Shown here: positions 1 to 64,000 of the stretch, one piece after another
How the letters are laid out: each line of letters begins with the position of its first letter
Position numbering within the stretch: the stretch's first letter is position 1
DNA from: Synechococcus sp. RSCCF101
GTDB taxonomy: Bacteria > Cyanobacteriota > Cyanobacteriia > PCC-6307 > Cyanobiaceae
Direction of reading: 5' to 3'
NCBI RefSeq assembly: GCF_008807075.1
Contig: NZ_CP035632.1
Span: 1,550,001 to 1,614,000, forward strand
Length of the DNA: 64,000 nucleotides
Position numbers and translations under genes: made by a program
The notes under the pieces: generated by a model
Databases searched by the model: none
What the model was told of the DNA's origin: nothing
Seen by the model: the letters and a program-made list of their open reading frames with translations, nothing else

Positions 1-1301
1 TCGGCGCTGCCGGCCTCGGGCAGCTGCTCGAGAATCAGGCGCACGCCGTCACTGCAGTCGCTGGCGGCGGGCGGCCGCAGGCAGCGATCGCAGCGACCGC
101 AGGGGTCCACCACCTCACCGACCGACAGCAGCAGGCCCTGCTCCAGGCACCCCTCCCCCTCGGCCAGAGCCTCCATCCGCCGAAGCTGGCGCTGGCTCCA
201 GGCCAGCCGCTCGGCCGTCTCCTCGCCGGCCTGCAGCATCACCGAAGCCCGCATGGCCAGAGCCAGCCGCTGCCGGTCCTCGGGATGGAAGAGCACCACA
301 CAGTCAGCCCCGGCCCCATCCCGCCCGGCCCGGCCGGACTCCTGCAGATAGGCCTCGGCACTGGCCGGCAGATCCAGATGCATCACCAGCCCCACGTCCG
401 GACGGTCCACCCCCATCCCGAAGGCCGAGGTCGCCACCAGCACGGGACGATCCGCCTGCTGGAAGTGCCGCAGAGCCTGATGGCGATCGCCGGAGTCCAG
501 GCCGGCGTGATACGCGCAGGCCGCCACGCCGTTCTCCCGCAGCCGGGCCGCCCAGGTGTCGGAAGCGCGGCGGGTGCGCACGTAGAGCAGCCTGGCGCCG
601 CGGGCGGCCGCCACGGCGTCCAGCACCTGGGGCAGGGGATCACTCGGACGGAGCCGCATCGTGTACTGGAGGTTGGCGCGGCGGGCCGAGCTCACCTGAA
701 CCAGGGGCCGGCGCAGCGCCAGCAGGCGGATGATGTCGGCCCGCACCCGCGGTGCGGCGGTGGCGCTCAGGGCCAGCATCGGCACACCGGGACACAGCGC
801 CCGCAGCTCCCCCAGGCGCCGGTAGCGGGGACGGAAGTCGTGGCCCCAGGCGCTGATGCAGTGGGCCTCATCGACCGCCAGAGCCACCAGGCCCCCCCGG
901 GCCAGCGCATCGCGGAGCAGCTGCGCGATCCCCTGCGACTGCAGGCGCTCCGGCGCCAGATAGAGCAGGCGCAGGCTCCCGTCGCCGACGGAGCGCCGCA
1001 CGGCATCCGCCTCCTCCCGCGGCAGACCCGCATGCAGGCAGGCCGCGGCGATGCCCCGGCGCCGCAGATGGTGCACCTGGTCCTGCATCAGGGCGACCAG
1101 AGGGGAGACGACCAGCACCAGTCCCTCCCGGACCAGCGCCGGCAGCTGATAGCAGAGCGACTTGCCGCCGCCGGTGGGCAGCACGGCCAGGGTGTCGCGC
1201 CCGGCCAGCAGGGCCTCGATCACCGGCCGCTGGCCGGAGCGGAAGCTGGTCCAGCCGAAGTGCCGCTCCAGCGCCTGGCCGAGCGGATCGGTGCGGCTCA
1301 T
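1..1301 (-). CDS. recQ: ATP-dependent DNA helicase RecQ (3' part lies outside the window)
   Basis: A 3'-5' DNA helicase of superfamily 2 that acts in recombination and replication-fork repair. About 433 residues are visible from an ATG at 1301, and the frame is still open at the left edge. Walker A (PTGGGKS, Lys47) and the DEAH box (residues 144-147) are intact. A RecQ zinc-binding cysteine cluster follows at C401, C404, C407 and C415. The part after the zinc site, where an HRDC domain might lie, is not seen. The start overlaps the stop of the upstream minus-strand gene as ATGA, which suggests translational coupling. Confidence 0.93.
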   Translation of the reverse strand, partial: MSRTDPLGQALERHFGWTSFRSGQRPVIEALLAGRDTLAVLPTGGGKSLCYQLPALVREGLVLVVSPLVALMQDQVHHLRRRGIAAACLHAGLPREEADAVRRSVGDGSLRLLYLAPERLQSQGIAQLLRDALARGGLVALAVDEAHCISAWGHDFRPRYRRLGELRALCPGVPMLALSATAAPRVRADIIRLLALRRPLVQVSSARRANLQYTMRLRPSDPLPQVLDAVAAARGARLLYVRTRRASDTWAARLRENGVAACAYHAGLDSGDRHQALRHFQQADRPVLVATSAFGMGVDRPDVGLVMHLDLPASAEAYLQESGRAGRDGAGADCVVLFHPEDRQRLALAMRASVMLQAGEETAERLAWSQRQLRRMEALAEGEGCLEQGLLLSVGEVVDPCGRCDRCLRPPAASDCSDGVRLILEQLPEAGSA

Positions 1302-2322
1302 GGCAGCGGCGGCGCCTCCAGGCGATCGGGACTCTCCTCCACCAGCTGCAGGCGCAGCCGTTTGCCCCCGCTCAGCTCCCCAAGGGACACCCGGATCGTG
1401 CTGCCGCTGAGGGCCTGGAGCGCCGCGAGCGCCTCCCGCAGATGGGGCGTGCTGCTGCCGCTCTCCACCCAGAGCCGTTCGTGCAGTCCCGCCAGCCGCC
1501 GCCAGCTGGTGTGCAGCTTGAGCACGGCGGCTTCCAGCTGCTGGGCCTGAGCCACCGCATCGGAGAGGACACCGAGCACATCGAGCCGAACCGCCTCCCG
1601 CGACGCCCCCTCCAGATCCAGACCCAGATCCTGAAAGGCCCGCACCGCCGGGGCCGCATCCCCCATACGGCTGAGCCAGCGGGCCGTGTTGGTCACCTCA
1701 CGCACCCGCTCGAGCTCCGGCTCCTCCTTCAGCACCGAGCGCAGATCCTCCAGCTGGGGTTCGGGCAGGCGGGCGAGCTCGCGCACCAGCGGCGCCACCG
1801 CCCGGGGGGGAGCAGGTTCTCCTGCGTGCGCTGCCGCACCTCCTCCGGAATCAGCGGGCTGGTGGCGGCGAGGTAGTCGTCGCTGAGACGACGCACCTGC
1901 TTGCGGGTGATCGACTGCCCCTCATTGGCCACCTCGCTGATCATCTGCTGCACCTCGGGAGGGGCCTGGGCGGTCTCGACGAAGGCCCGCTTGGAGAAGT
2001 GATTGACGCTGCCGGCCTCCAGCGGCCCGTCCTCCACCAGGGCATCGGAGGAATCGGCCAGCTGAATCAGGGAGTAGGCACGCGTCTTGCTGATCTCCCG
2101 CTCCCGCAGCCACTGCAGAAAACCGGCGCCGCGGCCCTCCCCGCCCCGCTTCTCCCGATCGCGCACCGCGCGCAGGATGCGTCCGCGCCAGATCTCGGTC
2201 TGCAGATCGAAGCGATCGCACACCGACCAGGCTTCCTCCAGCCGGGCCAGGAACTCCACGGTGCTCAGATCGTCCTGCTCCGGATCGGGCAGATCAAGCG
2301 TCAGAACCGGAGCATCCCTCAC
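1298..2322 (-). pseudogene. Conserved protein of unknown function, frameshifted at a G/C tract
   Basis: Two minus-strand frames join into one protein of roughly 340 residues if one C is restored to the C7 run on the minus strand (1804-1810 on the plus strand). The N-terminal half is charged and helical, with a possible helix-turn-helix stretch (motif SITRKQVRRLSDDY). The C-terminal half is also helical and ends in a short basic segment. I do not recognise a named family. The start is uncertain: GTG at 2322 leaves 128 bp to divergent psaE, while an ATG at 2409 would leave only 41 bp. It is coupled to recQ by an ATGA overlap, so a role in DNA metabolism is possible but unproven. A sequencing error is more likely than true decay. 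Confidence 0.6.
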
Positions 2323-2450
2323 AAGCCGTCCCGTGGATCCGCCGCGATCGTGCCACGACGCAGCCCCCGCGACGTTCTGTGACACGGCCAGAGGCTGCCC
2401 GGGGCGCACGGCTAGGTTCCCCGTGCAGACACCAGTTCTCCAACGCAGCG

Positions 2451-2660
2451 ATGGCCATCTCCCGCGGCGCCAAGGTGCGCATCAAGCGCCCTGAGTCCTA
2501 CTGGTTCAACGAGGTCGGCACCGTCGCCTCAGTCGACACATCGGGCATCCGCTACCCGGTCGTGGTGCGCTTCGACAAGGTCAACTACAACGGCTACAGC
2601 GGTTCCGACGGCGGGGTGAACACCAACAACTTCGCCGAGTCCGAACTCGAGCTGGCCTGA
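2451..2660 (+). CDS. psaE: Photosystem I reaction centre subunit IV (PsaE)
   Basis: A small stromal-side subunit of photosystem I that helps dock ferredoxin and supports cyclic electron flow. It has 69 residues and the SH3-like fold signature of the family: the N-terminal [14 protein letters not shown] segment, then the [17 protein letters not shown] core and an acidic C-terminus. The length matches cyanobacterial PsaE. It is monocistronic, diverges from the frameshifted gene on its left and is followed by mutM 67 bp later. The ATG at 2451 is the only start that gives the conserved N-terminus. Confidence 0.97.
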
Positions 2661-2727
2661 ATCCGCATCGCATCACGATCACCGGATCCACTGACAACCA
2701 GGGATCCGGTGATCCGGTCTGAGAGCC

Positions 2728-3627
2728 GTGCCTGAGCTCCCCGAAGTGGAGACCGTCAGGCGCGGTCTATCGCGTCAGCTGACCGATTTCTCCATCCGCA
2801 GGGTGGAAGTGCTCAGGGCCAGAGCCGTGGCCTGGCCTCCGGAGGTGCCGGCCTTCAGGGCCGGCCTGGAGGGCAGTCGGACGGGTGTGTGGCAGCGACG
2901 GGGCAAGTACCTGATCTGCCCCCTCCACTCCACCGGATCCGGACCGGTTTCAACCGCTGACAACGGTGAGGCCGATCGTGGCCTCTGGGTGGTGCATCTC
3001 AGGATGACCGGCCAGTTCCTCTGGCACACCCCGCCACTTCCCGATCCATGCCCCCACACGCGCGTCCGACTCTGGGACGCCGGCGGCGACGAACTCCGCT
3101 TCGTCGACACCCGCAGCTTCGGCCAGATGTGGTGGGTGCCTCCGGATCTACCGGTCGAGGCGATCGTGCGCGGCCTTCAGGAGATGGGGCCGGAACCGCT
3201 GGGTGACGCCTTCACCCTGGCGGGATTCCGGGAGGCCCTGAAGGGTTCCCGGCGCCCGGTGAAGACGGCGCTGCTGGATCAGCGGGTGGTGGCCGGCATC
3301 GGCAACATCTACGCCGACGAAAGCCTGTTCATGGCCGGCCTGCATCCGCTTCTCCCCGCCGGCACTCTCGATGACGCCGCGCTGGAGCGGCTGAGACAGG
3401 CCCTGATCGAGGTGCTGCAGCTCAGCATCGGTGCCGGCGGCACCACCTTCCGCGACTTCCGGGATCTGCGGGGCCTCAACGGCAACTACGGCGGTCAGGC
3501 CTGGGTGTACGGACGGACGGGCGAGCCCTGCCGCCGCTGCGGCACGGTGATCGAGCGCCTGCGCATCTCCGGCCGCAGCAGCCACTGGTGTCCCCGCTGC
3601 CAGGCCGTCCGTCAGGCTCCGGCCTGA
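2728..3627 (+). CDS. mutM: Formamidopyrimidine-DNA glycosylase (Fpg/MutM)
   Basis: A bifunctional base-excision repair enzyme that removes 8-oxoguanine and formamidopyrimidines and cleaves the abasic site. The 299-residue protein begins MPELPEVETVRRGL; Pro2 is the catalytic nucleophile after Met removal and Glu3 is conserved. The conserved Lys in RRGKYL (Lys60) is present. A C-terminal zinc finger (C-x2-C...C-x2-C, motifs PCRRC and WCPRC) is intact. The start is GTG at 2728. Its last 16 bases overlap the 3' end of the convergent mtnA gene. Confidence 0.97.
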   Translation: MPELPEVETVRRGLSRQLTDFSIRRVEVLRARAVAWPPEVPAFRAGLEGSRTGVWQRRGKYLICPLHSTGSGPVSTADNGEADRGLWVVHLRMTGQFLWHTPPLPDPCPHTRVRLWDAGGDELRFVDTRSFGQMWWVPPDLPVEAIVRGLQEMGPEPLGDAFTLAGFREALKGSRRPVKTALLDQRVVAGIGNIYADESLFMAGLHPLLPAGTLDDAALERLRQALIEVLQLSIGAGGTTFRDFRDLRGLNGNYGGQAWVYGRTGEPCRRCGTVIERLRISGRSSHWCPRCQAVRQAPA

Positions 3628-4643
3628 TCACAAGCCCGTGTGGAACCGATCCTGTCCAGGGCCTGCCCGAGGCCGCCGGGGAACGGTGGCCGGAGCACCC
3701 CGTCTTCGGTGATCAGCCCCGTCACCAGTTCGGCCGGGGTGATGTCAAACGCCGGATTCCAGATCCGGGCCCCGGGCGCCGCCATGGCCGTGTCCCGCCA
3801 GTGGGTGATCTCACGGGCCGGCCGCTCCTCGATCGGGATGGCCCCGCCGCTGGCCGTGGCGGTGTCGATGCTGCTGCGGGGCGCACAGACGTAGAAGGGC
3901 AGGCCATGGGCCCTCGCCACCAGGGCCAGGTTGTAGGTGCCGATCTTGTTGGCCACATCGCCGTTGTCGGCCACCCGGTCGCAGCCCACCATCACCAGGT
4001 CCACCCGGCGCTGGCGCATCAGCAGCCCGCTGGCGCCATCCACCAGCACGGTGCAGGGCACCCCGAGCTGCTGCAGCTCCCAGGCCGACAGGGCGGCACC
4101 CTGAAGGCGCGGACGCGTCTCGTCCAGCCAGGCCTGGCGCAGGCGACCCTGCCGGTGGGCGGCAGCGATCACACCGAGAGCGGTACCCACGCCGGCCCCC
4201 GTGGCGATGGCACCGGTGTGGCAGTGGTGCAGCACCGAGGCGCCCTCCGGCACAAGCCGGACTCCGTGGGCTACCAGGCGCTCGCTCCGTTCACGCTCCT
4301 CATCGGCCAGACGCCCGGCCACGAGGGCCAGCCGCTCGGGATCGCTGCTGCTGGCCTCGAGCATGCGATCCAGAGCCCAGGCCAGGTTCACCGCCGTCGG
4401 TCTTGAGGCCCGCAGCATGGAGGCCGCCTCCGGCAGCTCGCGCCCCTGACGGGCCGCCAGCACCAGGCCCCAGGCCCCGGCCAGGCCGATGGCGGGTGCA
4501 CCGCGCACCGCCATCGCGCGGATCGCGTCGGCCACGGATTCCGGTGTGCGCAGCTTCAGCCGGATCTCCTGTTGAGGCAGGCATCGCTGGTCGAGCAGAT
4601 CGAGGTGATCCGATCGCCAGATCAGGCTGGGTGGCAGGGTCAT
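3612..4643 (-). CDS. mtnA: S-methyl-5-thioribose-1-phosphate isomerase (MtnA)
   Basis: Converts methylthioribose-1-phosphate to methylthioribulose-1-phosphate in the methionine salvage pathway. The family signatures RAMAVRGAPAIG, the catalytic-Cys motif HHCHTGAIATG (Cys141 from this start) and the Asp motif GCDRVADNGDVANKIGTY are all present. Length is 343 residues from ATG 4643; an in-frame upstream ATG at 4670 would overlap the divergent mtnB. The family is related to eIF2B subunits, but the catalytic residues argue for the isomerase. It sits back to back with mtnB. Confidence 0.93.
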   Translation of the reverse strand: MTLPPSLIWRSDHLDLLDQRCLPQQEIRLKLRTPESVADAIRAMAVRGAPAIGLAGAWGLVLAARQGRELPEAASMLRASRPTAVNLAWALDRMLEASSSDPERLALVAGRLADEERERSERLVAHGVRLVPEGASVLHHCHTGAIATGAGVGTALGVIAAAHRQGRLRQAWLDETRPRLQGAALSAWELQQLGVPCTVLVDGASGLLMRQRRVDLVMVGCDRVADNGDVANKIGTYNLALVARAHGLPFYVCAPRSSIDTATASGGAIPIEERPAREITHWRDTAMAAPGARIWNPAFDITPAELVTGLITEDGVLRPPFPGGLGQALDRIGSTRACDQAGA

Positions 4644-5352
4644 GGACGACGCGGGAGGCATCCTGGTCACAGGTGGAGCAGGAGCGGTGGTCGCATTGCC
4701 TCAACAGCCCCTGGACACAGGTGCTCAAGCTCGGATGCGGGAAGAGCTGTGCAGCTGCATGGCCGCGATCCACCGGCGCGGCTGGTGCGATGGAACGGGT
4801 GGAAACTTCAGCGTACGCGTGCCCTCCTGCGATCCACCCCTGCTGCTGATGGCACCGAGCGGGGTGGAGAAGGGAACGGTTCAGGCGGATGCCCTGATCC
4901 TGGTGAATGGCAGCGGGGAGGTGGTGCAGGGCTCCGGCCGGGCCAGCGCCGAATGGCCCCTGCACTGGATGGCGGTGAGCACGCAGGGCGCCGGTGCGGT
5001 GCTGCACACCCATTCCCAGGCCGGAACACTGCTGTCGGACCACTACCTGGAGAGGGGCGGACTGAGGCTCACCGGGCTGGAGATGCTGAAGGGGTTGAAC
5101 GGACGGAGCAGCCATCAGGAGCAGCTGCGGATCCCCGTGATCGCCAATGACCAGAACGTGCCGCGACTGGCCGAACTGGCGCAGAGGACGATTGAACCCG
5201 GATGCCCGGGCCTGCTGGTGGCGGGGCATGGTCTCTACGCCTGGGGCGCAGGCCTGAGCACTGCCCGGCGCCACCTGGAGATTCTGGAATTTCTGCTGGA
5301 ACAGCACTGGCGCCGATTGCTGCTGCAGGCCCTGGCTGTCAGGCCAGGATGA
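4642..5352 (+). CDS. mtnB: Methylthioribulose-1-phosphate dehydratase (MtnB)
   Basis: A class II aldolase-fold enzyme for the second step after MtnA in methionine salvage. Seen: the substrate loop GGNFSVR, the SGVEKG loop, the zinc-binding HTHSQAGTLLS motif and a late GHGLYAWG histidine. The ORF gives 236 residues from ATG 4642, but this ATG shares a CATG tetranucleotide with the mtnA start. A downstream ATG at 4735 (MREELC) is an alternative that would leave room for promoters. Related fuculose-phosphate aldolases are less likely given the mtnA and mtnC neighbours. Confidence 0.9.
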   Translation: MDDAGGILVTGGAGAVVALPQQPLDTGAQARMREELCSCMAAIHRRGWCDGTGGNFSVRVPSCDPPLLLMAPSGVEKGTVQADALILVNGSGEVVQGSGRASAEWPLHWMAVSTQGAGAVLHTHSQAGTLLSDHYLERGGLRLTGLEMLKGLNGRSSHQEQLRIPVIANDQNVPRLAELAQRTIEPGCPGLLVAGHGLYAWGAGLSTARRHLEILEFLLEQHWRRLLLQALAVRPG

Positions 5353-5481
5353 GCACTCTCGATTCAGCGGATTGAGGGCATTCGGATGACGGCGGAACGA
5401 GAGCTCGACGATTCGGGCCAGAGCAACGGTTTTGCAGGCCATGGGCAGCACCACAACTGCACGGCGGGAGGCCCGGCTGAG

Positions 5482-6237
5482 ATGTCAGACGCGCCTCCAA
5501 TCGAAGTGATCCTGCTGGACATCGAAGGCACCACCTGCCCCATCGCGTTCGTTAGCGAGGTGCTGTTCCCCTACGCCCGCGAGCACCTTGCTGACCACAT
5601 CAGGGCCCATGCCGCAGAGCCGGAGGTCAGGCGTCAGCTGCAGCATCTGATCGATTGGGACCGGGAGCATGCCGGCACCCTGCCGGTGGCAGCAGAGCGG
5701 TCCTCACAACAGCAGAGCAGCACAGTGCCGGACACGGAACGGGCCATCGGCATCGCCCTGGCCATGATCGATGCCGATCTGAAGGTGACGGCTCTGAAGG
5801 AACTGCAGGGCCGCATCTGGAACCGGGGCTATGAGAGCGGTGACCTGAAGGTGAGCCTGTTCCCTGAGGTGAGCCATTGCCTGCGCCAGTGGCGGCAGAA
5901 GAAGCGAACGCTGGCGGTGTATTCCTCGGGCAGCCGGCGCGCGCAGCAACTCCTCTACAGCCACACCACCGAGGGCGATCTGAGTTCTCTGTTCAGCCAC
6001 TGGTTCGACACCACCAGCGGCAGGAAAACGGACGCAGCCAGCTACCGCACCATTGCCTCCCAACTGGGATGTCAGCCATCGACCGTGTTGTTTGTCAGCG
6101 ATGCGCGGGCCGAATGCGATGCCGCCAGCACAGCCGGTTGCCGGACGGCCTACTGCCATCGCGACGGCAACAGGGAGGACACCCCCGGCCCCCACCGGCG
6201 GATCGAACGCCTCGATCAGCTGCTGCTCATGCCATGA
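5482..6237 (+). CDS. mtnC: Enolase-phosphatase E1 (MtnC)
   Basis: A HAD-superfamily enzyme that enolises and dephosphorylates 2,3-diketo-5-methylthiopentyl-1-phosphate to the acireductone in methionine salvage. HAD motif I reads LLDIEGTTCPI (the D-x-E-G-T-T form typical of MtnC), motif II is YSSGSRRAQ, and the late acidic motif is FVSDARAECDAA. Length is 251 residues from ATG 5482. An in-frame ATG at 5386 exists, but its extension looks non-conserved. It follows mtnB by 129 bp. The next pathway enzyme, acireductone dioxygenase (MtnD), is not in this window. Confidence 0.94.
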   Translation: MSDAPPIEVILLDIEGTTCPIAFVSEVLFPYAREHLADHIRAHAAEPEVRRQLQHLIDWDREHAGTLPVAAERSSQQQSSTVPDTERAIGIALAMIDADLKVTALKELQGRIWNRGYESGDLKVSLFPEVSHCLRQWRQKKRTLAVYSSGSRRAQQLLYSHTTEGDLSSLFSHWFDTTSGRKTDAASYRTIASQLGCQPSTVLFVSDARAECDAASTAGCRTAYCHRDGNREDTPGPHRRIERLDQLLLMP

Positions 6238-6297
6238 CCGGTGCGACCCCTCGGGCCAGCACAACGGCAGGCAGGTAGGCAGGCAGGGGCGACCATG

Positions 6298-6324
6298 AAA
6301 AAAGCCGCCTCGAAAGGCGGCTTT
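6298..6324 (-). terminator. Intrinsic terminator of the rRNA operon
   Basis: A perfect 10-bp stem with a 4-base loop (6301-6324). On the minus strand the stem ends in a run of six T (from 6303 down to 6298). It lies just past the 3' end of the 5S gene and may also act weakly on mtnC from the other side. Confidence 0.85.
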
Positions 6325-6349
6325 CTCATCACTCAAATCAAGAGGTTTA

Positions 6350-6466
6350 ACCTGGCATCGAGCTATTTTCTCAGGGGGCTACCCCCAACTATCGTCGCCG
6401 CTGCTGCGTTTCACAACCGAGTTCGGGATGGATCGGTGTGGGGCCACAGCGCCATGGACACCAGGT
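6350..6466 (-). rRNA. rrf: 5S ribosomal RNA
   Basis: On the minus strand the gene begins CCTGGTGTCCATGGCGC and ends in the complementary CCAGG, forming the terminal helix of 5S rRNA. The conserved ACCGATCCATCCCGAACTCGG core is present. It is the last gene of the rRNA operon and ends about 25 bases before the terminator. Ends are estimated to within a few bases. Confidence 0.93.
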
Positions 6467-6632
6467 AAAAACCAACTTGTCTGAGGATCAGGTCGGAAAC
6501 CAACAGACGCATCCATTGGCTTCAGAACCCTGAAAGCTGCATAGGTATGAACCAACCGTCTGGGTTCCACCAGAAGGAATGGTTTCTCGCCTGAAAACAA
6601 GCTCTCACGTGCTTGCGTCACGTCCCCATTGG

Positions 6633-9505
<2,873 letters not shown>

Positions 9506-9845
9506 CATTCCGCTCCATCATCTCTGATGAAGCTCATGGAGACTCAACTCAAGAATTTGATGCTCCGTTCTCAACTTTAGAAACTTTGATCAGCGAATTG
9601 CTTCGCTGATCGCTATCCCCCAAGCCGTCAACAGAACACCTTCCATGAGATGCTTGTTTCCAGACTCACCTATGCAGTTGTCAAGGTTCCGCTGAACTAA
9701 ACTCTGATCGCTTGCGCAACCAGGCAGAGTCCAGCATTCTTCCAACCCTCTCAGGCATGGAACAATGCTGAATTCCTTCTCAGCTGTCCACCTGTCTCGT
9801 CACCCTACGTTTCCTCCACACTCACGCGCGGCGGTCAAGCGTCAG
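9506..9845 (-). other. Internal transcribed spacer between tRNA-Ala and 23S rRNA
   Basis: About 340 bp of transcribed spacer. It has lower GC than the rest of the window and no ORF or further tRNA. It includes the inverted repeat GATCAGCGAATTGCTTCGCTGATC (9590-9613), which probably belongs to the processing stalk around pre-23S rRNA. Confidence 0.7.
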
Positions 9846-9918
9846 TGGAGGTTAGCGGACTCGAACCGCTGACATCCTGCTTGCAAAGCAGGCGCTCTAC
9901 CAACTGAGCTAAACCCCC
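9846..9918 (-). tRNA. trnA-TGC: tRNA-Ala (TGC)
   Basis: The minus strand folds into a full cloverleaf starting GGGGGTTTAGCTCAG, with anticodon loop CTTTGCAAG (anticodon TGC) and T-loop GGTTCGAGTCC. It is 73 nt with no encoded CCA and sits in the standard place in the 16S-23S spacer. Confidence 0.97.
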
Positions 9919-9927
9919 AATCACGAA

Positions 9928-10001
<74 letters not shown>

Positions 10002-10152
10002 AGGAGGACCCGTTGCGGGGTGACCTAGACGAAGTTCAGGAACTGATCATGACTCACTCATGCAAGTCATGCTGAGGTACCGATCGACCTAAGGTGACAC
10101 GATCATGGTCAGTACAAAAACGACTGACATCACGATCTTGTTTGTCTCCCTG

Positions 10153-11638
<1,486 letters not shown>

Positions 11639-12592
11639 AACTCACATCCCTGCACCAAATTCAACCAATCACTCACTCAGCCTTTCGGCTCAATCAGTGC
11701 TCGATCAACCTCGGCTCGATGTGGCCGGCCTTCCACCCATCACGGCTGCTCCAAAAAGCAACATGATAGTTGTCGCCTAAACTCTCCATCATTATTCTCA
11801 TAACAATGGCTACAACAGCATTCCAACCAGTTCAACTCTCGCTCAACTGATCATGCTTGACCCGGATCTCAGATCCGGTTTGATACCTCCGCCTCGCACC
11901 ATTATCTCGCTACCGACTGATCGTGAGAACCAGCTCAGCAGCAGGTGCAACGCGGCAATATCGCGTTTCTTTCTTGACGGGACCTCACACCTCCACCGCA
12001 TTCTCATCACAGCTCCCTCACCACACAGGTCAGAGGCCATGACGCGGTAGAAGCGTCAGTTCCTAAACTTCTTGGTTGTCCAGGTGCGCCACGCTCGCCT
12101 GCTCTCCAGGCTCCCGTGGCTCGGACCGGTCATCCCGGTCGCTTGTAGAACCTACAACACCGTCGCGCTCGCTCTCGCTCGCTTGTCCGGCTCGCAGGCC
12201 CAGGAGCACAACCGAACCGCCCTCACAGGCCATTCCATCGGCTCCCGTCTCCCAGAACCGCTCGCAACGCTCCTCCGCCTCTCAGCGGTCACCGTCACTC
12301 ACAATCCAGAGAGCTGCTCTCAAGCTCAGAACCTCGCGGCTCCTCGCTCTCGCGCAGACCCAAGAACATAACACCATCACCCCCGCTACCGCAACAACAC
12401 ACACCCCCACATGCCCCGGGACAAGTCAGATGGCAGCAATACCTCCGGCTGGAAGGCTGGCCTGGGTAGCAGCCCTGGGACCGGGACGGGGTCAGCCGCT
12501 CAGGGCGTTCGCCCAGGGCCCAAACGGCCAGCCCCGGGGTACGACGGCATGCACCTGAGGGCTGCATCGGCAAGCAGACCTAGCCTCGGGAC
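11639..12592. other. Gene-poor stretch upstream of the rRNA operon
   Basis: About 950 bp between 16S rRNA and the invertase gene. The left third should be the rRNA leader and promoter. It holds an 8-bp perfect hairpin (11862-11878). From about 12080 to 12400 the sequence is rich in CTCGC-type short repeats and has no convincing ORF on either strand. A GGGCGTTCGCCC hairpin lies just before the invertase gene. No RNA gene was recognised. Confidence 0.6.
11901..11929 (-). promoter_or_regulatory. Candidate rRNA operon promoter
   Basis: On the minus strand a TTCTCA (-35, 4 of 6 matches) is followed after 17 bases by GATAAT (-10, 5 of 6 matches). It would start a leader of roughly 260 nt before mature 16S. 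Read by eye only, so other promoters in this stretch are possible. Confidence 0.35.
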
Positions 12593-14064
12593 ATGGCACT
12601 GCACTTCAGTCAGGAGCGCCTGCGGGTTCGCCCCAACTCGCGTGAGGGCACTATCGTGGGCCGGGCCCAGGAGCATTTCGAGAAAACGCTGGTCCAGGTG
12701 GGGGGCAGCTGGCCGGATCGGTGGCCGCCCTGGAGCACCCTCAGCGTGACGAGGCCCTGAACTACGGGGAGATCTTCCTCAGGGACAACGTCCCGGTGAT
12801 GATCTACCTGCTGCTCCAGGGGCGCTACGGGATCGTGCGCCACTTCCTGGAGGTGTGCCTGCAGCTTCAGAGCTCCAGCTTCCAGACCCGGGGGGTCTTC
12901 CCGACGAGCTTCGTCGAGGAGGACGGGCAGCTGATCGCGGATTACGGCCAGCGCTCGATCGGACGCATCACCTCGGTCGACGCCAGCCTGTGGTGGCCGA
13001 TCCTCTGCTGGCTCTACGTCAAACGGAGCGGCGATGTGGATTTCGGCACCAGCCAGTCCGTGCAGCGCGGCGTGCAGATGCTGCTCGACCTGGTGCTCCA
13101 CCCCACGTTCGAGGGCACACCGGTGCTGTTCGTGCCGGACTGCGCCTTCATGATTGACCGTCCCATGGACGTCTGGGGCGCCCCGCTGGAGGTGGAGGTG
13201 CTGCTGTTCGGCTGTCTGCGCAGCTGCTGTCAGCTGATGGAGCTGGCCCAGCGTCAGCACCGCAGCCGCCTGCTGGAGCAGCGGCTGGCGGTGACACACC
13301 AGTGGCTGCACGATCTGCGGCTGTTCCTGCTCAAGCACTACTGGGTCACCAGCAAGACGCTGCAGGTGCTCCGGCGGCGCCCCACCGAGCAGTACGGCGA
13401 TCTGCAGCATCAGAACGAGTTCAACGTGCAGCCTCAGGTGATCCCGCCCTGGCTGCAGGAGTGGCTCGACAACCGGGGCGGCTACCTGATCGGCAACATG
13501 CGGACCGGCCGGCCGGACTTCCGCTTCTACAGCCTGGGCAACTCCCTGGCCTGCCTGTTCGGCCTGCTGACGGCGGCCCAGCAGCGGGCCCTGTTCCGGC
13601 TGGTGCTGCACAACCGCCAGCACCTGATGGCCCAGATGCCGATGCGCATCTGTCATCCACCAATGGAAGGCATCGAATGGAGCAACAAGACGGGCTCCGA
13701 TCCCAAGAACTGGCCCTGGAGCTACCACAACGGTGGCCACTGGCCGAGTCTGCTCTGGTTCTTCACCTCCGCTGCCCTGCTGCACGAGCAGCTCCATCCC
13801 GAGGCCGATGTGCTCCTGCTCGGTCAGATCCGCAGCATGGTGGAGGAGTGCTACTGGGCCCAGCTCAACCAGCTGCCGCGTCAGCAGTGGGCTGAGTACT
13901 TCGACGGCCCCACAGGCACCTGGGTGGGCCAGCAGTCGCGCACTTACCAGACCTGGACGATCGTGGGGTTTCTGCTGCTGCACCACTTCCTGCGCAGAAA
14001 CACCGCCGACGTGCAGCTCTTCGACCTGGATGCCAGCGTCGGCTCCGCCGCTGCGGAGCCATAA
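12593..14064 (+). pseudogene. invA: Neutral/alkaline invertase (glycoside hydrolase family 100), frameshifted near the N-terminus
   Basis: Hydrolyses sucrose to glucose and fructose in the cytosol. The first 36 codons from ATG 12593 (ending ...HFEKTLVQVGG) leave frame at a G run, 12700-12705. Adding one G joins them to an ORF of more than 440 residues with GH100 motifs: EALNYGEIFLRDNVP, TSVDASLWWPILCW, MEGIEWSNKTGSDPKNWPWSYHNGGHWPSLLW and TYQTWTIVGFLL all read through. The expected length of about 490 residues is typical. The only disruption is the homopolymer, so the gene is probably intact in the organism. Confidence 0.85.
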
Positions 14065-14093
14065 AAAAACCGCCCGCAGGCTCTGCGGACGGT
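14063..14093 (-). terminator. Terminator of the petB-petD transcript
   Basis: An 11-bp stem with one mismatch and a 3-base loop at 14069-14093. On the minus strand it is followed by seven T. It overlaps the stop codon of the convergent invertase gene. Confidence 0.8.
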
Positions 14094-14128
14094 CGGAGGT
14101 TCAGATCAGCAGGGTTGAAAGCCTGGTC

Positions 14129-14611
14129 TCAGAACAGGCCCAGGGTCAGGGACTTGTCGATCGGAAGGGCGGCCCCGATACCGAGATAGATGGTGACCAG
14201 GGTTCCGCCGAGGAACACGGCCATGGCCACAGGACGGCGGAAGGGGTTCTGGAATTTGTTGAAGCTCTCGATGAAGGGCACCAGCATCAGACCGAGAGGG
14301 ATCAGGGTCTGGAGGGCGATGCCGAGCAGCTTGTTGGGAACGACCCGGAGAATCTGGAAGACCGGGTAGAGGTACCACTCCGGCAGGATCTCAAGAGGCG
14401 TGGCGAACGGATCGGCCTTGTCGCCGAGCATGGCCGGATCGAGGACAGCGAGGCCGACGATGCAGGCGATCGTGCCGAGGATGACGACGGGAAAGATGTA
14501 AAGAAGGTCGTTCGGCCAGGCGGGCTCGCCGTAATAGTTGTGGCCCATGCCCTTGGCCAGCTTGGCGCGGAGCTTGGGGTCAGACAGATCGGGCTTCTTG
14601 AGGATGTGCAT
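14129..14611 (-). CDS. petD: Cytochrome b6-f complex subunit IV (PetD)
   Basis: A 17-kDa thylakoid membrane subunit that together with cytochrome b6 forms the quinol-oxidation site. The 160 residues match the family length. It begins [18 protein letters not shown], carries the Qo-site PEWY motif ([14 protein letters not shown]) and has three hydrophobic helices. It follows petB by 187 bp on the minus strand and shares its transcript, ending at the terminator at 14063-14093. Confidence 0.98.
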
Positions 14612-14798
14612 GGCTCAAGCGGTGGGGATGGCGTGGAACTCGCTGAACAGGACCAGAAGTTCGGGCCGGTGGGCGTCAGCCGGTGACGCGTGGAAGAGGA
14701 AGAAAGTCTGGCTGGGAACAGGAGCATGCATCAGAGGATGAAACAGGTGTTCACCGTGATGCCAGCCGGCTCCCAGCTGGGATGAGCGAATGAAGCGG

Positions 14799-15455
14799 TC
14801 AGAGGGGACCGGAGATGCCCTGCTTCCGGATCATCAGGAAGTGCATCAGCATGAACACCGCCAGCAGCCACGGCATGACGAAGGTGTGAAGGCTGTAGAA
14901 GCGAGTCAGGGTCGATTGACCGACGCTTTCACCACCGCGGAGCAGTTCAACCATGAAGTCGCCCACGACAGGGATAGCTGCAGGAACGCCGCTCACGATC
15001 TTCACGGCCCAGTAGCCGACCTGATCCCAGGGGAGGGAATAGCCCGTGACACCGAACGACACGGTGATCACGGCCATCGTCACCCCGGTGATCCAGGTGA
15101 GCTCCCGCGGGCGCTTGAAGCCGCCGGTCAGATACACGCGGAAGACGTGAAGGATCAGCATCAGCACCATCATGCTGGCGCTCCAGCGGTGCACCGAGCG
15201 GATCAGCCAGCCGAAGCTCACGTCAGTCATGAGGTACTGCACCGAGGTGTAGGCCTCAGCCACGGTGGGCTTGTAGTAAAACGTCATCGCGAACCCCGTG
15301 GCGAACTGGATGAGGAAGCACACCAGGGTGATGCCGCCCAGGCAATAGAAGATGTTGACGTGGGGCGGGACGTACTTGGAGGAGATGTCGTCGGCGATGT
15401 CCTGAATTTCCAGTCGCTCCTGGAACCAGTCGTAGACGGGGGACGAATTCGCCAT
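14799..15455 (-). CDS. petB: Cytochrome b6 (PetB)
   Basis: The di-heme membrane core of the cytochrome b6-f complex. It is 218 residues with four hydrophobic helices. The heme-ligand histidines are seen in the [23 protein letters not shown] and [10 protein letters not shown] segments. The Cys in NIFYCLGG (Cys38) is the covalent heme c-prime attachment site typical of b6-type proteins. It is the first gene of petB-petD and diverges from the C-terminal protease gene on the plus strand. Confidence 0.98.
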
Positions 15456-15609
15456 GCAGGGGGGCGCAAGGGTTGCGAGAGTCTACCGATCCCCTCTCAG
15501 CGGCGTGAGTCTCCGTTTCACCCCATTCCACAGCCCCGGCAGGAGCCGGCCGGACAGGCTCCGGGGCCTGGACATCAGCCCGGGGCCCAGGGGGCTCCTG
15601 AGCGGATTC

Positions 15610-16872
15610 ATGTCCTGGGTTCTGGTGGCCGTGCTGCTGCTGCAGCCGCTGCCCGCCGCGGGCTTGAGCGACGCCCAGGCCCTGGTGGTGGAGGCCTGGA
15701 GGCTCGTGTCCCAGGGCTATGTGGATCCGGACCGCCTGGAGGCGGTGCGCTGGCGCCGATTGCGACAGAAGGCCCTGGAGCGATCGATCGTCACCAGCTC
15801 CGATGCCTACGAGGCCATCGAGTTCATGCTGATGCCGCTCGGGGACCCCTACACCCGTCTGCTCAGGCCGGCGGACTACGCCGCTCTGCGCTCCAGCACC
15901 CAGGGGAATCTCAGCGGTGTGGGGCTTCAGCTCGGGGTTCGTGGCGAGCAGGGATCGGTGGTGGTGATCGCGCCGCTCGAAGGCTCCCCCGCGGCGGAAG
16001 CCGGGATCGAGAGCGGCACGGAACTGATCGCGGTGGATGGTGCCTCCGTGAGCGTTCTGGGCCTGGAGACCACAGCCGCCCGCCTGCGGGGGGAGGCCGG
16101 CACACAGGTGATCCTGCAGTTGCGTGATCCGGGCGCAGCACCGGGTGAAACGACGGAGGTGACCCTGGAGCGACGCCAGGTCGATCTGCGTCCGGTGCGG
16201 AGCCGTCGCGTGCGACTGGATGGCCACACCTTCGGCTACGTGCGCCTGACCCAGTTCAGCGAGGGCGTGCCCGATCAGCTCATCCAGGCCCTGGCCGATC
16301 TCTCCGGCAAGGGGATCGAGGGGCTGATCCTCGATCTGCGCAACAACTCCGGCGGCCTGGTGGAAGCCGGGCTGGCGGTGGCGGACGCCTTCCTCGTAGG
16401 CGTCCCGATCGTGGAGACCAGAAACCGGGAGGGAATCGACGAGCTGCTCTCCGCCCACGCGGAGCAGGCCTACGACGGTCCGATGGTGACCCTGGTGAAT
16501 GGAGGCACCGCCAGCGCCAGCGAGATCCTGGCCGGTGCCCTTCAGGATGCCGATCGATCGCCGCTGATGGGCCGGACCAGCTTCGGCAAGGGCCTGATCC
16601 AGAGCCTGATCCCTCTGAGCGACGGGAGCGGTCTGGCCATCACCGTGGCGCGTTATCTGACTCCGGCCGGTCGTGACATCCAGATCACCGGCATCGTGCC
16701 GGACGAGGTGCTGGAGGACGAGGAGGTGCTGGTTCCCGGAAGCGAGGAGGACCGCTGGCTGCGGGCGGCCGAGCGCATGCTCGTGCGCCGGCTGGAATCC
16801 GGAACCTCCGAGCCGGACTCAGGGCCGGCGTTGGCCACGGACGAGGCGGATCGGACCGACGCCCAGCCATGA
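15610..16872 (+). CDS. ctp: Carboxyl-terminal processing protease (CtpA/CtpZ family, S41)
   Basis: A Ser/Lys-dyad protease exported to the lumen or periplasm; cyanobacterial members process the D1 precursor or act in envelope proteolysis. From ATG 15610 it has 420 residues: an N-terminal signal-like hydrophobic stretch (residues 3-18), a PDZ domain (about 95-190), and the catalytic block NGGTASASE (residues 297-305) with Lys327 in GRTSFGKG. An earlier ATG at 15454 abuts the petB start and adds a non-conserved arginine-rich tail, so the internal start is preferred. Which Ctp paralog it is cannot be settled here. Confidence 0.9.
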   Translation: MSWVLVAVLLLQPLPAAGLSDAQALVVEAWRLVSQGYVDPDRLEAVRWRRLRQKALERSIVTSSDAYEAIEFMLMPLGDPYTRLLRPADYAALRSSTQGNLSGVGLQLGVRGEQGSVVVIAPLEGSPAAEAGIESGTELIAVDGASVSVLGLETTAARLRGEAGTQVILQLRDPGAAPGETTEVTLERRQVDLRPVRSRRVRLDGHTFGYVRLTQFSEGVPDQLIQALADLSGKGIEGLILDLRNNSGGLVEAGLAVADAFLVGVPIVETRNREGIDELLSAHAEQAYDGPMVTLVNGGTASASEILAGALQDADRSPLMGRTSFGKGLIQSLIPLSDGSGLAITVARYLTPAGRDIQITGIVPDEVLEDEEVLVPGSEEDRWLRAAERMLVRRLESGTSEPDSGPALATDEADRTDAQP

Positions 16873-18203
16873 CGGCCGGCTGCCGCACGTATCACGACCC
16901 CCTGCATGGGGCGATCAGCCTGGCCCGCGACCGGCCGGCCGAGCGCCTGGCCACGGCACTGATCGACACGCCGCCCTTTCAGCGTCTGCGTCGGATCCGT
17001 CAGCTCGGGCCGGCCTTTCTCACCTTTCACGGCGCCGAATCCAGCCGCTTCACCCACAGCCTCGGCGTGCTGCATCTCGCCCGTCGGGCCCTGGGTCAGC
17101 TCATGCGGCTGGACCCCGCCCTCGAGTCGCATCAGGCCCTGCTCTATGCGGCCGCGCTGCTGCACGACATCGGGCACGGCCCCCTCAGCCACGCGGGCGA
17201 GGCGATGTTCGGGATGCGGCATGAGCACTGGTCGGCCCGCATCATCCGGGAACAGCCGGAGGTGAGGCGCTGCCTCGACAGCCACGCCCCTCAGCTCGCA
17301 GGCCAGGTGGCGGATCTGCTGGAGCATGGGCGGAGCCCCCATCCGGTGGTGGGCAGCCTGGTGAGCAGCCAGCTGGACTGCGACAGGCTCGACTACCTGC
17401 TCCGGGACAGCCACAGCACCGGTGCCCGCTACGGCCAGCTGGATCTGGATCGCCTGATCTCGGCTCTGACACTGGCCCCGGATGGGCACCTGGCCATCCA
17501 TGCCAAGGGCGTGATGGCGGCGGAGCACTACCTGCTCGTGCGCGATCTGATGTATCGCAGCGTCTACAACCACCGCCTGAATGTGGTCTGCAACTGGCTG
17601 CTCAACCAGGTGGTGGGCTGGGCCCGGCGCCTGGGGCCGGAGGCTGTGGACTGCGACCGCGTCATGGCGCGCTGGCTCTGGCCGGATCCACCGCTCGACG
17701 TAGCCAGCTATCTCGCCCAGGACGATCTGCGGCTGGGCTACCACCTGCTCCGCTGGCGGGAGGACGGTCCGGCTCCCCTGAACGAGCTGAGCGCCCGCCT
17801 GCTGGATCGACGCCTGCTGAAGGCGCTGGATGTGAGCGAGCTGGCGGCGGATGAGCAGGATCAGCTGCTCCGCACGGCAAGCAGCCTCAGTCGTGAGCGG
17901 GGCCTGGACCCCGCCCTCTGCTGCGATCTGCACCGGCAGAGCAGCCGCGGCTACGCCCCGTACCGGGGAGGCCTGCAGGTGTGGGACGGTGAGGCGGTGC
18001 ATCCATTGGAGACGCGCTCCAGACTCGTGGCGACGCTGATGACGCCCACGGCCCTCGCCTGGCTGCTGCACCCGCGCGAGATCACTGCGGAGCTGAGCGG
18101 GGCCCGGGAGGTTCTGCTTGGATCCGGTGTCCGCCGCCGCCGCGCCGATGCCGTCAGCCGACCCGGAGAGGCGACAGGCGGGGAACCGGAGCGGGGTGCC
18201 TGA
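16869..18203 (+). CDS. HD-domain phosphohydrolase (dGTPase-like superfamily)
   Basis: A metal-dependent phosphohydrolase of the HD superfamily, 444 residues. The metal site is visible as SRFTHSLGVLHLARR, then LLHDIGHGPLSHAGE (HD pair) and the later LDCDRLDYLLRDS aspartate. The overall architecture matches COG1078-type proteins, some of which cleave dNTPs. The substrate is unknown. It overlaps the protease stop by 4 bases (ATGA) and runs into minC, so the three are likely co-transcribed. Confidence 0.88.
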   Translation: MTAGCRTYHDPLHGAISLARDRPAERLATALIDTPPFQRLRRIRQLGPAFLTFHGAESSRFTHSLGVLHLARRALGQLMRLDPALESHQALLYAAALLHDIGHGPLSHAGEAMFGMRHEHWSARIIREQPEVRRCLDSHAPQLAGQVADLLEHGRSPHPVVGSLVSSQLDCDRLDYLLRDSHSTGARYGQLDLDRLISALTLAPDGHLAIHAKGVMAAEHYLLVRDLMYRSVYNHRLNVVCNWLLNQVVGWARRLGPEAVDCDRVMARWLWPDPPLDVASYLAQDDLRLGYHLLRWREDGPAPLNELSARLLDRRLLKALDVSELAADEQDQLLRTASSLSRERGLDPALCCDLHRQSSRGYAPYRGGLQVWDGEAVHPLETRSRLVATLMTPTALAWLLHPREITAELSGAREVLLGSGVRRRRADAVSRPGEATGGEPERGA

Positions 18204-18894
18204 GCCAGGGCTGACGCTCACGATCCCCGACGGAGGGGCCAGGCCCTGGCATGAGGACGTGCACCACGCTCTGCCGGGATTGCCGCCCGGTGCCCCGCTG
18301 ATGATTCAGACCGGCCGCAGGCGGCTGGGCACCGCAGAGCTGCGCGATCTGAAGACCTGGCTTGAGAAGGCCGGTCATCCCCTCATCGCCATCCGCACCG
18401 CCTGCGCCAGGACCCTGGTGGCGGGTCGCGCCATCGGTGCGCCGATCGAGCGGGAGACGGAGGCGACGCGGGAGGAGGCGGCGCTGAGCGACGCCGGCAG
18501 GGCGAACGCAATCGCCATGCACACCGGAACCCTGCGCTCCGGCGACCACCTGCAGGTGGATGGCTCGGTTCTGCTGCTCGGGGATGTAAACCCCGGTGCC
18601 ACCCTCAGCGCCGGCGCCGACATCCTGGTCTGGGGACGGCTGCGGGGCGTGGCCCATGCCGGCCGCGATGGCGACCGGACGGCCCGCATCAGCGCTCTGC
18701 AACTGCGGCCCGTGCAGCTGCGCATCGCGGAGCTGGTGGCACGGGGACCCGACGATGCTCCACCACCCGGAATGGCGGAGCAGGCGATCGTTCGCGACGG
18801 CGAGATCCGCATCGAGCCTGCCGACCCCGGCTGGATGCCACGCGTCACCGACCGCCGGGCAGCACAGGGCAGAGCCTCCGGGCAGGGGCCTTAA
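18148..18894 (+). CDS. minC: Septum site-determining protein MinC
   Basis: An FtsZ assembly inhibitor that, with MinD and MinE, places the division septum at mid-cell. The C-terminal MinC beta-helix domain is clear (residues about 125-225, motifs GTLRSGDHLQVDGSVLLLGDVNPGA and ADILVWGRLRGVAHAG). The N-terminal domain is weakly conserved. The start is uncertain: TTG 18118, ATG 18148 or GTG 18197; the last is only a few bases from the stop of the HD gene. It is followed by minD and minE in the usual order. Confidence 0.9.
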   Translation: MPSADPERRQAGNRSGVPEPGLTLTIPDGGARPWHEDVHHALPGLPPGAPLMIQTGRRRLGTAELRDLKTWLEKAGHPLIAIRTACARTLVAGRAIGAPIERETEATREEAALSDAGRANAIAMHTGTLRSGDHLQVDGSVLLLGDVNPGATLSAGADILVWGRLRGVAHAGRDGDRTARISALQLRPVQLRIAELVARGPDDAPPPGMAEQAIVRDGEIRIEPADPGWMPRVTDRRAAQGRASGQGP

Positions 18895-18918
18895 TGTCGT
18901 GCCAATCCCGGCGAATCC

Positions 18919-19734
18919 GTGGCGTCCCAGTCCCGCATCATCCTGATCTGCTCCGGCAAGGGAGGCGTCGGCAAGACGACACTCACCGCCAACCTCGGGT
19001 TGGCGCTCGCCCGGCTGGGCAGCAGCACGGTGGTGCTCGATGCCGATTTCGGTCTGCGCAACCTGGACCTGCTGCTCGGCCTCGAGAACAGGATCGTCTA
19101 CACCGCCCAGGAGGTGCTCGCCGGCAGCTGCCGGCTGGAGCAGGCCCTTGTGAAGCACAAGCAGGAGCCGGAGCTGGCGCTGCTGCCGGCGGGCAACCCC
19201 CGCATGCTGGAGTGGCTGAAGCCGGCCGACATGTGCCGCATCGTCGATCTGCTGCGGCGTCAGTACGACTACGTGCTCATCGACTGCCCGGCCGGGATCG
19301 AGGACGGCTTCAAGAACGCGGCGGCAGCGGCTGAGGAGGCGATCGTGATCACCACGCCCGAGGTCTCCGCCGTGCGTGACGCGGATCGTGTGATCGGATT
19401 GCTCAACACCCAGCAGGTGTCCCCGGTGCAACTGGTGCTCAACCGGGTCCGTCCCACGATGATGGCCAGTCAGGACATGCTCTCGGTCAGCGACGTGACC
19501 GACATCCTTGCTCTGCCCCTGCTCGGACTGGTGCTGGAGGATGAGAAGGTGATCGTCTCCACCAACCGGGGCGAACCGCTCACGCTCAACGGCAGCCGAT
19601 CGCCCGCGGCCACGGCATTCCTCAACATCGCCCGCCGCCTGGGCGGTGAGGCGATCCCGTTGATGGACCCCGCTGACGCCGATCAGGGGCTGAGAGCGCG
19701 GCTGAGTCGGCTGATGTCCAAGAAGCTCTTCTGA
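18919..19734 (+). CDS. minD: Septum site-determining ATPase MinD
   Basis: A membrane-bound ATPase that recruits MinC and oscillates under the control of MinE. The deviant Walker A motif CSGKGGVGKTTL (signature Lys14, Lys19) and the DADFGLRNLDLLLGLENR switch are intact. The protein has 271 residues and ends in the amphipathic membrane-targeting helix LRARLSRLMSKKLF. The start is GTG 18919, 24 bp after minC. minE starts 3 bases after its stop codon. Confidence 0.97.
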   Translation: MASQSRIILICSGKGGVGKTTLTANLGLALARLGSSTVVLDADFGLRNLDLLLGLENRIVYTAQEVLAGSCRLEQALVKHKQEPELALLPAGNPRMLEWLKPADMCRIVDLLRRQYDYVLIDCPAGIEDGFKNAAAAAEEAIVITTPEVSAVRDADRVIGLLNTQQVSPVQLVLNRVRPTMMASQDMLSVSDVTDILALPLLGLVLEDEKVIVSTNRGEPLTLNGSRSPAATAFLNIARRLGGEAIPLMDPADADQGLRARLSRLMSKKLF

Positions 19735-19737
19735 CCC

Positions 19738-20031
19738 ATGACCCTGCGTGAGTTCATCGCCAAGCTGCTCGGCCAGCAGCCGGCCAGCGCGGTGCGGGCC
19801 AAGGAGCGCCTGCAGCTGGTTCTCGCCCACGACCGCAGCGACCTCAATCCCGAGCTGCTCGAGCAGATGCGCAAGGAGATCATGGCGGTGGTGGCCAAGT
19901 ACGTGGAGATCGACGTCGACCACGGCGATGTGAGCCTGGAGACGGAGGACCGCGTCACCGCCCTGGTGGCCAACCTGCCGATCCGTCGGCCCCTGAGCAC
20001 CCCGGGCAACCGGGTCAGCCGCAGCCGCTGA
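19738..20031 (+). CDS. minE: Cell division topological specificity factor MinE
   Basis: Stimulates MinD ATPase and confines the Min inhibitor to the cell poles. The 97-residue protein has the membrane-binding N-terminus ([12 protein letters not shown]) and the MinD-contact helix [13 protein letters not shown], followed by the [21 protein letters not shown] dimer core. The C-terminus is arginine-rich. The last gene of minCDE. Confidence 0.96.
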
Positions 20032-20097
20032 ACCGGTCCGGCGTGGTCCGGAGCGCCGCCGGCGTGGGGAATCCCTCCCAGAGAGATCGATTCCTCC

Positions 20098-20367
20098 ATG
20101 ACCACCGCTGCCGGTCCCGCCCTCCCCGACCCGGGAGCCGACGCGCTCACACCCGCCGAGGCCAGGGTGGTGCGCCTGCTTCAGCGCGGCCTGTCGAACA
20201 GGGCCATGGCTGAACGGCTCGTGCTGAGCCCGCGAACGATCGAGAGCCACCTCTCGAGTGCTCTGGGCAAAAGCGGTTGCCGGAACCGACTGGAGCTGCT
20301 GCTGTGGTCGCTCACACCGGCCATCGCTCCGGCGCTGGGAGACAGAGCGCGGGATAATGTGTCGTGA
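20098..20367 (+). CDS. LuxR-type helix-turn-helix protein, HTH domain only
   Basis: An 89-residue protein that is almost entirely a LuxR/GerE DNA-binding domain (residues about 17-75; LTPAEARVVRLLQRGLSNRA then SPRTIESHLSSALGKSGCRNR). There is no receiver or sensor domain, so if functional it would bind DNA without phosphorylation input or pair with another protein. It starts 66 bp after minE on the same strand and ends 2 bases before tRNA-Thr. Targets are unknown. Confidence 0.82.
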   Translation: MTTAAGPALPDPGADALTPAEARVVRLLQRGLSNRAMAERLVLSPRTIESHLSSALGKSGCRNRLELLLWSLTPAIAPALGDRARDNVS

Positions 20368-20368
20368 G

Positions 20369-20440
20369 GCCGGCTTAGCTCAGCGGTAGAGCAGCGCTTT
20401 TGTAAAGCGAAGGTCATCGGTTCAAATCCGTTAGCCGGCT
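20369..20440 (+). tRNA. trnT-TGT: tRNA-Thr (TGT)
   Basis: A complete cloverleaf: acceptor GCCGGCT pairs with AGCCGGC, the anticodon loop is TTTGTAA (TGT), and the T-loop is GGTTCAAATCC. It is 72 nt with discriminator T and no encoded CCA, and it starts just after the LuxR-type gene stop. Confidence 0.97.
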
Positions 20441-20460
20441 TGGTCAGCACCTGTCGGCCG

Positions 20461-20616
20461 TCAGTCCCGCACGGACAGGCCCCAGATCGCGATCCCCAGC
20501 AGCACCCAGACCAGCCAGCCGGTCTGAGTGAGCGGGATGGCGAGATCCATCAGGGGCGCCACGAAGAGGGCGTAGCTCTGCTGCATCAGCAGAACGAACA
20601 CGGCCAGCCAGAGCAT
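20461..20616 (-). CDS. Small conserved-looking membrane protein
   Basis: A 51-residue protein with two hydrophobic segments (MLWLAVFVLLMQQSYALFV and the WLVWVLLGIAIWGLS stretch). Its ATG overlaps the stop of the tsaC-like gene as TGATG, a strong sign of translational coupling. I do not recognise the family. It ends just past tRNA-Thr on the opposite strand. Function unknown; too small for a transporter on its own. Confidence 0.65.
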   Translation of the reverse strand: MLWLAVFVLLMQQSYALFVAPLMDLAIPLTQTGWLVWVLLGIAIWGLSVRD

Positions 20617-21278
20617 CAGCCCCCCTCCTGAGTTCGGGTGGCGGCGGTCGGGGCCGGTTCGAGCCGAAGCGAGCCCTGCCGGAGCACCCGCCATGGCACA
20701 TCCGATGGGCCGGCCGCATCCGGCTGCCAGACCACGACGGTGCTGGCCAGTCCGCTTCCAGCCGGCCACGGCAGCGGTGCGAGCAGCGGCACATCGGGGA
20801 AGGCCCGCTGCGCTGCCGCAGCGCTGAGGCAGGGCGGCTGGGCGGAGCGGTTGGCACTGGTGGTGGCCAGCGGCCCGCTCTGCCGGAGCAGCGCGAGGGC
20901 AGCGGCCGAGGCCGGTATGCGCAGGCCGAGGCAGCTGCCGCCGGGATTGAGCGCGTTGAGGCAGGCCCCCCGCGCGGGAAGCACCAGGGTGAGCGGGCCG
21001 GGCCAGTGCGCCGCGACCAGGTCCCGCCAGGCCGGTTCAACCGGCACCTCCAGGGCCTCGAACAGCACCTCCGGGGCAGCCCCCATCAGGATCAGCGGCT
21101 TGTCGCGGGGTCGCTCCTTCAGCGCCCAGAGCTGGGCCACCGCCCCGGGTGCGGCCGCCAGGGCCGGCACCGTGTCGGTGGGGAAGAGTGCCGGGGAGCC
21201 GGAGGCGAGGTGCTCGGCCAGCACGTCTGCCGAACAGGCGCGGGCCATGGGTCCTGCAGGAGGCGTTGTCTCAGCCAT
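20616..21278 (-). CDS. tsaC: Sua5/YciO/YrdC/TsaC family protein (threonylcarbamoyl-AMP synthase)
   Basis: Family members make threonylcarbamoyl-AMP from threonine, bicarbonate and ATP for the t6A37 modification of ANN-decoding tRNAs. Seen: FPTDTVPALAA at the N-terminus, the LKERPRDKPLILM nucleotide-binding block, WPGPLTLVLPA, and LATTSANRS. It is 220 residues from ATG 21278, a single YrdC domain without the Sua5 C-terminal domain. It overlaps prmC by 8 bases and is part of the minus-strand dprA-prmC-tsaC run. Confidence 0.9.
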   Translation of the reverse strand: MAETTPPAGPMARACSADVLAEHLASGSPALFPTDTVPALAAAPGAVAQLWALKERPRDKPLILMGAAPEVLFEALEVPVEPAWRDLVAAHWPGPLTLVLPARGACLNALNPGGSCLGLRIPASAAALALLRQSGPLATTSANRSAQPPCLSAAAAQRAFPDVPLLAPLPWPAGSGLASTVVVWQPDAAGPSDVPWRVLRQGSLRLEPAPTAATRTQEGG

Positions 21279-22215
21279 CCTGCTGCACCCCCACGGACGG
21301 AGGCCGACGTGCCAGGGCGAACCGGCACCGGCCCTCCAGATCATGGGCGGAGGTGACGTCCACCAGGCCGGCCTGCCGCAGCAGCTCCAGAACGGCAGCG
21401 CTCTGGTCGTGGTGGTGCTCGAGCAGAAGCCAGCCGCCAGGCACCAGGGCCACGCCGCTGCCGGACGCGATGTCCCGGATCGCGGTCAGCCCATCGGGGC
21501 CCCCATCGAGGGCCACCCGCGGCTCCCGGTCCCGCACCAGCGGCTCCAGACGCTCCACCTCAGCCGACGGGATGTAGGGAGGATTGGCGACCACCAGGTC
21601 CAGCTGCCCCAGGAGCGTCCGCAGCGGCTGCCACCACCGGCCGCAGTGCAGCGTCACCAGGGCCGGGTCCGTCAGCCGTCGGATGTTGGCGCCGGCCTGC
21701 TCGAGCGCCGCGGGCTCACAGTCCACGGCCGCGCCCCGCCAGGTGGGAAGGGCCCGGGCGAGCGCCACGGCGATGGCGCCGGACCCCGTACCGAGATCAG
21801 CCCAGTGGCGGAGGCGCGCCGGGCTCCCCGGTGAGTCCGGTAGCCTGGCGGCCCGATCCAGCGCCAGATCCACCAGCAGCTCGGTTTCCTGGCGCGGGAT
21901 CAGAACCCCCGGCGCAACGGCCAGCACCAGATCGCGCCAGGGGCAGCGTCCGACCAGGTACTGGAGCGGAATCCTCTGGCGGCGGTGACGCCACCAGAGC
22001 TCCTCGAGCTCCGCGAGCGTGAGGCGCAGCCGAACGGTCCGGGCGGGATCGAGATGCAGGTGCTGGAGGTCCCTCCATCCGAGGCCCCCCGCCAGATCCA
22101 GCAACCAGTCGAGCTCCGCCGGCGAGCCACCGTCCCGCAGCAGCCTGCGGCGCCAGGCCAACAGCCGCTCCGCCTCCAGCGAGACTCCATCCCCGGGCGG
22201 TGGCTGCGACCTCAT
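21271..22215 (-). CDS. prmC: Peptide chain release factor N5-glutamine methyltransferase (PrmC)
   Basis: Methylates the GGQ glutamine of release factors RF1 and RF2. The SAM-binding motif DLGTGSGAIAVALARA and the substrate motif VVANPPYIPS are intact, as is the N-terminal helical domain with the PLQYLVG and LIPRQETELLVD hallmark segments. It is 314 residues from ATG 22215, which overlaps the dprA stop as ATGA. The reading frame extends further upstream inside dprA without conserved sequence. Confidence 0.95.
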   Translation of the reverse strand: MRSQPPPGDGVSLEAERLLAWRRRLLRDGGSPAELDWLLDLAGGLGWRDLQHLHLDPARTVRLRLTLAELEELWWRHRRQRIPLQYLVGRCPWRDLVLAVAPGVLIPRQETELLVDLALDRAARLPDSPGSPARLRHWADLGTGSGAIAVALARALPTWRGAAVDCEPAALEQAGANIRRLTDPALVTLHCGRWWQPLRTLLGQLDLVVANPPYIPSAEVERLEPLVRDREPRVALDGGPDGLTAIRDIASGSGVALVPGGWLLLEHHHDQSAAVLELLRQAGLVDVTSAHDLEGRCRFALARRPPSVGVQQDG

Positions 22216-23363
22216 GGACGCGACCAGCGCAGGCCGGGGTGAGCGACGATGCGCCCGGCGAGCTCCAGTTCCACGAGCCATCGGGTGAGGTCTTCAGAGC
22301 CCATGCTCAGGCGTTGCTGCAGCGTGTCGCGATCCGCACCATGGCCGATCGCGGCCAGCACCTCATCGGCCGCCCCATCCACAGGCGTGGCCGGCGACCG
22401 GCTGCTGCCTCCGGGGACAGCCGTGGCTCGGGCCAGTGGCCCCCGCCCCAGCGCGCGGGTCAGATCAGCCGGATCCAGCAGCGCCCTGGCCCCCTCATTG
22501 AGCAGGGCATTGCTGCCGGCGGCCGAGCGCCGGCCCGGGTCGGCCGGCACCACCCAGAGAGGCAGGGATTCAGCGAGCGCGATCCGGGCTGAATGCAGGG
22601 CCCCACTCGCCTCGGGACACTCCACCACGACCACGGCACGACAGAAGGACGCCAGCAGGCGGTTCCGGGCTGCGAAGTGGCCGGCCTGAACCCGGGCACC
22701 CTCCGGCTGTTCACTCACCAGCAGACCGGCGGCACCGACCTGCCCCTGGAGCGCGGCGTGGTGACGGGGGTAGGCCCGGCTGAGGGGGGTGCCCAGCACG
22801 GCCACCGGGGCCCCGTTGGCCTGCAGACAGCCCCTGTGAACGGCTCCATCAATCCCCTCAGCCAGTCCGCTGACCACGGGCCAGCCGGCCAACGCCAGCT
22901 CGCGGCCGATGGCCCGCGCCAGTGACAGTCCGTTGGGCGATGCCCGGCGGGTCCCGACGACGGCAACGGCCTGACGCTGACGCAGCAGGGGCCAGAGGCT
23001 GCCGCGCCCCCTCCAGAACAGCGCCAGCGGGACTCGCTCCAGACCATGCAGGGACCCGGGGAAGGCAGGGTCCCCCGGAAGCAGGCAGCGCGTCGGCAGC
23101 GACGGCTCCAGGCCCTCCGGCATTCCCGGGCGCCGGTGAGAGGCCAGCGTCGCCTCCAGCCGGGCCGGCCAGTCCATCCGGGAGATCAGCGCCTCAGGCG
23201 TGAGCTGCCAGGCCTGCGAGAGATCGGGGTAGGCCCTGAGCAGCTGCGCAAGCCTCCGACTGCCGAGACCGGGGCAGCAGGAGGAAAACCACCACCAGAC
23301 CCGCTGACGATGGGACCAGGAGGGACGCCGATGGGCACATCCAGACTCCCGGACGTCGGACAT
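22212..23363 (-). CDS. dprA: DNA-processing protein DprA (Smf)
   Basis: Loads RecA onto incoming single-stranded DNA during natural transformation. The Rossmann-like DprA core is clear (residues about 130-300): AVAVVGTRRASPNGL, VVSGLAEGIDGAVHRG, PVAVLGTPLSRAYP, HFAARNRLLASFCRAVVVVE. A C-terminal winged-helix-like region follows. It is 383 residues from ATG 23363. It heads the overlapping dprA-prmC-tsaC group. comF elsewhere in the window is another gene often tied to competence. Confidence 0.95.
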   Translation of the reverse strand: MSDVRESGCAHRRPSWSHRQRVWWWFSSCCPGLGSRRLAQLLRAYPDLSQAWQLTPEALISRMDWPARLEATLASHRRPGMPEGLEPSLPTRCLLPGDPAFPGSLHGLERVPLALFWRGRGSLWPLLRQRQAVAVVGTRRASPNGLSLARAIGRELALAGWPVVSGLAEGIDGAVHRGCLQANGAPVAVLGTPLSRAYPRHHAALQGQVGAAGLLVSEQPEGARVQAGHFAARNRLLASFCRAVVVVECPEASGALHSARIALAESLPLWVVPADPGRRSAAGSNALLNEGARALLDPADLTRALGRGPLARATAVPGGSSRSPATPVDGAADEVLAAIGHGADRDTLQQRLSMGSEDLTRWLVELELAGRIVAHPGLRWSRP

Positions 23364-23387
23364 GGCACAAATACCAATACAGAAGTA

Positions 23388-23846
23388 CTACTGTCGCACG
23401 GTTCGCTGTCTCGTCTCCAGGGTCTCCAGGGCCGAGCGGAGCTCGGTGGGAAGTCGCTTGATCACCACCGGACCCGCAGGGGTCTGGGCCACGGGCGCCA
23501 GCACCACTTCGGCTTCCGCGGCCACACCACCCCGTGGCGAGAGCATCCGGCTGACGAAATGAAGCCGCACCCCCCGCCGCGGTCGCAGGTGGCTCCGCAC
23601 CTCCACCGCATCCCCCAGCAGCAGAGGCTGGCGGTAGTCCAGGCGCAGCGAGACCACGGGAAGCTCCACGCCCTGGTTCACAAGCCGGTGATAGGGCAGC
23701 CCGGCCTGCTCGAGCGCCCCCACCCTCGCTTCCTCGAGCCAGGCCAGATAGGCGCCGTGCCACATGACCCCGGCGTGATCCGCGTGCTGGGGAAGAACCG
23801 TTCTGCGGAGGCACCACCCCTCTTCTATGACGGGAGCTTGTGCCAT
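23388..23846 (-). CDS. Hotdog-fold acyl-CoA thioesterase (possible DHNA-CoA thioesterase)
   Basis: A 152-residue 4HBT-type thioesterase. The catalytic region reads QHADHAGVMWHGAYLAWLEEAR, with Asp and Glu in the usual places; the second half has PVVSLRLDYRQPLLLGD. Cyanobacterial relatives hydrolyse 1,4-dihydroxy-2-naphthoyl-CoA in phylloquinone synthesis, which would fit a photosystem I organism. A generic thioesterase cannot be excluded. It lies 24 bp from the dprA start on the same strand and diverges from the stress-protein gene. Confidence 0.85.
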   Translation of the reverse strand: MAQAPVIEEGWCLRRTVLPQHADHAGVMWHGAYLAWLEEARVGALEQAGLPYHRLVNQGVELPVVSLRLDYRQPLLLGDAVEVRSHLRPRRGVRLHFVSRMLSPRGGVAAEAEVVLAPVAQTPAGPVVIKRLPTELRSALETLETRQRTVRQ

Positions 23847-23890
23847 GGGCAGGGGGGAGGGGAAACAGCCATAGGCTGCCTCACAGTCCT

Positions 23891-24748
23891 GTGACAGCCG
23901 TGTTCCGCAACCTTCTGATCGCCGATTCCGGCCAGGGTCATGTCGAGGAGATGGTCCGGATGCTGCTGGATCTGCCCCAGCTGCGGGAGGCCAGACTCAA
24001 CCTGCTCCACGTGGTGGGCGAACAGGGCGCGGAAACGGTCGAGGGGCATCGGCGCGAGGCCGAAGGCCTTGTTTCAGAGGCCGTCAGCCGCATCGGGCTG
24101 GAGCCCGGGCGCGTGAACACGCTGATCCGCCAGGGCGACGCCAAGCAGACCGTTCTCAAGGTGGCCGATGAGGTGGATGCGGATCTGATCGTGATGGGCT
24201 CCCGCGGCCTGGGACGCCTGCAGTCGATCCTGGCCAACAGCGCCAGTCAATACGTCTTCCAGCTCTCCACCCGGCCCATGCTCCTGGTGCGCGACGACCT
24301 TTACGTGCGTCACGTGAACCGTGTCATGGTGGCGGTGGACGGGACAGGCGTGGGGTCCGAGGCCCTCTCAATCGCCTGTCAGTTCGTGCGCGACATCCCG
24401 GGAGGCACCCTGACCGGCGTGCATGTGAGCCGGAGGGACCTGGCGCCGACCCGAGGCGGGTCCCAGCCGGCCGATGCCGTTCTCGAGGCGGCCGTGAAAC
24501 GCGCACGCACCCTCGGCGTGGAGCTCAAACCGATGCACGTCACGGGGGATGTGGGGCGGGCCGTGTGCGAGGCCGCCGAATCCTGCCGGGCTGATCTGGT
24601 GGTGATCGCCTCCCAGGACCGGCGGCCTCTGGTTGCCAGGGGACTGGTCGACCTGGACCGGCTTCTTGGCAGTTCGGTGAGCGACTACATCCGGGTGCAT
24701 GCACCGGCACCCGTTCTGCTCATCCGGGGCGGGACGCTCAGCGCCTGA
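23891..24748 (+). CDS. Tandem universal stress protein (UspA family)
   Basis: Two Usp domains in one 285-residue protein: residues about 1-140 and 145-285. The first domain has the nucleotide-binding-like GSRGLGRLQSILANSASQYV motif; the second has VVIASQDRRPLVARG...GSSVSDYIRVHAPAPVLLIRG. Such proteins bind ATP and respond to stress. GTG 23891 is preferred because the protein then starts right at the domain (VTAVFRNLLIADSG); a longer ORF from 23840 overlaps the divergent thioesterase gene. Confidence 0.87.
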   Translation: MTAVFRNLLIADSGQGHVEEMVRMLLDLPQLREARLNLLHVVGEQGAETVEGHRREAEGLVSEAVSRIGLEPGRVNTLIRQGDAKQTVLKVADEVDADLIVMGSRGLGRLQSILANSASQYVFQLSTRPMLLVRDDLYVRHVNRVMVAVDGTGVGSEALSIACQFVRDIPGGTLTGVHVSRRDLAPTRGGSQPADAVLEAAVKRARTLGVELKPMHVTGDVGRAVCEAAESCRADLVVIASQDRRPLVARGLVDLDRLLGSSVSDYIRVHAPAPVLLIRGGTLSA

Positions 24749-24771
24749 GCCAGCTCATGCCGGACCACCAC

Positions 24772-24809
24772 CAGACCAACAGCCGTCAGGCCTGACGGCT
24801 GTTGGTCTG
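24772..24809. repeat. Perfect 38-bp palindrome across the psbM 3' end
   Basis: Two 19-base arms (24772-24790 and 24791-24809) are exact reverse complements with no spacer. The right arm covers the last seven codons of psbM and part of an eighth, and the left arm lies downstream of them. It probably ends or protects transcripts from both sides (usp and psbM converge here), although no T run follows it. Confidence 0.85.
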
Positions 24810-24890
24810 AATGTAAAGAATGATCAAGAAGACGGCCGGCACCAGGATGAACATCAGGCTGGCCACGAAGCCCAGATCGTTCGTTTCCAT
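24786..24890 (-). CDS. psbM: Photosystem II reaction centre protein M (PsbM)
   Basis: A 34-residue single-helix subunit at the dimer interface of photosystem II. The minus strand from ATG 24890 reads [18 protein letters not shown] and continues through one membrane helix to YIQTNSRQA, a full match to the family pattern. Its last codons lie in a 38-bp palindrome. It is convergent with the usp gene and 85 bp downstream of the ferredoxin gene. Confidence 0.95.
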
Positions 24891-24975
24891 GGGGTGAGGA
24901 GTCAGCGGCGGGCCACGACCGTATCACCGCTGAACCGTGCCGCCGGACAACCGTCGCCGCTTGTTGCGGGGCGCG

Positions 24976-25443
24976 TCAGTCGTCCGCGTCAGGGGCGGAC
25001 GACTCGGCTGTGGTCTCCGGTTCCGACTCGAGCTCACCGGCATCGGGAGCGGTCACAAGCCCCTCCGGCAGCTCCGGTCCATCCGGCAGGGGAGCCCGCC
25101 TGGCGGCCTCGAGCAGGGACTCGCGATTGGGCAGATCCGCCTGGGGCCGGGTCAGCACGATCAGCGAGCGGTTCACCAGGGCCTGACAGGCCAGACGCCA
25201 CTGGGGAGGCCGCCTGCGGAGCTTGAGATCCTCCACCGGCGTGCGCGGCGAGAGAGCCTCCACCTGAGTGGACTCATCGACGGCGATGAAGCAGGTGATG
25301 CACTGGCCACAGCCGCCGCAGTTGCCCAGGCGGCCCTTCCAGCCATAGAGCTCGACGCCGGCGCGGAGAGCCACCTCGCGCAGGTTCTCGCCCGGCAGGC
25401 AGGGCACATCGCGGCCCTCGCGGACGAAACGGATCACAGGCAT
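24976..25443 (-). CDS. 2Fe-2S ferredoxin-type protein with an acidic C-terminal extension
   Basis: An electron carrier with a plant-type 2Fe-2S fold. The cluster cysteines appear in LGNCGGCGQCITCF and a later WRLACQAL. From ATG 25443 it has 155 residues. Residues 1-90 form the ferredoxin domain, followed by a 60-residue tail rich in Pro, Glu and Asp and likely disordered. It diverges from psbB with 214 bp between starts, and psbM is downstream. Its redox partner is unknown. Confidence 0.88.
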   Translation of the reverse strand: MPVIRFVREGRDVPCLPGENLREVALRAGVELYGWKGRLGNCGGCGQCITCFIAVDESTQVEALSPRTPVEDLKLRRRPPQWRLACQALVNRSLIVLTRPQADLPNRESLLEAARRAPLPDGPELPEGLVTAPDAGELESEPETTAESSAPDADD

Positions 25444-25657
25444 GACCACTCCACGGCGGAGACCCATTGTGTGATGCCCGGGAACGGGCGCATCACGGCT
25501 CATGTCAGGGCATGGGAGAGGCCCCCATCCCACGCCCGGGAGCCATTACGCTCAGCCCTGCATTTCCCTGGGCCCACCTCTTCAACGGCTCCGGCCCAGG
25601 CAGTGCCGCTTCCGCAGCAGACGGAAGCCGATTTCGTTCCTCGGACCTGAAACCCCC

Positions 25658-27217
25658 ATGGGATTGCCCTGGTACCGGGTGCACACCGTGGTCATCAACG
25701 ACCCGGGCCGACTGTTGGCCGTGCACCTGATGCACACCGCCCTCGTCGCCGGCTGGGCCGGCTCGATGGCTCTTTACGAACTGGCCATCTTCGATCCTTC
25801 CGATCCTGTCCTGAACCCCATGTGGCGTCAGGGCATGTTCGTGATGCCGTTCATGGCCCGTCTGGGTGTGACCGGCAGCTGGGGTGGCTGGAGCGTGACC
25901 GGAGAGACCGGGGTGGACCCCGGCTTCTGGAGCTTCGAGGGAGTCGCCGCTGCACACATCATCTTCAGCGGTCTCCTCTTCCTGGCGGCCATCTGGCACT
26001 GGACCTACTGGGATCTCGAGATCTGGCAGGACCCCCGCACCGGTGAGCCCGCACTCGACCTTCCCAAGATCTTTGGGATCCACCTCCTCCTGGCCGGCCT
26101 GGGCTGCTTCGGCTTCGGCGCCTTCCACCTGACCGGGGTCTTCGGTCCGGGGATGTGGGTGTCCGATCCGTATGGAGTCACCGGCCACATCGAGGCCGTC
26201 CAACCGGCCTGGGGGCCGGAGGGATTTGATCCCTTCAATCCAGGCGGCATCGTGGCCCACCACATCGCCGCCGGCATCGTCGGCATCATCGCCGGCGTCT
26301 TTCACATCACCACCCGTCCGCCGGAACGCCTCTACAAGGCCCTGCGCATGGGGAACATCGAGACGGTTCTGGCCAGCGCCATCGCCGCTGTGTTCTTCGC
26401 CGCCTTCATCGTGGCCGGCACCATGTGGTACGGCTGTGCCGCCACTCCGATCGAGCTCTTCGGGCCGACCCGCTTCCAGTGGGACCAGAGCTACTTCAAG
26501 ACTGAAATCAACCGCCGCGTCCAGACGGCCATGGACGAAGGGGCCACCCGCAGCGAAGCCTTCGCTTCGATTCCCGAGAAGCTGGCCTTCTTCGACTACG
26601 TCGGTAACAGCCCGGCCAAAGGCGGCCTGTTCCGCGTCGGCCCGATGGTCAACGGTGACGGCCTACCCACCGGCTGGCTGGGCCACATCAGCTTCACCGA
26701 CAAGGACGGACGCGACCTCGAAGTGCGCCGGCTGCCGAACTTCTTCGAGAACTTCCCCGTCATCTTCGAGGACAGTGACGGCGTCGTCAGGGCTGACATC
26801 CCCTTCCGTCGTGCTGAGGCCCGCTACTCGATCGAGCAGCAGGGCGTGACGGCCACCGTCTTCGGCGGTGCCTTGAACGGGCAGACCTTCACCGATCCCG
26901 CCGACGTGAAGCGTCTGGCTCGCAAGGCCCAGCTCGGTGAGGCCTTCGAGTTCGATCGGGAGACCTACAACTCCGACGGCACCTTCCGCAGCTCACCCCG
27001 CGGTTGGTTCACCTTCGGCCATGCCACCTTCGCCCTGCTCTTCTTCTTCGGGCACATCTGGCACGGAGCACGCACCCTCTACAGGGACGTGTTCGCGGGC
27101 ATCGATCCCGATCTCGGTGAACAGGTCGAGTTCGGCCTGTTCCAGAAACTGGGCGACCAGAGCACTCGCCGTCTGCCGGAGGGCTACACACCTCCAGCGG
27201 GAACCCCCCTCAGCTGA
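25658..27217 (+). CDS. psbB: Photosystem II CP47 chlorophyll protein (PsbB)
   Basis: The inner antenna of photosystem II. It has 519 residues from ATG 25658, beginning [20 protein letters not shown]. Six hydrophobic helices carry chlorophyll-binding histidines (for example [60 protein letters not shown]). The large lumenal loop lies between about residues 255 and 440. Upstream in-frame codons from 25502 are not conserved. psbT follows 21 bp later. Confidence 0.98.
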
Positions 27218-27238
27218 CCCACCCTCAGGAGACCTTCC

Positions 27239-27334
27239 ATGGAGAGCTTCGCGTACATCCTCATCCTGACCCTGGCGATCGCCACCCTCTTCTTCGCCAT
27301 CGCCTTCCGCGACCCCCCGAAGATCGGGAAATGA
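27239..27334 (+). CDS. psbT: Photosystem II reaction centre protein T (PsbT)
   Basis: A 31-residue one-helix subunit at the photosystem II dimer interface. It starts [19 protein letters not shown] and ends [11 protein letters not shown], the family pattern. It lies 21 bp after psbB with an AGGAG ribosome-binding site between them, so the two are co-transcribed. A terminator follows at 27399. Confidence 0.96.
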
Positions 27335-27398
27335 TCCCCAGACGCGGAGCCTCTCCGGCAACGGAGCGGTCAACCTCTCCCGTCTGCTGATCCCATCC

Positions 27399-27424
27399 AG
27401 CCCCGCCCACGTGCGGGGCTTTTT
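27399..27424 (+). terminator. Terminator of psbB-psbT
   Basis: An 8-bp perfect stem (AGCCCCGC / GCGGGGCT) with a 6-base loop, followed directly by TTTT. It lies about 65 bp after the psbT stop. Confidence 0.88.
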
Positions 27425-27526
27425 GCTGTCTGGATCGGCCTGGATGGAGCGGCTGCATCACGCTTCTGGGCAATCAGATGCTGCCTGCTTACAATCTGCA
27501 GGCTTCTGCATCAGCACGGACCGGGG

Positions 27527-28021
27527 ATGGAGTGTCCCTCCTGCCAACACACAGACAGCAGGGTGCTCGAATCCAGGGCAGCCGACGGAGGGCGAAGCGT
27601 GCGCAGGCGACGTGAATGCCTCAACTGCACCTTTCGCTTCACCACCTACGAACGGGTCGAGACGGTTCCGATCACCGTGGTCAAACGCGACGGCGCCCGT
27701 GAGACCTTCAACCGGTCCAAACTGCTGCACGGTCTCCTGCGGGCCTGCGAGAAAACCGGACTGGAGACCGGCCGCCTGGACATGGTTGTGGACGACATCG
27801 AGCTGCTGCTCCAGCAGCGGGGCAGCCGGGAGGTGAGCAGCCTCGAGATCGGTGAGCTGGTGCTGGAGAAGCTGCGCTGCATCAGCGAGGTGGCCTACGT
27901 GCGATTCGCCTCGGTCTACCGCCAGTTTCAGGGCGTGAGTGATTTCGTCGCCGCCCTGGACGGCCTGCACCGGGATGAGCCACCCGAGACGGGTGCCGCC
28001 TCACTGGCCATGATCGGCTGA
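27527..28021 (+). CDS. nrdR: Transcriptional repressor NrdR
   Basis: A zinc-ribbon/ATP-cone repressor of ribonucleotide reductase genes. It is 164 residues. The zinc ribbon uses Cys3, Cys6, Cys31 and Cys34 (MECPSC...[14 protein letters not shown]). The ATP-cone follows ([24 protein letters not shown]...). A TACAAT -10-like box lies at 27490-27495. It is followed by rps1 on the same strand. Confidence 0.97.
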
Positions 28022-28116
28022 CGTCTGGCACGGTACGATCAACGTTTGCGTCAGTCCGTCGGCGGGCGGATGGGCGTCCCATGTCTCACTGCCTGAAGGC
28101 AGACCGCCAGCCATTC

Positions 28117-29187
28117 ATGACCGCAACGCCGTCCGACACCCTTCCGGCCGAGGAGCAGGAGCTTCACACCGAGCCCGAACCGGAGGTGGCGGAGGCAGGC
28201 CACGAGGACCTCAGCGAGGTGCCCGAGGATGTGCCTGCTGCCGATGACAGCAGCAGCCGTTTCCTGCCGAAGGACACCAACGACGCCGGCTTCTCCCTCG
28301 ACGAGTTCGCCGCCCTCCTCAGCAAGTACGACTACAACTTCAAGCCCGGAGACATCGTCAACGGCACGGTCTTCGCCCTGGAGCCCAAGGGCGCGATGAT
28401 CGACATCGGCGCCAAGACGGCCGCCTTCATGCCACTGCCCGAGGTCTCGATCAACCGGGTCGAGGGGCTGGCCGATGTGCTCGAGCCCGGCGAGATCCGC
28501 GAGTTCTTCATCCTCAGCGAAGAGAACGAGGATGGCCAGCTCACCCTCTCCATCCGCCGGATCGAGTACCAGAGGGCCTGGGAGCGGGTGCGCCAGCTCC
28601 AGAAGGAGGACGCCACCATCTACAGCGAAGTGTTCGCCACCAACCGGGGTGGAGCCCTGGTGCGGGTCGAGGGGCTGAGAGGCTTCATCCCCGGGAGCCA
28701 CATCAGCACCCGCAAGCCGAAGGAGGAGCTGGTCGCGGACTTCCTGCCGCTCAAGTTCCTTGAGGTGGACGAGGATCGCAACCGCCTGGTCCTCAGCCAC
28801 CGCCGCGCGCTGGTGGAGCGCAAGATGAATCGCCTCGAGGTGGGCGAAGTGGTGATCGGCACCGTCCGTGGCATCAAGCCCTACGGCGCCTTCATCGACA
28901 TCGGCGGTGTCAGCGGCCTGCTGCACATCTCCGAGATCAGCCACGAGCACATCGAGACGCCCCACTCGGTGCTCAATGTCAATGATCAGATGAAGGTCAT
29001 GATCATCGATCTCGACGCCGAGCGCGGTCGCATCTCTCTCTCCACCAAGGCGCTTGAGCCCGAGCCGGGCGACATGCTCACCGATCCCCAGAAGGTGTTC
29101 GACCGGGCCGAGGAGATGGCGGCCCGCTACAAGCAGATGCTGATGGAGCAGGCCGAGGATGGCGGCGACATGGTCGATTACGACTGA
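28117..29187 (+). CDS. rpsA: 30S ribosomal protein S1 (three-domain cyanobacterial form)
   Basis: Binds mRNA during translation initiation. It has 356 residues: an acidic N-terminus (about 1-60) and then three S1 repeats starting near DIVNGTVFALEPKGAMIDIGAK, YSEVFATNRGGALVRVEGLRGFIP and VVIGTVRGIKPYGAFIDIGGVSGLLHISEIS. The C-terminus is short and acidic. Cyanobacterial and plastid S1 proteins are typically this short. The start may be ATG 28081 or ATG 28117; neither has a clear ribosome-binding site. Confidence 0.94.
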   Translation: MTATPSDTLPAEEQELHTEPEPEVAEAGHEDLSEVPEDVPAADDSSSRFLPKDTNDAGFSLDEFAALLSKYDYNFKPGDIVNGTVFALEPKGAMIDIGAKTAAFMPLPEVSINRVEGLADVLEPGEIREFFILSEENEDGQLTLSIRRIEYQRAWERVRQLQKEDATIYSEVFATNRGGALVRVEGLRGFIPGSHISTRKPKEELVADFLPLKFLEVDEDRNRLVLSHRRALVERKMNRLEVGEVVIGTVRGIKPYGAFIDIGGVSGLLHISEISHEHIETPHSVLNVNDQMKVMIIDLDAERGRISLSTKALEPEPGDMLTDPQKVFDRAEEMAARYKQMLMEQAEDGGDMVDYD

Positions 29188-29221
29188 CGGGGTGGGAGCC
29201 TCGCTCCCCCGCTGATCCCCC

Positions 29222-29986
29222 ATGGCCTGGCTGAGCCTCAGGGGTGATCGGCTGCTTGAGGTGGATGCCGTTCTCTTCGACAAGGACGGCACCCTCTCGA
29301 TCAGCCAGCCCCATCTCCTCGCCCTCGGCCACTGTCGGCTCAGGGCCTGCGCCTCCCTCCTGCCTGACGAACCGGCCAAAGCCGTCGAGCCCCTCCTCAG
29401 ACAGGTGTACGGGCTCGGGCACGCGGCCGTGGAACCGGCCGGCGTGCTGGCCGTGGCCAGCCGGCACGACAATCTGATCGCCACCGCGTCGACCCTGCGC
29501 CATCTGGGCCTCTCCTGGCCGGACGCTCTGGCCGTGGCGGAGCAGGCCTTCGATGCCTGCGACGCGGACCGGCCGGGCCGGGACCATGGCGAGAGCGCCC
29601 TGAGTGATGGAGCCGGCGAGCTGATTCAGGCGCTTCAGACCAGCGGGGTGCGCTGCGCCGTGATCAGCAATGACAGCGCCGACGGCATCCGGCGCTTCCT
29701 TGCGCACCACCATCTCCTCGAGCGGATCGACGCCATCTGGAGCGCCGACGACCGCCCGCGCAAGCCCGACCCGGCCGCCGTGGCCGAACTCTGCCGCCGC
29801 ATCGGCTGCCGCCCGGAGCGTTGCGCCCTGATCGGCGATGCGGACAGCGACTTCACGATGGCGCGCGGGGCCGGCGTGCCGCTCACCCTGGCCTATCTCT
29901 CCGCCTGGAGCGAACCGCCGACCCTCGCCAGGGCGCACGAAAGCCTGCACCACTGGCAGGAGATCAGCGTTGCGCCTGGCGCATAA
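29222..29986 (+). CDS. HAD-superfamily phosphatase
   Basis: A 254-residue hydrolase with HAD motif I DAVLFDKDGTLS, motif II CAVISNDSAD, a Lys motif (RKPDPAAV) and motif IV ALIGDADSDFTMARGAG. The cap inserted between motifs I and II is helical, as in phosphoglycolate phosphatase-like enzymes. The substrate is unknown. It sits 34 bp after rps1 and 24 bp before metK, so it may share their transcript. Confidence 0.88.
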   Translation: MAWLSLRGDRLLEVDAVLFDKDGTLSISQPHLLALGHCRLRACASLLPDEPAKAVEPLLRQVYGLGHAAVEPAGVLAVASRHDNLIATASTLRHLGLSWPDALAVAEQAFDACDADRPGRDHGESALSDGAGELIQALQTSGVRCAVISNDSADGIRRFLAHHHLLERIDAIWSADDRPRKPDPAAVAELCRRIGCRPERCALIGDADSDFTMARGAGVPLTLAYLSAWSEPPTLARAHESLHHWQEISVAPGA

Positions 29987-30010
29987 AGTCACTCAACTTT
30001 TGCAGCGGGC

Positions 30011-31282
30011 ATGAGTCGCCACGTCTTCACCTCGGAATCGGTCACCGAGGGCCATCCCGACAAGATCTGTGATCAGGTGAGCGACGCGGTTCTCGATGCC
30101 CTGCTGCGGGAGGACCCCGCCAGCCGGGTCGCCTGCGAGACGGTGGTCAACACCGGCCTCTGCCTGATCACCGGCGAAGTGACCACCAAGGCCAGGGTCG
30201 ACTTCAACACGCTCGTGCGCGGCGTCATCGAGGACATCGGCTACAGCAGTGCCCGGGCCGGCGGTTTCGACGCCCACAGCTGCGCCGTTCTGGTGGCCCT
30301 CGATCAGCAGTCGCCCGACATCGCCATGGGGGTGGATGAGGCGGATGACCATCGCGGCGATCCGCTCGATCGGATCGGGGCCGGCGATCAGGGAATCATG
30401 TTCGGCTACGCCTGCGATGAAACGCCCGAGCTGATGCCCCTGCCCATCAGCCTGGCCCATCGACTGGCGCGTCGCCTGGCCCTGGTGCGCCACGACGGCA
30501 CCCTCCCTTACCTGCTGCCGGACGGCAAGACCCAGGTCAGCGTCGTCTATGAGAACGACCAACCGGTGGCGATCGACACGATTCTCGTGTCGACCCAGCA
30601 CCTCGCCGAGATCGAGGGTCTCACCTCGGACAGCGACCTGCGCGCCCGCATCAGCCGCGATCTCTGGACCCATGTGGTGGAGCCCGCCACGGCGGATCTG
30701 AGCCTCAGGCCGGACCGGGACCGCACCCGCTTCCTGGTCAACCCCACCGGCAAGTTCGTGGTCGGCGGACCGCAGGGGGATGCGGGCCTCACCGGGCGCA
30801 AGATCATCGTGGACACCTACGGCGGCTATGCCCGCCACGGTGGGGGAGCCTTCTCGGGCAAGGACCCCACCAAGGTGGATCGCTCCGCCGCCTATGCGGC
30901 CCGATACGTGGCCAAGGCCCTCGTGGCGGCGGGTCTTGCCCATCGGGTCGAGGTGCAGCTGAGCTATGCGATCGGAGTGGCCAGGCCCGTGTCGATCCTG
31001 GTGGAGAGCTTCGGCAGCAGCGAGCTGAGCAATGAAGCCCTCACCGCCCTGGTTCAGGAGCACTTCGACCTGCGGCCGGGCGCGATCATCGAGAACCTGC
31101 GGCTGAGGGATCTGCCGCGCGAGCGGGGCGGCCGCTTCTACCGCGACACCGCGGCCTACGGCCATTTCGGCCGGCCCGACCTGGATCTGCCCTGGGAGAA
31201 CGTGACGGCCATCGCCGATACGCTGCGCCATGCGCGTGCGAACAGCGACAGCACCGCCACCGCGTCCGGCGCCATGGGGTGA
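30011..31282 (+). CDS. metK: S-adenosylmethionine synthase (MetK)
   Basis: Makes S-adenosylmethionine from methionine and ATP. It is 423 residues. The N-terminal domain starts [24 protein letters not shown]; the [12 protein letters not shown] signature and the glycine-rich loop [19 protein letters not shown] are intact. Upstream there are only 24 bp to the preceding gene, so no riboswitch fits. Its 3' end overlaps the sugar kinase start by 4 bases. Confidence 0.98.
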
Positions 31283-32562
31283 GCACCGCACTTGGCATCG
31301 ACCTGGGCAGCAGCGGTCTTCGGGCCGCTCTTCTCAACGCTGACGGCCAGCAGGTGTGGAGCGGGGCTCTGCCATACCCGGGCCCATTCGATCAGTCGGA
31401 CTCCTGGCTCACGGGCACCCGGGCCCTGCTGGCAGCGATGCCGATCGCGTTGCGCCGGTCCATCGCTGCGGTGGCTGTCGACGGCACCTCCGGCACTCTG
31501 CTGCTCTGCGACCGGAACGGCCGGCCCCTGGGTGACGCCCTGCCGTACCACCACCGCAGCCCGGAGCAGGAGACGCGCCTGCGGCAGCTGGTCGCAGAGG
31601 ACGAGGGGCCGGCCGGGTCCACCTCGGGGAGCCTGGCCAGGGCCCTGGCCCTGCTGGACGGAAGCGGCGCGACACCGGCTGGGCCCGCACCGCTGCTGCG
31701 GCATCAGGCCGACTGGCTGATGGGCTGGCTGCTGGGCTGCTGGCGCTGGGGCGAGGAGGGCAACAACCTGCGGCTGGGCTGGCGGATTGCTGAGGGGAGC
31801 TGGCTGGAGGCCCTCACATCGCGGCCCTGGGCGGAAGCCCTGCCCGAGGTGGTGAGCAGCGGCACCATTCTCGGCACGGTCGGGGTGCAGGCCCGGGCCG
31901 ATCTCGGACTGGAGCCGGGCTGCCTCGTGGTGGCCGGCACCACCGATGCCAATGCCGCCGTGCTGGCCGCAGACCTGCGCGAGGGGGACGGCATCACGGT
32001 GCTCGGCACCACCATCGCTCTGAAGTGCCGGGTGGAGAAGCCCGTGCAGGGGGCCGGCATCACCATGCATCGCCTGGGGGGACACTGGCTGGCGGGAGGA
32101 GCCTCCAACGCCGGCTGCGGGGTGCTCGACCGGGAGCTGCCCGGGCTGGATCTGACGGAACTCAGCCGCCAGCTGGACTGGCGTCGCCCCACGGGGCTGG
32201 ATCTTCTGCCCCTGCCCGGCCGGGGGGAGCGCTTCCCGGACGACGATCCCCACCTGGAGCCGAGGCTGAACCCGCGGCCGGTGAGCGACGCCCTCTATCT
32301 GCAGGCCCTGCTGGAGGGGCTGACCAGGATCGAGGCCAGGGGCTGGCAGCGCCTGAAGGCCCTGGGAGCCCCGCCTCTGCGGCGGGTGATCACCCTGGGC
32401 GGAGGGGCCAGAAACCCGCAGTGGCGCGCCATGCGGCAGCATCATCTGGGTGTGCCGGTGCTCAGCCGGCCCGACCTGCTGCCGGCCGCCGGCGTGGCCC
32501 GCCTGGCCCTGGCCGCCCTGACCGGCCAGAGCTCCGTTCCGCTCTTCTCCAGTTCCCGATGA
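31279..32562 (+). CDS. FGGY-family carbohydrate kinase
   Basis: A sugar kinase of the FGGY family, 427 residues from GTG 31279. Seen: the N-terminal phosphate motif [41 protein letters not shown], and the C-terminal ATP-binding [12 protein letters not shown]. Cyanobacterial relatives annotated as xylulose kinases have been reported to prefer ribulose, so D-ribulose is a plausible substrate here (inference). It overlaps metK by 4 bases at its start and the next small gene by 4 bases at its end. Confidence 0.87.
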
Positions 32563-32678
32563 ACCTGCGACCGCGCGATCTGCTGGCCGGGGCCCTGTTT
32601 GTGGTCCTGGCCGCCTACGTGAGCTTCAGCGGTCTGCGGCTGGGCTGGATCCTGTGGCAGCGTTTCCAGGCCGGCTGA
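32559..32678 (+). CDS. Very small membrane protein
   Basis: A 39-residue ORF starting [17 protein letters not shown] with one predicted membrane helix (residues 8-24) and a C-terminal GWILWQRFQAG tail. Its ATG overlaps the kinase stop as ATGA, which supports real translation. Family not recognised; function unknown. Confidence 0.6.
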   Translation: MNLRPRDLLAGALFVVLAAYVSFSGLRLGWILWQRFQAG

Positions 32679-32726
32679 AGCCGAGCCGCTCAGCCCCCCC
32701 GCCCGATCCCAATCCACCCGACCGCC

Positions 32727-32993
32727 ATGGCCGCCGATCCCCTGACCCCTGAGGTGAGTGACCGCATCTGCCGGCACATGAACCAGGACCACGGCGAAGC
32801 CGTGCTCAGCTACGCCCGGCATTACGGAGGTGCGACGGCGGCCAGTCAGGCCACGCTCGAGCGCATCGAACCCGAGGCGATGCAACTGGCCGTGGATGGC
32901 CAGCCCATGACCATCCGCTTCGACCACCGCCTCAGCGACAGCGAGGACGCCCACCGCACCCTGGTGGCCATGCTGCGGGCCCTGCCGGGCTGA
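32727..32993 (+). CDS. DUF2470-type protein, possible heme-related
   Basis: An 88-residue protein with the HMNQDHGEAVLSYARHYGG motif of the DUF2470 fold (a domain also found at the end of HugZ-like heme-utilisation proteins and chloroplast proteins such as GluTR-binding protein). The HMNxDH motif is intact. Its role in cyanobacteria is unclear; a link to heme or tetrapyrrole control is only suggestive. It stands alone between the small membrane protein and comF. Confidence 0.8.
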   Translation: MAADPLTPEVSDRICRHMNQDHGEAVLSYARHYGGATAASQATLERIEPEAMQLAVDGQPMTIRFDHRLSDSEDAHRTLVAMLRALPG

Positions 32994-33050
32994 GAGCGGT
33001 TCAGGCCGGCGCTGCCGGGGAACCCTTGCTGCGACTCCGGAGCGAACGAA

Positions 33051-33776
33051 ATGTGGCGGGACCTGCTGGCCCAGTTCCGAAGCCTGGTGCTGCAGCCCAC
33101 CTGCAGCGTGTGCCAGGTGCCCCTGCAGCCCGGGGAGGGTGAGGCCGAACCCTGCGGTCGCTGCCGCCAGCGGCTGACACTTCCGGCGAAGGGCCTGCGC
33201 GGACGGCTGCGGCCCGAGCCCCGGCTGCCCTGGATCTGTGCCGGCCCGTACGACGGCGCACTCCGCCAGCTGCTGCTGGCGCAACGCCGGAAGCCCGATG
33301 AACGGGTGCTCAGGGTGCTCGTTGCCGGGGTGAGCGATGCCGCAGGAATGCGTTTCGGCGACCCGGATGCCGGTCCGCTCCGGCTGCAGCCGATCCCCAG
33401 CTGGAAACGACGGGGCAATCCCCTGCCGGACCTGATCGCCCGGGCCCTGCCGGGAGAGCCGGTGGATCTGCTGGAGCGAAGCCGCGCCACCCTGGGGCAG
33501 CACCATCTCGACCGGGCGATGCGGGAGCGCAACCAGGCGCACTCCTTCCGTCTCAGGCAGCCCGGCCCCTCACGATGCAGCGCCGGCCCGCCCCTGGTGC
33601 TGGTGGACGACATCCTCACCACGGGGCACACCGTGGCGGCTGCCGCCCGCTGCCTGCAGGGAGCCGGCTTGACCGTGGCCGGAGTCCTCTGCCTGGCCCG
33701 CACACCGGAGCCTGGACGGGGGGCAGGGGGCTCTGGTCTAAGGTGTGAAAGCCGAAATGGCGACAGGCCGGGATAG
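33051..33776 (+). CDS. comF: ComF family protein (phosphoribosyltransferase-like)
   Basis: Related to the competence protein ComF. It has 241 residues with an N-terminal four-cysteine cluster (TCSVCQVPL...PCGRC) and the PRPP-binding loop LVLVDDILTTGHTV. The middle carries the ComF-typical RRGNPLPDLIA and RERNQAHSF segments. The stop codon is inside tRNA-Phe: the ORF overlaps the tRNA by 10 bases. With dprA nearby it fits a possible transformation system, but no other competence genes are in the window. Confidence 0.87.
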   Translation: MWRDLLAQFRSLVLQPTCSVCQVPLQPGEGEAEPCGRCRQRLTLPAKGLRGRLRPEPRLPWICAGPYDGALRQLLLAQRRKPDERVLRVLVAGVSDAAGMRFGDPDAGPLRLQPIPSWKRRGNPLPDLIARALPGEPVDLLERSRATLGQHHLDRAMRERNQAHSFRLRQPGPSRCSAGPPLVLVDDILTTGHTVAAAARCLQGAGLTVAGVLCLARTPEPGRGAGGSGLRCESRNGDRPG

Positions 33777-33839
33777 CTCAGTTGGTAGAGCAGGCGACTG
33801 AAAATCGCCGTGTCCCCAGTTCAAATCTGGGTCCTGGCA
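33767..33839 (+). tRNA. trnF-GAA: tRNA-Phe (GAA)
   Basis: A complete cloverleaf with acceptor GCCGGGA paired to TCCTGGC (one G-U pair), anticodon loop CTGAAAA (GAA) and T-loop AGTTCAAATCT. It is 73 nt without encoded CCA. It borders the phycobilisome rod region on its left. Confidence 0.97.
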
Positions 33840-33925
33840 TCTTTTGGGAGAGGCCCCAGGCGTTGCCTTTCATATCAGCCAGCGAACAGTCGGGCCGGCA
33901 GTTCAACAATGCCGACAGCTTCGCC

Positions 33926-34102
33926 ATGGCTTTCGATGAAGCCTGGCGGAGCCGCCCGTCGCTCAGCTCAGGAGACCAGGATGAACGTGATCAGAGACTT
34001 GAAGAGATCCTCTCGTCGCTGACGGAGCATCCCTTCGTTCAGGCCTCGCCGGAGCTGGCCCGCGACGTGGCGCTGTTCCGCATGCGCTTGCTCGACTTCT
34101 GA
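33926..34102 (+). CDS. Small conserved-looking protein at the edge of the phycobilisome region
   Basis: A 58-residue ORF from ATG 33926 (MAFDEAWRSRPSLSS...), charged and probably helical. I recall that rod regions in marine Synechococcus begin near tRNA-Phe with a small unknown gene, which would fit, but I cannot confirm homology. The frame is open back into the tRNA, so the start is uncertain. It is 48 bp before cpcT. Confidence 0.55.
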   Translation: MAFDEAWRSRPSLSSGDQDERDQRLEEILSSLTEHPFVQASPELARDVALFRMRLLDF

Positions 34103-34150
34103 ACAGCAGGCCGCCGCCGCCTCTGCAGGCCGGATCACCACCCTCCCCTG

Positions 34151-34765
34151 ATGACGCAACCGATCACCCGACTGACTCGACTGCTGTGCGGACGCTTCAG
34201 CAATCAGCAGCAGGCGTTCGACAACCCCCCCCTCTACGCCCACATCCTGGTGCAGGTCCGCCCGCTGCCCCAGCTGGCGCCGGGCTCCCTGCTGCTGGAG
34301 CAGTCCTACGCCCTGGATCCGAGCAAGCCCTACCGAATCCGGGTGCTGCGGGTGGTGAGCGACGAGGCTGGCCTCAGGATCCTCAACCATGGACTGCGGG
34401 ATGAGGAACGCTTCTGGGGCAGCATTGATGATGCCGAGCGTCGCGATGCGATCACCTCCGACGACCTGCGCTACCTCGAGGGGTGCGCCTATCTCGTCCG
34501 GGAGAATGGCAGCGGCTTCGTCGGCGAGGTGGAGCCCGGATGCGGCTGTCTGGTGGAGCGGAAGGGGGCCATCACCTACCTGGTGAGCCGGTTCGAGATC
34601 GACGGCTCGCGGATGCTGACGATCGACCGGGGGCACAGCCCGACCACCCACGAGCAGCTGTGGGGATCCAAGGCCGGTCCGTTCGAATTCGACCGGACCG
34701 ATGATCTCAGCGGAGAGGTGCCGGAGAGCTGGACCCAGACCTGGGAGCGCAGCGGGGTCGCCTGA
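34151..34765 (+). CDS. cpcT: Phycobiliprotein lyase CpcT
   Basis: Attaches phycocyanobilin to Cys153 of the phycocyanin beta chain. It is 204 residues of the CpcT/CpeT family, a beta-barrel lyase. Family features: the N-terminal GRFSNQQQAFDNPP segment, RPLPQLAPGSLLLEQSYA, and PYRIRVLRV. Later LVERKGAITYLVSRFEID is also typical. Three cpcB copies downstream supply the substrate. CpeT, the phycoerythrin counterpart, is unlikely because no phycoerythrin genes are present. Confidence 0.9.
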   Translation: MTQPITRLTRLLCGRFSNQQQAFDNPPLYAHILVQVRPLPQLAPGSLLLEQSYALDPSKPYRIRVLRVVSDEAGLRILNHGLRDEERFWGSIDDAERRDAITSDDLRYLEGCAYLVRENGSGFVGEVEPGCGCLVERKGAITYLVSRFEIDGSRMLTIDRGHSPTTHEQLWGSKAGPFEFDRTDDLSGEVPESWTQTWERSGVA

Positions 34766-34893
34766 CTCCGAGGGGCAAAGGTCACCCCTCGTTGCGGCTG
34801 GTGAAGCTACGTGGAGTGTTTTTTACAGACGACTGCAACAGCCGGCCACACCCCGTACGGTCTGCTGCATTCTCTCGCTCCCCCCTCTCAGAC

Positions 34894-35691
34894 ATGGCGC
34901 TCCCGGTTCTCGAAACACCCTTTGTGAGTCAGAACGCCAGGGTGCACACCTTCACCGCCGGAGGCGATGAAGCACCACGCGTCAGTGAGGCCGGCCTGCA
35001 GGGAGGCCCCTCGGTGATGCGCGGCGTGAGCGTTGAGGAACAGATCAACCAGGCCTATTACCAGCTGTTTTTTCACACCTTCCAGGTTGACCGCGAACCG
35101 GTGCTCGAGTCGCAGCTTCGCGATGGACGCATCACCGTGAAGGAATTCGTGCGTGGCCTGTTGCTCTCGAGCCGCTTCCGCGATGGCTTCTATGGCTGCA
35201 ACAGCAACTATCGGGTGGCGGACCATCTCGTCGGCCGAGTCCTTGGCCGGCAGCCTCACGGTGATCAGGAGCGGATCGCCCTCTCCATCCTGCTGGCCAA
35301 CGGCGGTCTGGAGGGCCTGGTGGATCATCTGCTCGAATCGGAGGAATACGAGCAGGCCTTCGGCGAACACACCGTGCCCTTCCAGCGCAACCGCGTGCTG
35401 GCGGGCCGCGCCACGGGAGATCGTCCCACCAACCAGCGCCTGCCTCGCTACGACGCCTACTGGCGCGACATGTCGGCCCAGCGGGCTCCGGCGGGTGCCC
35501 CAGGCGGTGGCTGGGGCGCCGGCTGGGGTGCGGCGCCGGCGCCGACCGGGCCGGTCTCGGCCGCCTGGCAGGGTGGCCAGCCCCCTCGCATCGCGCTCCA
35601 GATCTGGCTGCTGCTCGGAGCTCTCGGAGCGATCGAACTGGTGCGTGTCCTGGCGACCACGGCCGGGGCGATGCTCAGCACCGGCTCCTGA
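34894..35691 (+). CDS. cpcL: Phycobilisome rod linker with hydrophobic C-terminus (CpcL/CpcG2 type)
   Basis: A 265-residue linker with one phycobilisome linker domain (PF00427, about residues 45-175; QINQAYYQLFFHTFQVDREP, VKEFVRGLLLSSRFRDGFY). A Gly/Ala/Pro-rich spacer follows (about 195-230), then a hydrophobic segment (about 236-262, IALQIWLLLGALGAIEL). That tail is typical of CpcL, which anchors rods to the membrane and passes energy to photosystem I, as opposed to CpcG1, which joins rods to the core. No core-type CpcG is seen in the window. Start ATG 34894. Confidence 0.88.
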   Translation: MALPVLETPFVSQNARVHTFTAGGDEAPRVSEAGLQGGPSVMRGVSVEEQINQAYYQLFFHTFQVDREPVLESQLRDGRITVKEFVRGLLLSSRFRDGFYGCNSNYRVADHLVGRVLGRQPHGDQERIALSILLANGGLEGLVDHLLESEEYEQAFGEHTVPFQRNRVLAGRATGDRPTNQRLPRYDAYWRDMSAQRAPAGAPGGGWGAGWGAAPAPTGPVSAAWQGGQPPRIALQIWLLLGALGAIELVRVLATTAGAMLSTGS

Positions 35692-36076
35692 GTCGCAGCA
35701 GGCCTGAACAGAGCCGAACGGCCAGGGCCCTCCGGGTTGTCATGACAGGCGTGCGCCGTCTTGACGACCCGGAGGGTTCTCCATGTCCGGGTGCCGATCC
35801 TGGACACGGCCAGGGCACGGACATCCGGTCCGGAGCAGTCTGTGACAGTGGATGTAACGATTTGGAGACTGGCGCCTTTGACTCAGCCGAGATCCATAGG
35901 ATCGTGCTGCTCCCATCAGGGCTGGGTATTTCTTCTCCCTTGGCCCGTCACGCCACAGAGCACCACTGCACGATCGTCCACTCTCCGCGCTCTCGTCCGC
36001 CCGCTGAGATGGCATGGCGTCAGCGCCCTGGAACCGTGCAGAGCACAGCCCTTCCCCCAACAGGCACCACTGCCCC
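35692..36076 (+). other. Intergenic region between cpcL and cpcC1
   Basis: 385 bp without a supported gene. It contains a terminator-like hairpin (35728-35776). The remaining 300 bp should hold the promoter of cpcC1-cpcD. The short ORFs here have no conserved features. Confidence 0.6.
35728..35776 (+). terminator. Possible terminator of cpcL
   Basis: Two 14-base arms (35728-35741 and 35763-35776) pair with one G-U, leaving a 21-base loop and followed by TTCT. The long loop makes it weaker than the cpcBA terminators. Confidence 0.5.
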
Positions 36077-36922
36077 ATGACTCTCGCGAACGCGTCGTAT
36101 CTAGGCATTGAGCGATTTGCCTCCGACAGAAATCGTGAAAACTGGACCAACGGTTCCGAGCGTGACAAGTCAACGCTGATCCGGGCCGCCTACCAGCAGG
36201 TCTTCGGTTACCAGTACATCCTTGACAGCGATCGTCTCGACGGACCGGAATCACTGTTCCGCCGTGGCTATCTGAGCGTGCGGGAACTGGTGCGTCAACT
36301 GGCCAAGAGCGGCCTCTACCGCCAGCGTTTCTTCGAGAACACCAACCCCTATCGCTTCATCGAGCTCAACCACAAGCATCTGCTGGGTCGCGCTCCCCAG
36401 AACAAAGCGGAGATGCTGCGCCACTTCACCATCCTGCAGGACGAGGGCTTCGACGCCGAGATCGACTCCTACATCGACAGCGAGGAGTACCAGAACCGCT
36501 TCGGCGAAGAAGTGGTGCCCTACCTGCACGGCTGGAACTACTCGGTTGGCCAGCAGGGCCTGCAGTTCTCCTACATGCTTCAGCTCACCCGGGGCGTCTC
36601 GGCCTCTGTGAAGGGCGACATCTGCAAGAACCAGTCCAGGCTGAATCCCTCGGTTCACAGCGAGAGCCCGGTGCCGGTGGTCAGCCCCGATGCCAAGGGC
36701 GCCGTCTTCCGGAAGGTGATGAAGGATGGCATCACGCGTCAGGGCGTTGGATCGGGCGAGGAAGGCCGCACCTTCAGGGTGGAGATCTCAGGCTTCAACA
36801 ACTACAGGCTGCACAAGCGCAGCAACCGCGTTCGCTTCATCCCCTTCAACAAGCTGCTGAAGTATCAACAGCAGATCCAACGGGAAGGCGGCAGGATCGC
36901 CAGCATCACACCGGTGAACTGA
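36077..36922 (+). CDS. cpcC1: Phycocyanin rod linker CpcC (first copy)
   Basis: Joins phycocyanin hexamers along the rod. It is 281 residues from ATG 36077. The N-terminal linker domain (PF00427, about 20-150) has AYQQVFGYQYI, ELVRQLAKSGLYRQRFFEN and [19 protein letters not shown]-terminal CpcD-like domain (about 225-281) has [19 protein letters not shown] and GGRIASITPV. cpcD follows 66 bp later. Compared with CpcC2 it differs most in the inter-domain region (about residues 180-225). Confidence 0.94.
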   Translation: MTLANASYLGIERFASDRNRENWTNGSERDKSTLIRAAYQQVFGYQYILDSDRLDGPESLFRRGYLSVRELVRQLAKSGLYRQRFFENTNPYRFIELNHKHLLGRAPQNKAEMLRHFTILQDEGFDAEIDSYIDSEEYQNRFGEEVVPYLHGWNYSVGQQGLQFSYMLQLTRGVSASVKGDICKNQSRLNPSVHSESPVPVVSPDAKGAVFRKVMKDGITRQGVGSGEEGRTFRVEISGFNNYRLHKRSNRVRFIPFNKLLKYQQQIQREGGRIASITPVN

Positions 36923-36988
36923 ACGGTCGTCCGACGTTCTGATCACGTCCATCCAATCGCCACTGTCAACCAACGCCCCCATGCCGTC

Positions 36989-37249
36989 ATGAAGGTCTCC
37001 GCAGGCAATCGCTCCACCACAGACACCGGAGACCGTCAGGTCTCCCTCCTGGTGACCGGCATCGCCAACAACGACTATCTGCGCAGCGCGGATACCACAC
37101 TCAAGGTGTCGTATTCGCGCATGAACGAGACCATGCGCATGGTGCAGCGCATGGGAGGGCGGATCACGGCAGTCACCGTCTGCGGTGGTGACCTCGGACA
37201 TCCCCAGACGGAGCACGAGTCCCACAAGGCTGAATCGTCAGACGATTGA
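36989..37249 (+). CDS. cpcD: Rod-capping linker CpcD
   Basis: A small linker that ends phycocyanin rods. It is 86 residues with the CpcD domain (about 15-65): VSLLVTGIANNDYLRSADTT and SRMNETMRMVQRMGGRITAVTV. It forms one unit with cpcC1 and is followed by a strong terminator, so it is not co-transcribed with cpcBA by default. An acidic His-rich tail extends beyond the domain. Confidence 0.93.
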   Translation: MKVSAGNRSTTDTGDRQVSLLVTGIANNDYLRSADTTLKVSYSRMNETMRMVQRMGGRITAVTVCGGDLGHPQTEHESHKAESSDD

Positions 37250-37618
37250 GTCAGCCTGGCCAGGTTGGTGGTCCGCTCGACGCAATCGAACGGACCACAC
37301 GGCTCTGACCATGCATCAGCCATTTCGGCGTCGTCTCCTGAGTCCCTTCATCCCACGATGAAGGGACTTTTTCATGGGCTTCGGGACCAACGGAAGACAG
37401 GACAGTCAGCAAATGACCGTTTGTAACAACAGCCACAGACCGCCTGAGAGCTGATGAAAAATAGCTGGGTGCCATGAATGCCTCGCTTCGGACGTTCTGT
37501 CTGACAGTTCAGGTTCATCGGCTTGAGGAGCAGGACGTTCCAGAACCGTTCACACGGCTGAACCAGGCCTCACTCCTCACCAGACCCCTTCCGACGAGAC
37601 CACCCGGAGTTTCTTTCA
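37250..37618 (+). other. Intergenic region between cpcD and cpcBA copy 1
   Basis: 369 bp without a gene. It holds an 8-bp inverted repeat (37268-37298), the cpcD terminator (37341-37373) and then about 245 bp upstream of cpcB1. Its upstream sequence differs from that of copies 2 and 3 except for the last 20 bases before ATG, which are identical and include the ribosome-binding site CCGGAG. Confidence 0.6.
37341..37373 (+). terminator. Terminator of cpcC1-cpcD
   Basis: A perfect 12-bp stem (37341-37352 / 37357-37368) with a 4-base loop, followed by TTTTT. Confidence 0.92.
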
Positions 37619-38137
37619 ATGTTCGACGCCTTCACCAAGGTCGTTGCGCAGGCTGACGCCCGCGGCGAATTCATCAGCGCCGGTCAGATCGACGCGCTTG
37701 CCTCCATGGTTGCTGAAAGCAACAAGCGCATGGACACCGTCAATCGCATCACCTCCAACGCTTCCGCGATCGTCACCAGCGCTGCTCGCGAACTCTTCGC
37801 TCAGCAGCCCGCTCTGATCGCTCCCGGTGGTAACGCCTACACCCACCGTCGCATGGCTGCCTGCCTCCGCGACATGGAAATCATCCTCCGCTACGTCACC
37901 TACGCCATCTTCACCGGTGACGCCTCCGTCCTCGAAGATCGCTGCCTCAACGGTCTGCGTGAGACCTACCTCGCCCTCGGCGTTCCCGGCGCTTCCGTCG
38001 CCGAAGGCGTCCGCAAAATGAAGGATGCCGCCATCGGTATCGCCAACGACAGCAACGGCATCACCCCCGGTGACTGCTCCGCCATCATGTCTGAAGTCGG
38101 CACCTACTTCGACCGCGCTGCCGCCGCTGTCGCCTGA
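37619..38137 (+). CDS. cpcB: Phycocyanin beta chain (copy 1 of 3)
   Basis: 172-residue phycobiliprotein; with CpcA it forms the (alpha-beta) discs of rods. Bilin sites: Cys82 in [12 protein letters not shown] and Cys153 in PGDCSAI. The Asn72 that is methylated in phycocyanins is present (PGGNAYTHR). The protein is identical in all three copies. Leucine is coded mostly by CTC, unlike the CTG used by neighbouring genes, which suggests strong selection for expression. cpcA follows 69 bp later. Confidence 0.98.
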
Positions 38138-38206
38138 GCCTCTCGGCCTCGTCTGCTTCAACGTCTCCCCTGACGTTCACCCCTTATCAATCTCTCTTCC
38201 AACACG

Positions 38207-38695
38207 ATGAAGACCCCTCTCACAGAAGCCGTCGCCGCTGCTGATTCTCAGGGCCGTTACCTCAGCAACACCGAAATCAACTCCGCTTTCGGTCGTTTTG
38301 AGCGCGCCAAGAATGCCCTCGAGGCTGCCAAGGCCCTCACCAGCAACGCCGATTCCCTGGTGAACGGTGCCGCTCAGGCCGTCTACAACAAGTTCCCCTA
38401 CACCACCCAGATGCAGGGCCCGAACTACGCTGCTGATCAGCGTGGCAAGGAGAAGTGCGCTCGTGACATCGGTTACTACCTGCGCATGGTCACCTACTGC
38501 CTCGTTGCCGGTGGCACCGGACCCATGGATGAGTACCTCATCGCCGGTCTCGATGAAATCAACCGTGCCTTTGAGCTCTCCCCCTCCTGGTACGTTGAAG
38601 CCCTCAAGTACATCAAGGCCAACCACGGCATCAGCGGTGACCCCGGTGTGATCGCCAACAACTACATCGATTACGCCATCAACGCCCTCGTCTGA
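38207..38695 (+). CDS. cpcA: Phycocyanin alpha chain (copy 1 of 3)
   Basis: 162-residue alpha subunit. The single bilin attaches at Cys84 in [15 protein letters not shown], the site served by CpcE/CpcF. Starts [20 protein letters not shown]. The second cysteine in VTYCLVAGG is usual in this family. The protein is identical to copies 2 and 3. A strong terminator follows 83 bp after the stop. Confidence 0.98.
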
Positions 38696-38778
38696 GCATC
38701 CCATCGGCCAGGTCATGTCCTCAACTCGAAGCAGATCCATCTGGCCGCAGGATGCTCCAGCCGGAGCCACCATCAGCC

Positions 38779-38801
38779 GGGGGCCTTTGGCCCCCTTTTT
38801 T
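38779..38801 (+). terminator. Terminator of cpcBA unit 1
   Basis: A 7-bp GC stem with a TTT loop (38779-38795), followed by six T. Confidence 0.93.
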
Positions 38802-38971
38802 GATGGGCCGGCTCAGAGTTGGACGGGCGACAGCTGCGCCGCACAACCGGAATGGAAGCCAGGCAAGTATGAGAAGGTGTAACAAAGACGACGCATGCGC
38901 AAGGTCACGATCAGGAAGTGCACATAAGCTCTGATCGGTTCTGATCAACCGGTCCTCACACCCCTTCACTC

Positions 38972-39823
38972 ATGGCGCTCCTCAACGCTCCCTATCTCGG
39001 CATCGAGCGATTCTCAGCCAACCGGAACAATGAGAACTGGTCGGTCAGCTCGGCGCAGGATCGGGAAGCCGTGATCCAGGCCGTCTACCGCCAGGTGCTG
39101 GGATTCCAGTACGTGATGGACAGTGAGCGACTGACCGGCGCAGAGTCGCTGTTCCGCAATGGCTATCTCACCGTGCGGGAGTTCGTGCGCGCTGTGGCCA
39201 AGAGCGGCTTGTACAGGGAGCGGTTCTTCGAGAACTGCAACCCTTACCACTTCATTGAGCTCAACCACAAACACCTGCTGGGCCGGGCTCCGCAGAACAA
39301 GGCGGAGATGCTCAGGCACTTCACAATCCTGCAGGAGGAAGGCGTTGATGCTGAGATCGACTCCTACATCGACAGCAACGAATACCAGGAGCGCTTCGGC
39401 GAACAGGGCGTGCCCTACATCCATGGCTGGGGCTACTCCAGAGGTCAGGAAGGTCGCCAGTTCTCCTGGCTGATGCAACTCGCCCGCGGTTCAGCGGCGT
39501 CGGTCAAGGGTGACCTGGCCGGCACCAACTTCCGTCTGGGCAAGGCCCTGCATCAGGACCGTGCCGTGCCCGTGGTCAGCCCGAATGCCAAGGGGTCCGC
39601 ATTCCAACCGGCTCAGGTGCCGAATGAGAGCATCACCACCATGGCTCAGGGCATTGGCCAGAAAGCACGGGTGTATCGACTCGAGATCACCGGACTGAAC
39701 AACTACCGCCTCCACAAGCGCAGCAACACGGTGCGCTTCGTGACCTTCGACAAGATGCTCGAAACCCAGCGGATAATTCATCGCCAGGGTGGACGTGTCG
39801 CCAGCGTGACACCCGTCAGCTGA
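38972..39823 (+). CDS. cpcC2: Phycocyanin rod linker CpcC (second copy)
   Basis: A 283-residue rod linker with the same two-domain plan as CpcC1: PF00427 domain ([45 protein letters not shown]) and a CpcD-like C-terminus ([29 protein letters not shown]). It is closer to CpcC1 than to CpcC3 at the C-terminus. It has its own terminator at 39890 and sits alone between cpcBA units 1 and 2, so it is probably transcribed from its own promoter or by read-through. Confidence 0.94.
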
Positions 39824-39889
39824 GCCAGGCGCCCACACAACCCGGAGCTGTGGATCGCACCGTTCCGAGGAACGGTGTTCAGGCCTCAC

Positions 39890-39910
39890 GCCCGGCTTCG
39901 GCCGGGCTTT
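39890..39910 (+). terminator. Terminator of cpcC2
   Basis: GCCCGGC and GCCGGGC pair around a TTCG loop (39890-39907), followed by TTT. A second hairpin without a T run lies just upstream (39858-39877). Confidence 0.75.
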
Positions 39911-40091
39911 GCTCTGTCTGGCGGCAGGGATGCCTGCGTGGATGACCCTTTGTGAACACGGTCCCGGATTCCTCCCGCATTGCTTCAGGATATCTGCGCT
40001 GCCGAGATCCCCTTCGGGCTGCCGGCCGCTCACCTTTCCCACCGACTGTTCTTCGGAACAGTTCCAACGAAACCACCCGGAGTTTCTTTCA

Positions 40092-40610
40092 ATGTTCGAC
40101 GCCTTCACCAAGGTCGTTGCGCAGGCTGACGCCCGCGGCGAATTCATCAGCGCCGGTCAGATCGACGCGCTTGCCTCCATGGTTGCTGAAAGCAACAAGC
40201 GCATGGACACCGTCAATCGCATCACCTCCAACGCTTCCGCGATCGTCACCAGCGCTGCTCGCGAACTCTTCGCTCAGCAGCCCGCTCTGATCGCTCCCGG
40301 TGGTAACGCCTACACCCACCGTCGCATGGCTGCCTGCCTCCGCGACATGGAAATCATCCTCCGCTACGTCACCTACGCCATCTTCACCGGTGACGCCTCC
40401 GTCCTCGAAGATCGCTGCCTCAACGGTCTGCGTGAGACCTACCTCGCCCTCGGCGTTCCCGGCGCTTCCGTCGCCGAAGGCGTCCGCAAAATGAAGGATG
40501 CCGCCATCGGTATCGCCAACGACAGCAACGGCATCACCCCCGGTGACTGCTCCGCCATCATGTCTGAAGTCGGCACCTACTTCGACCGCGCTGCCGCCGC
40601 TGTCGCCTGA
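40092..40610 (+). CDS. cpcB: Phycocyanin beta chain (copy 2 of 3)
   Basis: Same 172-residue protein as copy 1, with Cys82, Cys153 and Asn72 intact. The upstream region differs from copy 1: a hairpin with a TTCG loop lies at 40045-40062, which could affect mRNA stability or translation. It is followed by cpcA 69 bp later. The three copies cannot be told apart by protein, so their separate regulation must come from upstream DNA. Confidence 0.98.
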
Positions 40611-40679
40611 GCCTCTCGGCCTCGTCTGCTTCAACGTCTCCCCTGACGTTCACCCCTTATCAATCTCTCTTCCAACACG

Positions 40680-41168
40680 ATGAAGACCCCTCTCACAGAA
40701 GCCGTCGCCGCTGCTGATTCTCAGGGCCGTTACCTCAGCAACACCGAAATCAACTCCGCTTTCGGTCGTTTTGAGCGCGCCAAGAATGCCCTCGAGGCTG
40801 CCAAGGCCCTCACCAGCAACGCCGATTCCCTGGTGAACGGTGCCGCTCAGGCCGTCTACAACAAGTTCCCCTACACCACCCAGATGCAGGGCCCGAACTA
40901 CGCTGCTGATCAGCGTGGCAAGGAGAAGTGCGCTCGTGACATCGGTTACTACCTGCGCATGGTCACCTACTGCCTCGTTGCCGGTGGCACCGGACCCATG
41001 GATGAGTACCTCATCGCCGGTCTCGATGAAATCAACCGTGCCTTTGAGCTCTCCCCCTCCTGGTACGTTGAAGCCCTCAAGTACATCAAGGCCAACCACG
41101 GCATCAGCGGTGACCCCGGTGTGATCGCCAACAACTACATCGATTACGCCATCAACGCCCTCGTCTGA
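40680..41168 (+). CDS. cpcA: Phycocyanin alpha chain (copy 2 of 3)
   Basis: Same 162-residue protein as copy 1, bilin site Cys84 intact. The 3' flank, including the terminator at 41252, is shared with copy 1 and not with copy 3. It pairs with the beta chain of copy 2 in one transcript and lies upstream of cpcC3. Confidence 0.98.
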
Positions 41169-41251
41169 GCATCCCATCGGCCAGGTCATCTCCTCAACTC
41201 GAAGCAGATCCATCTGGCCGCAGGATGCTCCAGCCGGAGCCATCATCAGCC

Positions 41252-41274
41252 GGGGGCCTTTGGCCCCCTTTTTT
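41252..41274 (+). terminator. Terminator of cpcBA unit 2
   Basis: The same 7-bp GC hairpin with TTT loop and six T as unit 1, at 41252-41274. Confidence 0.93.
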
Positions 41275-41600
41275 AATGGGCCGGCTCAGGGCGATTCGAA
41301 GCGAACCGGCACGGTCGGGGCTTGAGTCGAGAACATAAAGTCTCTGTGAAGGTTCCCTGTGAGTAGATCAAAACACCACTACACTCCCCGAGTCGCTTCA
41401 CGTTGATGCCACTGCGGCGTTGACGCTCACAGGCACTTGTCATCTGATCGGTCCGCTCATCGGGATCGATCAGAGAGATTGAGTCAAAGAAGCACTCCGC
41501 TGGACTCGCCAGGATCCGTCGTCTGCACGCCGACCAGCGCATGACGATGTCCGCCTGAACGAGTCAACTGGACGTCTCCTCCCATCACTTTCCGCACGCC

Positions 41601-42458
41601 ATGGCTCTGCTTCAGGCCTCGTATCTCGGCATTGAACGGTTCGCGAACGATCGCGATCGTGAATCCTGGCAGGTCGCAGCAGAACAGGATCGTGAGACGA
41701 TCATCCGTGCCGTCTATCGGCAGGTGCTGGGCCAGCAGTATCTGATGGAGAACGAGCGTCTCAGCGGAGCCGAGTCGCTGTTCCGCAACAACTACCTCAC
41801 CGTCCGGGAGCTGGTTCGCACGGTCGCCAAGAGTGGCCTGTATCGGGAGCGCTTCTTCGAGAACTGCAATCCCTATCGCTTCATTGAGCTCAACCACAAG
41901 CACCTTCTCGGACGGGCTCCGCAGAACCGCGAAGAGATGCTGGCTCACTTCACCATCCTGCAGGAGCAGGGCGTTGACAGCGAGATCGATTCCTACATCG
42001 ACAGCAGTGAGTACGTGGCCCGCTTCGGCGAAGATGGCGTGCCCTACATCCACGGCTGGGACTACACACCCGGGCATCAGGGCCGCCAGTTCTCCTGGCT
42101 GATGCAGCTCGCCCGCGGATCGGCCGCGTCGGTCAAGGGTGATGCCTCCGGCACCCAGTTCCGCCTGGGTGCGGCACTGCACCAGAACCGACCCGCCCCG
42201 GTGGTGAGCCCGAATGCCACCCCGCGACTTGGCGTGGCAGGCCTGCATCGCTCCAGCGAACTCAGAGGTCCCACCGGCAACCGTGATGCGGGCAGCTCGG
42301 GAGGACGCGTCGCCACGATCACCATCAGCGGTGTGGCGCGCAACAGCGTGGTGCGCAGCGCCGATTACGTGATCCGTGTGCCGGTGTCCCGCATGAATGA
42401 AGCGCTTCAGCGTGCCAACCGCCTGGGTGGCAAGGTGCGCGAAATCACCGTGCAGTGA
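41601..42458 (+). CDS. cpcC3: Phycocyanin rod linker with a CpcD-type C-terminal domain (third CpcC)
   Basis: A 285-residue rod linker. The N-terminal PF00427 domain is the standard CpcC type ([60 protein letters not shown]). The C-terminal domain (about 228-285) instead resembles the CpcD cap: SVVRSADYVIRVPVSRMNEALQR then RLGGKVREITV, and lacks the [10 protein letters not shown] block of CpcC1 and CpcC2. It may combine linker and cap roles, or place phycocyanin at a different rod position. A 312-bp gap precedes it. Confidence 0.92.
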   Translation: MALLQASYLGIERFANDRDRESWQVAAEQDRETIIRAVYRQVLGQQYLMENERLSGAESLFRNNYLTVRELVRTVAKSGLYRERFFENCNPYRFIELNHKHLLGRAPQNREEMLAHFTILQEQGVDSEIDSYIDSSEYVARFGEDGVPYIHGWDYTPGHQGRQFSWLMQLARGSAASVKGDASGTQFRLGAALHQNRPAPVVSPNATPRLGVAGLHRSSELRGPTGNRDAGSSGGRVATITISGVARNSVVRSADYVIRVPVSRMNEALQRANRLGGKVREITVQ

Positions 42459-42827
42459 GCCATCGTTTCTGACCACCGCAAAGGGAGGGATCCAGCCTCC
42501 CGGTGCCCGGCCATGCAGCCTTCCATCGGCTGCCTGGCCGGGCTTGTGTTATGGAGATCCGTCCTCTCAGCCCGGAGGATGTGGGCGCGAGTGCTGCGGT
42601 GCGTTGTGGCCTGAAGGCGGCAGAACCGCTCGGCCCGGCAGGCGCCGGGCGCCCACAAACGGATGGCTTCAACCGGGATGACCCTTTGTGAACACGGTCC
42701 CGGATTCCTCCCGCATTGCTTCAAGATATCTGCGCTGCCGAGATCCCCTTCGGGCTGCCGGCCGCTCACCTTTCCCACCGACTGTTCTTCGGAACAGTTC
42801 CAACGAAACCACCCGGAGTTTCTTTCA
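42459..42827 (+). other. Intergenic region between cpcC3 and cpcBA copy 3
   Basis: 369 bp. It includes a terminator-like hairpin (42505-42543) and, from 42551, a short plus-strand ORF running to 42691 that starts MEIRPLSPEDV, which looks like the beginning of an acetyltransferase-type protein but has no continuation. From 42676 on it is the same upstream flank as cpcB copy 2. Confidence 0.55.
42505..42550 (+). terminator. Possible terminator of cpcC3
   Basis: 16-base arms (42505-42520 / 42528-42543) pair with one mismatch around a 7-base loop, followed by TTGTGTT. The T run is broken, so termination may be partial. Confidence 0.6.
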
Positions 42828-43346
42828 ATGTTCGACGCCTTCACCAAGGTCGTTGCGCAGGCTGACGCCCGCGGCGAATTCATCAGCGCCGGTCAGATCG
42901 ACGCGCTTGCCTCCATGGTTGCTGAAAGCAACAAGCGCATGGACACCGTCAATCGCATCACCTCCAACGCTTCCGCGATCGTCACCAGCGCTGCTCGCGA
43001 ACTCTTCGCTCAGCAGCCCGCTCTGATCGCTCCCGGTGGTAACGCCTACACCCACCGTCGCATGGCTGCCTGCCTCCGCGACATGGAAATCATCCTCCGC
43101 TACGTCACCTACGCCATCTTCACCGGTGACGCCTCCGTCCTCGAAGATCGCTGCCTCAACGGTCTGCGTGAGACCTACCTCGCCCTCGGCGTTCCCGGCG
43201 CTTCCGTCGCCGAAGGCGTCCGCAAAATGAAGGATGCCGCCATCGGTATCGCCAACGACAGCAACGGCATCACCCCCGGTGACTGCTCCGCCATCATGTC
43301 TGAAGTCGGCACCTACTTCGACCGCGCTGCCGCCGCTGTCGCCTGA
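42828..43346 (+). CDS. cpcB: Phycocyanin beta chain (copy 3 of 3)
   Basis: Same 172-residue protein as copies 1 and 2, with both bilin cysteines and Asn72. The upstream flank equals that of copy 2, including the hairpin about 30 bases before the start. This copy is the nearest to the lyase genes cpcE and cpcF. Confidence 0.98.
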
Positions 43347-43415
43347 GCCTCTCGGCCTCGTCTGCTTCAACGTCTCCCCTGACGTTCACCCCTTATCAAT
43401 CTCTCTTCCAACACG

Positions 43416-43904
43416 ATGAAGACCCCTCTCACAGAAGCCGTCGCCGCTGCTGATTCTCAGGGCCGTTACCTCAGCAACACCGAAATCAACTCCGCTTTCG
43501 GTCGTTTTGAGCGCGCCAAGAATGCCCTCGAGGCTGCCAAGGCCCTCACCAGCAACGCCGATTCCCTGGTGAACGGTGCCGCTCAGGCCGTCTACAACAA
43601 GTTCCCCTACACCACCCAGATGCAGGGCCCGAACTACGCTGCTGATCAGCGTGGCAAGGAGAAGTGCGCTCGTGACATCGGTTACTACCTGCGCATGGTC
43701 ACCTACTGCCTCGTTGCCGGTGGCACCGGACCCATGGATGAGTACCTCATCGCCGGTCTCGATGAAATCAACCGTGCCTTTGAGCTCTCCCCCTCCTGGT
43801 ACGTTGAAGCCCTCAAGTACATCAAGGCCAACCACGGCATCAGCGGTGACCCCGGTGTGATCGCCAACAACTACATCGATTACGCCATCAACGCCCTCGT
43901 CTGA
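43416..43904 (+). CDS. cpcA: Phycocyanin alpha chain (copy 3 of 3)
   Basis: Same 162-residue protein as copies 1 and 2, bilin site Cys84 intact. Its 3' flank is different from the other two copies and carries its own terminator 23 bp after the stop; cpcE starts 120 bp after the stop. The lyase genes would thus depend on read-through or a separate promoter. Confidence 0.98.
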
Positions 43905-43927
43905 GCCCTCAGACCGCGATGATCAAC

Positions 43928-43952
43928 GGGGGGCCAGGAGCCCCCCTTTTTT
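43928..43952 (+). terminator. Terminator of cpcBA unit 3
   Basis: A 7-bp GC stem (43928-43934 / 43940-43946) with a 5-base loop, followed by six T. It lies between cpcA3 and cpcE and probably sets the lyase genes at lower expression than cpcBA. Confidence 0.93.
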
Positions 43953-44024
43953 CATGACTCTGCAACCCATCCCATCGGACCCCGGTGCTCCGGGCCGGTG
44001 GGCACCGCAAGCAGGAGCGCAACC

Positions 44025-44825
44025 GTGAGTACCGGTGAACCGATCGATGAGCAGGAGGCCCTGGCACGCCTCCGCCAGACGGAGGACACCTCCGCTCAGT
44101 ACTACGCCGCCTGGTGGGTCGGCCGCATGCGGAGCCGCCATCCGGAGGTGATTCCTCTTCTGATCCGTGCGCTGGCCCAGCGGCAGCCGCGCCAACCCGA
44201 CAGCGGCGTCGAGGCCAATGCTGTGGCCCGCAACGCGGCCCGCAGCCTGGGCAAGCTCCGAGCCGCGCAGGCCGTGCCCGAACTGCTGCAGGTGTTGGAG
44301 GATCCCGATTACGGGCTGAGGGAAGCCGCCGCCCGCGCCCTCGGTGACATCGGTGACGCCCGCGCCCTGCCCGGCCTCTGCCGCCGGCTGGAAGGAGGCG
44401 TGACGGGAGCCGGCGCCCCGGCAGCCGGGACACCGTTTCTGCAGGAGCCCTGCGAAGCCCTGCTGGAGGCGCTGGGCGACATCGGCGTTGCCGATCAGGC
44501 TGTTCTCGATGCCGTGCAGCCGTTCGAGAAGCACGAGCGCCCGATCATCCGCAGCGCCGCATGGCGGGCATTGCTGATCCTCACCGGGGAGAGCCGCTGG
44601 GCCGGGAAGCTGCTGGAACTGCTCCAGGATGGCTCTCTGCAGGTGCGGCGAGCCGCCCTGATGGATCTCGGTGCCGTGGGCTGGCGAAACTCACTGGAGC
44701 CGATCCAGCGCACCCAGGCGGAGAACAGCCTCAAGCTGATCGCACTGCGTGGCCTCGCCGAACATCCCCGCGGAGAGGGGCCGGATCTGGAGCGTGTGCT
44801 GGAGGCGATGGATGCCCTGCTCTGA
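44025..44825 (+). CDS. cpcE: Phycocyanin alpha-chain bilin lyase subunit CpcE
   Basis: With CpcF it attaches phycocyanobilin to Cys84 of CpcA. The protein, 266 residues from GTG 44025, consists of HEAT-like repeats (LRQTEDTSAQYYAAWWVGRM, AARSLGKLRAAQAVPELL, AARALGDIGDARALPGL). GTG 44025 is chosen because AGGAG lies 8 bases upstream; a GTG at 43998 also exists. cpcF starts 69 bp later. Phycoerythrocyanin or fused RpcG-type lyases are less likely given the cpcA target next door. Confidence 0.92.
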   Translation: MSTGEPIDEQEALARLRQTEDTSAQYYAAWWVGRMRSRHPEVIPLLIRALAQRQPRQPDSGVEANAVARNAARSLGKLRAAQAVPELLQVLEDPDYGLREAAARALGDIGDARALPGLCRRLEGGVTGAGAPAAGTPFLQEPCEALLEALGDIGVADQAVLDAVQPFEKHERPIIRSAAWRALLILTGESRWAGKLLELLQDGSLQVRRAALMDLGAVGWRNSLEPIQRTQAENSLKLIALRGLAEHPRGEGPDLERVLEAMDALL

Positions 44826-44894
44826 CACCCGCTCTGTGCCAGAACGGTCCATGCCCAGCTCCAGCCGGCCGGCAGCGCCGCCGCACGGACACCC

Positions 44895-45572
44895 ATGACA
44901 GTCACGCCAGCCAGGGTTCAGGCGGCCATCGCCGCGGTGAATGAGGCCTCAAGTGCACAGGCCCTGCTGATGGCCAGCCGTGCCCTCGCCGCCATGGGGG
45001 ATCCCGCTGCCATCCCGACCCTGATCACGATCCTCGGGTTCAACAACCCCGGTGCCGCCGTGGCCGCTGTGGACGGCCTCGTGGCCATCGGCGAACCAGC
45101 CGTGCTGCCGCTGCTCGGCAATCTGGACGCCCGCAACTACGGAGCCCGGGCCTGGGCGATCCGGGCGCTGGCCGGCCTGCGGGACGTGCGAGGGCTGGAG
45201 GTGCTGGTGGACTCGCTGCTGACGGACGTGGGGCCGAGCGTCCGCAGGGCCGCCGCCTGCGGCCTGGGGGGTCTGCAGCTGCAGGCCGCTGGGACGACAG
45301 GCGAGTCGAAGGCGTTGACCCAGTGTGTGGCGGCTCTCTGTCAGGGCGCGGACGACGGGGAATGGGTGGTCCGCTACGCGTCCGTGGTGGGCCTAGAACG
45401 CCGCCTCAGCCAGCCTCCGTTCGGCGCCGATGCACAGCGCAGCGCACTGGCGGTGCTGCGCCGATGCAGCGACCCCGAGCTGGAAGAGGTGGCCGTGGTG
45501 CGGGAGCGGGCACGCCGGGCTCTGCAGCGGCTCGACGCCGCCACCACTCCAAGTCTCCTGCCCCCAGCCTGA
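44895..45572 (+). CDS. cpcF: Phycocyanin alpha-chain bilin lyase subunit CpcF
   Basis: Partner of CpcE, 225 residues, HEAT-like repeats throughout (RALAAMGDPAAIPTLITIL, VDGLVAIGEPAVLPLLGNL, AIRALAGLRDVRGLEVLVDSL). It begins MTVTPARVQAAIAAVNEASS. It ends 4 bases before the phosphatase gene, so cpcE-cpcF-ptp may be one transcript. Confidence 0.93.
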   Translation: MTVTPARVQAAIAAVNEASSAQALLMASRALAAMGDPAAIPTLITILGFNNPGAAVAAVDGLVAIGEPAVLPLLGNLDARNYGARAWAIRALAGLRDVRGLEVLVDSLLTDVGPSVRRAAACGLGGLQLQAAGTTGESKALTQCVAALCQGADDGEWVVRYASVVGLERRLSQPPFGADAQRSALAVLRRCSDPELEEVAVVRERARRALQRLDAATTPSLLPPA

Positions 45573-45576
45573 ACCG

Positions 45577-46050
45577 ATGCGCCTCCTGTTCGTCTGCATG
45601 GGCAACATCTGCCGCTCCCCCGCGGCGGAGGGGATCATGCTGCAGCTCCTCGGCGAGCACGGTCTGCTGGAGCGCGTGACGGTGGATTCCGCAGGCACGG
45701 GCGGCTGGCACGCCGGACAGCCCGCTGACCGCCGCATGCAGGCCGCCGCCGAACGCCGCGGCGTGCACCTGCCCAGCCGGGCGCGCCAGGTGGTGCCCGA
45801 GGACCTGGACCGCTTCGATCGCATCCTCGCCATGGACAGCGACAACCTGGCCGCCCTCTCCGCGCTGCAGCGGCGGCACGGGGGCGGGGCGATCGTGGAG
45901 CCCATGCTCCGCTATTCAGGCCGGGGCGGCAGCCTCGATGTGCCCGACCCGTACTACGGGGGCGATCAGGGCTTCGAGCTGGTGCTCGATCTGCTTGAAG
46001 AGGCCTGCGAGGGCCTGCTGCATCAGGTGTTGCTCAGGGGCGACGACTGA
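45577..46050 (+). CDS. ptpA: Low-molecular-weight protein-tyrosine phosphatase
   Basis: 157 residues with the P-loop CMGNICRSPAAEG (the C-x5-R-S signature) near residue 7 and the general-acid aspartate in VPDPYYGGDQGF. It removes phosphate from phosphotyrosine proteins; targets here are unknown. It starts 4 bases after cpcF. I recall that this gene marks the right edge of rod regions in marine Synechococcus. Its 3' end overlaps the convergent panC-cmk gene by 28 bases. Confidence 0.93.
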   Translation: MRLLFVCMGNICRSPAAEGIMLQLLGEHGLLERVTVDSAGTGGWHAGQPADRRMQAAAERRGVHLPSRARQVVPEDLDRFDRILAMDSDNLAALSALQRRHGGGAIVEPMLRYSGRGGSLDVPDPYYGGDQGFELVLDLLEEACEGLLHQVLLRGDD

Positions 46051-47702
46051 TCCTCGGCGGGCGGGGGCCAGGCCTCCTCCGGCACCCGCTGCCGCACCAG
46101 ATCCACGAGCCGCTCGATCACCTCCTCCACCGTCAGGCCATCGGTGATCAGATCGAGCGCGTCATCCGCGCGCCGCAGCGGTGCCACCTCCCGCGAGCGA
46201 TCCAGGTGGTCGCGCTCCTCGATCTGCTGCTCGAGCAGGGCCAGCTCCGGCACCTCGAATCCCCGCTCACGCAGATCCCCGGCCCGTCGTCGGGCCCGCT
46301 CCGCCACGGTGGCGGTGAGGAAGATCTTGACCTCCGCGTCCGGAAACACGGCCGTTCCGACATCACGACCTTCCGCCACCAGGCCACCGCGCTGCCCCAT
46401 CCGCTGCTGCTGGGCCGTGAGCGCCTCGCGAACGCAGGCGTGGGCCGCGACATGGGACACGGCCGCCGTGACCTCGGGCGTGCGAATGGCGTCGGTGATC
46501 TCGTGACCGTTGAGCGTGACGCGCTGGGCGCCGCCGGCCTCGAGGCTGAGGCTGAGGTCGAGATCCCGCAGCAGCGGAGCGACCGCCGCGGCCGATGCGG
46601 CGTCCGCGCCCTGGCGCAGCACCCACCAGGTAAGCGCGCGGTACATGGCGCCGGTGTCCAGGTAGAGGAGTCCGAGGCGGGAGGCGAGAGCCCGGGTCAC
46701 CGTGCTCTTGCCGGCTCCGGCGGGGCCGTCGATGGCGACGATCGGAGCTCGGGACATCAGCAGGAGGTGATCGATGAGGCGGGTGGGGCCGCAGTGCACG
46801 GCAGCGGCCAGCAGGGCCATGCCGGGCGTCGCCGGGGGAGCCGCGCGGGGGGAAGGCTCGGGCGAGTCTGGCCTGCCGGCGAGCGGAGGCAGCGCCTGCC
46901 GGTGGGAGACGAGGCTGTGGGCGTCCACGCAGTCGAGATACTCGACCCTGAGCCCGCCCGCCTCCAGCTCGCTCGTCAGGTCTCCCAGGACGCGGGCCAG
47001 AGCACCCGGATCACCGCTGCCGAGCGCCCCAGCGACCGCAGGCGCGGCACGGCGAAGGGAGCGGGGCAGGCCTGAGGCCAGCCGGCGCTCGGCAGCACTG
47101 AGGTAGCGGTTGCGGGAACTCAGGGCGAGGCCATCGACCTCGCGCACCGTGGCGCAGCTGCGCAGGCGCACCGGCAGGGCCAGATCGCCCACCACCCGGC
47201 GCAGCACCTGAAGCTGCTGCCAGTCCTTCTCACCGAAGACCATCAGATCGGGACGGATCAGGGCGATCAGGCGTGCCACGACGGTGGCCACCCCCTCGAA
47301 GTGACCGGGGCGATGGGCCCCGCAGAGACTGCGGCAGAGGGTTTCCGGCGGCAGGAGCCGGGTCAGGCTCCCTTCTCCGCCCGGGAACAGCTCGCCGGTC
47401 TCCGGAGCAAAGACGGCGTCGACCCCCGCCTCGCGGACACGCTCCAGATCCGCCTCCAGATCGCGCGGATAGCGATCGAAGTCCTCGCCGGGGGCGAACT
47501 GCAGCGGGTTGACGAAGATGGTGAGCAGCAGCGCGGCCGGCCGGCAAGGCGAGGCTTCCCTGGCCGCACGCACCAGGGCGAGGTGTCCCTCATGCAGCGC
47601 GCCCATGGTGGGCACCACGTGAACGGGCCGGCCGGCCTCAGCCTGGCGGCGGCGCCAGTGATGGAGGGCCTGGCGGCGGCGCAGAAGCGCCGGCTCGCTC
47701 AC
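46023..47702 (-). CDS. panC-cmk: Bifunctional pantothenate synthetase / cytidylate kinase
   Basis: A 559-residue fusion typical of cyanobacteria. The N-terminal half (about 1-280) is PanC, joining pantoate and beta-alanine (VPTMGALHEGHLALV, FVNPLQFAPGEDFDRYPR, RPDLMVFGEKDWQQLQ). The C-terminal half (from about 320) is CMP kinase: the P-loop AIDGPAGAGKSTVTRALA, YLDTGAMYRALTW and EGRDVGTAVFPDA. The linker between them is Pro-rich. It overlaps the rlpA-like gene by 4 bases. Confidence 0.96.
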   Translation of the reverse strand: MSEPALLRRRQALHHWRRRQAEAGRPVHVVPTMGALHEGHLALVRAAREASPCRPAALLLTIFVNPLQFAPGEDFDRYPRDLEADLERVREAGVDAVFAPETGELFPGGEGSLTRLLPPETLCRSLCGAHRPGHFEGVATVVARLIALIRPDLMVFGEKDWQQLQVLRRVVGDLALPVRLRSCATVREVDGLALSSRNRYLSAAERRLASGLPRSLRRAAPAVAGALGSGDPGALARVLGDLTSELEAGGLRVEYLDCVDAHSLVSHRQALPPLAGRPDSPEPSPRAAPPATPGMALLAAAVHCGPTRLIDHLLLMSRAPIVAIDGPAGAGKSTVTRALASRLGLLYLDTGAMYRALTWWVLRQGADAASAAAVAPLLRDLDLSLSLEAGGAQRVTLNGHEITDAIRTPEVTAAVSHVAAHACVREALTAQQQRMGQRGGLVAEGRDVGTAVFPDAEVKIFLTATVAERARRRAGDLRERGFEVPELALLEQQIEERDHLDRSREVAPLRRADDALDLITDGLTVEEVIERLVDLVRQRVPEEAWPPPAEDQSSPLSNT

Positions 47703-48349
47703 CGAAGCACTTCCAGCTTCACATCAGCGATCCCGCTGGAGATAAGGCCCAGTTCGGTGGCCGCACCGTGAGCGAGGTCGATCACGCGGGCTCCGGCGAA
47801 CGGACCACGATCGTTGATGCGCACCACGGTCGAGCGACCGTTCCAGAGGTTGGTGACCCGCACGCGGGTTCCGAAGGGGAGGGTGCGATGGGCGGCGGTG
47901 ACGGTGCCGGGGCGGAAGACCTCCCCACTCGCCGTGCGGTTGCCGTAGAAGCCGGGTCCATACCAGCTGGCCTCGCCGGTGATCACCTGAACCACGTCGC
48001 TGACGGGCTCGGGTTCGACTTCCGGTTCAGGCAACACGGCAGCCTCAGGCTCGACCGCCGGGTTCGCGGGTTCGGAGTCCACCGGCTCGGCCAGGGCTGC
48101 CGCAGGATCGCTGGGTTCAGCCACCTCGGCAGGTGGAGTCAGAACAGCACCTGTGGCTGAATCCGGCACGGTGACCTCGGAGTCAGGCGTGGCCGCCTCA
48201 TCCACCAGCGGAACCGACTCGAGGAGAGTGGCCATCGTGGCCTGCATCGGCTGACCGTCCGCGAAGCCGTCGGCAACACCGGGAACGATGGGACCGGCAA
48301 GGAGAAGTCCGGCGCTGAGGCTGAGGAGGCGGTACGGAATCTGGATCAT
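47699..48349 (-). CDS. rlpA: RlpA-like septal/cell-wall protein (double-psi beta-barrel)
   Basis: 216 residues: a signal peptide (about 1-26), an acidic Pro/Glu/Ala-rich spacer (about 45-120) and a C-terminal RlpA barrel (about 125-216; GEASWYGPGFYGNRTASGEVF, LPFGTRVRVTNLWNGRSTVVRINDRGPF, ARVIDLAHGAATELG). Some relatives cleave naked glycan strands at the septum; the catalytic Asp (NDRGPF) is present. The signal peptide has no clear lipobox. It is coupled to panC-cmk by a 4-base overlap. Confidence 0.9.
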   Translation of the reverse strand: MIQIPYRLLSLSAGLLLAGPIVPGVADGFADGQPMQATMATLLESVPLVDEAATPDSEVTVPDSATGAVLTPPAEVAEPSDPAAALAEPVDSEPANPAVEPEAAVLPEPEVEPEPVSDVVQVITGEASWYGPGFYGNRTASGEVFRPGTVTAAHRTLPFGTRVRVTNLWNGRSTVVRINDRGPFAGARVIDLAHGAATELGLISSGIADVKLEVLR

Positions 48350-48772
48350 CTGGATGACGGTGTCTCTGCAATCGCGGGGCGTCTCCCCTGGACGCGACCC
48401 GAACCGGCGGGCGGGGGTAATCGCGACGAGGTGGCGATGTCCCTGGGGATGAAACGTTGCAAAAGGTATCGGTGGTGACCGAAGCCGTCACCCCCCTGTT
48501 CAGTGCAGGCCGGGGAGGGCGGGACGCCCGCCCGGAGCCCGGAGCGGGCCGCGCCACAGGGCGATGACACCAGTGCTGCTGGCGACTGAGGGGCACAGCC
48601 CGGCCCGGCACGCCGCGCGGAACCAGGCGATCCAGCATCAGCACAGGTGATCAGCGTGATCAGCGCCACTGATCAACAGGTGGACGATGCCTCGATCGCA
48701 CCGCGCTTCCGCGGGGTGATCGGCTTAGCTGAGGCCCACGGCAACCCGTCCATCGCCCAGGAGCGCCCAGCC
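48350..48772. promoter_or_regulatory. Divergent intergenic region of rlpA-like gene and purM
   Basis: 423 bp between divergent starts, with no supported gene. Three TGATCA palindromes occur within 28 bases (48648-48653, 48657-48662, 48670-48675), about 100 bp before the purM start. A 6-bp hairpin (48472-48490) lies on the rlpA side. Confidence 0.5.
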
Positions 48773-49803
48773 ATGGATTACCGATCCGCCGGTGTCGACG
48801 TTGAGGCCGGCCGGCAGTTCGTCACCCGCATCCGCGACAGCGTCAACAGCACCCGCAGGCCCGAGGTGCTCGGCGAACTGGGCGGTTTCGGGGGGCTGAT
48901 CCGCCTGCCCGGGGGGCTGCGGCGGCCTCTGCTGGTGGCCGGCACCGATGGTGTGGGCACCAAGCTGGAACTGGCTCAGGACCATGGCGGCCACCACGGC
49001 GTCGGCATCGATCTGGTGGCGATGTGCGCCAATGACGTGGTGACCAGCGGTGCCGCACCGCTGTTCTTCCTCGATTACATCGCCACCGGCCGGCTCACTC
49101 CGGCGGCCATGGCCGAAGTGGTGGAGGGCATCGCCGACGGCTGCCGCCAGTGCGGCTGTGCGCTGCTGGGGGGGAGACCGCGGAGATGCCCGGCTTCTAT
49201 CCGGCCGGCCGCTACGACCTGGCGGGGTTCTGCGTGGCGGTTGTGGAGGAGGAGGACCGGGTGGACGGCAGCCGCATCCGGCCCGGCGACCGCATCCTGG
49301 CCGTGGCCAGCAGCGGTGTGCACAGCAACGGCTTCAGCCTGGTGCGGCGCATCCTGGAGGCCTGCCAGGCGGATCTCTCCTCCCCACTGACGGGCCAGGA
49401 CACCAGCCTGATCAGCATGCTGCTGGAGCCCACCCAGCTCTACGTGAGTCTCGTGGCGGCACTGATGCAGAGCGTGTCCCTGCATGGGATGGCCCACATC
49501 ACCGGCGGCGGACTGCCCGAAAATCTGCCGAGAGCCCTGCCGGACGGACTGCGGGCGCACATCGACACGGCGACCTGGAGACGACCGGCCCTGTTCGACT
49601 GGCTGCAGGACAGGGGCGCGGTCCCCGAAGCGGATCTCTGGAACACGTTCAACCTGGGTGTGGGCTTCTGCCTGGTGGTGCCGGCGACCGAGGCGGAGCG
49701 GGCTCTGAACGTGTGCACTCAGGAGGGACATCGCGCCTGGGACATGGGTGTGGTCGAGGAAGCCGCTGCTGGAGACGCCGTCATTACCGGCCTGCCGCTC
49801 TGA
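48773..49803 (+). pseudogene. purM: Phosphoribosylformylglycinamidine cyclo-ligase (PurM), frameshifted at a G tract
   Basis: Fifth step of purine synthesis: makes AIR from FGAM using ATP. From ATG 48773 the frame reads [16 protein letters not shown] and [16 protein letters not shown] and continues until the G7 run at 49168-49174. Adding one G restores the PurM motif [16 protein letters not shown] and the rest of the protein ([44 protein letters not shown]). Restored length is about 344 residues, normal for PurM. Since PurM is needed for de novo purine synthesis, a sequencing undercall is the likely cause. Confidence 0.9.
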
Positions 49804-49968
49804 GGGGCCCCGCAGGGATCCCGAAGCATCCACCCGGGCATCCGCCCTACAGTCCCGCCACTGGGCATCCAGGTCCGGGTTGTTCATGCCAGGACAGCCG
49901 CGGCCCGCCTGACGCGCGATCCAACATCCGGCCGCTCTGACGCGGCATCCGTACCGAAGGAGGTTTCC

Positions 49969-50625
49969 ATGGGCTTCGAACGCAGCCATCGCACCACGCG
50001 TCGGCGCAGTTCGGCCGGGCCGCTCCCCCCCAGGCGCCCACTGCGGAGCCGGGAACCGCTGTCGAATCGCCCCCGCGCACGACCCACGTTCCTGACCCTG
50101 AGGGATCACGGCAAGGTGTTCGTGGCGGATCTGCCACGCCTCTCCGACGGCCAGCTGGCCAACGTCGGCAAGGAAGCGGCCGAGATGCTGCAGAGCCTTG
50201 AGCAGAAGCTGTCCGACTTTCAGCGCCAGGGAACCCTGAGCACCCTGGAGCAGGAGACCATGATCCGGGCCTCCACCAAGCGCGATGTCACCGAGCGCTT
50301 CATCCGCGCGGTGCGGGAGGAACAGGACCAGCGGCGCAGCAACCCTGCTCTGAAGGCTGCGGCCGGGGAATCCCTCGCCCGGGCCTTTCTGGAGATCGCC
50401 CGCCACCGGCTGCCGGGAGCCACCTTCGACTCGCTGCTGCAGGAGGCCCTGCAGGCCTGCGATGAGGAGGCAGAGGCCGGCGGTGAGGAGACGGCGGCCA
50501 CCCCTGCGGAACCGGAGGAGATGATTCAGGGGGCCGCGGATGCCCGGCTTCCCGTGGTGCTGAGCCCGTATCCGGAGGAGAGCGACGCGTCGCCGGCCCC
50601 GTCCGCGAGCCCTCAGTTGCTCTGA
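49969..50625 (+). CDS. Conserved-looking protein of unknown function
   Basis: A 218-residue protein from ATG 49969 with a strong ribosome-binding site (GAAGGAGG). The N-terminus (1-40) is Arg/Pro-rich and basic. The middle (about 45-160) is helical and charged (DHGKVFVADLPRLSDGQLAN, KEAAEMLQSLEQKLSDFQRQG). The C-terminus is acidic and probably disordered. No family recognised. The basic N-terminus could bind nucleic acid, but that is a guess. It is convergent with the aldo/keto reductase gene (13-base overlap). Confidence 0.75.
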   Translation: MGFERSHRTTRRRSSAGPLPPRRPLRSREPLSNRPRARPTFLTLRDHGKVFVADLPRLSDGQLANVGKEAAEMLQSLEQKLSDFQRQGTLSTLEQETMIRASTKRDVTERFIRAVREEQDQRRSNPALKAAAGESLARAFLEIARHRLPGATFDSLLQEALQACDEEAEAGGEETAATPAEPEEMIQGAADARLPVVLSPYPEESDASPAPSASPQLL

Positions 50626-51632
50626 AACGGGTTGGCGGGCATGCGCACCGGCAGGCTCACGCTCACAGCGGTGAGCCGATCGACCTCCTGGGGCGACAGG
50701 CTCCATCCGAGGGCGTCCACCGCCTCGTCCACGTGGGATGGGCGGCGCATGCCCACCAGCGGCACCGCACCGTGGTGACGGCACCAGTTGATCGCCACCT
50801 GGGCCGGGCTGACACCGTGATGCCCGGCGATTTCGCCCATCAGGCTCAGCAGAGGCTGGATTCGGGGCAGGAGGCGTCGCTGCAGCAGCCCCCTCAGCCC
50901 CTGGGGCACGGCCGCCGGATGACCCGGCACCTGCGTGAGGAGTCCAAGGGCCAGAGGGCTGTAGACGAGCAGATCCACGCCCAGATCGCGGCAGCGATCC
51001 GCCAGGCCTCCGGCCAGCAGAGGTTCGGGGCAGAGCAGGGAGCCCTGCACCTGAAGGCTGCGGATCGCCACACCCCGCCGTGCGAGGCGGCCGTGAAGGG
51101 CCAGCAGCCGCTGCGGACCGAGGTTGGACAGCCCCAGTTCCTCCACATCGCCCGCCAGGACCAGGTCCGCCAGCCCGTCCACCAGGGGCCCCTCCTGCCA
51201 CGGGGCGTAGCGGGCGGTGCTCCAGTGCAGCTGCACCCGTCTCAGGCGGCCCCGGAGCCGCCGGCGGGAGGCCTCGAAGGCACGCCTCAACCCCTGCCGA
51301 CCCCAGCGCCAGGGGAACGGGGCCAGCTTGGTGGCCAGCACCAGCTCGGAGGCGGTCCCGGGGGAACAGCGGTCCGAGAAGCGGCCCAGCAGCTCTTCAC
51401 TGCGGCCCTGCAGGCGTCCGGTCCCGTAGGAATCCGCCGTGTCGAACAGCCGCAGTCCGGCGGCGACCGCGCGATCGAAGGTGGCCCCGAGCACGGGGTC
51501 ATCCTGATCGGCCCGGTAGCCCCAGAGCAGTTGGTTTCCCCAGGCCCAGGTGCCCACGCCGATGGTCGATGCGAGCCCGGTGGGCGGCACGGAGGCGGCG
51601 GGCATGGCGTCGATCACGGGCACCGGCTGCAT
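50613..51632 (-). CDS. Aldo/keto reductase
   Basis: NADPH-dependent oxidoreductase of the aldo/keto reductase superfamily, about 339 residues from ATG 51632 (51605 is an alternative). Seen: IGVGTWAWGNQLLWGY, the active-site LFDTADSYGTG (Asp and Tyr), VLATKLAPFPW (Lys), QLHWSTARYAPW (His) and the C-terminal VPLVGMRRPSHVDEAVDALG cofactor site. The substrate is unknown. It diverges from the next small gene with only 17 bp between starts. Confidence 0.92.
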   Translation of the reverse strand: MQPVPVIDAMPAASVPPTGLASTIGVGTWAWGNQLLWGYRADQDDPVLGATFDRAVAAGLRLFDTADSYGTGRLQGRSEELLGRFSDRCSPGTASELVLATKLAPFPWRWGRQGLRRAFEASRRRLRGRLRRVQLHWSTARYAPWQEGPLVDGLADLVLAGDVEELGLSNLGPQRLLALHGRLARRGVAIRSLQVQGSLLCPEPLLAGGLADRCRDLGVDLLVYSPLALGLLTQVPGHPAAVPQGLRGLLQRRLLPRIQPLLSLMGEIAGHHGVSPAQVAINWCRHHGAVPLVGMRRPSHVDEAVDALGWSLSPQEVDRLTAVSVSLPVRMPANPFQSN

Positions 51633-51649
51633 CACGCCATGATCCAACG

Positions 51650-51841
51650 ATGGCGGCACAACTCCCTTCGATCGCGGTGGCGACAGCGGCGGCGCCGGCT
51701 CCGCCGGCCACGGCTCCACTGGACACGGCACCGGGAACCGACCCCGGCTCGACTGACCGGGTGCTCTGCCCCCATTGCCTGCGCACGGCGAGCAACGGCA
51801 TCCGCTGCCGCGGCATCTGTGTGGCTGACGCCGACGACTGA
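51650..51841 (+). CDS. Small protein with a four-cysteine C-terminal cluster
   Basis: A 63-residue ORF from ATG 51650. The first 37 residues are Ala/Pro-rich; the rest holds VLCPHCLRTASNGIRCRGICVADADD, with C-x2-C and C-x3-C pairs that could bind zinc. It starts close to the divergent aldo/keto reductase and is followed 19 bp later by a secreted protein gene. No family recognised; could be spurious. Confidence 0.5.
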   Translation: MAAQLPSIAVATAAAPAPPATAPLDTAPGTDPGSTDRVLCPHCLRTASNGIRCRGICVADADD

Positions 51842-51860
51842 GCCCGGCCGGCAGCGACCC

Positions 51861-52352
51861 GTGCGTGCATCTCTGGTGCTGGCCGTCCTGCTGCTGGCTC
51901 CGGTGACGCCCGCCTCCGCAGAACCGACCTTCCCGTTCGGACGCTGGCGAACGACGCCGCAGCGCTGCAGCATCAGCGCCGCGCCGCTGGGAGATGGCCC
52001 ACTGGATTGCTCCGCTGTGCAGCTGCACCAGCAGCTGCCGGGCCAGATCAGCATCCGCTTCATCACGGGCTCCGACGCCGAAGGGATCAGCCACCAGATG
52101 ACATTCGTCGGCCGCCTGCCCGATGCCACAGCGGCTCTGAACTGCTCAGGTGGCCAATGCCGGCCGGACGATCGGGATCACCTGGCGGTGGTCAGCAGCC
52201 TCAGCCATGGCCGTTTCGATGAGCGGGGCATCCCGCTCTCCCTGCCATCGGGATGGCCCGCAACCGGACAGTGCACTCTGTCCGGCGGTCAGGCACGGTG
52301 CGAGTCCACCACCTTTCTCGGGGACCTGTGGCAGGGGTCTGCCGAGTTCTGA
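51861..52352 (+). CDS. Predicted secreted protein with six cysteines
   Basis: 163 residues from GTG 51861 with a clear signal peptide (MRASLVLAVLLLAPVTPASA, cut after Ala20). The mature part has six cysteines (PQRC, LDC, LNC, GGQC, TGQC, ARC) that could form three disulfides, so it likely works in the periplasm or outside. No family recognised. It follows the four-cysteine small protein and precedes tRNA-Cys on the other strand. Confidence 0.7.
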   Translation: MRASLVLAVLLLAPVTPASAEPTFPFGRWRTTPQRCSISAAPLGDGPLDCSAVQLHQQLPGQISIRFITGSDAEGISHQMTFVGRLPDATAALNCSGGQCRPDDRDHLAVVSSLSHGRFDERGIPLSLPSGWPATGQCTLSGGQARCESTTFLGDLWQGSAEF

Positions 52353-52367
52353 GGGATGCTGAGACGA

Positions 52368-52438
52368 AGGCGGCACCCAGATTCGAACTGGGGATAAAGG
52401 ATTTGCAATCCTCTGCCTTACCACTTGGCCATGCCGCC
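52368..52438 (-). tRNA. trnC-GCA: tRNA-Cys (GCA)
   Basis: The minus strand starts GGCGGCATGGCCAAGTGG, with anticodon loop ATTGCAAA (GCA), T-loop AGTTCGAATCT and a complementary TGCCGCC arm plus T. It is 71 nt with no encoded CCA. Confidence 0.97.
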
Positions 52439-52485
52439 GGGACACCGCAGATGGGAACAGCCGTTCCTCAGGGGGTGCAGCCCTG

Positions 52486-53790
52486 ATGGGAGATCGTATC
52501 AGCCACGACCGGCCCCCCCAGCTGCTGACCCTGAGCAACGGGCATGGCGAGGACCAGATCGCCCTGCGCCTGCTCCGGGCCCTGCATCAGCTCCGCCCCG
52601 AGCTGCAGGTGGAGGTGCTGCCTCTGGTGGGCCGGGGCGAGGCCTTCCGGGATCCGGCGCTGGCCTCCTGGCTGCACTGCAGCGATCTCACCCGGCCCCT
52701 GCCCAGCGGCGGGTTCAGCAATCAGAGCCTGAACGGCCTGCTCAGGGACCTGGCGGCCGGGGTGCTGCAGCTCACGGGCCGTCAGTGGCGGCGGGTCCGG
52801 AGCCTGGGCCGACGCGGCGTTCCCATCCTCGCTGTGGGTGACCTGCTGCCCCTGGCCCTGGCCTGGAGCAGCGGTGCTCCCTATGCCTTCCTCGGCACGC
52901 CGAAGAGCGATTACACCTGGCGCAGCGGGCCGGGGCGGGCACTGATGGCCGATGCCTACCACCGCTGCAAGGGGAGTGAGTGGGACCCCTGGGAATGGAC
53001 GCTGATGGCCCATGGCCGCTGCCGGCTCGTTGCGGTGCGCGATGGCCTCACCGCCAGGGGCCTGCGGCGTCACGGCGTGCCGGCCCTGGCACCGGGCAAC
53101 CCGATGATGGATGGCCTGCAGGCCGACGCGGGCACGGCGGATCTCCAGGGCGAACCGGTCGATGCGGCGATGCGCACGATCGTGCTGCTGCCCGGCAGCC
53201 GCCTCCCCGAAGCCCTCGGCAATGCGGCGCGCCTGATCGACGGCCTGCCCCGACGGCGTGATGGGCCCTTGTGGGAGGTGCTGCTGCCGACGGGCAGCCG
53301 GCCAGCGGCAGCGGAGCTCGCCCCGCTACTGGAGGCCGCAGATTTCCGGAGGATCAACGGGGCGGAGGCGGCCTACCGGGGTGCGGACGCCAGCTGGCGG
53401 CGCGGCCGGATCCGGCTGCACATCGGCCGGGGCCGATTCTCGGCATGGGCCGGGCGGGGGGAGCTGGGCCTGGCCACCGCGGGGACCGCTACCGAGCAGC
53501 TGGTGGGCCTGGGCATCCCCGCCCTCTCCCTGCCCGGGGCGGGCCCCCAGTTCACCGCCGCTTTCGCCCGCCGGCAGAGCCGTCTGCTGGGAGGAGCGGT
53601 GGCCTGCTGCAGCAGCAGCACCGAGCTGAAGGAGCGGATGGAGACCCTGCTGGACCAGCCGCACAGACGCCGGCAGCTGGCGCTGATCGGCCGGCGGCGC
53701 ATGGGCCGACCCGGCGGCAGCGCCCGATTCGCCGCTCTGCTGGAGGAGCGACTGATCCAACCGCCGGCACCGATGATGAATGGGTCCTGA
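52486..53790 (+). CDS. Lipid-A-disaccharide synthase-related glycosyltransferase
   Basis: 434 residues related to LpxB-type glycosyltransferases in a cyanobacterial/plant clade. Seen: an N-terminal LTLSNGHGEDQIALRLLRAL, AVGDLLPLALAW, FLGTPKSDYTW, the middle TIVLLPGSRLPEALGNAARL and the C-terminal nucleotide-sugar region LATAGTATEQLVGLGIPALSLPG. The actual acceptor is unknown; true LpxB activity is unproven. It starts 47 bp after tRNA-Cys and overlaps no gene. Confidence 0.87.
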   Translation: MGDRISHDRPPQLLTLSNGHGEDQIALRLLRALHQLRPELQVEVLPLVGRGEAFRDPALASWLHCSDLTRPLPSGGFSNQSLNGLLRDLAAGVLQLTGRQWRRVRSLGRRGVPILAVGDLLPLALAWSSGAPYAFLGTPKSDYTWRSGPGRALMADAYHRCKGSEWDPWEWTLMAHGRCRLVAVRDGLTARGLRRHGVPALAPGNPMMDGLQADAGTADLQGEPVDAAMRTIVLLPGSRLPEALGNAARLIDGLPRRRDGPLWEVLLPTGSRPAAAELAPLLEAADFRRINGAEAAYRGADASWRRGRIRLHIGRGRFSAWAGRGELGLATAGTATEQLVGLGIPALSLPGAGPQFTAAFARRQSRLLGGAVACCSSSTELKERMETLLDQPHRRRQLALIGRRRMGRPGGSARFAALLEERLIQPPAPMMNGS

Positions 53791-53806
53791 ACCGCCTGTG
53801 AGCTGC

Positions 53807-54061
53807 ATGGCCAAGGAGGAACAAGCCTTCGTGATCGCCTGCGGCGAACTGGCCCGGCTGCTCGGGGTGAGCCTGGCCTCGGCGCGCCGCCGGGTGGACC
53901 AGGCGGCCGCCGCCGCAGGCCAGCGGGACAGACCCGCCCGGCTGGCGATGGCCCTCGAGATGCTGGAGGTGGAGCGGGGCGCCGCGCCGCGGGCCCCCCT
54001 GCTCGACGCCCTGCTCAACACGGACGAGGACGGGGGCGGCTTCATCGTGGAGGACGACTAG
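53807..54061 (+). CDS. Small conserved-looking protein with helix-turn-helix-like region
   Basis: 84 residues from ATG 53807 (an upstream in-frame GTG at 53780 overlaps the previous gene). It has FVIACGELARLLGVSLASARRRVD, which resembles a helix-turn-helix, and an acidic end. Function unknown. It lies 16 bp after the LpxB-like gene and is convergent with the RNase D-like gene. Confidence 0.65.
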   Translation: MAKEEQAFVIACGELARLLGVSLASARRRVDQAAAAAGQRDRPARLAMALEMLEVERGAAPRAPLLDALLNTDEDGGGFIVEDD

Positions 54062-54092
54062 GGCGCCCGGGGCCTCCTCCCGGACCGTCGCC

Positions 54093-54734
54093 TCAGTGCT
54101 CGAACACCTGGGTGAAGCGCTGGATGTCGAGATCCGCCATCAGAGGGACCACAGCGAAGCAGCGGCGGGCCAGCTCGAGACGCTCCTCACGCCGCAGCAT
54201 CTGCTCCAGCTGGTCCCGAGCGCTCAGCAGATAGCGGGCATCATTGGCCGCATAGGCCAGCTGGCTGTCGCTCAGTTCATCCACACGCCCCCAGTCGCTG
54301 CTCTGGGCCTGCTTGTCCAGCTCAACGCCGGTGAGCTCGTTCACCAGGTCCTTGAGGCCGTGCCTGGGGGTGTAGGTGCGGACCAGGCGGCTGGCCACCT
54401 TGGTGCAGAAGATGGGCTGCACGCGGATGCCCAGCCCGCAAGCCAGAGCGGCCACATCGAAACGGGCGAAGTGAAACACCTTCTCCACCGCGGCGTCCTC
54501 CAGCAGGGCCTGCAGATTCGGTGCCGAGTCCTGGCCGCGGGCGATCCGCACGCAGGCCACCCCGTCCTCGCGATCGCAGAGCTGCACCAGGCAGAGACGG
54601 TCGCGCCCATGCACCAAGCCCATGGTCTCGGTGTCCACCCCGAGGGCGCCCGACGCGCGGTACCGCTCGGTCCAGGCCGCGTCCAGGTCGCCGTCGAAGA
54701 CCTGGAAGGCAGCCGGTTCGGAGGGTGAGGCCAT
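54093..54734 (-). CDS. rnd: RNase D-like 3'-5' exonuclease
   Basis: 213 residues from ATG 54734, DEDDy-type exonuclease domain only: ExoI GVDTETMGLVHGRD, ExoII FHFARFDVAALA, ExoIII SQLAYAANDARYLLSARDQL. No HRDC domain follows, so it is shorter than E. coli RNase D and resembles the single-domain cyanobacterial type. Probably trims RNA 3' ends such as tRNA precursors. Upstream in-frame codons to 54818 lack conservation. Confidence 0.92.
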   Translation of the reverse strand: MASPSEPAAFQVFDGDLDAAWTERYRASGALGVDTETMGLVHGRDRLCLVQLCDREDGVACVRIARGQDSAPNLQALLEDAAVEKVFHFARFDVAALACGLGIRVQPIFCTKVASRLVRTYTPRHGLKDLVNELTGVELDKQAQSSDWGRVDELSDSQLAYAANDARYLLSARDQLEQMLRREERLELARRCFAVVPLMADLDIQRFTQVFEH

Positions 54735-54838
54735 GGACGATGCGCGTTGGCTGCCCATCCTCAGCGACCGCAGACCTCCCGCCGGAACGGATGCGTCAGG
54801 ATGGCGCCATTGTTCCAAGCCCGCCGGATCGCGGAAGC

Positions 54839-55392
54839 ATGAGCGCCGGACTGTCCTCCACCCTGCTGCTGACCCTCCTGCTGGCCATCGGGCTGGTGTT
54901 CTTTCTGCGCGCCGCCAGCAAGGACCGCACCACGGTGATCGACGTGGAATCCTCCCGGCCGGCCCTCGAGGTGCTGACCGGGGTCTCCGACTGGCTCAGG
55001 GAGCGGGGCTGGCGGACCCAGGGGGGGACCCGGAGCGTCGTGTGCTGCGTTTCGAAGGGCAGGTGGCCGCCTCCGCCCCCCTGGCGGTGCTCCTCTCCCT
55101 TCTCGGCGGGCTCGGGGCCGGCTGCCTCGGCCTGGTCCTGCGCCAACTGCTGCCATCGCTCGGCTGGTGGCCTCTGCTGCTGATCGCCGCCGGTCCGCTG
55201 GCCGGCCTGATCTACCGGAAGCGGGCGAGCAGAAGTGAAGCCCTGGAGATCCGTCTGATGAGCAGCGGTGAGTCTGTTCCCTGCCAGCTGCGCCTTCGGG
55301 CCCATCGCGATGAACTGATCGCGATCGAGCAGCAGCTGGGTGCCCGCCTGGATCTGGCCAGCGACGGCTCCCTGCTCAGCTCACCGATCTGA
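54839..55392 (+). pseudogene. CCB2/CCB4-like cofactor assembly protein, frameshifted at a G tract
   Basis: A membrane protein related to the CCB factors that attach heme c-prime to cytochrome b6 (petB is in this window). From ATG 54839 it has an N-terminal helix (LSSTLLLTLLLAIGLVFFLR), then RPALEVLTGVSDWLRERGW. At the G7 run 55021-55027 the frame is lost; adding one G restores RRVLRFEGQVAASAPLA, two more membrane helices and a C-terminal domain ending LLSSPI, about 184 residues in all. The family assignment rests on overall pattern memory, moderately sure. Confidence 0.7.
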
Positions 55393-55405
55393 ACACCGCC
55401 TGCCG

Positions 55406-56251
55406 ATGAACCGAGCCTCCTTCCTGGTCCTGGCTGCAGCCTGCAGCGTGTCTCTCTGGCGCCCGGCCGTGGCCATGGCACCCCGTCCGCCCCTGAGCGA
55501 CCCGATCACCGGCCCGCGCAGCGCCCTGACCAAGGACTGGATCGGGAGGCAGCAGCCTGGCCTCGGCATCCCGATCCTGATCCTGGCCGGCCATGCCGAT
55601 TCCCAGGGCATCGCGGGTTCGGGCACCAGCGGCGAGGCGGTGGATCTCCTCGGGCAGGCCCCCATGGATCCCCGCATGCGCGACGAGCTGTTCTGGAACC
55701 GGCTCGTGGCGATCCGGGTCGTGCAGATGGGCCGGCAGCAGGGGCTCAACATCCGCTACTACCAACCGCCGCTCCTACGCATCGACAACGCCGACGATCC
55801 ACGCACCAACTGGTCGGTGGGTCGTCGCCATGTGCGCCGTGGCGGATACGCCCTCGAGGTGCACTTCGATGCCTACGGCCCCGATGGCTACGGCTCCGGC
55901 CTGATCCCCAGGCTCAGCCCCGGCCCGAACCGACTGGATGAGGGCCTGGCGGCGAGCTTCGGACCCTTCCCGCTGCGCTTCCGCGGTGGCCTCGGGGGAC
56001 CCAGGCGCGGCATCTCGCTGCTGGAGGTGGGCAAGCTGGAGGGTGATCTTGAGCGCCGGCTGCGCGATCCCCGCACACGGGAGTCCACGATCGATGCCAT
56101 CGCCCTGCGGGTGGTGACGAGCATGCGCGGCAGCCTGGTGAGCGGTCACGACCCGCTGGCCCCGGCGCCCGGGGAACTCAGCTCACAGCGCCCCGCGGCT
56201 CGCAGAGCGCCTCAAGACCCTCGTCCGTCAGCCAGTCCTGCGGGCGTGTGA
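55406..56251 (+). CDS. Predicted secreted protein, possibly amidase-like
   Basis: 281 residues from ATG 55406. A signal peptide is clear (about 1-23, [20 protein letters not shown]). The mature part has [33 protein letters not shown] and [21 protein letters not shown], with His/Glu spacing that recalls N-acetylmuramoyl-L-alanine amidases of the Amidase_3 type (H...E...H). That match is not certain. It overlaps the 3' end of convergent hemF by 74 bases. Confidence 0.65.
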
Positions 56252-57215
56252 ACACATCGGTGAGCAGGGCCTCACGGCTGCCCTGCGCGGGCTGATAGCC
56301 GTATTCCCAGCGCACCAGCGGCGGCAGCGACATCAGGATGGATTCGGTGCGCCCCTTGGTCTGGAGTCCGAAGATCGTGCCGCGGTCGAAGACGAGGTTG
56401 AACTCCACATAGCGTCCACGCCGGTAGAGCTGGAACTGACGCTCCCGCTCGCCGTAGGGCTGTTCACGCCGGCGCTCCACGATCGGGAGGTAGCTGGGCA
56501 GGAAGGCCTCGCCGCAGGCGCGGGCCAGGCGCATGAGGCTCTCCCAGTCCTGGGGAACGGCGCCTGTTGCCGCGGCCAGGACCGCTGCGGGTCCCTCCGG
56601 ATCGTTGCCCTTGTACAGCGTGCCGCTGGCGTCCTGATAGTCGTAGAAGAGGCCGCCGACGCCGCGGGTCTCGCCCCGGTGACGGAGGAAGAAGTACTCG
56701 TCACACCAGCGCTTGAAGACCGGGTAGTAGCGCTCGTCAACGGAATCACAGGCGCCCTTCAACGTGGCGTGAAAGTGGCGCGCGTCCTCCAGATAGGGGT
56801 AGTAGGGGGTGAGGTCGGCGCCGCCGCCGAACCACCAGACCGGCCCGGCCTGGAAATAGCGGTAGTTGAGGTGAACGGTGGGGATGTAGGGGCTGCGGGG
56901 GTGGAGCACCATCGAGGTGCCGATCGCGAACCAGCGCTGGCCCTTCGCCTCCGGCCTCTGGTTGAGGATCGATGGGGGAAGCGAGTCACCCTCCACTTCC
57001 GAGAAGTTCACACCGCCCTGTTCGAACACGGCACCGTCGCGGATCACCCGGGACCGGCCTCCACCGCCTTCCGGCCGCTCCCAGCTGTCCTCCTGGAAGC
57101 GGCCCTCACCGTCGGCCTCAGCCAGCCCGGCGCAGATCCGGTCCTGCAGGCCCATCAGCAGGTCGCGCGCACGCCCGCGGGAGTCGGCTGGCGGGGCAGG
57201 CAGGGTTCCGGCCAT
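56178..57215 (-). CDS. hemF: Coproporphyrinogen III oxidase, oxygen-dependent (HemF)
   Basis: Decarboxylates coproporphyrinogen III to protoporphyrinogen IX with O2, in the tetrapyrrole pathway for heme, chlorophyll and bilins. Hallmarks: [25 protein letters not shown], the [17 protein letters not shown] block, [12 protein letters not shown] and the substrate-site [25 protein letters not shown]. From ATG 57215 it has 345 residues; a GTG at 57233 would add six. It is divergent from the Mrp ATPase gene, with 86 bp between starts. Confidence 0.97.
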
Positions 57216-57301
57216 GGATACGGAGGGCCTCACGGATATGGATCAGCATTCCAGCCCATCACGGCCTTTCACAAGGCCCCTAGGATCGGCTCTGTGAATC
57301 T

Positions 57302-58420
57302 GTGGTCGGCTTGACGGAGTCCGGTGAATCCCTCGTCCAGCGCGCCCAGAACGCCCTCCAGGCGATCACCGACGCCGGAAGCGGCCGCAGCGCTGTCGAG
57401 CTGGGCTGGCTGCAGCAGCTGCGAGTGACCCCGCCGCGGGCCGTGGTCCGTCTCTCCCTGCCCGGCTACGCCGCCAGCCAGCGCGACCGCCTCGCCGGTG
57501 AGACCCGCGCCCGGCTCACCGCTCTCGATGGCATCGACTCGGTTCAGATCGAGCTCGGCGACCCGCCAGCCGCCGCACCGATCGGCCAGGCCGGTCATGG
57601 GCCCTCCGGCGGCCCGGCCGGGGTCCCGGCCCGACAACCGATCGAGGGCGTGGGCACGATCATCGCCGTCAGCAGCGGCAAGGGCGGCGTGGGCAAGAGC
57701 ACGGTGGCCGTGAACCTGGCCTGCGCCCTGGCGCTTCAGGGCAAGCGCGTCGGCCTGCTCGATGCCGACATCTACGGTCCCAACGCTCCCACGATGCTCG
57801 GGGTGGCGGACCGGACGCCCGAGGTGAGTGGCGGCGATGCCCAGATTCTCGAACCCATCGAGTGCTGCGGCATCGGGATGGTCTCCATGGGTCTGCTGAT
57901 CGATGACCACCAGCCGGTGATCTGGAGGGGGCCGATGCTCAACGGCATCATCCGCCAGTTCCTCTATCAGGTGAACTGGGGCCAGCGCGACGTGCTCGTT
58001 GTGGACCTGCCGCCCGGCACGGGCGATGCCCAGCTCACCCTGGCCCAGGCCGTACCGATGGCCGGCGTGGTGATCGTGACCACTCCGCAGCAGGTGTCTC
58101 TTCAGGATGCCCGCCGCGGGCTGGCCATGTTCCGCCAGCTCGGGGTGCACGTGCTCGGCGTCGTTGAGAACATGAGCAGCTTCATCCCCCCCGATCTGCC
58201 CGATCGTCGCTACCCGATCTTCGGAAGCGGAGGTGGGGCGACGCTCGCCTCGGAAGCCGGCGTACCGCTGCTGGCGCAGCTGCCGATCGAGATGCCGCTG
58301 ATGGAAGGCGGCGACCGGGGTCTGCCGGTGGTGATCGCCCAGCCGGACTCGGCGAGTGCACGGGCCTTCGCCGATCTGGCCCGCACCGTCCTGGCCGGCC
58401 GTGCCGCCGCGGCGGTCTGA
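57302..58420 (+). CDS. mrp: Mrp/ApbC-family iron-sulfur carrier ATPase
   Basis: P-loop NTPase that carries and delivers Fe-S clusters. 372 residues from GTG 57302. An N-terminal MIP18/DUF59-like domain (about 1-90) precedes the ATPase core: AVSSGKGGVGKSTVAVNLA, the switch LLDADIYGPNAPTMLG and the VVDLPPGTGDAQLTL motif. The C-terminal CxxC seen in some homologs is replaced by VVENMSSFIPPD, so the cluster ligands may differ. It is upstream of rodA. Confidence 0.93.
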   Translation: MVGLTESGESLVQRAQNALQAITDAGSGRSAVELGWLQQLRVTPPRAVVRLSLPGYAASQRDRLAGETRARLTALDGIDSVQIELGDPPAAAPIGQAGHGPSGGPAGVPARQPIEGVGTIIAVSSGKGGVGKSTVAVNLACALALQGKRVGLLDADIYGPNAPTMLGVADRTPEVSGGDAQILEPIECCGIGMVSMGLLIDDHQPVIWRGPMLNGIIRQFLYQVNWGQRDVLVVDLPPGTGDAQLTLAQAVPMAGVVIVTTPQQVSLQDARRGLAMFRQLGVHVLGVVENMSSFIPPDLPDRRYPIFGSGGGATLASEAGVPLLAQLPIEMPLMEGGDRGLPVVIAQPDSASARAFADLARTVLAGRAAAAV

Positions 58421-58442
58421 GGGCAGGGCCGGCCGCCGAACG

Positions 58443-59729
58443 ATGTACTCCCGCGCCCAGTCGCCGCCCGGGGCCCTGATCTCCAGAGGGGGCCGGCGCC
58501 AGCGCTCCCGTGGCCGGCTGGCCCGCATCGACTGGATTCTCTGGGGTGTGCCGGTCGCCATCACCCTGGTGGCTGGCGGCCTGATCGCCAGCACCCAGCG
58601 GCAGGCCGATTACGCCGACTGGTACCACCACTGGCTGACGGCCGGGGTCGGGCTGATCCTCGCCCTGCTGCTGGCCCTGGTGCCCCTGGAGCGGCTCAGG
58701 CTCCTGCTGGCGCCCGTCTACGCCGTCACCCTGGCCGGACTCGTCGCGGTGAAGGTGGCCGGCACCACGGCCCTCGGCGCCCAGCGCTGGATCAGCATCG
58801 GCGGCTTCCACGTGCAGCCCTCCGAATTCGCCAAGGTGGCCGTGATCCTGCTGCTGGCAGGGGTGCTGGCCCGCCATCCCGTCGAACGCCCGGTGGATCT
58901 CTGGCGACCGGCAGGGGTGATCGCGCTGCCGTGGCTTCTGGTGTTCCTGCAACCAGATCTGGGCAGCTCCCTGGTCTTCGGGGCCCTGCTGCTGGTGATG
59001 CTGTTCTGGTCGGGCATGCCGCTGGCCTGGGTGCTGCTGCTGCTCTCCCCCCTGCCGGCCGCGTTGCTGGCGGGCCTCCTGCCGCTGAGCCTGGTGGTCT
59101 GGATTCCTCTCTGCGGCCTGCTGGCCTGGCGGACGCTGCCCTGGAAACGGCTGGCGACGGTGCTGGTGATGCTGGTGCAGGGGGCCGTGGCGCTGCTCAC
59201 CCCCTGGCTCTGGATGAACGTGCTGCAGGACTATCAGCGCGACCGGCTGGTGCTCTTTCTCGACCCCGCCCAGGACCCTCTCGGCGGCGGCTACCACCTG
59301 CTCCAGAGCAAGGTCGGCATCGGCTCCGGCGGCCTGACGGGCATGGGGCTGCTGCAGGGCCAGCTGACCAAGCTGCAGTTCATCCCCGAGCAGCACACCG
59401 ACTTCATCTTCAGCGCCCTGGGCGAGGAAACCGGCTTCATCGGCTGCGTCCTTGTGATTCTCGGCTTCGCTCTGCTCATGTGGCGCCTCCTGCAGATCGC
59501 GGGACATGCCCGCACCGATTTCGAGTCGCTGGTGGTGGTGGGGGTTGGAGCGATGCTGATGTTCCAGGTCGTGGTGAACATCTTCATGACCATCGGTCTC
59601 GGACCGGTCACCGGCATTCCGCTTCCATGGATGAGCTACGGGCGCTCCGCCATGCTCGCCAACTTCATCGCCCTGGGGCTGTGCGGATCGGTTGCCCGCC
59701 GCGGCCGCCACCACGCCTCCTTCCGGTGA
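58443..59729 (+). CDS. rodA: Rod shape-determining protein RodA (SEDS peptidoglycan polymerase)
   Basis: A SEDS-family glycosyltransferase for peptidoglycan in cell elongation. 428 residues from ATG 58443, with about ten membrane helices. Seen: the FHVQPSEFAKVAVILLLAG signature, FLQPDLGSSLVFG, the loop ALGEETGFIGCVLVI, and PVTGIPLPWMSYG close to the end. The order of motifs is typical of RodA; FtsW is less likely because of the PLPWMSYG form. It overlaps the histidine kinase gene by 4 bases (GTGA). Confidence 0.93.
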   Translation: MYSRAQSPPGALISRGGRRQRSRGRLARIDWILWGVPVAITLVAGGLIASTQRQADYADWYHHWLTAGVGLILALLLALVPLERLRLLLAPVYAVTLAGLVAVKVAGTTALGAQRWISIGGFHVQPSEFAKVAVILLLAGVLARHPVERPVDLWRPAGVIALPWLLVFLQPDLGSSLVFGALLLVMLFWSGMPLAWVLLLLSPLPAALLAGLLPLSLVVWIPLCGLLAWRTLPWKRLATVLVMLVQGAVALLTPWLWMNVLQDYQRDRLVLFLDPAQDPLGGGYHLLQSKVGIGSGGLTGMGLLQGQLTKLQFIPEQHTDFIFSALGEETGFIGCVLVILGFALLMWRLLQIAGHARTDFESLVVVGVGAMLMFQVVVNIFMTIGLGPVTGIPLPWMSYGRSAMLANFIALGLCGSVARRGRHHASFR

Positions 59730-61111
59730 GCAGCCCGGCCACCCTGGCCCGTCTGCGGGACCTGATGGCGGAGGGGAAGCAAGAGATCCCCGGCGATGAG
59801 GACAGCGCCCGCCGCCAGTGGTGGGCGGCTCTCGGTGTCCTGCAGGACGACTATCTGATCCCCCGTCCGCCGGACAGCGGCGTCTGGCTGGCGGCGCCCC
59901 TGCCGGCTCTCTACGAACCAGAGCTGCTGGCCGCGCTGCGGGGGTGGGTGTGGACCCCATCGGATCTCAGCGACCAGTGGCCCGGAGCGAAACCGATGCT
60001 CCCCGGCGGGGCCGGCGCCACCGGCGGCGGTCTGAGGCGACTGGCCCTGCGGGACGAGGACGGCACGGATCCGGTGCTGATGCTGTTCACCAGCCGGATC
60101 CAGCTGGGACTGGCCCTGCACGGCGAACCGGGCCGCCGGGGGCTGGTGATCCGCAGTGATCCGGAAATCCTCTCGGCCGCCCTCACCCTGCTGGACTCGC
60201 GCCTCAAGGAGGACGACCCTGAGGAATCGACGCGACTGCGGGAGGCCCTGCGGGACGTGGGGGCCATGCGCAGTGACCCGGAGCTGGCGGCGGGGTTCTG
60301 GCCCAGGCTCAGCGCTCGCCTGGCCGGCATGGCCCCGAGCGTCACGCTTCAGCCCGTCCTGACGCCCGCATCCGATGACGGCGATGCGGCGCGGGCCAGG
60401 GCCGCGGAGCTTCAGCTGCTGGAGGCCCTGACCCATGAGGTGCGCACACCTCTGGCCACGATCCGCACCCTGATCCGCTCCCTGCTGCGCCGCAGCGGTC
60501 TGGATGCGGTGGTGCGGGAGCGCCTCCAGCGGATCGACGCCGAATGCAGCGAACAGATCGACCGGTTCGGGCTGATCTTCCATGCCGCGGAGCTGGAACG
60601 GAGGCCCCCCAGTCCCGCCGCCCTGGCCCGCACGGACCTCAGCAGCCTGCTGCAGCAGCTCAGTCCGGCCTGGGCCCAGCAGCTGCAGCGGCGTGACCTG
60701 ACATTCCAGCTCCTGCTGGCACCCGACCTGCCGCCGGTGCTGAGCGACGCCAGCCTGCTCGAGACCACCCTGGGAGGGCTGATGGACCGATTCAGCCGCA
60801 GCCTGCGCGCCCGCCAGCTGGTGACGCTGGAACTGAGCCCGGCCGGCGACCGGCTCAAACTGCAGCTCACGGCTCGCGATCCGAGCCCGGGACCGAGTGG
60901 AGCCTGTGCCGCGGAGTCCTCCCAGGCGAGCGCCGCGACGGTGGGCCCGGTGCTCAGCTGGAGCCCGGAAACGGGCAGTCTGCACCTGAGTCAGGAGGCG
61001 ACGCAGCGCCTCTTCCACAACCTCGGCGGCCGGCTCACCGAACGCAGCGGTCAGAGCATGGTGGTGTTCTTCCCTGTGGCCGATGAGGCCAGCGTCGATC
61101 GACTTTGTTGA
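59726..61111 (+). CDS. Sensor histidine kinase with a degenerate ATP-binding domain
   Basis: 461 residues from GTG 59726. The DHp helix is intact: [21 protein letters not shown], with the phospho-acceptor His at about residue 237. N-terminal to it is a variable region (about 1-230) with no obvious PAS or HAMP domain, so it may be cytosolic. Past the DHp the region that should hold the N box reads [20 protein letters not shown], without the invariant Asn, and no G1 DxGxG motif is seen. The kinase may be inactive or may rely on another fold. It overlaps rodA, which suggests co-expression. Confidence 0.8.
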
Positions 61112-61250
61112 CGGGTGTGACGAGAGCCAACGCCGGTGCGGATGGGCCCAGAACGCAGTGCTAGCTTCCCGCCAGGCCCACCCGAGCGGCTGGTTCAGAG
61201 TTCTGATCCCGAGGGTTTCCGGTCCTTCCGTCCCCACTGCAAGCACAGCC

Positions 61251-61682
61251 ATGACAGCAACGGCGCTGAGCGGTCAACTACCCCAGTTCATCGGCAGCAC
61301 CGGTGGCCTCCTCAATTCCGCCGAGACGGAGGAGAAGTACGCCATCACCTGGACCAGCTCCTCGAGCCAGACCTTCGAGCTGCCCACGGGCGGCGCGGCG
61401 ATCATGAACCAGGGCGAGAACATCATGTACTTCGCCCGCAAGGAGCAGTGCCTGGCCCTCGGCACCCAGCTGAGGACCAAGTTCAAGCCCCGGATCGAGG
61501 ACTACAAGATCTACCGCATCTTCCCGGGTGGCGACACCGAGTATCTGCACCCCAAGGATGGCGTGTTCCCCGAGAAGGTGAACGAGGGGCGTCCCATCGT
61601 CGGGCACAATCCACGTCGCATCGGCGCCAACGCCGACCCGTCCAGCCTCAAGTTCAGCGGTCGCACCCCCTACGACAGCTGA
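61251..61682 (+). CDS. psaD: Photosystem I reaction centre subunit II (PsaD)
   Basis: The stromal-side photosystem I subunit that binds ferredoxin. 143 residues from ATG 61251. Family blocks: [60 protein letters not shown] and [18 protein letters not shown]. The length is right. Upstream in-frame codons to 61083 are not conserved. It stands alone after the histidine kinase gene, with a terminator after it. Confidence 0.98.
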
Positions 61683-61709
61683 CCCGGCGACCCTGAGGGC
61701 CTGGTGAGT

Positions 61710-61728
61710 GGGGCCGACGGGCCCCTTT
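61710..61728 (+). terminator. Terminator of psaD
   Basis: A 6-bp GC stem with a 4-base loop (61710-61725), followed by TTT and then GTCTT. It lies between psaD and trpE. Confidence 0.65.
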
Positions 61729-61745
61729 GTCTTGCCTGCCGTCCG

Positions 61746-63305
61746 ATGAGCTCCCCCGACCGCGCGCTGTTCCTCAAAAGGCTGACGGCGGGGGACACCT
61801 TCATCCCGATCGCCCACCGCTGGCCGGCGGATCTGGAGACGCCGCTCACCACCTGGCTGAAGGTGCGGCGCGAAGGCAGCTGCGGCGTTCTGCTGGAGTC
61901 GGTGGAGGGGGGCGAGACCCTCGGCCGCTGGAGCACGGTCGCGGTGGATCCGCTCTGGATCGCCGAAGCCCGGGGCGATGGACTGGAGCAGCGCTGGCGC
62001 GATGGACGGCGCCGCCGCCTCACGGGCAATCCCTTCGATCTGCTGCGCGAGCTCCTGGGTGCCTACCGCACCGGACCGCAGCCCGACCTGCCGGCGCTGG
62101 GCCAGCTGTTCGGCTTCTGGGGCTATGAGCTGATCCGCTGGATCGAACCGACGGTTCCGGTGCACGATCGCCCCGGGTCCGCCCCGCCCGACGGCTGCTG
62201 GATGCTCGCCGACAGTCTGCTGATCTTCGATCAGGTGAAGCGGCAGATCACGGCGGTGGCCTACGCCGATGTCAGCGACGGGCAGGATCCCGACCGGGCC
62301 TACAGCGGTGCACTGGAGCGCATCGCCACCCTGGAGCGGGCCATGCAGGCCCCCCTGCCGCCGGTGCGGCCACTGGCCTGGTCCCAGACGCCCCAGCGGC
62401 AGCCGGCCATCAGCGTCAACCGCAGCCGCGAGGATTTCGAGGCGGCGGTGCAGCAGGCGCGTGCTCACATCGCAGCCGGCGATGTGTTCCAGCTGGTGCT
62501 CAGCCAGAAGCTCAGCGCCAGCGTCAGCCACGAACCGCTGGACCTCTACCGCAGCCTGCGGATGGTGAATCCATCGCCCTACATGGCCTTCTTCGATTTC
62601 GGCTCCTGGTGCCTGATCGGATCGAGCCCCGAGGTCATGGTCAAGGCCGCGCCGGGCCCGGCAGGCGTGAAGGCCAGCCTGCGCCCCATCGCCGGCACCC
62701 GGCCGAGAGGCGCCTCCCCCGAGGAGGACGAGCGCCTGGAGGAGGATCTGCTCGCGGACCCGAAGGAACGCGCCGAGCACGTGATGCTGGTGGATCTGGG
62801 GCGCAACGACCTGGGCCGGGTCTGCCGCCCCGGCAGCGTGCGGGTGCAGGACCTGATGGTGATCGAGCGCTACTCCCACGTGATGCACATCGTGAGCGAG
62901 GTGGAGGGATGGCTCGCCGATGGCCTCGACATCTGGGACCTGCTCATGGCCTCCTTCCCCGCCGGCACCGTGAGCGGGGCACCCAAGATCCGGGCGATGC
63001 AGCTCATTCACGCCCTGGAGCCCGAGGCCCGTGGTCCCTATTCGGGGGTCTACGGCTCGGTGGATCTGGCCGGCGCCATCAACACCGCGATCACGATCCG
63101 CACGATGGTGGTTCAGCGTGACGCCCCCGGGACCTGGCGCGTGCAGGTTCAGGCGGGCGCCGGGCTGGTGGCGGATTCCAGGCCCGATGCAGAGTACGAG
63201 GAGACCCTCAACAAGGCGCGGGCCCTGCTCACATCGCTGGCCTGCCTGGCCTCCCCCGCCGGCGGCGAGCGCGCCGGCACCCCGGAGACCACCCCGACGC
63301 CATGA
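61746..63305 (+). CDS. trpE: Anthranilate synthase component I (TrpE)
   Basis: Makes anthranilate from chorismate with the glutaminase TrpG, first step of tryptophan synthesis. 519 residues from ATG 61746. Seen: the tryptophan-binding N-terminus (LLESVEGGETLGRWS), the chorismate domain (FQLVLSQKLSA, PSPYMAFFDFG, GSSPEVMVK), LRPIAGTRPRGAS, LVDLGRNDLGRVC and ASFPAGTVSGAPKIRAM. The related PabB is possible, but the N-terminal LLES element favours TrpE. It overlaps the gshA start by 4 bases. Confidence 0.94.
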   Translation: MSSPDRALFLKRLTAGDTFIPIAHRWPADLETPLTTWLKVRREGSCGVLLESVEGGETLGRWSTVAVDPLWIAEARGDGLEQRWRDGRRRRLTGNPFDLLRELLGAYRTGPQPDLPALGQLFGFWGYELIRWIEPTVPVHDRPGSAPPDGCWMLADSLLIFDQVKRQITAVAYADVSDGQDPDRAYSGALERIATLERAMQAPLPPVRPLAWSQTPQRQPAISVNRSREDFEAAVQQARAHIAAGDVFQLVLSQKLSASVSHEPLDLYRSLRMVNPSPYMAFFDFGSWCLIGSSPEVMVKAAPGPAGVKASLRPIAGTRPRGASPEEDERLEEDLLADPKERAEHVMLVDLGRNDLGRVCRPGSVRVQDLMVIERYSHVMHIVSEVEGWLADGLDIWDLLMASFPAGTVSGAPKIRAMQLIHALEPEARGPYSGVYGSVDLAGAINTAITIRTMVVQRDAPGTWRVQVQAGAGLVADSRPDAEYEETLNKARALLTSLACLASPAGGERAGTPETTPTP

Positions 63306-64000
63306 GCCCATCATTTCTGCTCAAGGGGTTCGAGGTCGAGCTCTTCACCGGGCGGGCGGATGGCACCGTCGTGGGCGTGTCCGCCGATGCGGCACGGGCT
63401 CTGAACGGGTTCGCCACCGAGCCGGATCAGCGCAATCTCGAGTACATCACCCCTCCGGACGCCGATTACCGGCGCCAGCTCCGCTGGCTGCTGGAACCGC
63501 GGCTGGCCCTCAGGCGCTGGCTGAGCGAGCGTGAGCTCACCGTTCTCCCGGGCAGCACCCTCAGCCTGGGCGACAGCAGCCGCTTCGTACGCTCCAACCC
63601 CGGCAACCCGTACCACGCCTTCATCGAGGCGACCTACGGCACGCGCGTTGTGACCGCCAGCGTCCACATCAACCTGGGCATCACGGCGATGGAGCCGCTG
63701 TTCGCCTGCTGCCGGCTGCTCCGCTGCGAGGCGGCCCTGTTTCTGGCGCTCAGCGCCAGCTCTCCCTTCCTCGACGGCCGCAGCACCGGCGCCCACTCCC
63801 AGCGCTGGCTCCAGTTCCCGCTCACCCCCGAACAGGTGCCCCTGTTCCTCGATCACGCCCACTACGTGCGCTGGCTCGAGTCGATGCTCGCCAGCGGGGC
63901 CATGCGCAACGAGCGCCATCTCTGGACCTCGGTCCGGCCGAACGGTGAGCGACGGCCCTACGACCTGAATCGGCTCGAGCTGCGCATCTGCGACCTGGTG
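63302..64000 (+). CDS. gshA: Glutamate-cysteine ligase, cyanobacterial type (cut by the right edge)
   Basis: First step of glutathione synthesis: joins glutamate and cysteine. 233 residues are visible from ATG 63302, starting MSPSFLLKGFEVELFTG, with RNLEYITPPDADYRRQL, the PGSTLSLGDSSRFVRSNPGN block and HINLGI, features of the cyanobacterial GCS family. The C-terminus lies outside the window. It is coupled to trpE by an ATGA overlap. Confidence 0.9.
   Translation, partial: MSPSFLLKGFEVELFTGRADGTVVGVSADAARALNGFATEPDQRNLEYITPPDADYRRQLRWLLEPRLALRRWLSERELTVLPGSTLSLGDSSRFVRSNPGNPYHAFIEATYGTRVVTASVHINLGITAMEPLFACCRLLRCEAALFLALSASSPFLDGRSTGAHSQRWLQFPLTPEQVPLFLDHAHYVRWLESMLASGAMRNERHLWTSVRPNGERRPYDLNRLELRICDLV

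Follow-up and report, generated by a model that had tools for sequence, protein, structure and literature searches.

The closest described cpcBA systems to the locus considered here each have two copies. Synechococcus WH5701 and RS9917 were reported to carry two identical cpcB-A operons (PMC2246261), and Synechococcus elongatus UTEX 2973 two cpcBA copies with identical coding sequence and divergent 5'-UTRs and promoters (PMC6091082). The same genes serve as a marker of picocyanobacterial diversity (PMC10808157). Here we describe an array of three cpcBA copies in a 64,000-nucleotide stretch of the Synechococcus sp. RSCCF101 genome, referred to below as the window.

Three cpcBA copies in a rod gene region

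The features of the locus are collected in Table 1. Both phycocyanin products score above the cut-offs of their NCBIfam equivalog models (cpcB product, TIGR01339, 330.4 bits against 279.3; cpcA product, TIGR01338, 299.1 bits against 269.45), and the pair is the C-phycocyanin cpcBA operon, carrying the genes for the beta and alpha subunits. With cpcT, the linkers, cpcBA, cpcE/F and a phosphatase gene lying together, in a gene order similar to that of relatives, the locus is a picocyanobacterial phycocyanin rod gene region. The phosphatase is the ORF at 45430-46050, which takes the name phosphotyrosine phosphatase from the description in PMC2246261 rather than from a family search; the gene was recognised in relatives by its likeness to this ORF. 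NCBIfam gave no match for the cpcT-like gene, and its models match the cpcG-like gene (CpcG) and cpcE (CpcE, 235.1 of 330 bits) below cut-off.

Table 1. Features of the phycocyanin rod gene region, in window coordinates
Feature	Coordinates	Strand	Basis and remarks
cpcT-like bilin lyase	34151..34765	+	Pfam CpeT/CpcT, E 1.3e-53; 5' part of region
cpcG-like rod-core linker	34792..35691	+	Pfam PBS_linker_poly, without CpcD domain; start codon uncertain
cpcC1 rod linker	36077..36922	+	Pfam PBS_linker_poly and CpcD; cpcC1 clade
cpcD, small rod-capping linker	36989..37249	+	Pfam CpcD, E 1.9e-9
Copy 1 of identical tract	37599..38697	+	cpcB 37619-38137, cpcA 38207-38695
3' flank of copy 1	38698..38816	+	terminator-like hairpin 38779-38795; common to copy 2
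cpcC2 rod linker	38972..39823	+	Pfam; linker tree
5' flank of copy 2	39940..40071	+	common to copy 3, 1 mismatch
Copy 2 of identical tract	40072..41170	+	cpcB 40092-40610, cpcA 40680-41168
3' flank of copy 2	41171..41289	+	terminator-like hairpin 41252-41268; common to copy 1
cpcC3, CpcC/CpcD chimeric linker	41601..42458	+	within array, between copies 2 and 3
5' flank of copy 3	42676..42807	+	common to copy 2
Copy 3 of identical tract	42808..43906	+	cpcB 42828-43346, cpcA 43416-43904
Terminator-like hairpin of copy 3	43928..43946	+	3' flank differs from copies 1 and 2
cpcE, phycocyanobilin lyase subunit	43998..44825	+	NCBIfam CpcE best match; HEAT_PBS repeats
cpcF, phycocyanobilin lyase subunit	44895..45572	+	NCBIfam CpcF 225.6 bits, cut-off 220

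A first-pass annotation of this DNA had proposed that cpcBA occurs three times, identical over about 1.1 kb. This is borne out by a base-by-base comparison of the three copies, in which we found not many differences inside cpcBA but none: between positions -20 and +1078, counted from the cpcB ATG (1,099 bp in each case), there are zero mismatches in cpcB, cpcA or the spacer between them. Searching the whole genome (one contig of 2,984,853 bp) returned these three copies and two short matches of 72-73% identity (E up to 0.001), and the best full-length match from another genome reaches only 86% identity. An exact threefold repeat of a 1.1 kb tract is far beyond chance.

Flanks and linkers of the array

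Outside the identical tract the copies resemble one another in pairs. Copies 2 and 3 have 152 bp in common upstream, with one mismatch, at -104, and copies 1 and 2 have 121 bp in common past the cpcA stop, terminator-like hairpin included, with 3 mismatches and a fourth at the edge. Copies 1 and 3 agree over no more than 20 bases upstream, all of them perfect, and 2 bp past the cpcA stop; identity across the array is confined to cpcBA plus tens of bases. All of this agrees with the first-pass annotation, which had put the upstream likeness at about 150 bp with one mismatch, the downstream likeness at about 120 bp with the terminator, and the flank common to copies 1 and 3 at 20 bases before cpcB.

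The middle copy is thus a mosaic, sharing its 5' flank with the copy that follows and its 3' flank with the copy that precedes it, a geometry that fits what unequal crossing-over would be predicted to leave behind. The same mosaic recurs in three other genomes (G215, G084 and G252) and also, there without linkers, in G094; in G143, which has three copies, the pattern is not clear. Between copies 1 and 2, differences are more frequent in the 3' flank (3/121) than in the core plus leader (1/1,102; Fisher p 0.0035), and the contrast holds when the core is reduced to 428 near-neutral sites (p 0.035), where the sole difference lies in the leader and third codon positions and spacer have none. The flank was therefore probably copied before the latest homogenisation of the core. 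A sigma-70 scan of 36900-44100 returned zero promoter-like sites, and Rfam gave no match within 34151-45572.

The linker genes tell of a longer history. The rod-linker genes beside the identical cpcBA copies are mutually only 78-80% alike at the nucleotide level (over the aligned parts, cpcC2 is 79% identical to cpcC1 and 80% to cpcC3), from which it follows that the array is old and that homogenisation is limited to the pigment genes. In the linker tree, cpcC1 linkers form one clade of 26 rows (support 100/100), apart from cpcC2.

The third linker has a composite structure. The N-terminus of cpcC3 is closest to cpcC2, and its C-terminus scores 133 against CpcD, compared with 55 against cpcC1, 46 against cpcC2 and a shuffle maximum of 45; judged by these two ends, cpcC3 is a cpcC/D chimera of the cpcCIII type, CpcC-like at the N-terminus and CpcD-like at the C-terminus. 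It groups with 20 genes from outside arrays (94/93, and 96% of 200 bootstrap trees); the branch is long, and the tree tool flags its position as unsure. These relatives lie outside the array in 20/20 loci (19 genomes), some of them on the same contig at a distance of 36-38 kb, and cpcC3 departs from this placement in lying within the array. The neighbourhoods of the 20 outside relatives name no donor site, and among the eight of them listed, conservation of neighbouring genes seldom extends past close relatives. When the sequences flanking cpcC3 and the cpcBA units were compared with the relatives' arrays and outside loci, there was likewise no match that would explain a capture, and those beside cpcC3 resembled nothing in these sets.

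This linker bears on the suggestion, also made in the first-pass annotation, that the array grew by stepwise tandem duplication. The mosaic geometry and its recurrence in other arrays favour that suggestion. Against it, the linker before copy 3 is cpcC3 and not a duplicate of cpcC2, so the window has no repeat unit with the same linker, and tandem duplication alone leaves the third unit unexplained.

Comparison between genomes and alternative readings

Genomes for comparison were chosen from the best DNA matches and are not a random sample. From 38 fetched loci, ten (L100-L105, L118-L120 and L125) were dropped before the copies were compared, none of them having two full cpcBA pairs of >75% identity; the frameshifted third copy of G252 was excluded from the cpcBA tree and from the counts of copy differences. 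Copy number ranged from 1 to 6. In 22/22 multi-copy genomes (2-6 copies) each genome's cpcBA copies group together, although this grouping is weakly supported for G257 (90/35). All the groups are accounted for by 21 changes, the least possible, against a mean of 44.2 after shuffling. Within a genome, copies differ by 0-6 per 1,048-1,096 bp, and in 10/22 genomes they are all identical. A tree constrained to unite the first copies from all 22 genomes was rejected (p-AU 1.5e-9, with 11 sets of identical rows left free); the same test on a subset of seven genomes was borderline (p 0.047, with 3 such sets left free).

The flanks behave differently. Across seven genomes belonging to one genus, each 5' flank matches its counterparts at the same position, the lowest same-position score being 110 and the highest cross-position score 34, whereas the cpcBA cores of the same genomes match best within a genome (median 1062 vs 970-971 between genomes). 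Taken with the separation of cpcC1 from cpcC2, this indicates that the duplication predates those seven genomes. When all 16 two-copy genomes are taken together, divergence of the 5' flanks is too great to reveal orthology by position (median score 27 for flanks at the same position and 20 for those at different ones). The pattern supports concerted evolution, most simply by gene conversion, and the annotation's idea that conversion keeps the genes identical while the flanks drift gains from both the grouping by genome and the positional flanks.

It might instead be supposed that the copies are very young in each lineage, having arisen by recent tandem duplication alone, with no conversion. 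This would suit the six units of G215, which are near-perfect repeats at a spacing of 2,437 bp, linker included, and the whole units repeated at 99.6-100% in G084 and G252; a repeat unit with the same linker is present in all three. For the window we consider it improbable, since divergence of about 20% separates the linkers that adjoin its identical copies, cpcC1 and cpcC2 form distinct groups of long standing, orthology of the second-position flanks extends over seven genomes, and copies 1 and 2 have diverged more in their common 3' flank than in their core.

That the assembly itself expanded a repeat, or made copies identical by consensus, is more improbable still. Draft assemblies may break or collapse at identical 1.1 kb repeats, and in 12/22 named cpcE loci the contig breaks off no more than 1.5 kb upstream of that gene, a proportion that has no control for contig ends generally. 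However, collapse would reduce the copy number, not increase it; the genome is one contig, other genomes carry similar arrays, and every copy in the window has its own unique linker and flanks. The unique cpcC2 and cpcC3 between the copies in particular make an expansion artefact unlikely. Purifying selection alone, keeping the copies identical without recombination, is hardly credible: phycocyanin is an abundant, conserved protein, and genes of that sort often show constrained codon use, yet copies 1 and 2 have no third-codon or spacer differences whereas the best full-length match in another genome is at 86%.

A proposed history and its relation to known systems

We therefore favour, with a probability of roughly 0.87, an array homogenised by gene conversion and resized by unequal crossing-over. 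The host is a phycocyanin-rich picocyanobacterium in which tandem cpcBA units are separated by different rod-linker genes. Judging from relatives, the ancestral array probably had two units, in the order cpcC1-cpcD-cpcBA-cpcC2-cpcBA-cpcEF. Conversion between units would keep cpcB, cpcA and their spacer identical, its tracts presumably stopping at the point where divergence of the flanks prevents pairing, and occasional unequal crossing-over would alter the number of units and yield the mosaic middle copy. One observation runs against this history: were unequal crossing-over the whole account, a second cpcC2 should precede copy 3, but cpcC3 is found there; cpcC3 may either have moved into the array or have replaced that second cpcC2. 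The likely benefit would be more of one uniform subunit pair, supplied by several transcription units whose control regions differ in part.

A further suggestion, which we regard as rather doubtful, is that the array acts as a self-adjusting gene-dosage device, in which recombination between identical units readily shifts copy number and can capture outside linkers such as cpcC3. If so, phycocyanin output and rod composition could differ from one population to another, and also inside a single population, over ecological time, with the subunits remaining uniform. Homogenised multi-copy arrays could also bias cpcBA-based diversity counts, and short-read assemblies can break at them, in the genes of the main antenna. 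The alternation of homogenised pigment genes with linkers that remain distinct makes the locus a clean natural system for the study of gene conversion between neighbours.

Searches of literature titles and abstract openings found no report of conversion or concerted evolution of cpcBA, nor of multi-copy or tandem cpcBA, which does not itself establish absence; the terms 'gene conversion' and 'concerted' have 0 occurrences in the text of PMC2246261. A published case of duplicated photosynthesis genes is comparable in that the copies are alike within a genome and their positions conserved. It differs in not being a linker-interrupted tandem array, and its main text contains neither 'cpc' nor 'phycocyanin'. 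In UTEX 2973 two cpcBA copies likewise lie near cpcE and cpcC1, cpcC2 and cpcD (PMC6091082, PMC10433846), but this is another lineage, with two units and the three linkers together (PMC10433846). WH5701 and RS9917 have the same region with cpcBA units, rod linkers and cpcE/F, and in WH5701 there is a cpcC/D chimera named cpcCIII; they have two units, as against three in the window (PMC2246261). In G216, taken as WH5701, 2 of 1,062 bases distinguish the two cpcBA copies, and the chimera is on a different contig from the rod region. Two identical cpcBA copies in related strains are thus already published; what is added here is the third copy, the comparative evidence, the six-copy array in a relative and the cpcC3 chimera within the array.

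The repeat and its mosaic middle copy

The genome is a single contig of 2,984,853 bp and the sole member of its genus in the set searched; its phycocyanin rod genes are listed in the table below. Both cpcB and cpcA exceeded the NCBIfam equivalog cut-offs, and cpcE fell below its cut-off, yet had CpcE as its top match and lies where cpcE is expected. The first-pass annotation had described three identical cpcBA copies, the middle one carrying the 5′ flank of the next and the 3′ flank of the previous copy, and had proposed stepwise tandem duplication, or gene conversion that keeps the genes alike as their flanks drift. Both observation and interpretation proved sound. The copies have zero differences over 1,099 bp, from −20 of cpcB to +2 after the cpcA stop. 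Copies 2 and 3 have 152 bp of upstream flank in common (1 mismatch), and copies 1 and 2 have 121 bp of downstream flank in common (3 mismatches), which includes a hairpin; the terminator-like hairpin of copy 3 is separate and its own. The linkers are only 78–80% similar over their aligned parts and lie beside identical cpcBA, and the identical genes therefore adjoin old neighbours. Between copies 1 and 2 the 3′ flank differs at 3 of 121 positions versus 1 of 1,102 in the core (Fisher p = 0.0035; p = 0.035 at near-neutral sites only), an excess that fits successive conversion tracts of differing extent.

Unequal crossing-over between the two units of an array would yield a new middle unit whose 5′ side comes from unit 2 and whose 3′ side comes from unit 1, which is the arrangement seen in the window. 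This model is incomplete here, since the linker ahead of unit 3 is not a duplicate of cpcC2. The same mosaic was seen in genomes G215, G084 and G252, and among copies 2–4 of G094, where linkers are absent; it was not clear in G143. Whole cpcC2–cpcBA units are repeated at 99.6–100% identity in G084 (locus L088) and G252 (L116). In the G215 array cpcBA occurs six times, evenly spaced at 2,437 bp and separated by cpcC2; the copies alternate between two versions that differ by a single base, which suggests that a two-unit block was amplified.

Features of the window and of related genomes (G, genome; C, contig within the genome; L, locus)
Feature	Location	Detail
Phycocyanin rod gene region	window 34151-45572	cpcT, cpcG, cpcC1, cpcD, cpcBA, cpcC2, cpcBA, cpcC3, cpcBA, cpcE, cpcF
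38-bp perfect palindrome	window 24772-24809	between ORF 23840-24748 (+) and ORF 24976-25533 (-)
Six-unit array (L090)	G215:C1:526001-546000	
Diverged cpcBA / isolated cpcB	G112:C1:1021050-1022093 and 1011260-1011779	
Diverged cpcBA / isolated cpcB	G005:C18:56492-57549 and 47673-48191	
Linker gene	G162:C1:2609160-2609879	60% identity to cpcC3 residues 1-245; one in-frame TAG stop

Outside the rod region, the palindrome is possibly a two-way terminator.

Copy number and age of the array

Thirty-eight loci of relatives were taken from the best DNA matches; 10 without two full cpcBA pairs were dropped, and copies were compared in 29 genomes, the window included. At least two units were present in 22 of these: two in 16 genomes, three in four (G084, G143, G252 and the window's own), four in G094 and six in G215. 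Copies inside one genome differ at 0–6 of 1,048–1,096 bases, with no differences at all in 10 of the 22. The third copy of G252 (blastn 99.9% over 1,160 bp) has a one-base gap in cpcB, either a frameshift or an assembly error, and was left out of the difference counts and the tree, as was the single copy of G074 from the tree. The cpcBA tree of 59 rows placed the copies in one group per genome for all 22 multi-copy genomes (support for the G257 grouping was weak, 90/35), and a constraint uniting the first copies of the 22 was rejected (p-AU 1.5e-9; the constraint left 11 sets of identical rows free). For a seven-genome subset the same test was borderline (p = 0.047, 3 such sets free).

Identical copies alone might reflect nothing more than recent tandem duplication. 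In seven genomes of a single genus, we compared 300 bp of 5′ flank (−360 to −61 of each unit). Same-position flanks of different genomes scored at least 110 (42 pairs), versus at most 34 for different positions between genomes (42 pairs) and 30 within genomes (7 pairs). The cpcBA cores, in contrast, matched best inside their own genome (median 1062 versus 970–971 between genomes). Flanks thus pair by position and cores by genome; both positions therefore predate the split of the seven genomes, and cpcBA was homogenised after it. Across all 16 two-copy genomes, flank divergence is too great for orthology by position to be visible (median scores 27 at the same position versus 20 at different ones). 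In the linker tree, the cpcC1 linkers, drawn from 26 genomes, fall into a single fully supported clade, so the linkers have not been homogenised among themselves; the cpcC2 rows are not one clade, and the cpcC1 and chimera clades arise among them. Recent duplication alone is thus very improbable. We conclude, with a probability of about 0.87, that the array is old, that its cpcBA genes are kept alike by concerted evolution, most simply gene conversion, and that the mosaic arose via unequal crossing-over.

Isolated extra cpcB genes (matches of ∼520 bp, 82–89%) occur in 17 of 58 genomes, for example G215, G143, G156 and G009; the genome search found none in the window's genome. Diverged cpcBA genes, 78–79% identical to those of the window, lie ∼9 kb from an isolated cpcB; that of G112, second to its array copy, seems to have escaped homogenisation.

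Among 22 named cpcE loci (L036–L057), from genera including Synechococcus, Cyanobium and Vulcanococcus, a raw count gives 12 whose contig ends no more than 1.5 kb upstream of cpcE. Nine of the ends fall within the last cpcBA genes or immediately ahead of them and three between cpcA and cpcE, a pattern that identical units may leave by breaking short-read assemblies. In L052, which is among the 12, a cpcT-like gene separates cpcA from cpcE, an order unlike that of the arrays and like that of marine strains such as WH7803 (L054).

The chimeric linker cpcC3

The N-terminus of cpcC3 is nearest to cpcC2 (score 857 versus 736 to cpcC1) and its C-terminus to CpcD, the small rod-cap protein (133, with 46 for cpcC2, 55 for cpcC1 and at most 45 in 300 shuffles). 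It clusters with 20 genes of 19 relatives, all outside the array (94/93, and 96% of 200 bootstrap trees), although its branch is long and the tree tool flagged the placement as unsure. In G112, G239 and G220 the related gene shares a contig with the array, at a distance of ∼36–38 kb; in other relatives it is distant or on a different contig, such as contig C9 in G216, a genome that we take to be WH5701. At E up to 1e-30, no such gene was found in the array-bearing G203, G215 and G252, and the window's genome yielded cpcC1, cpcC2 and cpcC3 only, so a second cpcC3 copy seems absent. G162 has a linker gene resembling cpcC3, interrupted by a stop codon.

Comparison with known systems

Long-lasting concerted evolution is described for psbA and psbD in PMC6053082, whose main text contains neither ‘cpc’ nor ‘phycocyanin’; among publications judged mostly by titles and the beginnings of abstracts, we found no report of it for cpcBA arrays. 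According to PMC2246261, blue-green Synechococcus strains have two identical cpcBA operons, and WH5701 has a cpcC/D chimera, cpcCIII. In G216 the copies differ at 2 of 1,062 bases. For S. elongatus UTEX 2973, PMC6091082 gives two identical cpcBA operons and PMC10433846 two cpcBA copies. That the window's array belongs to a known kind of system is well supported. Most notable are its homogenised pigment genes, which alternate with linkers that are not homogenised, the spread of copy numbers, and a chimeric linker within the array.
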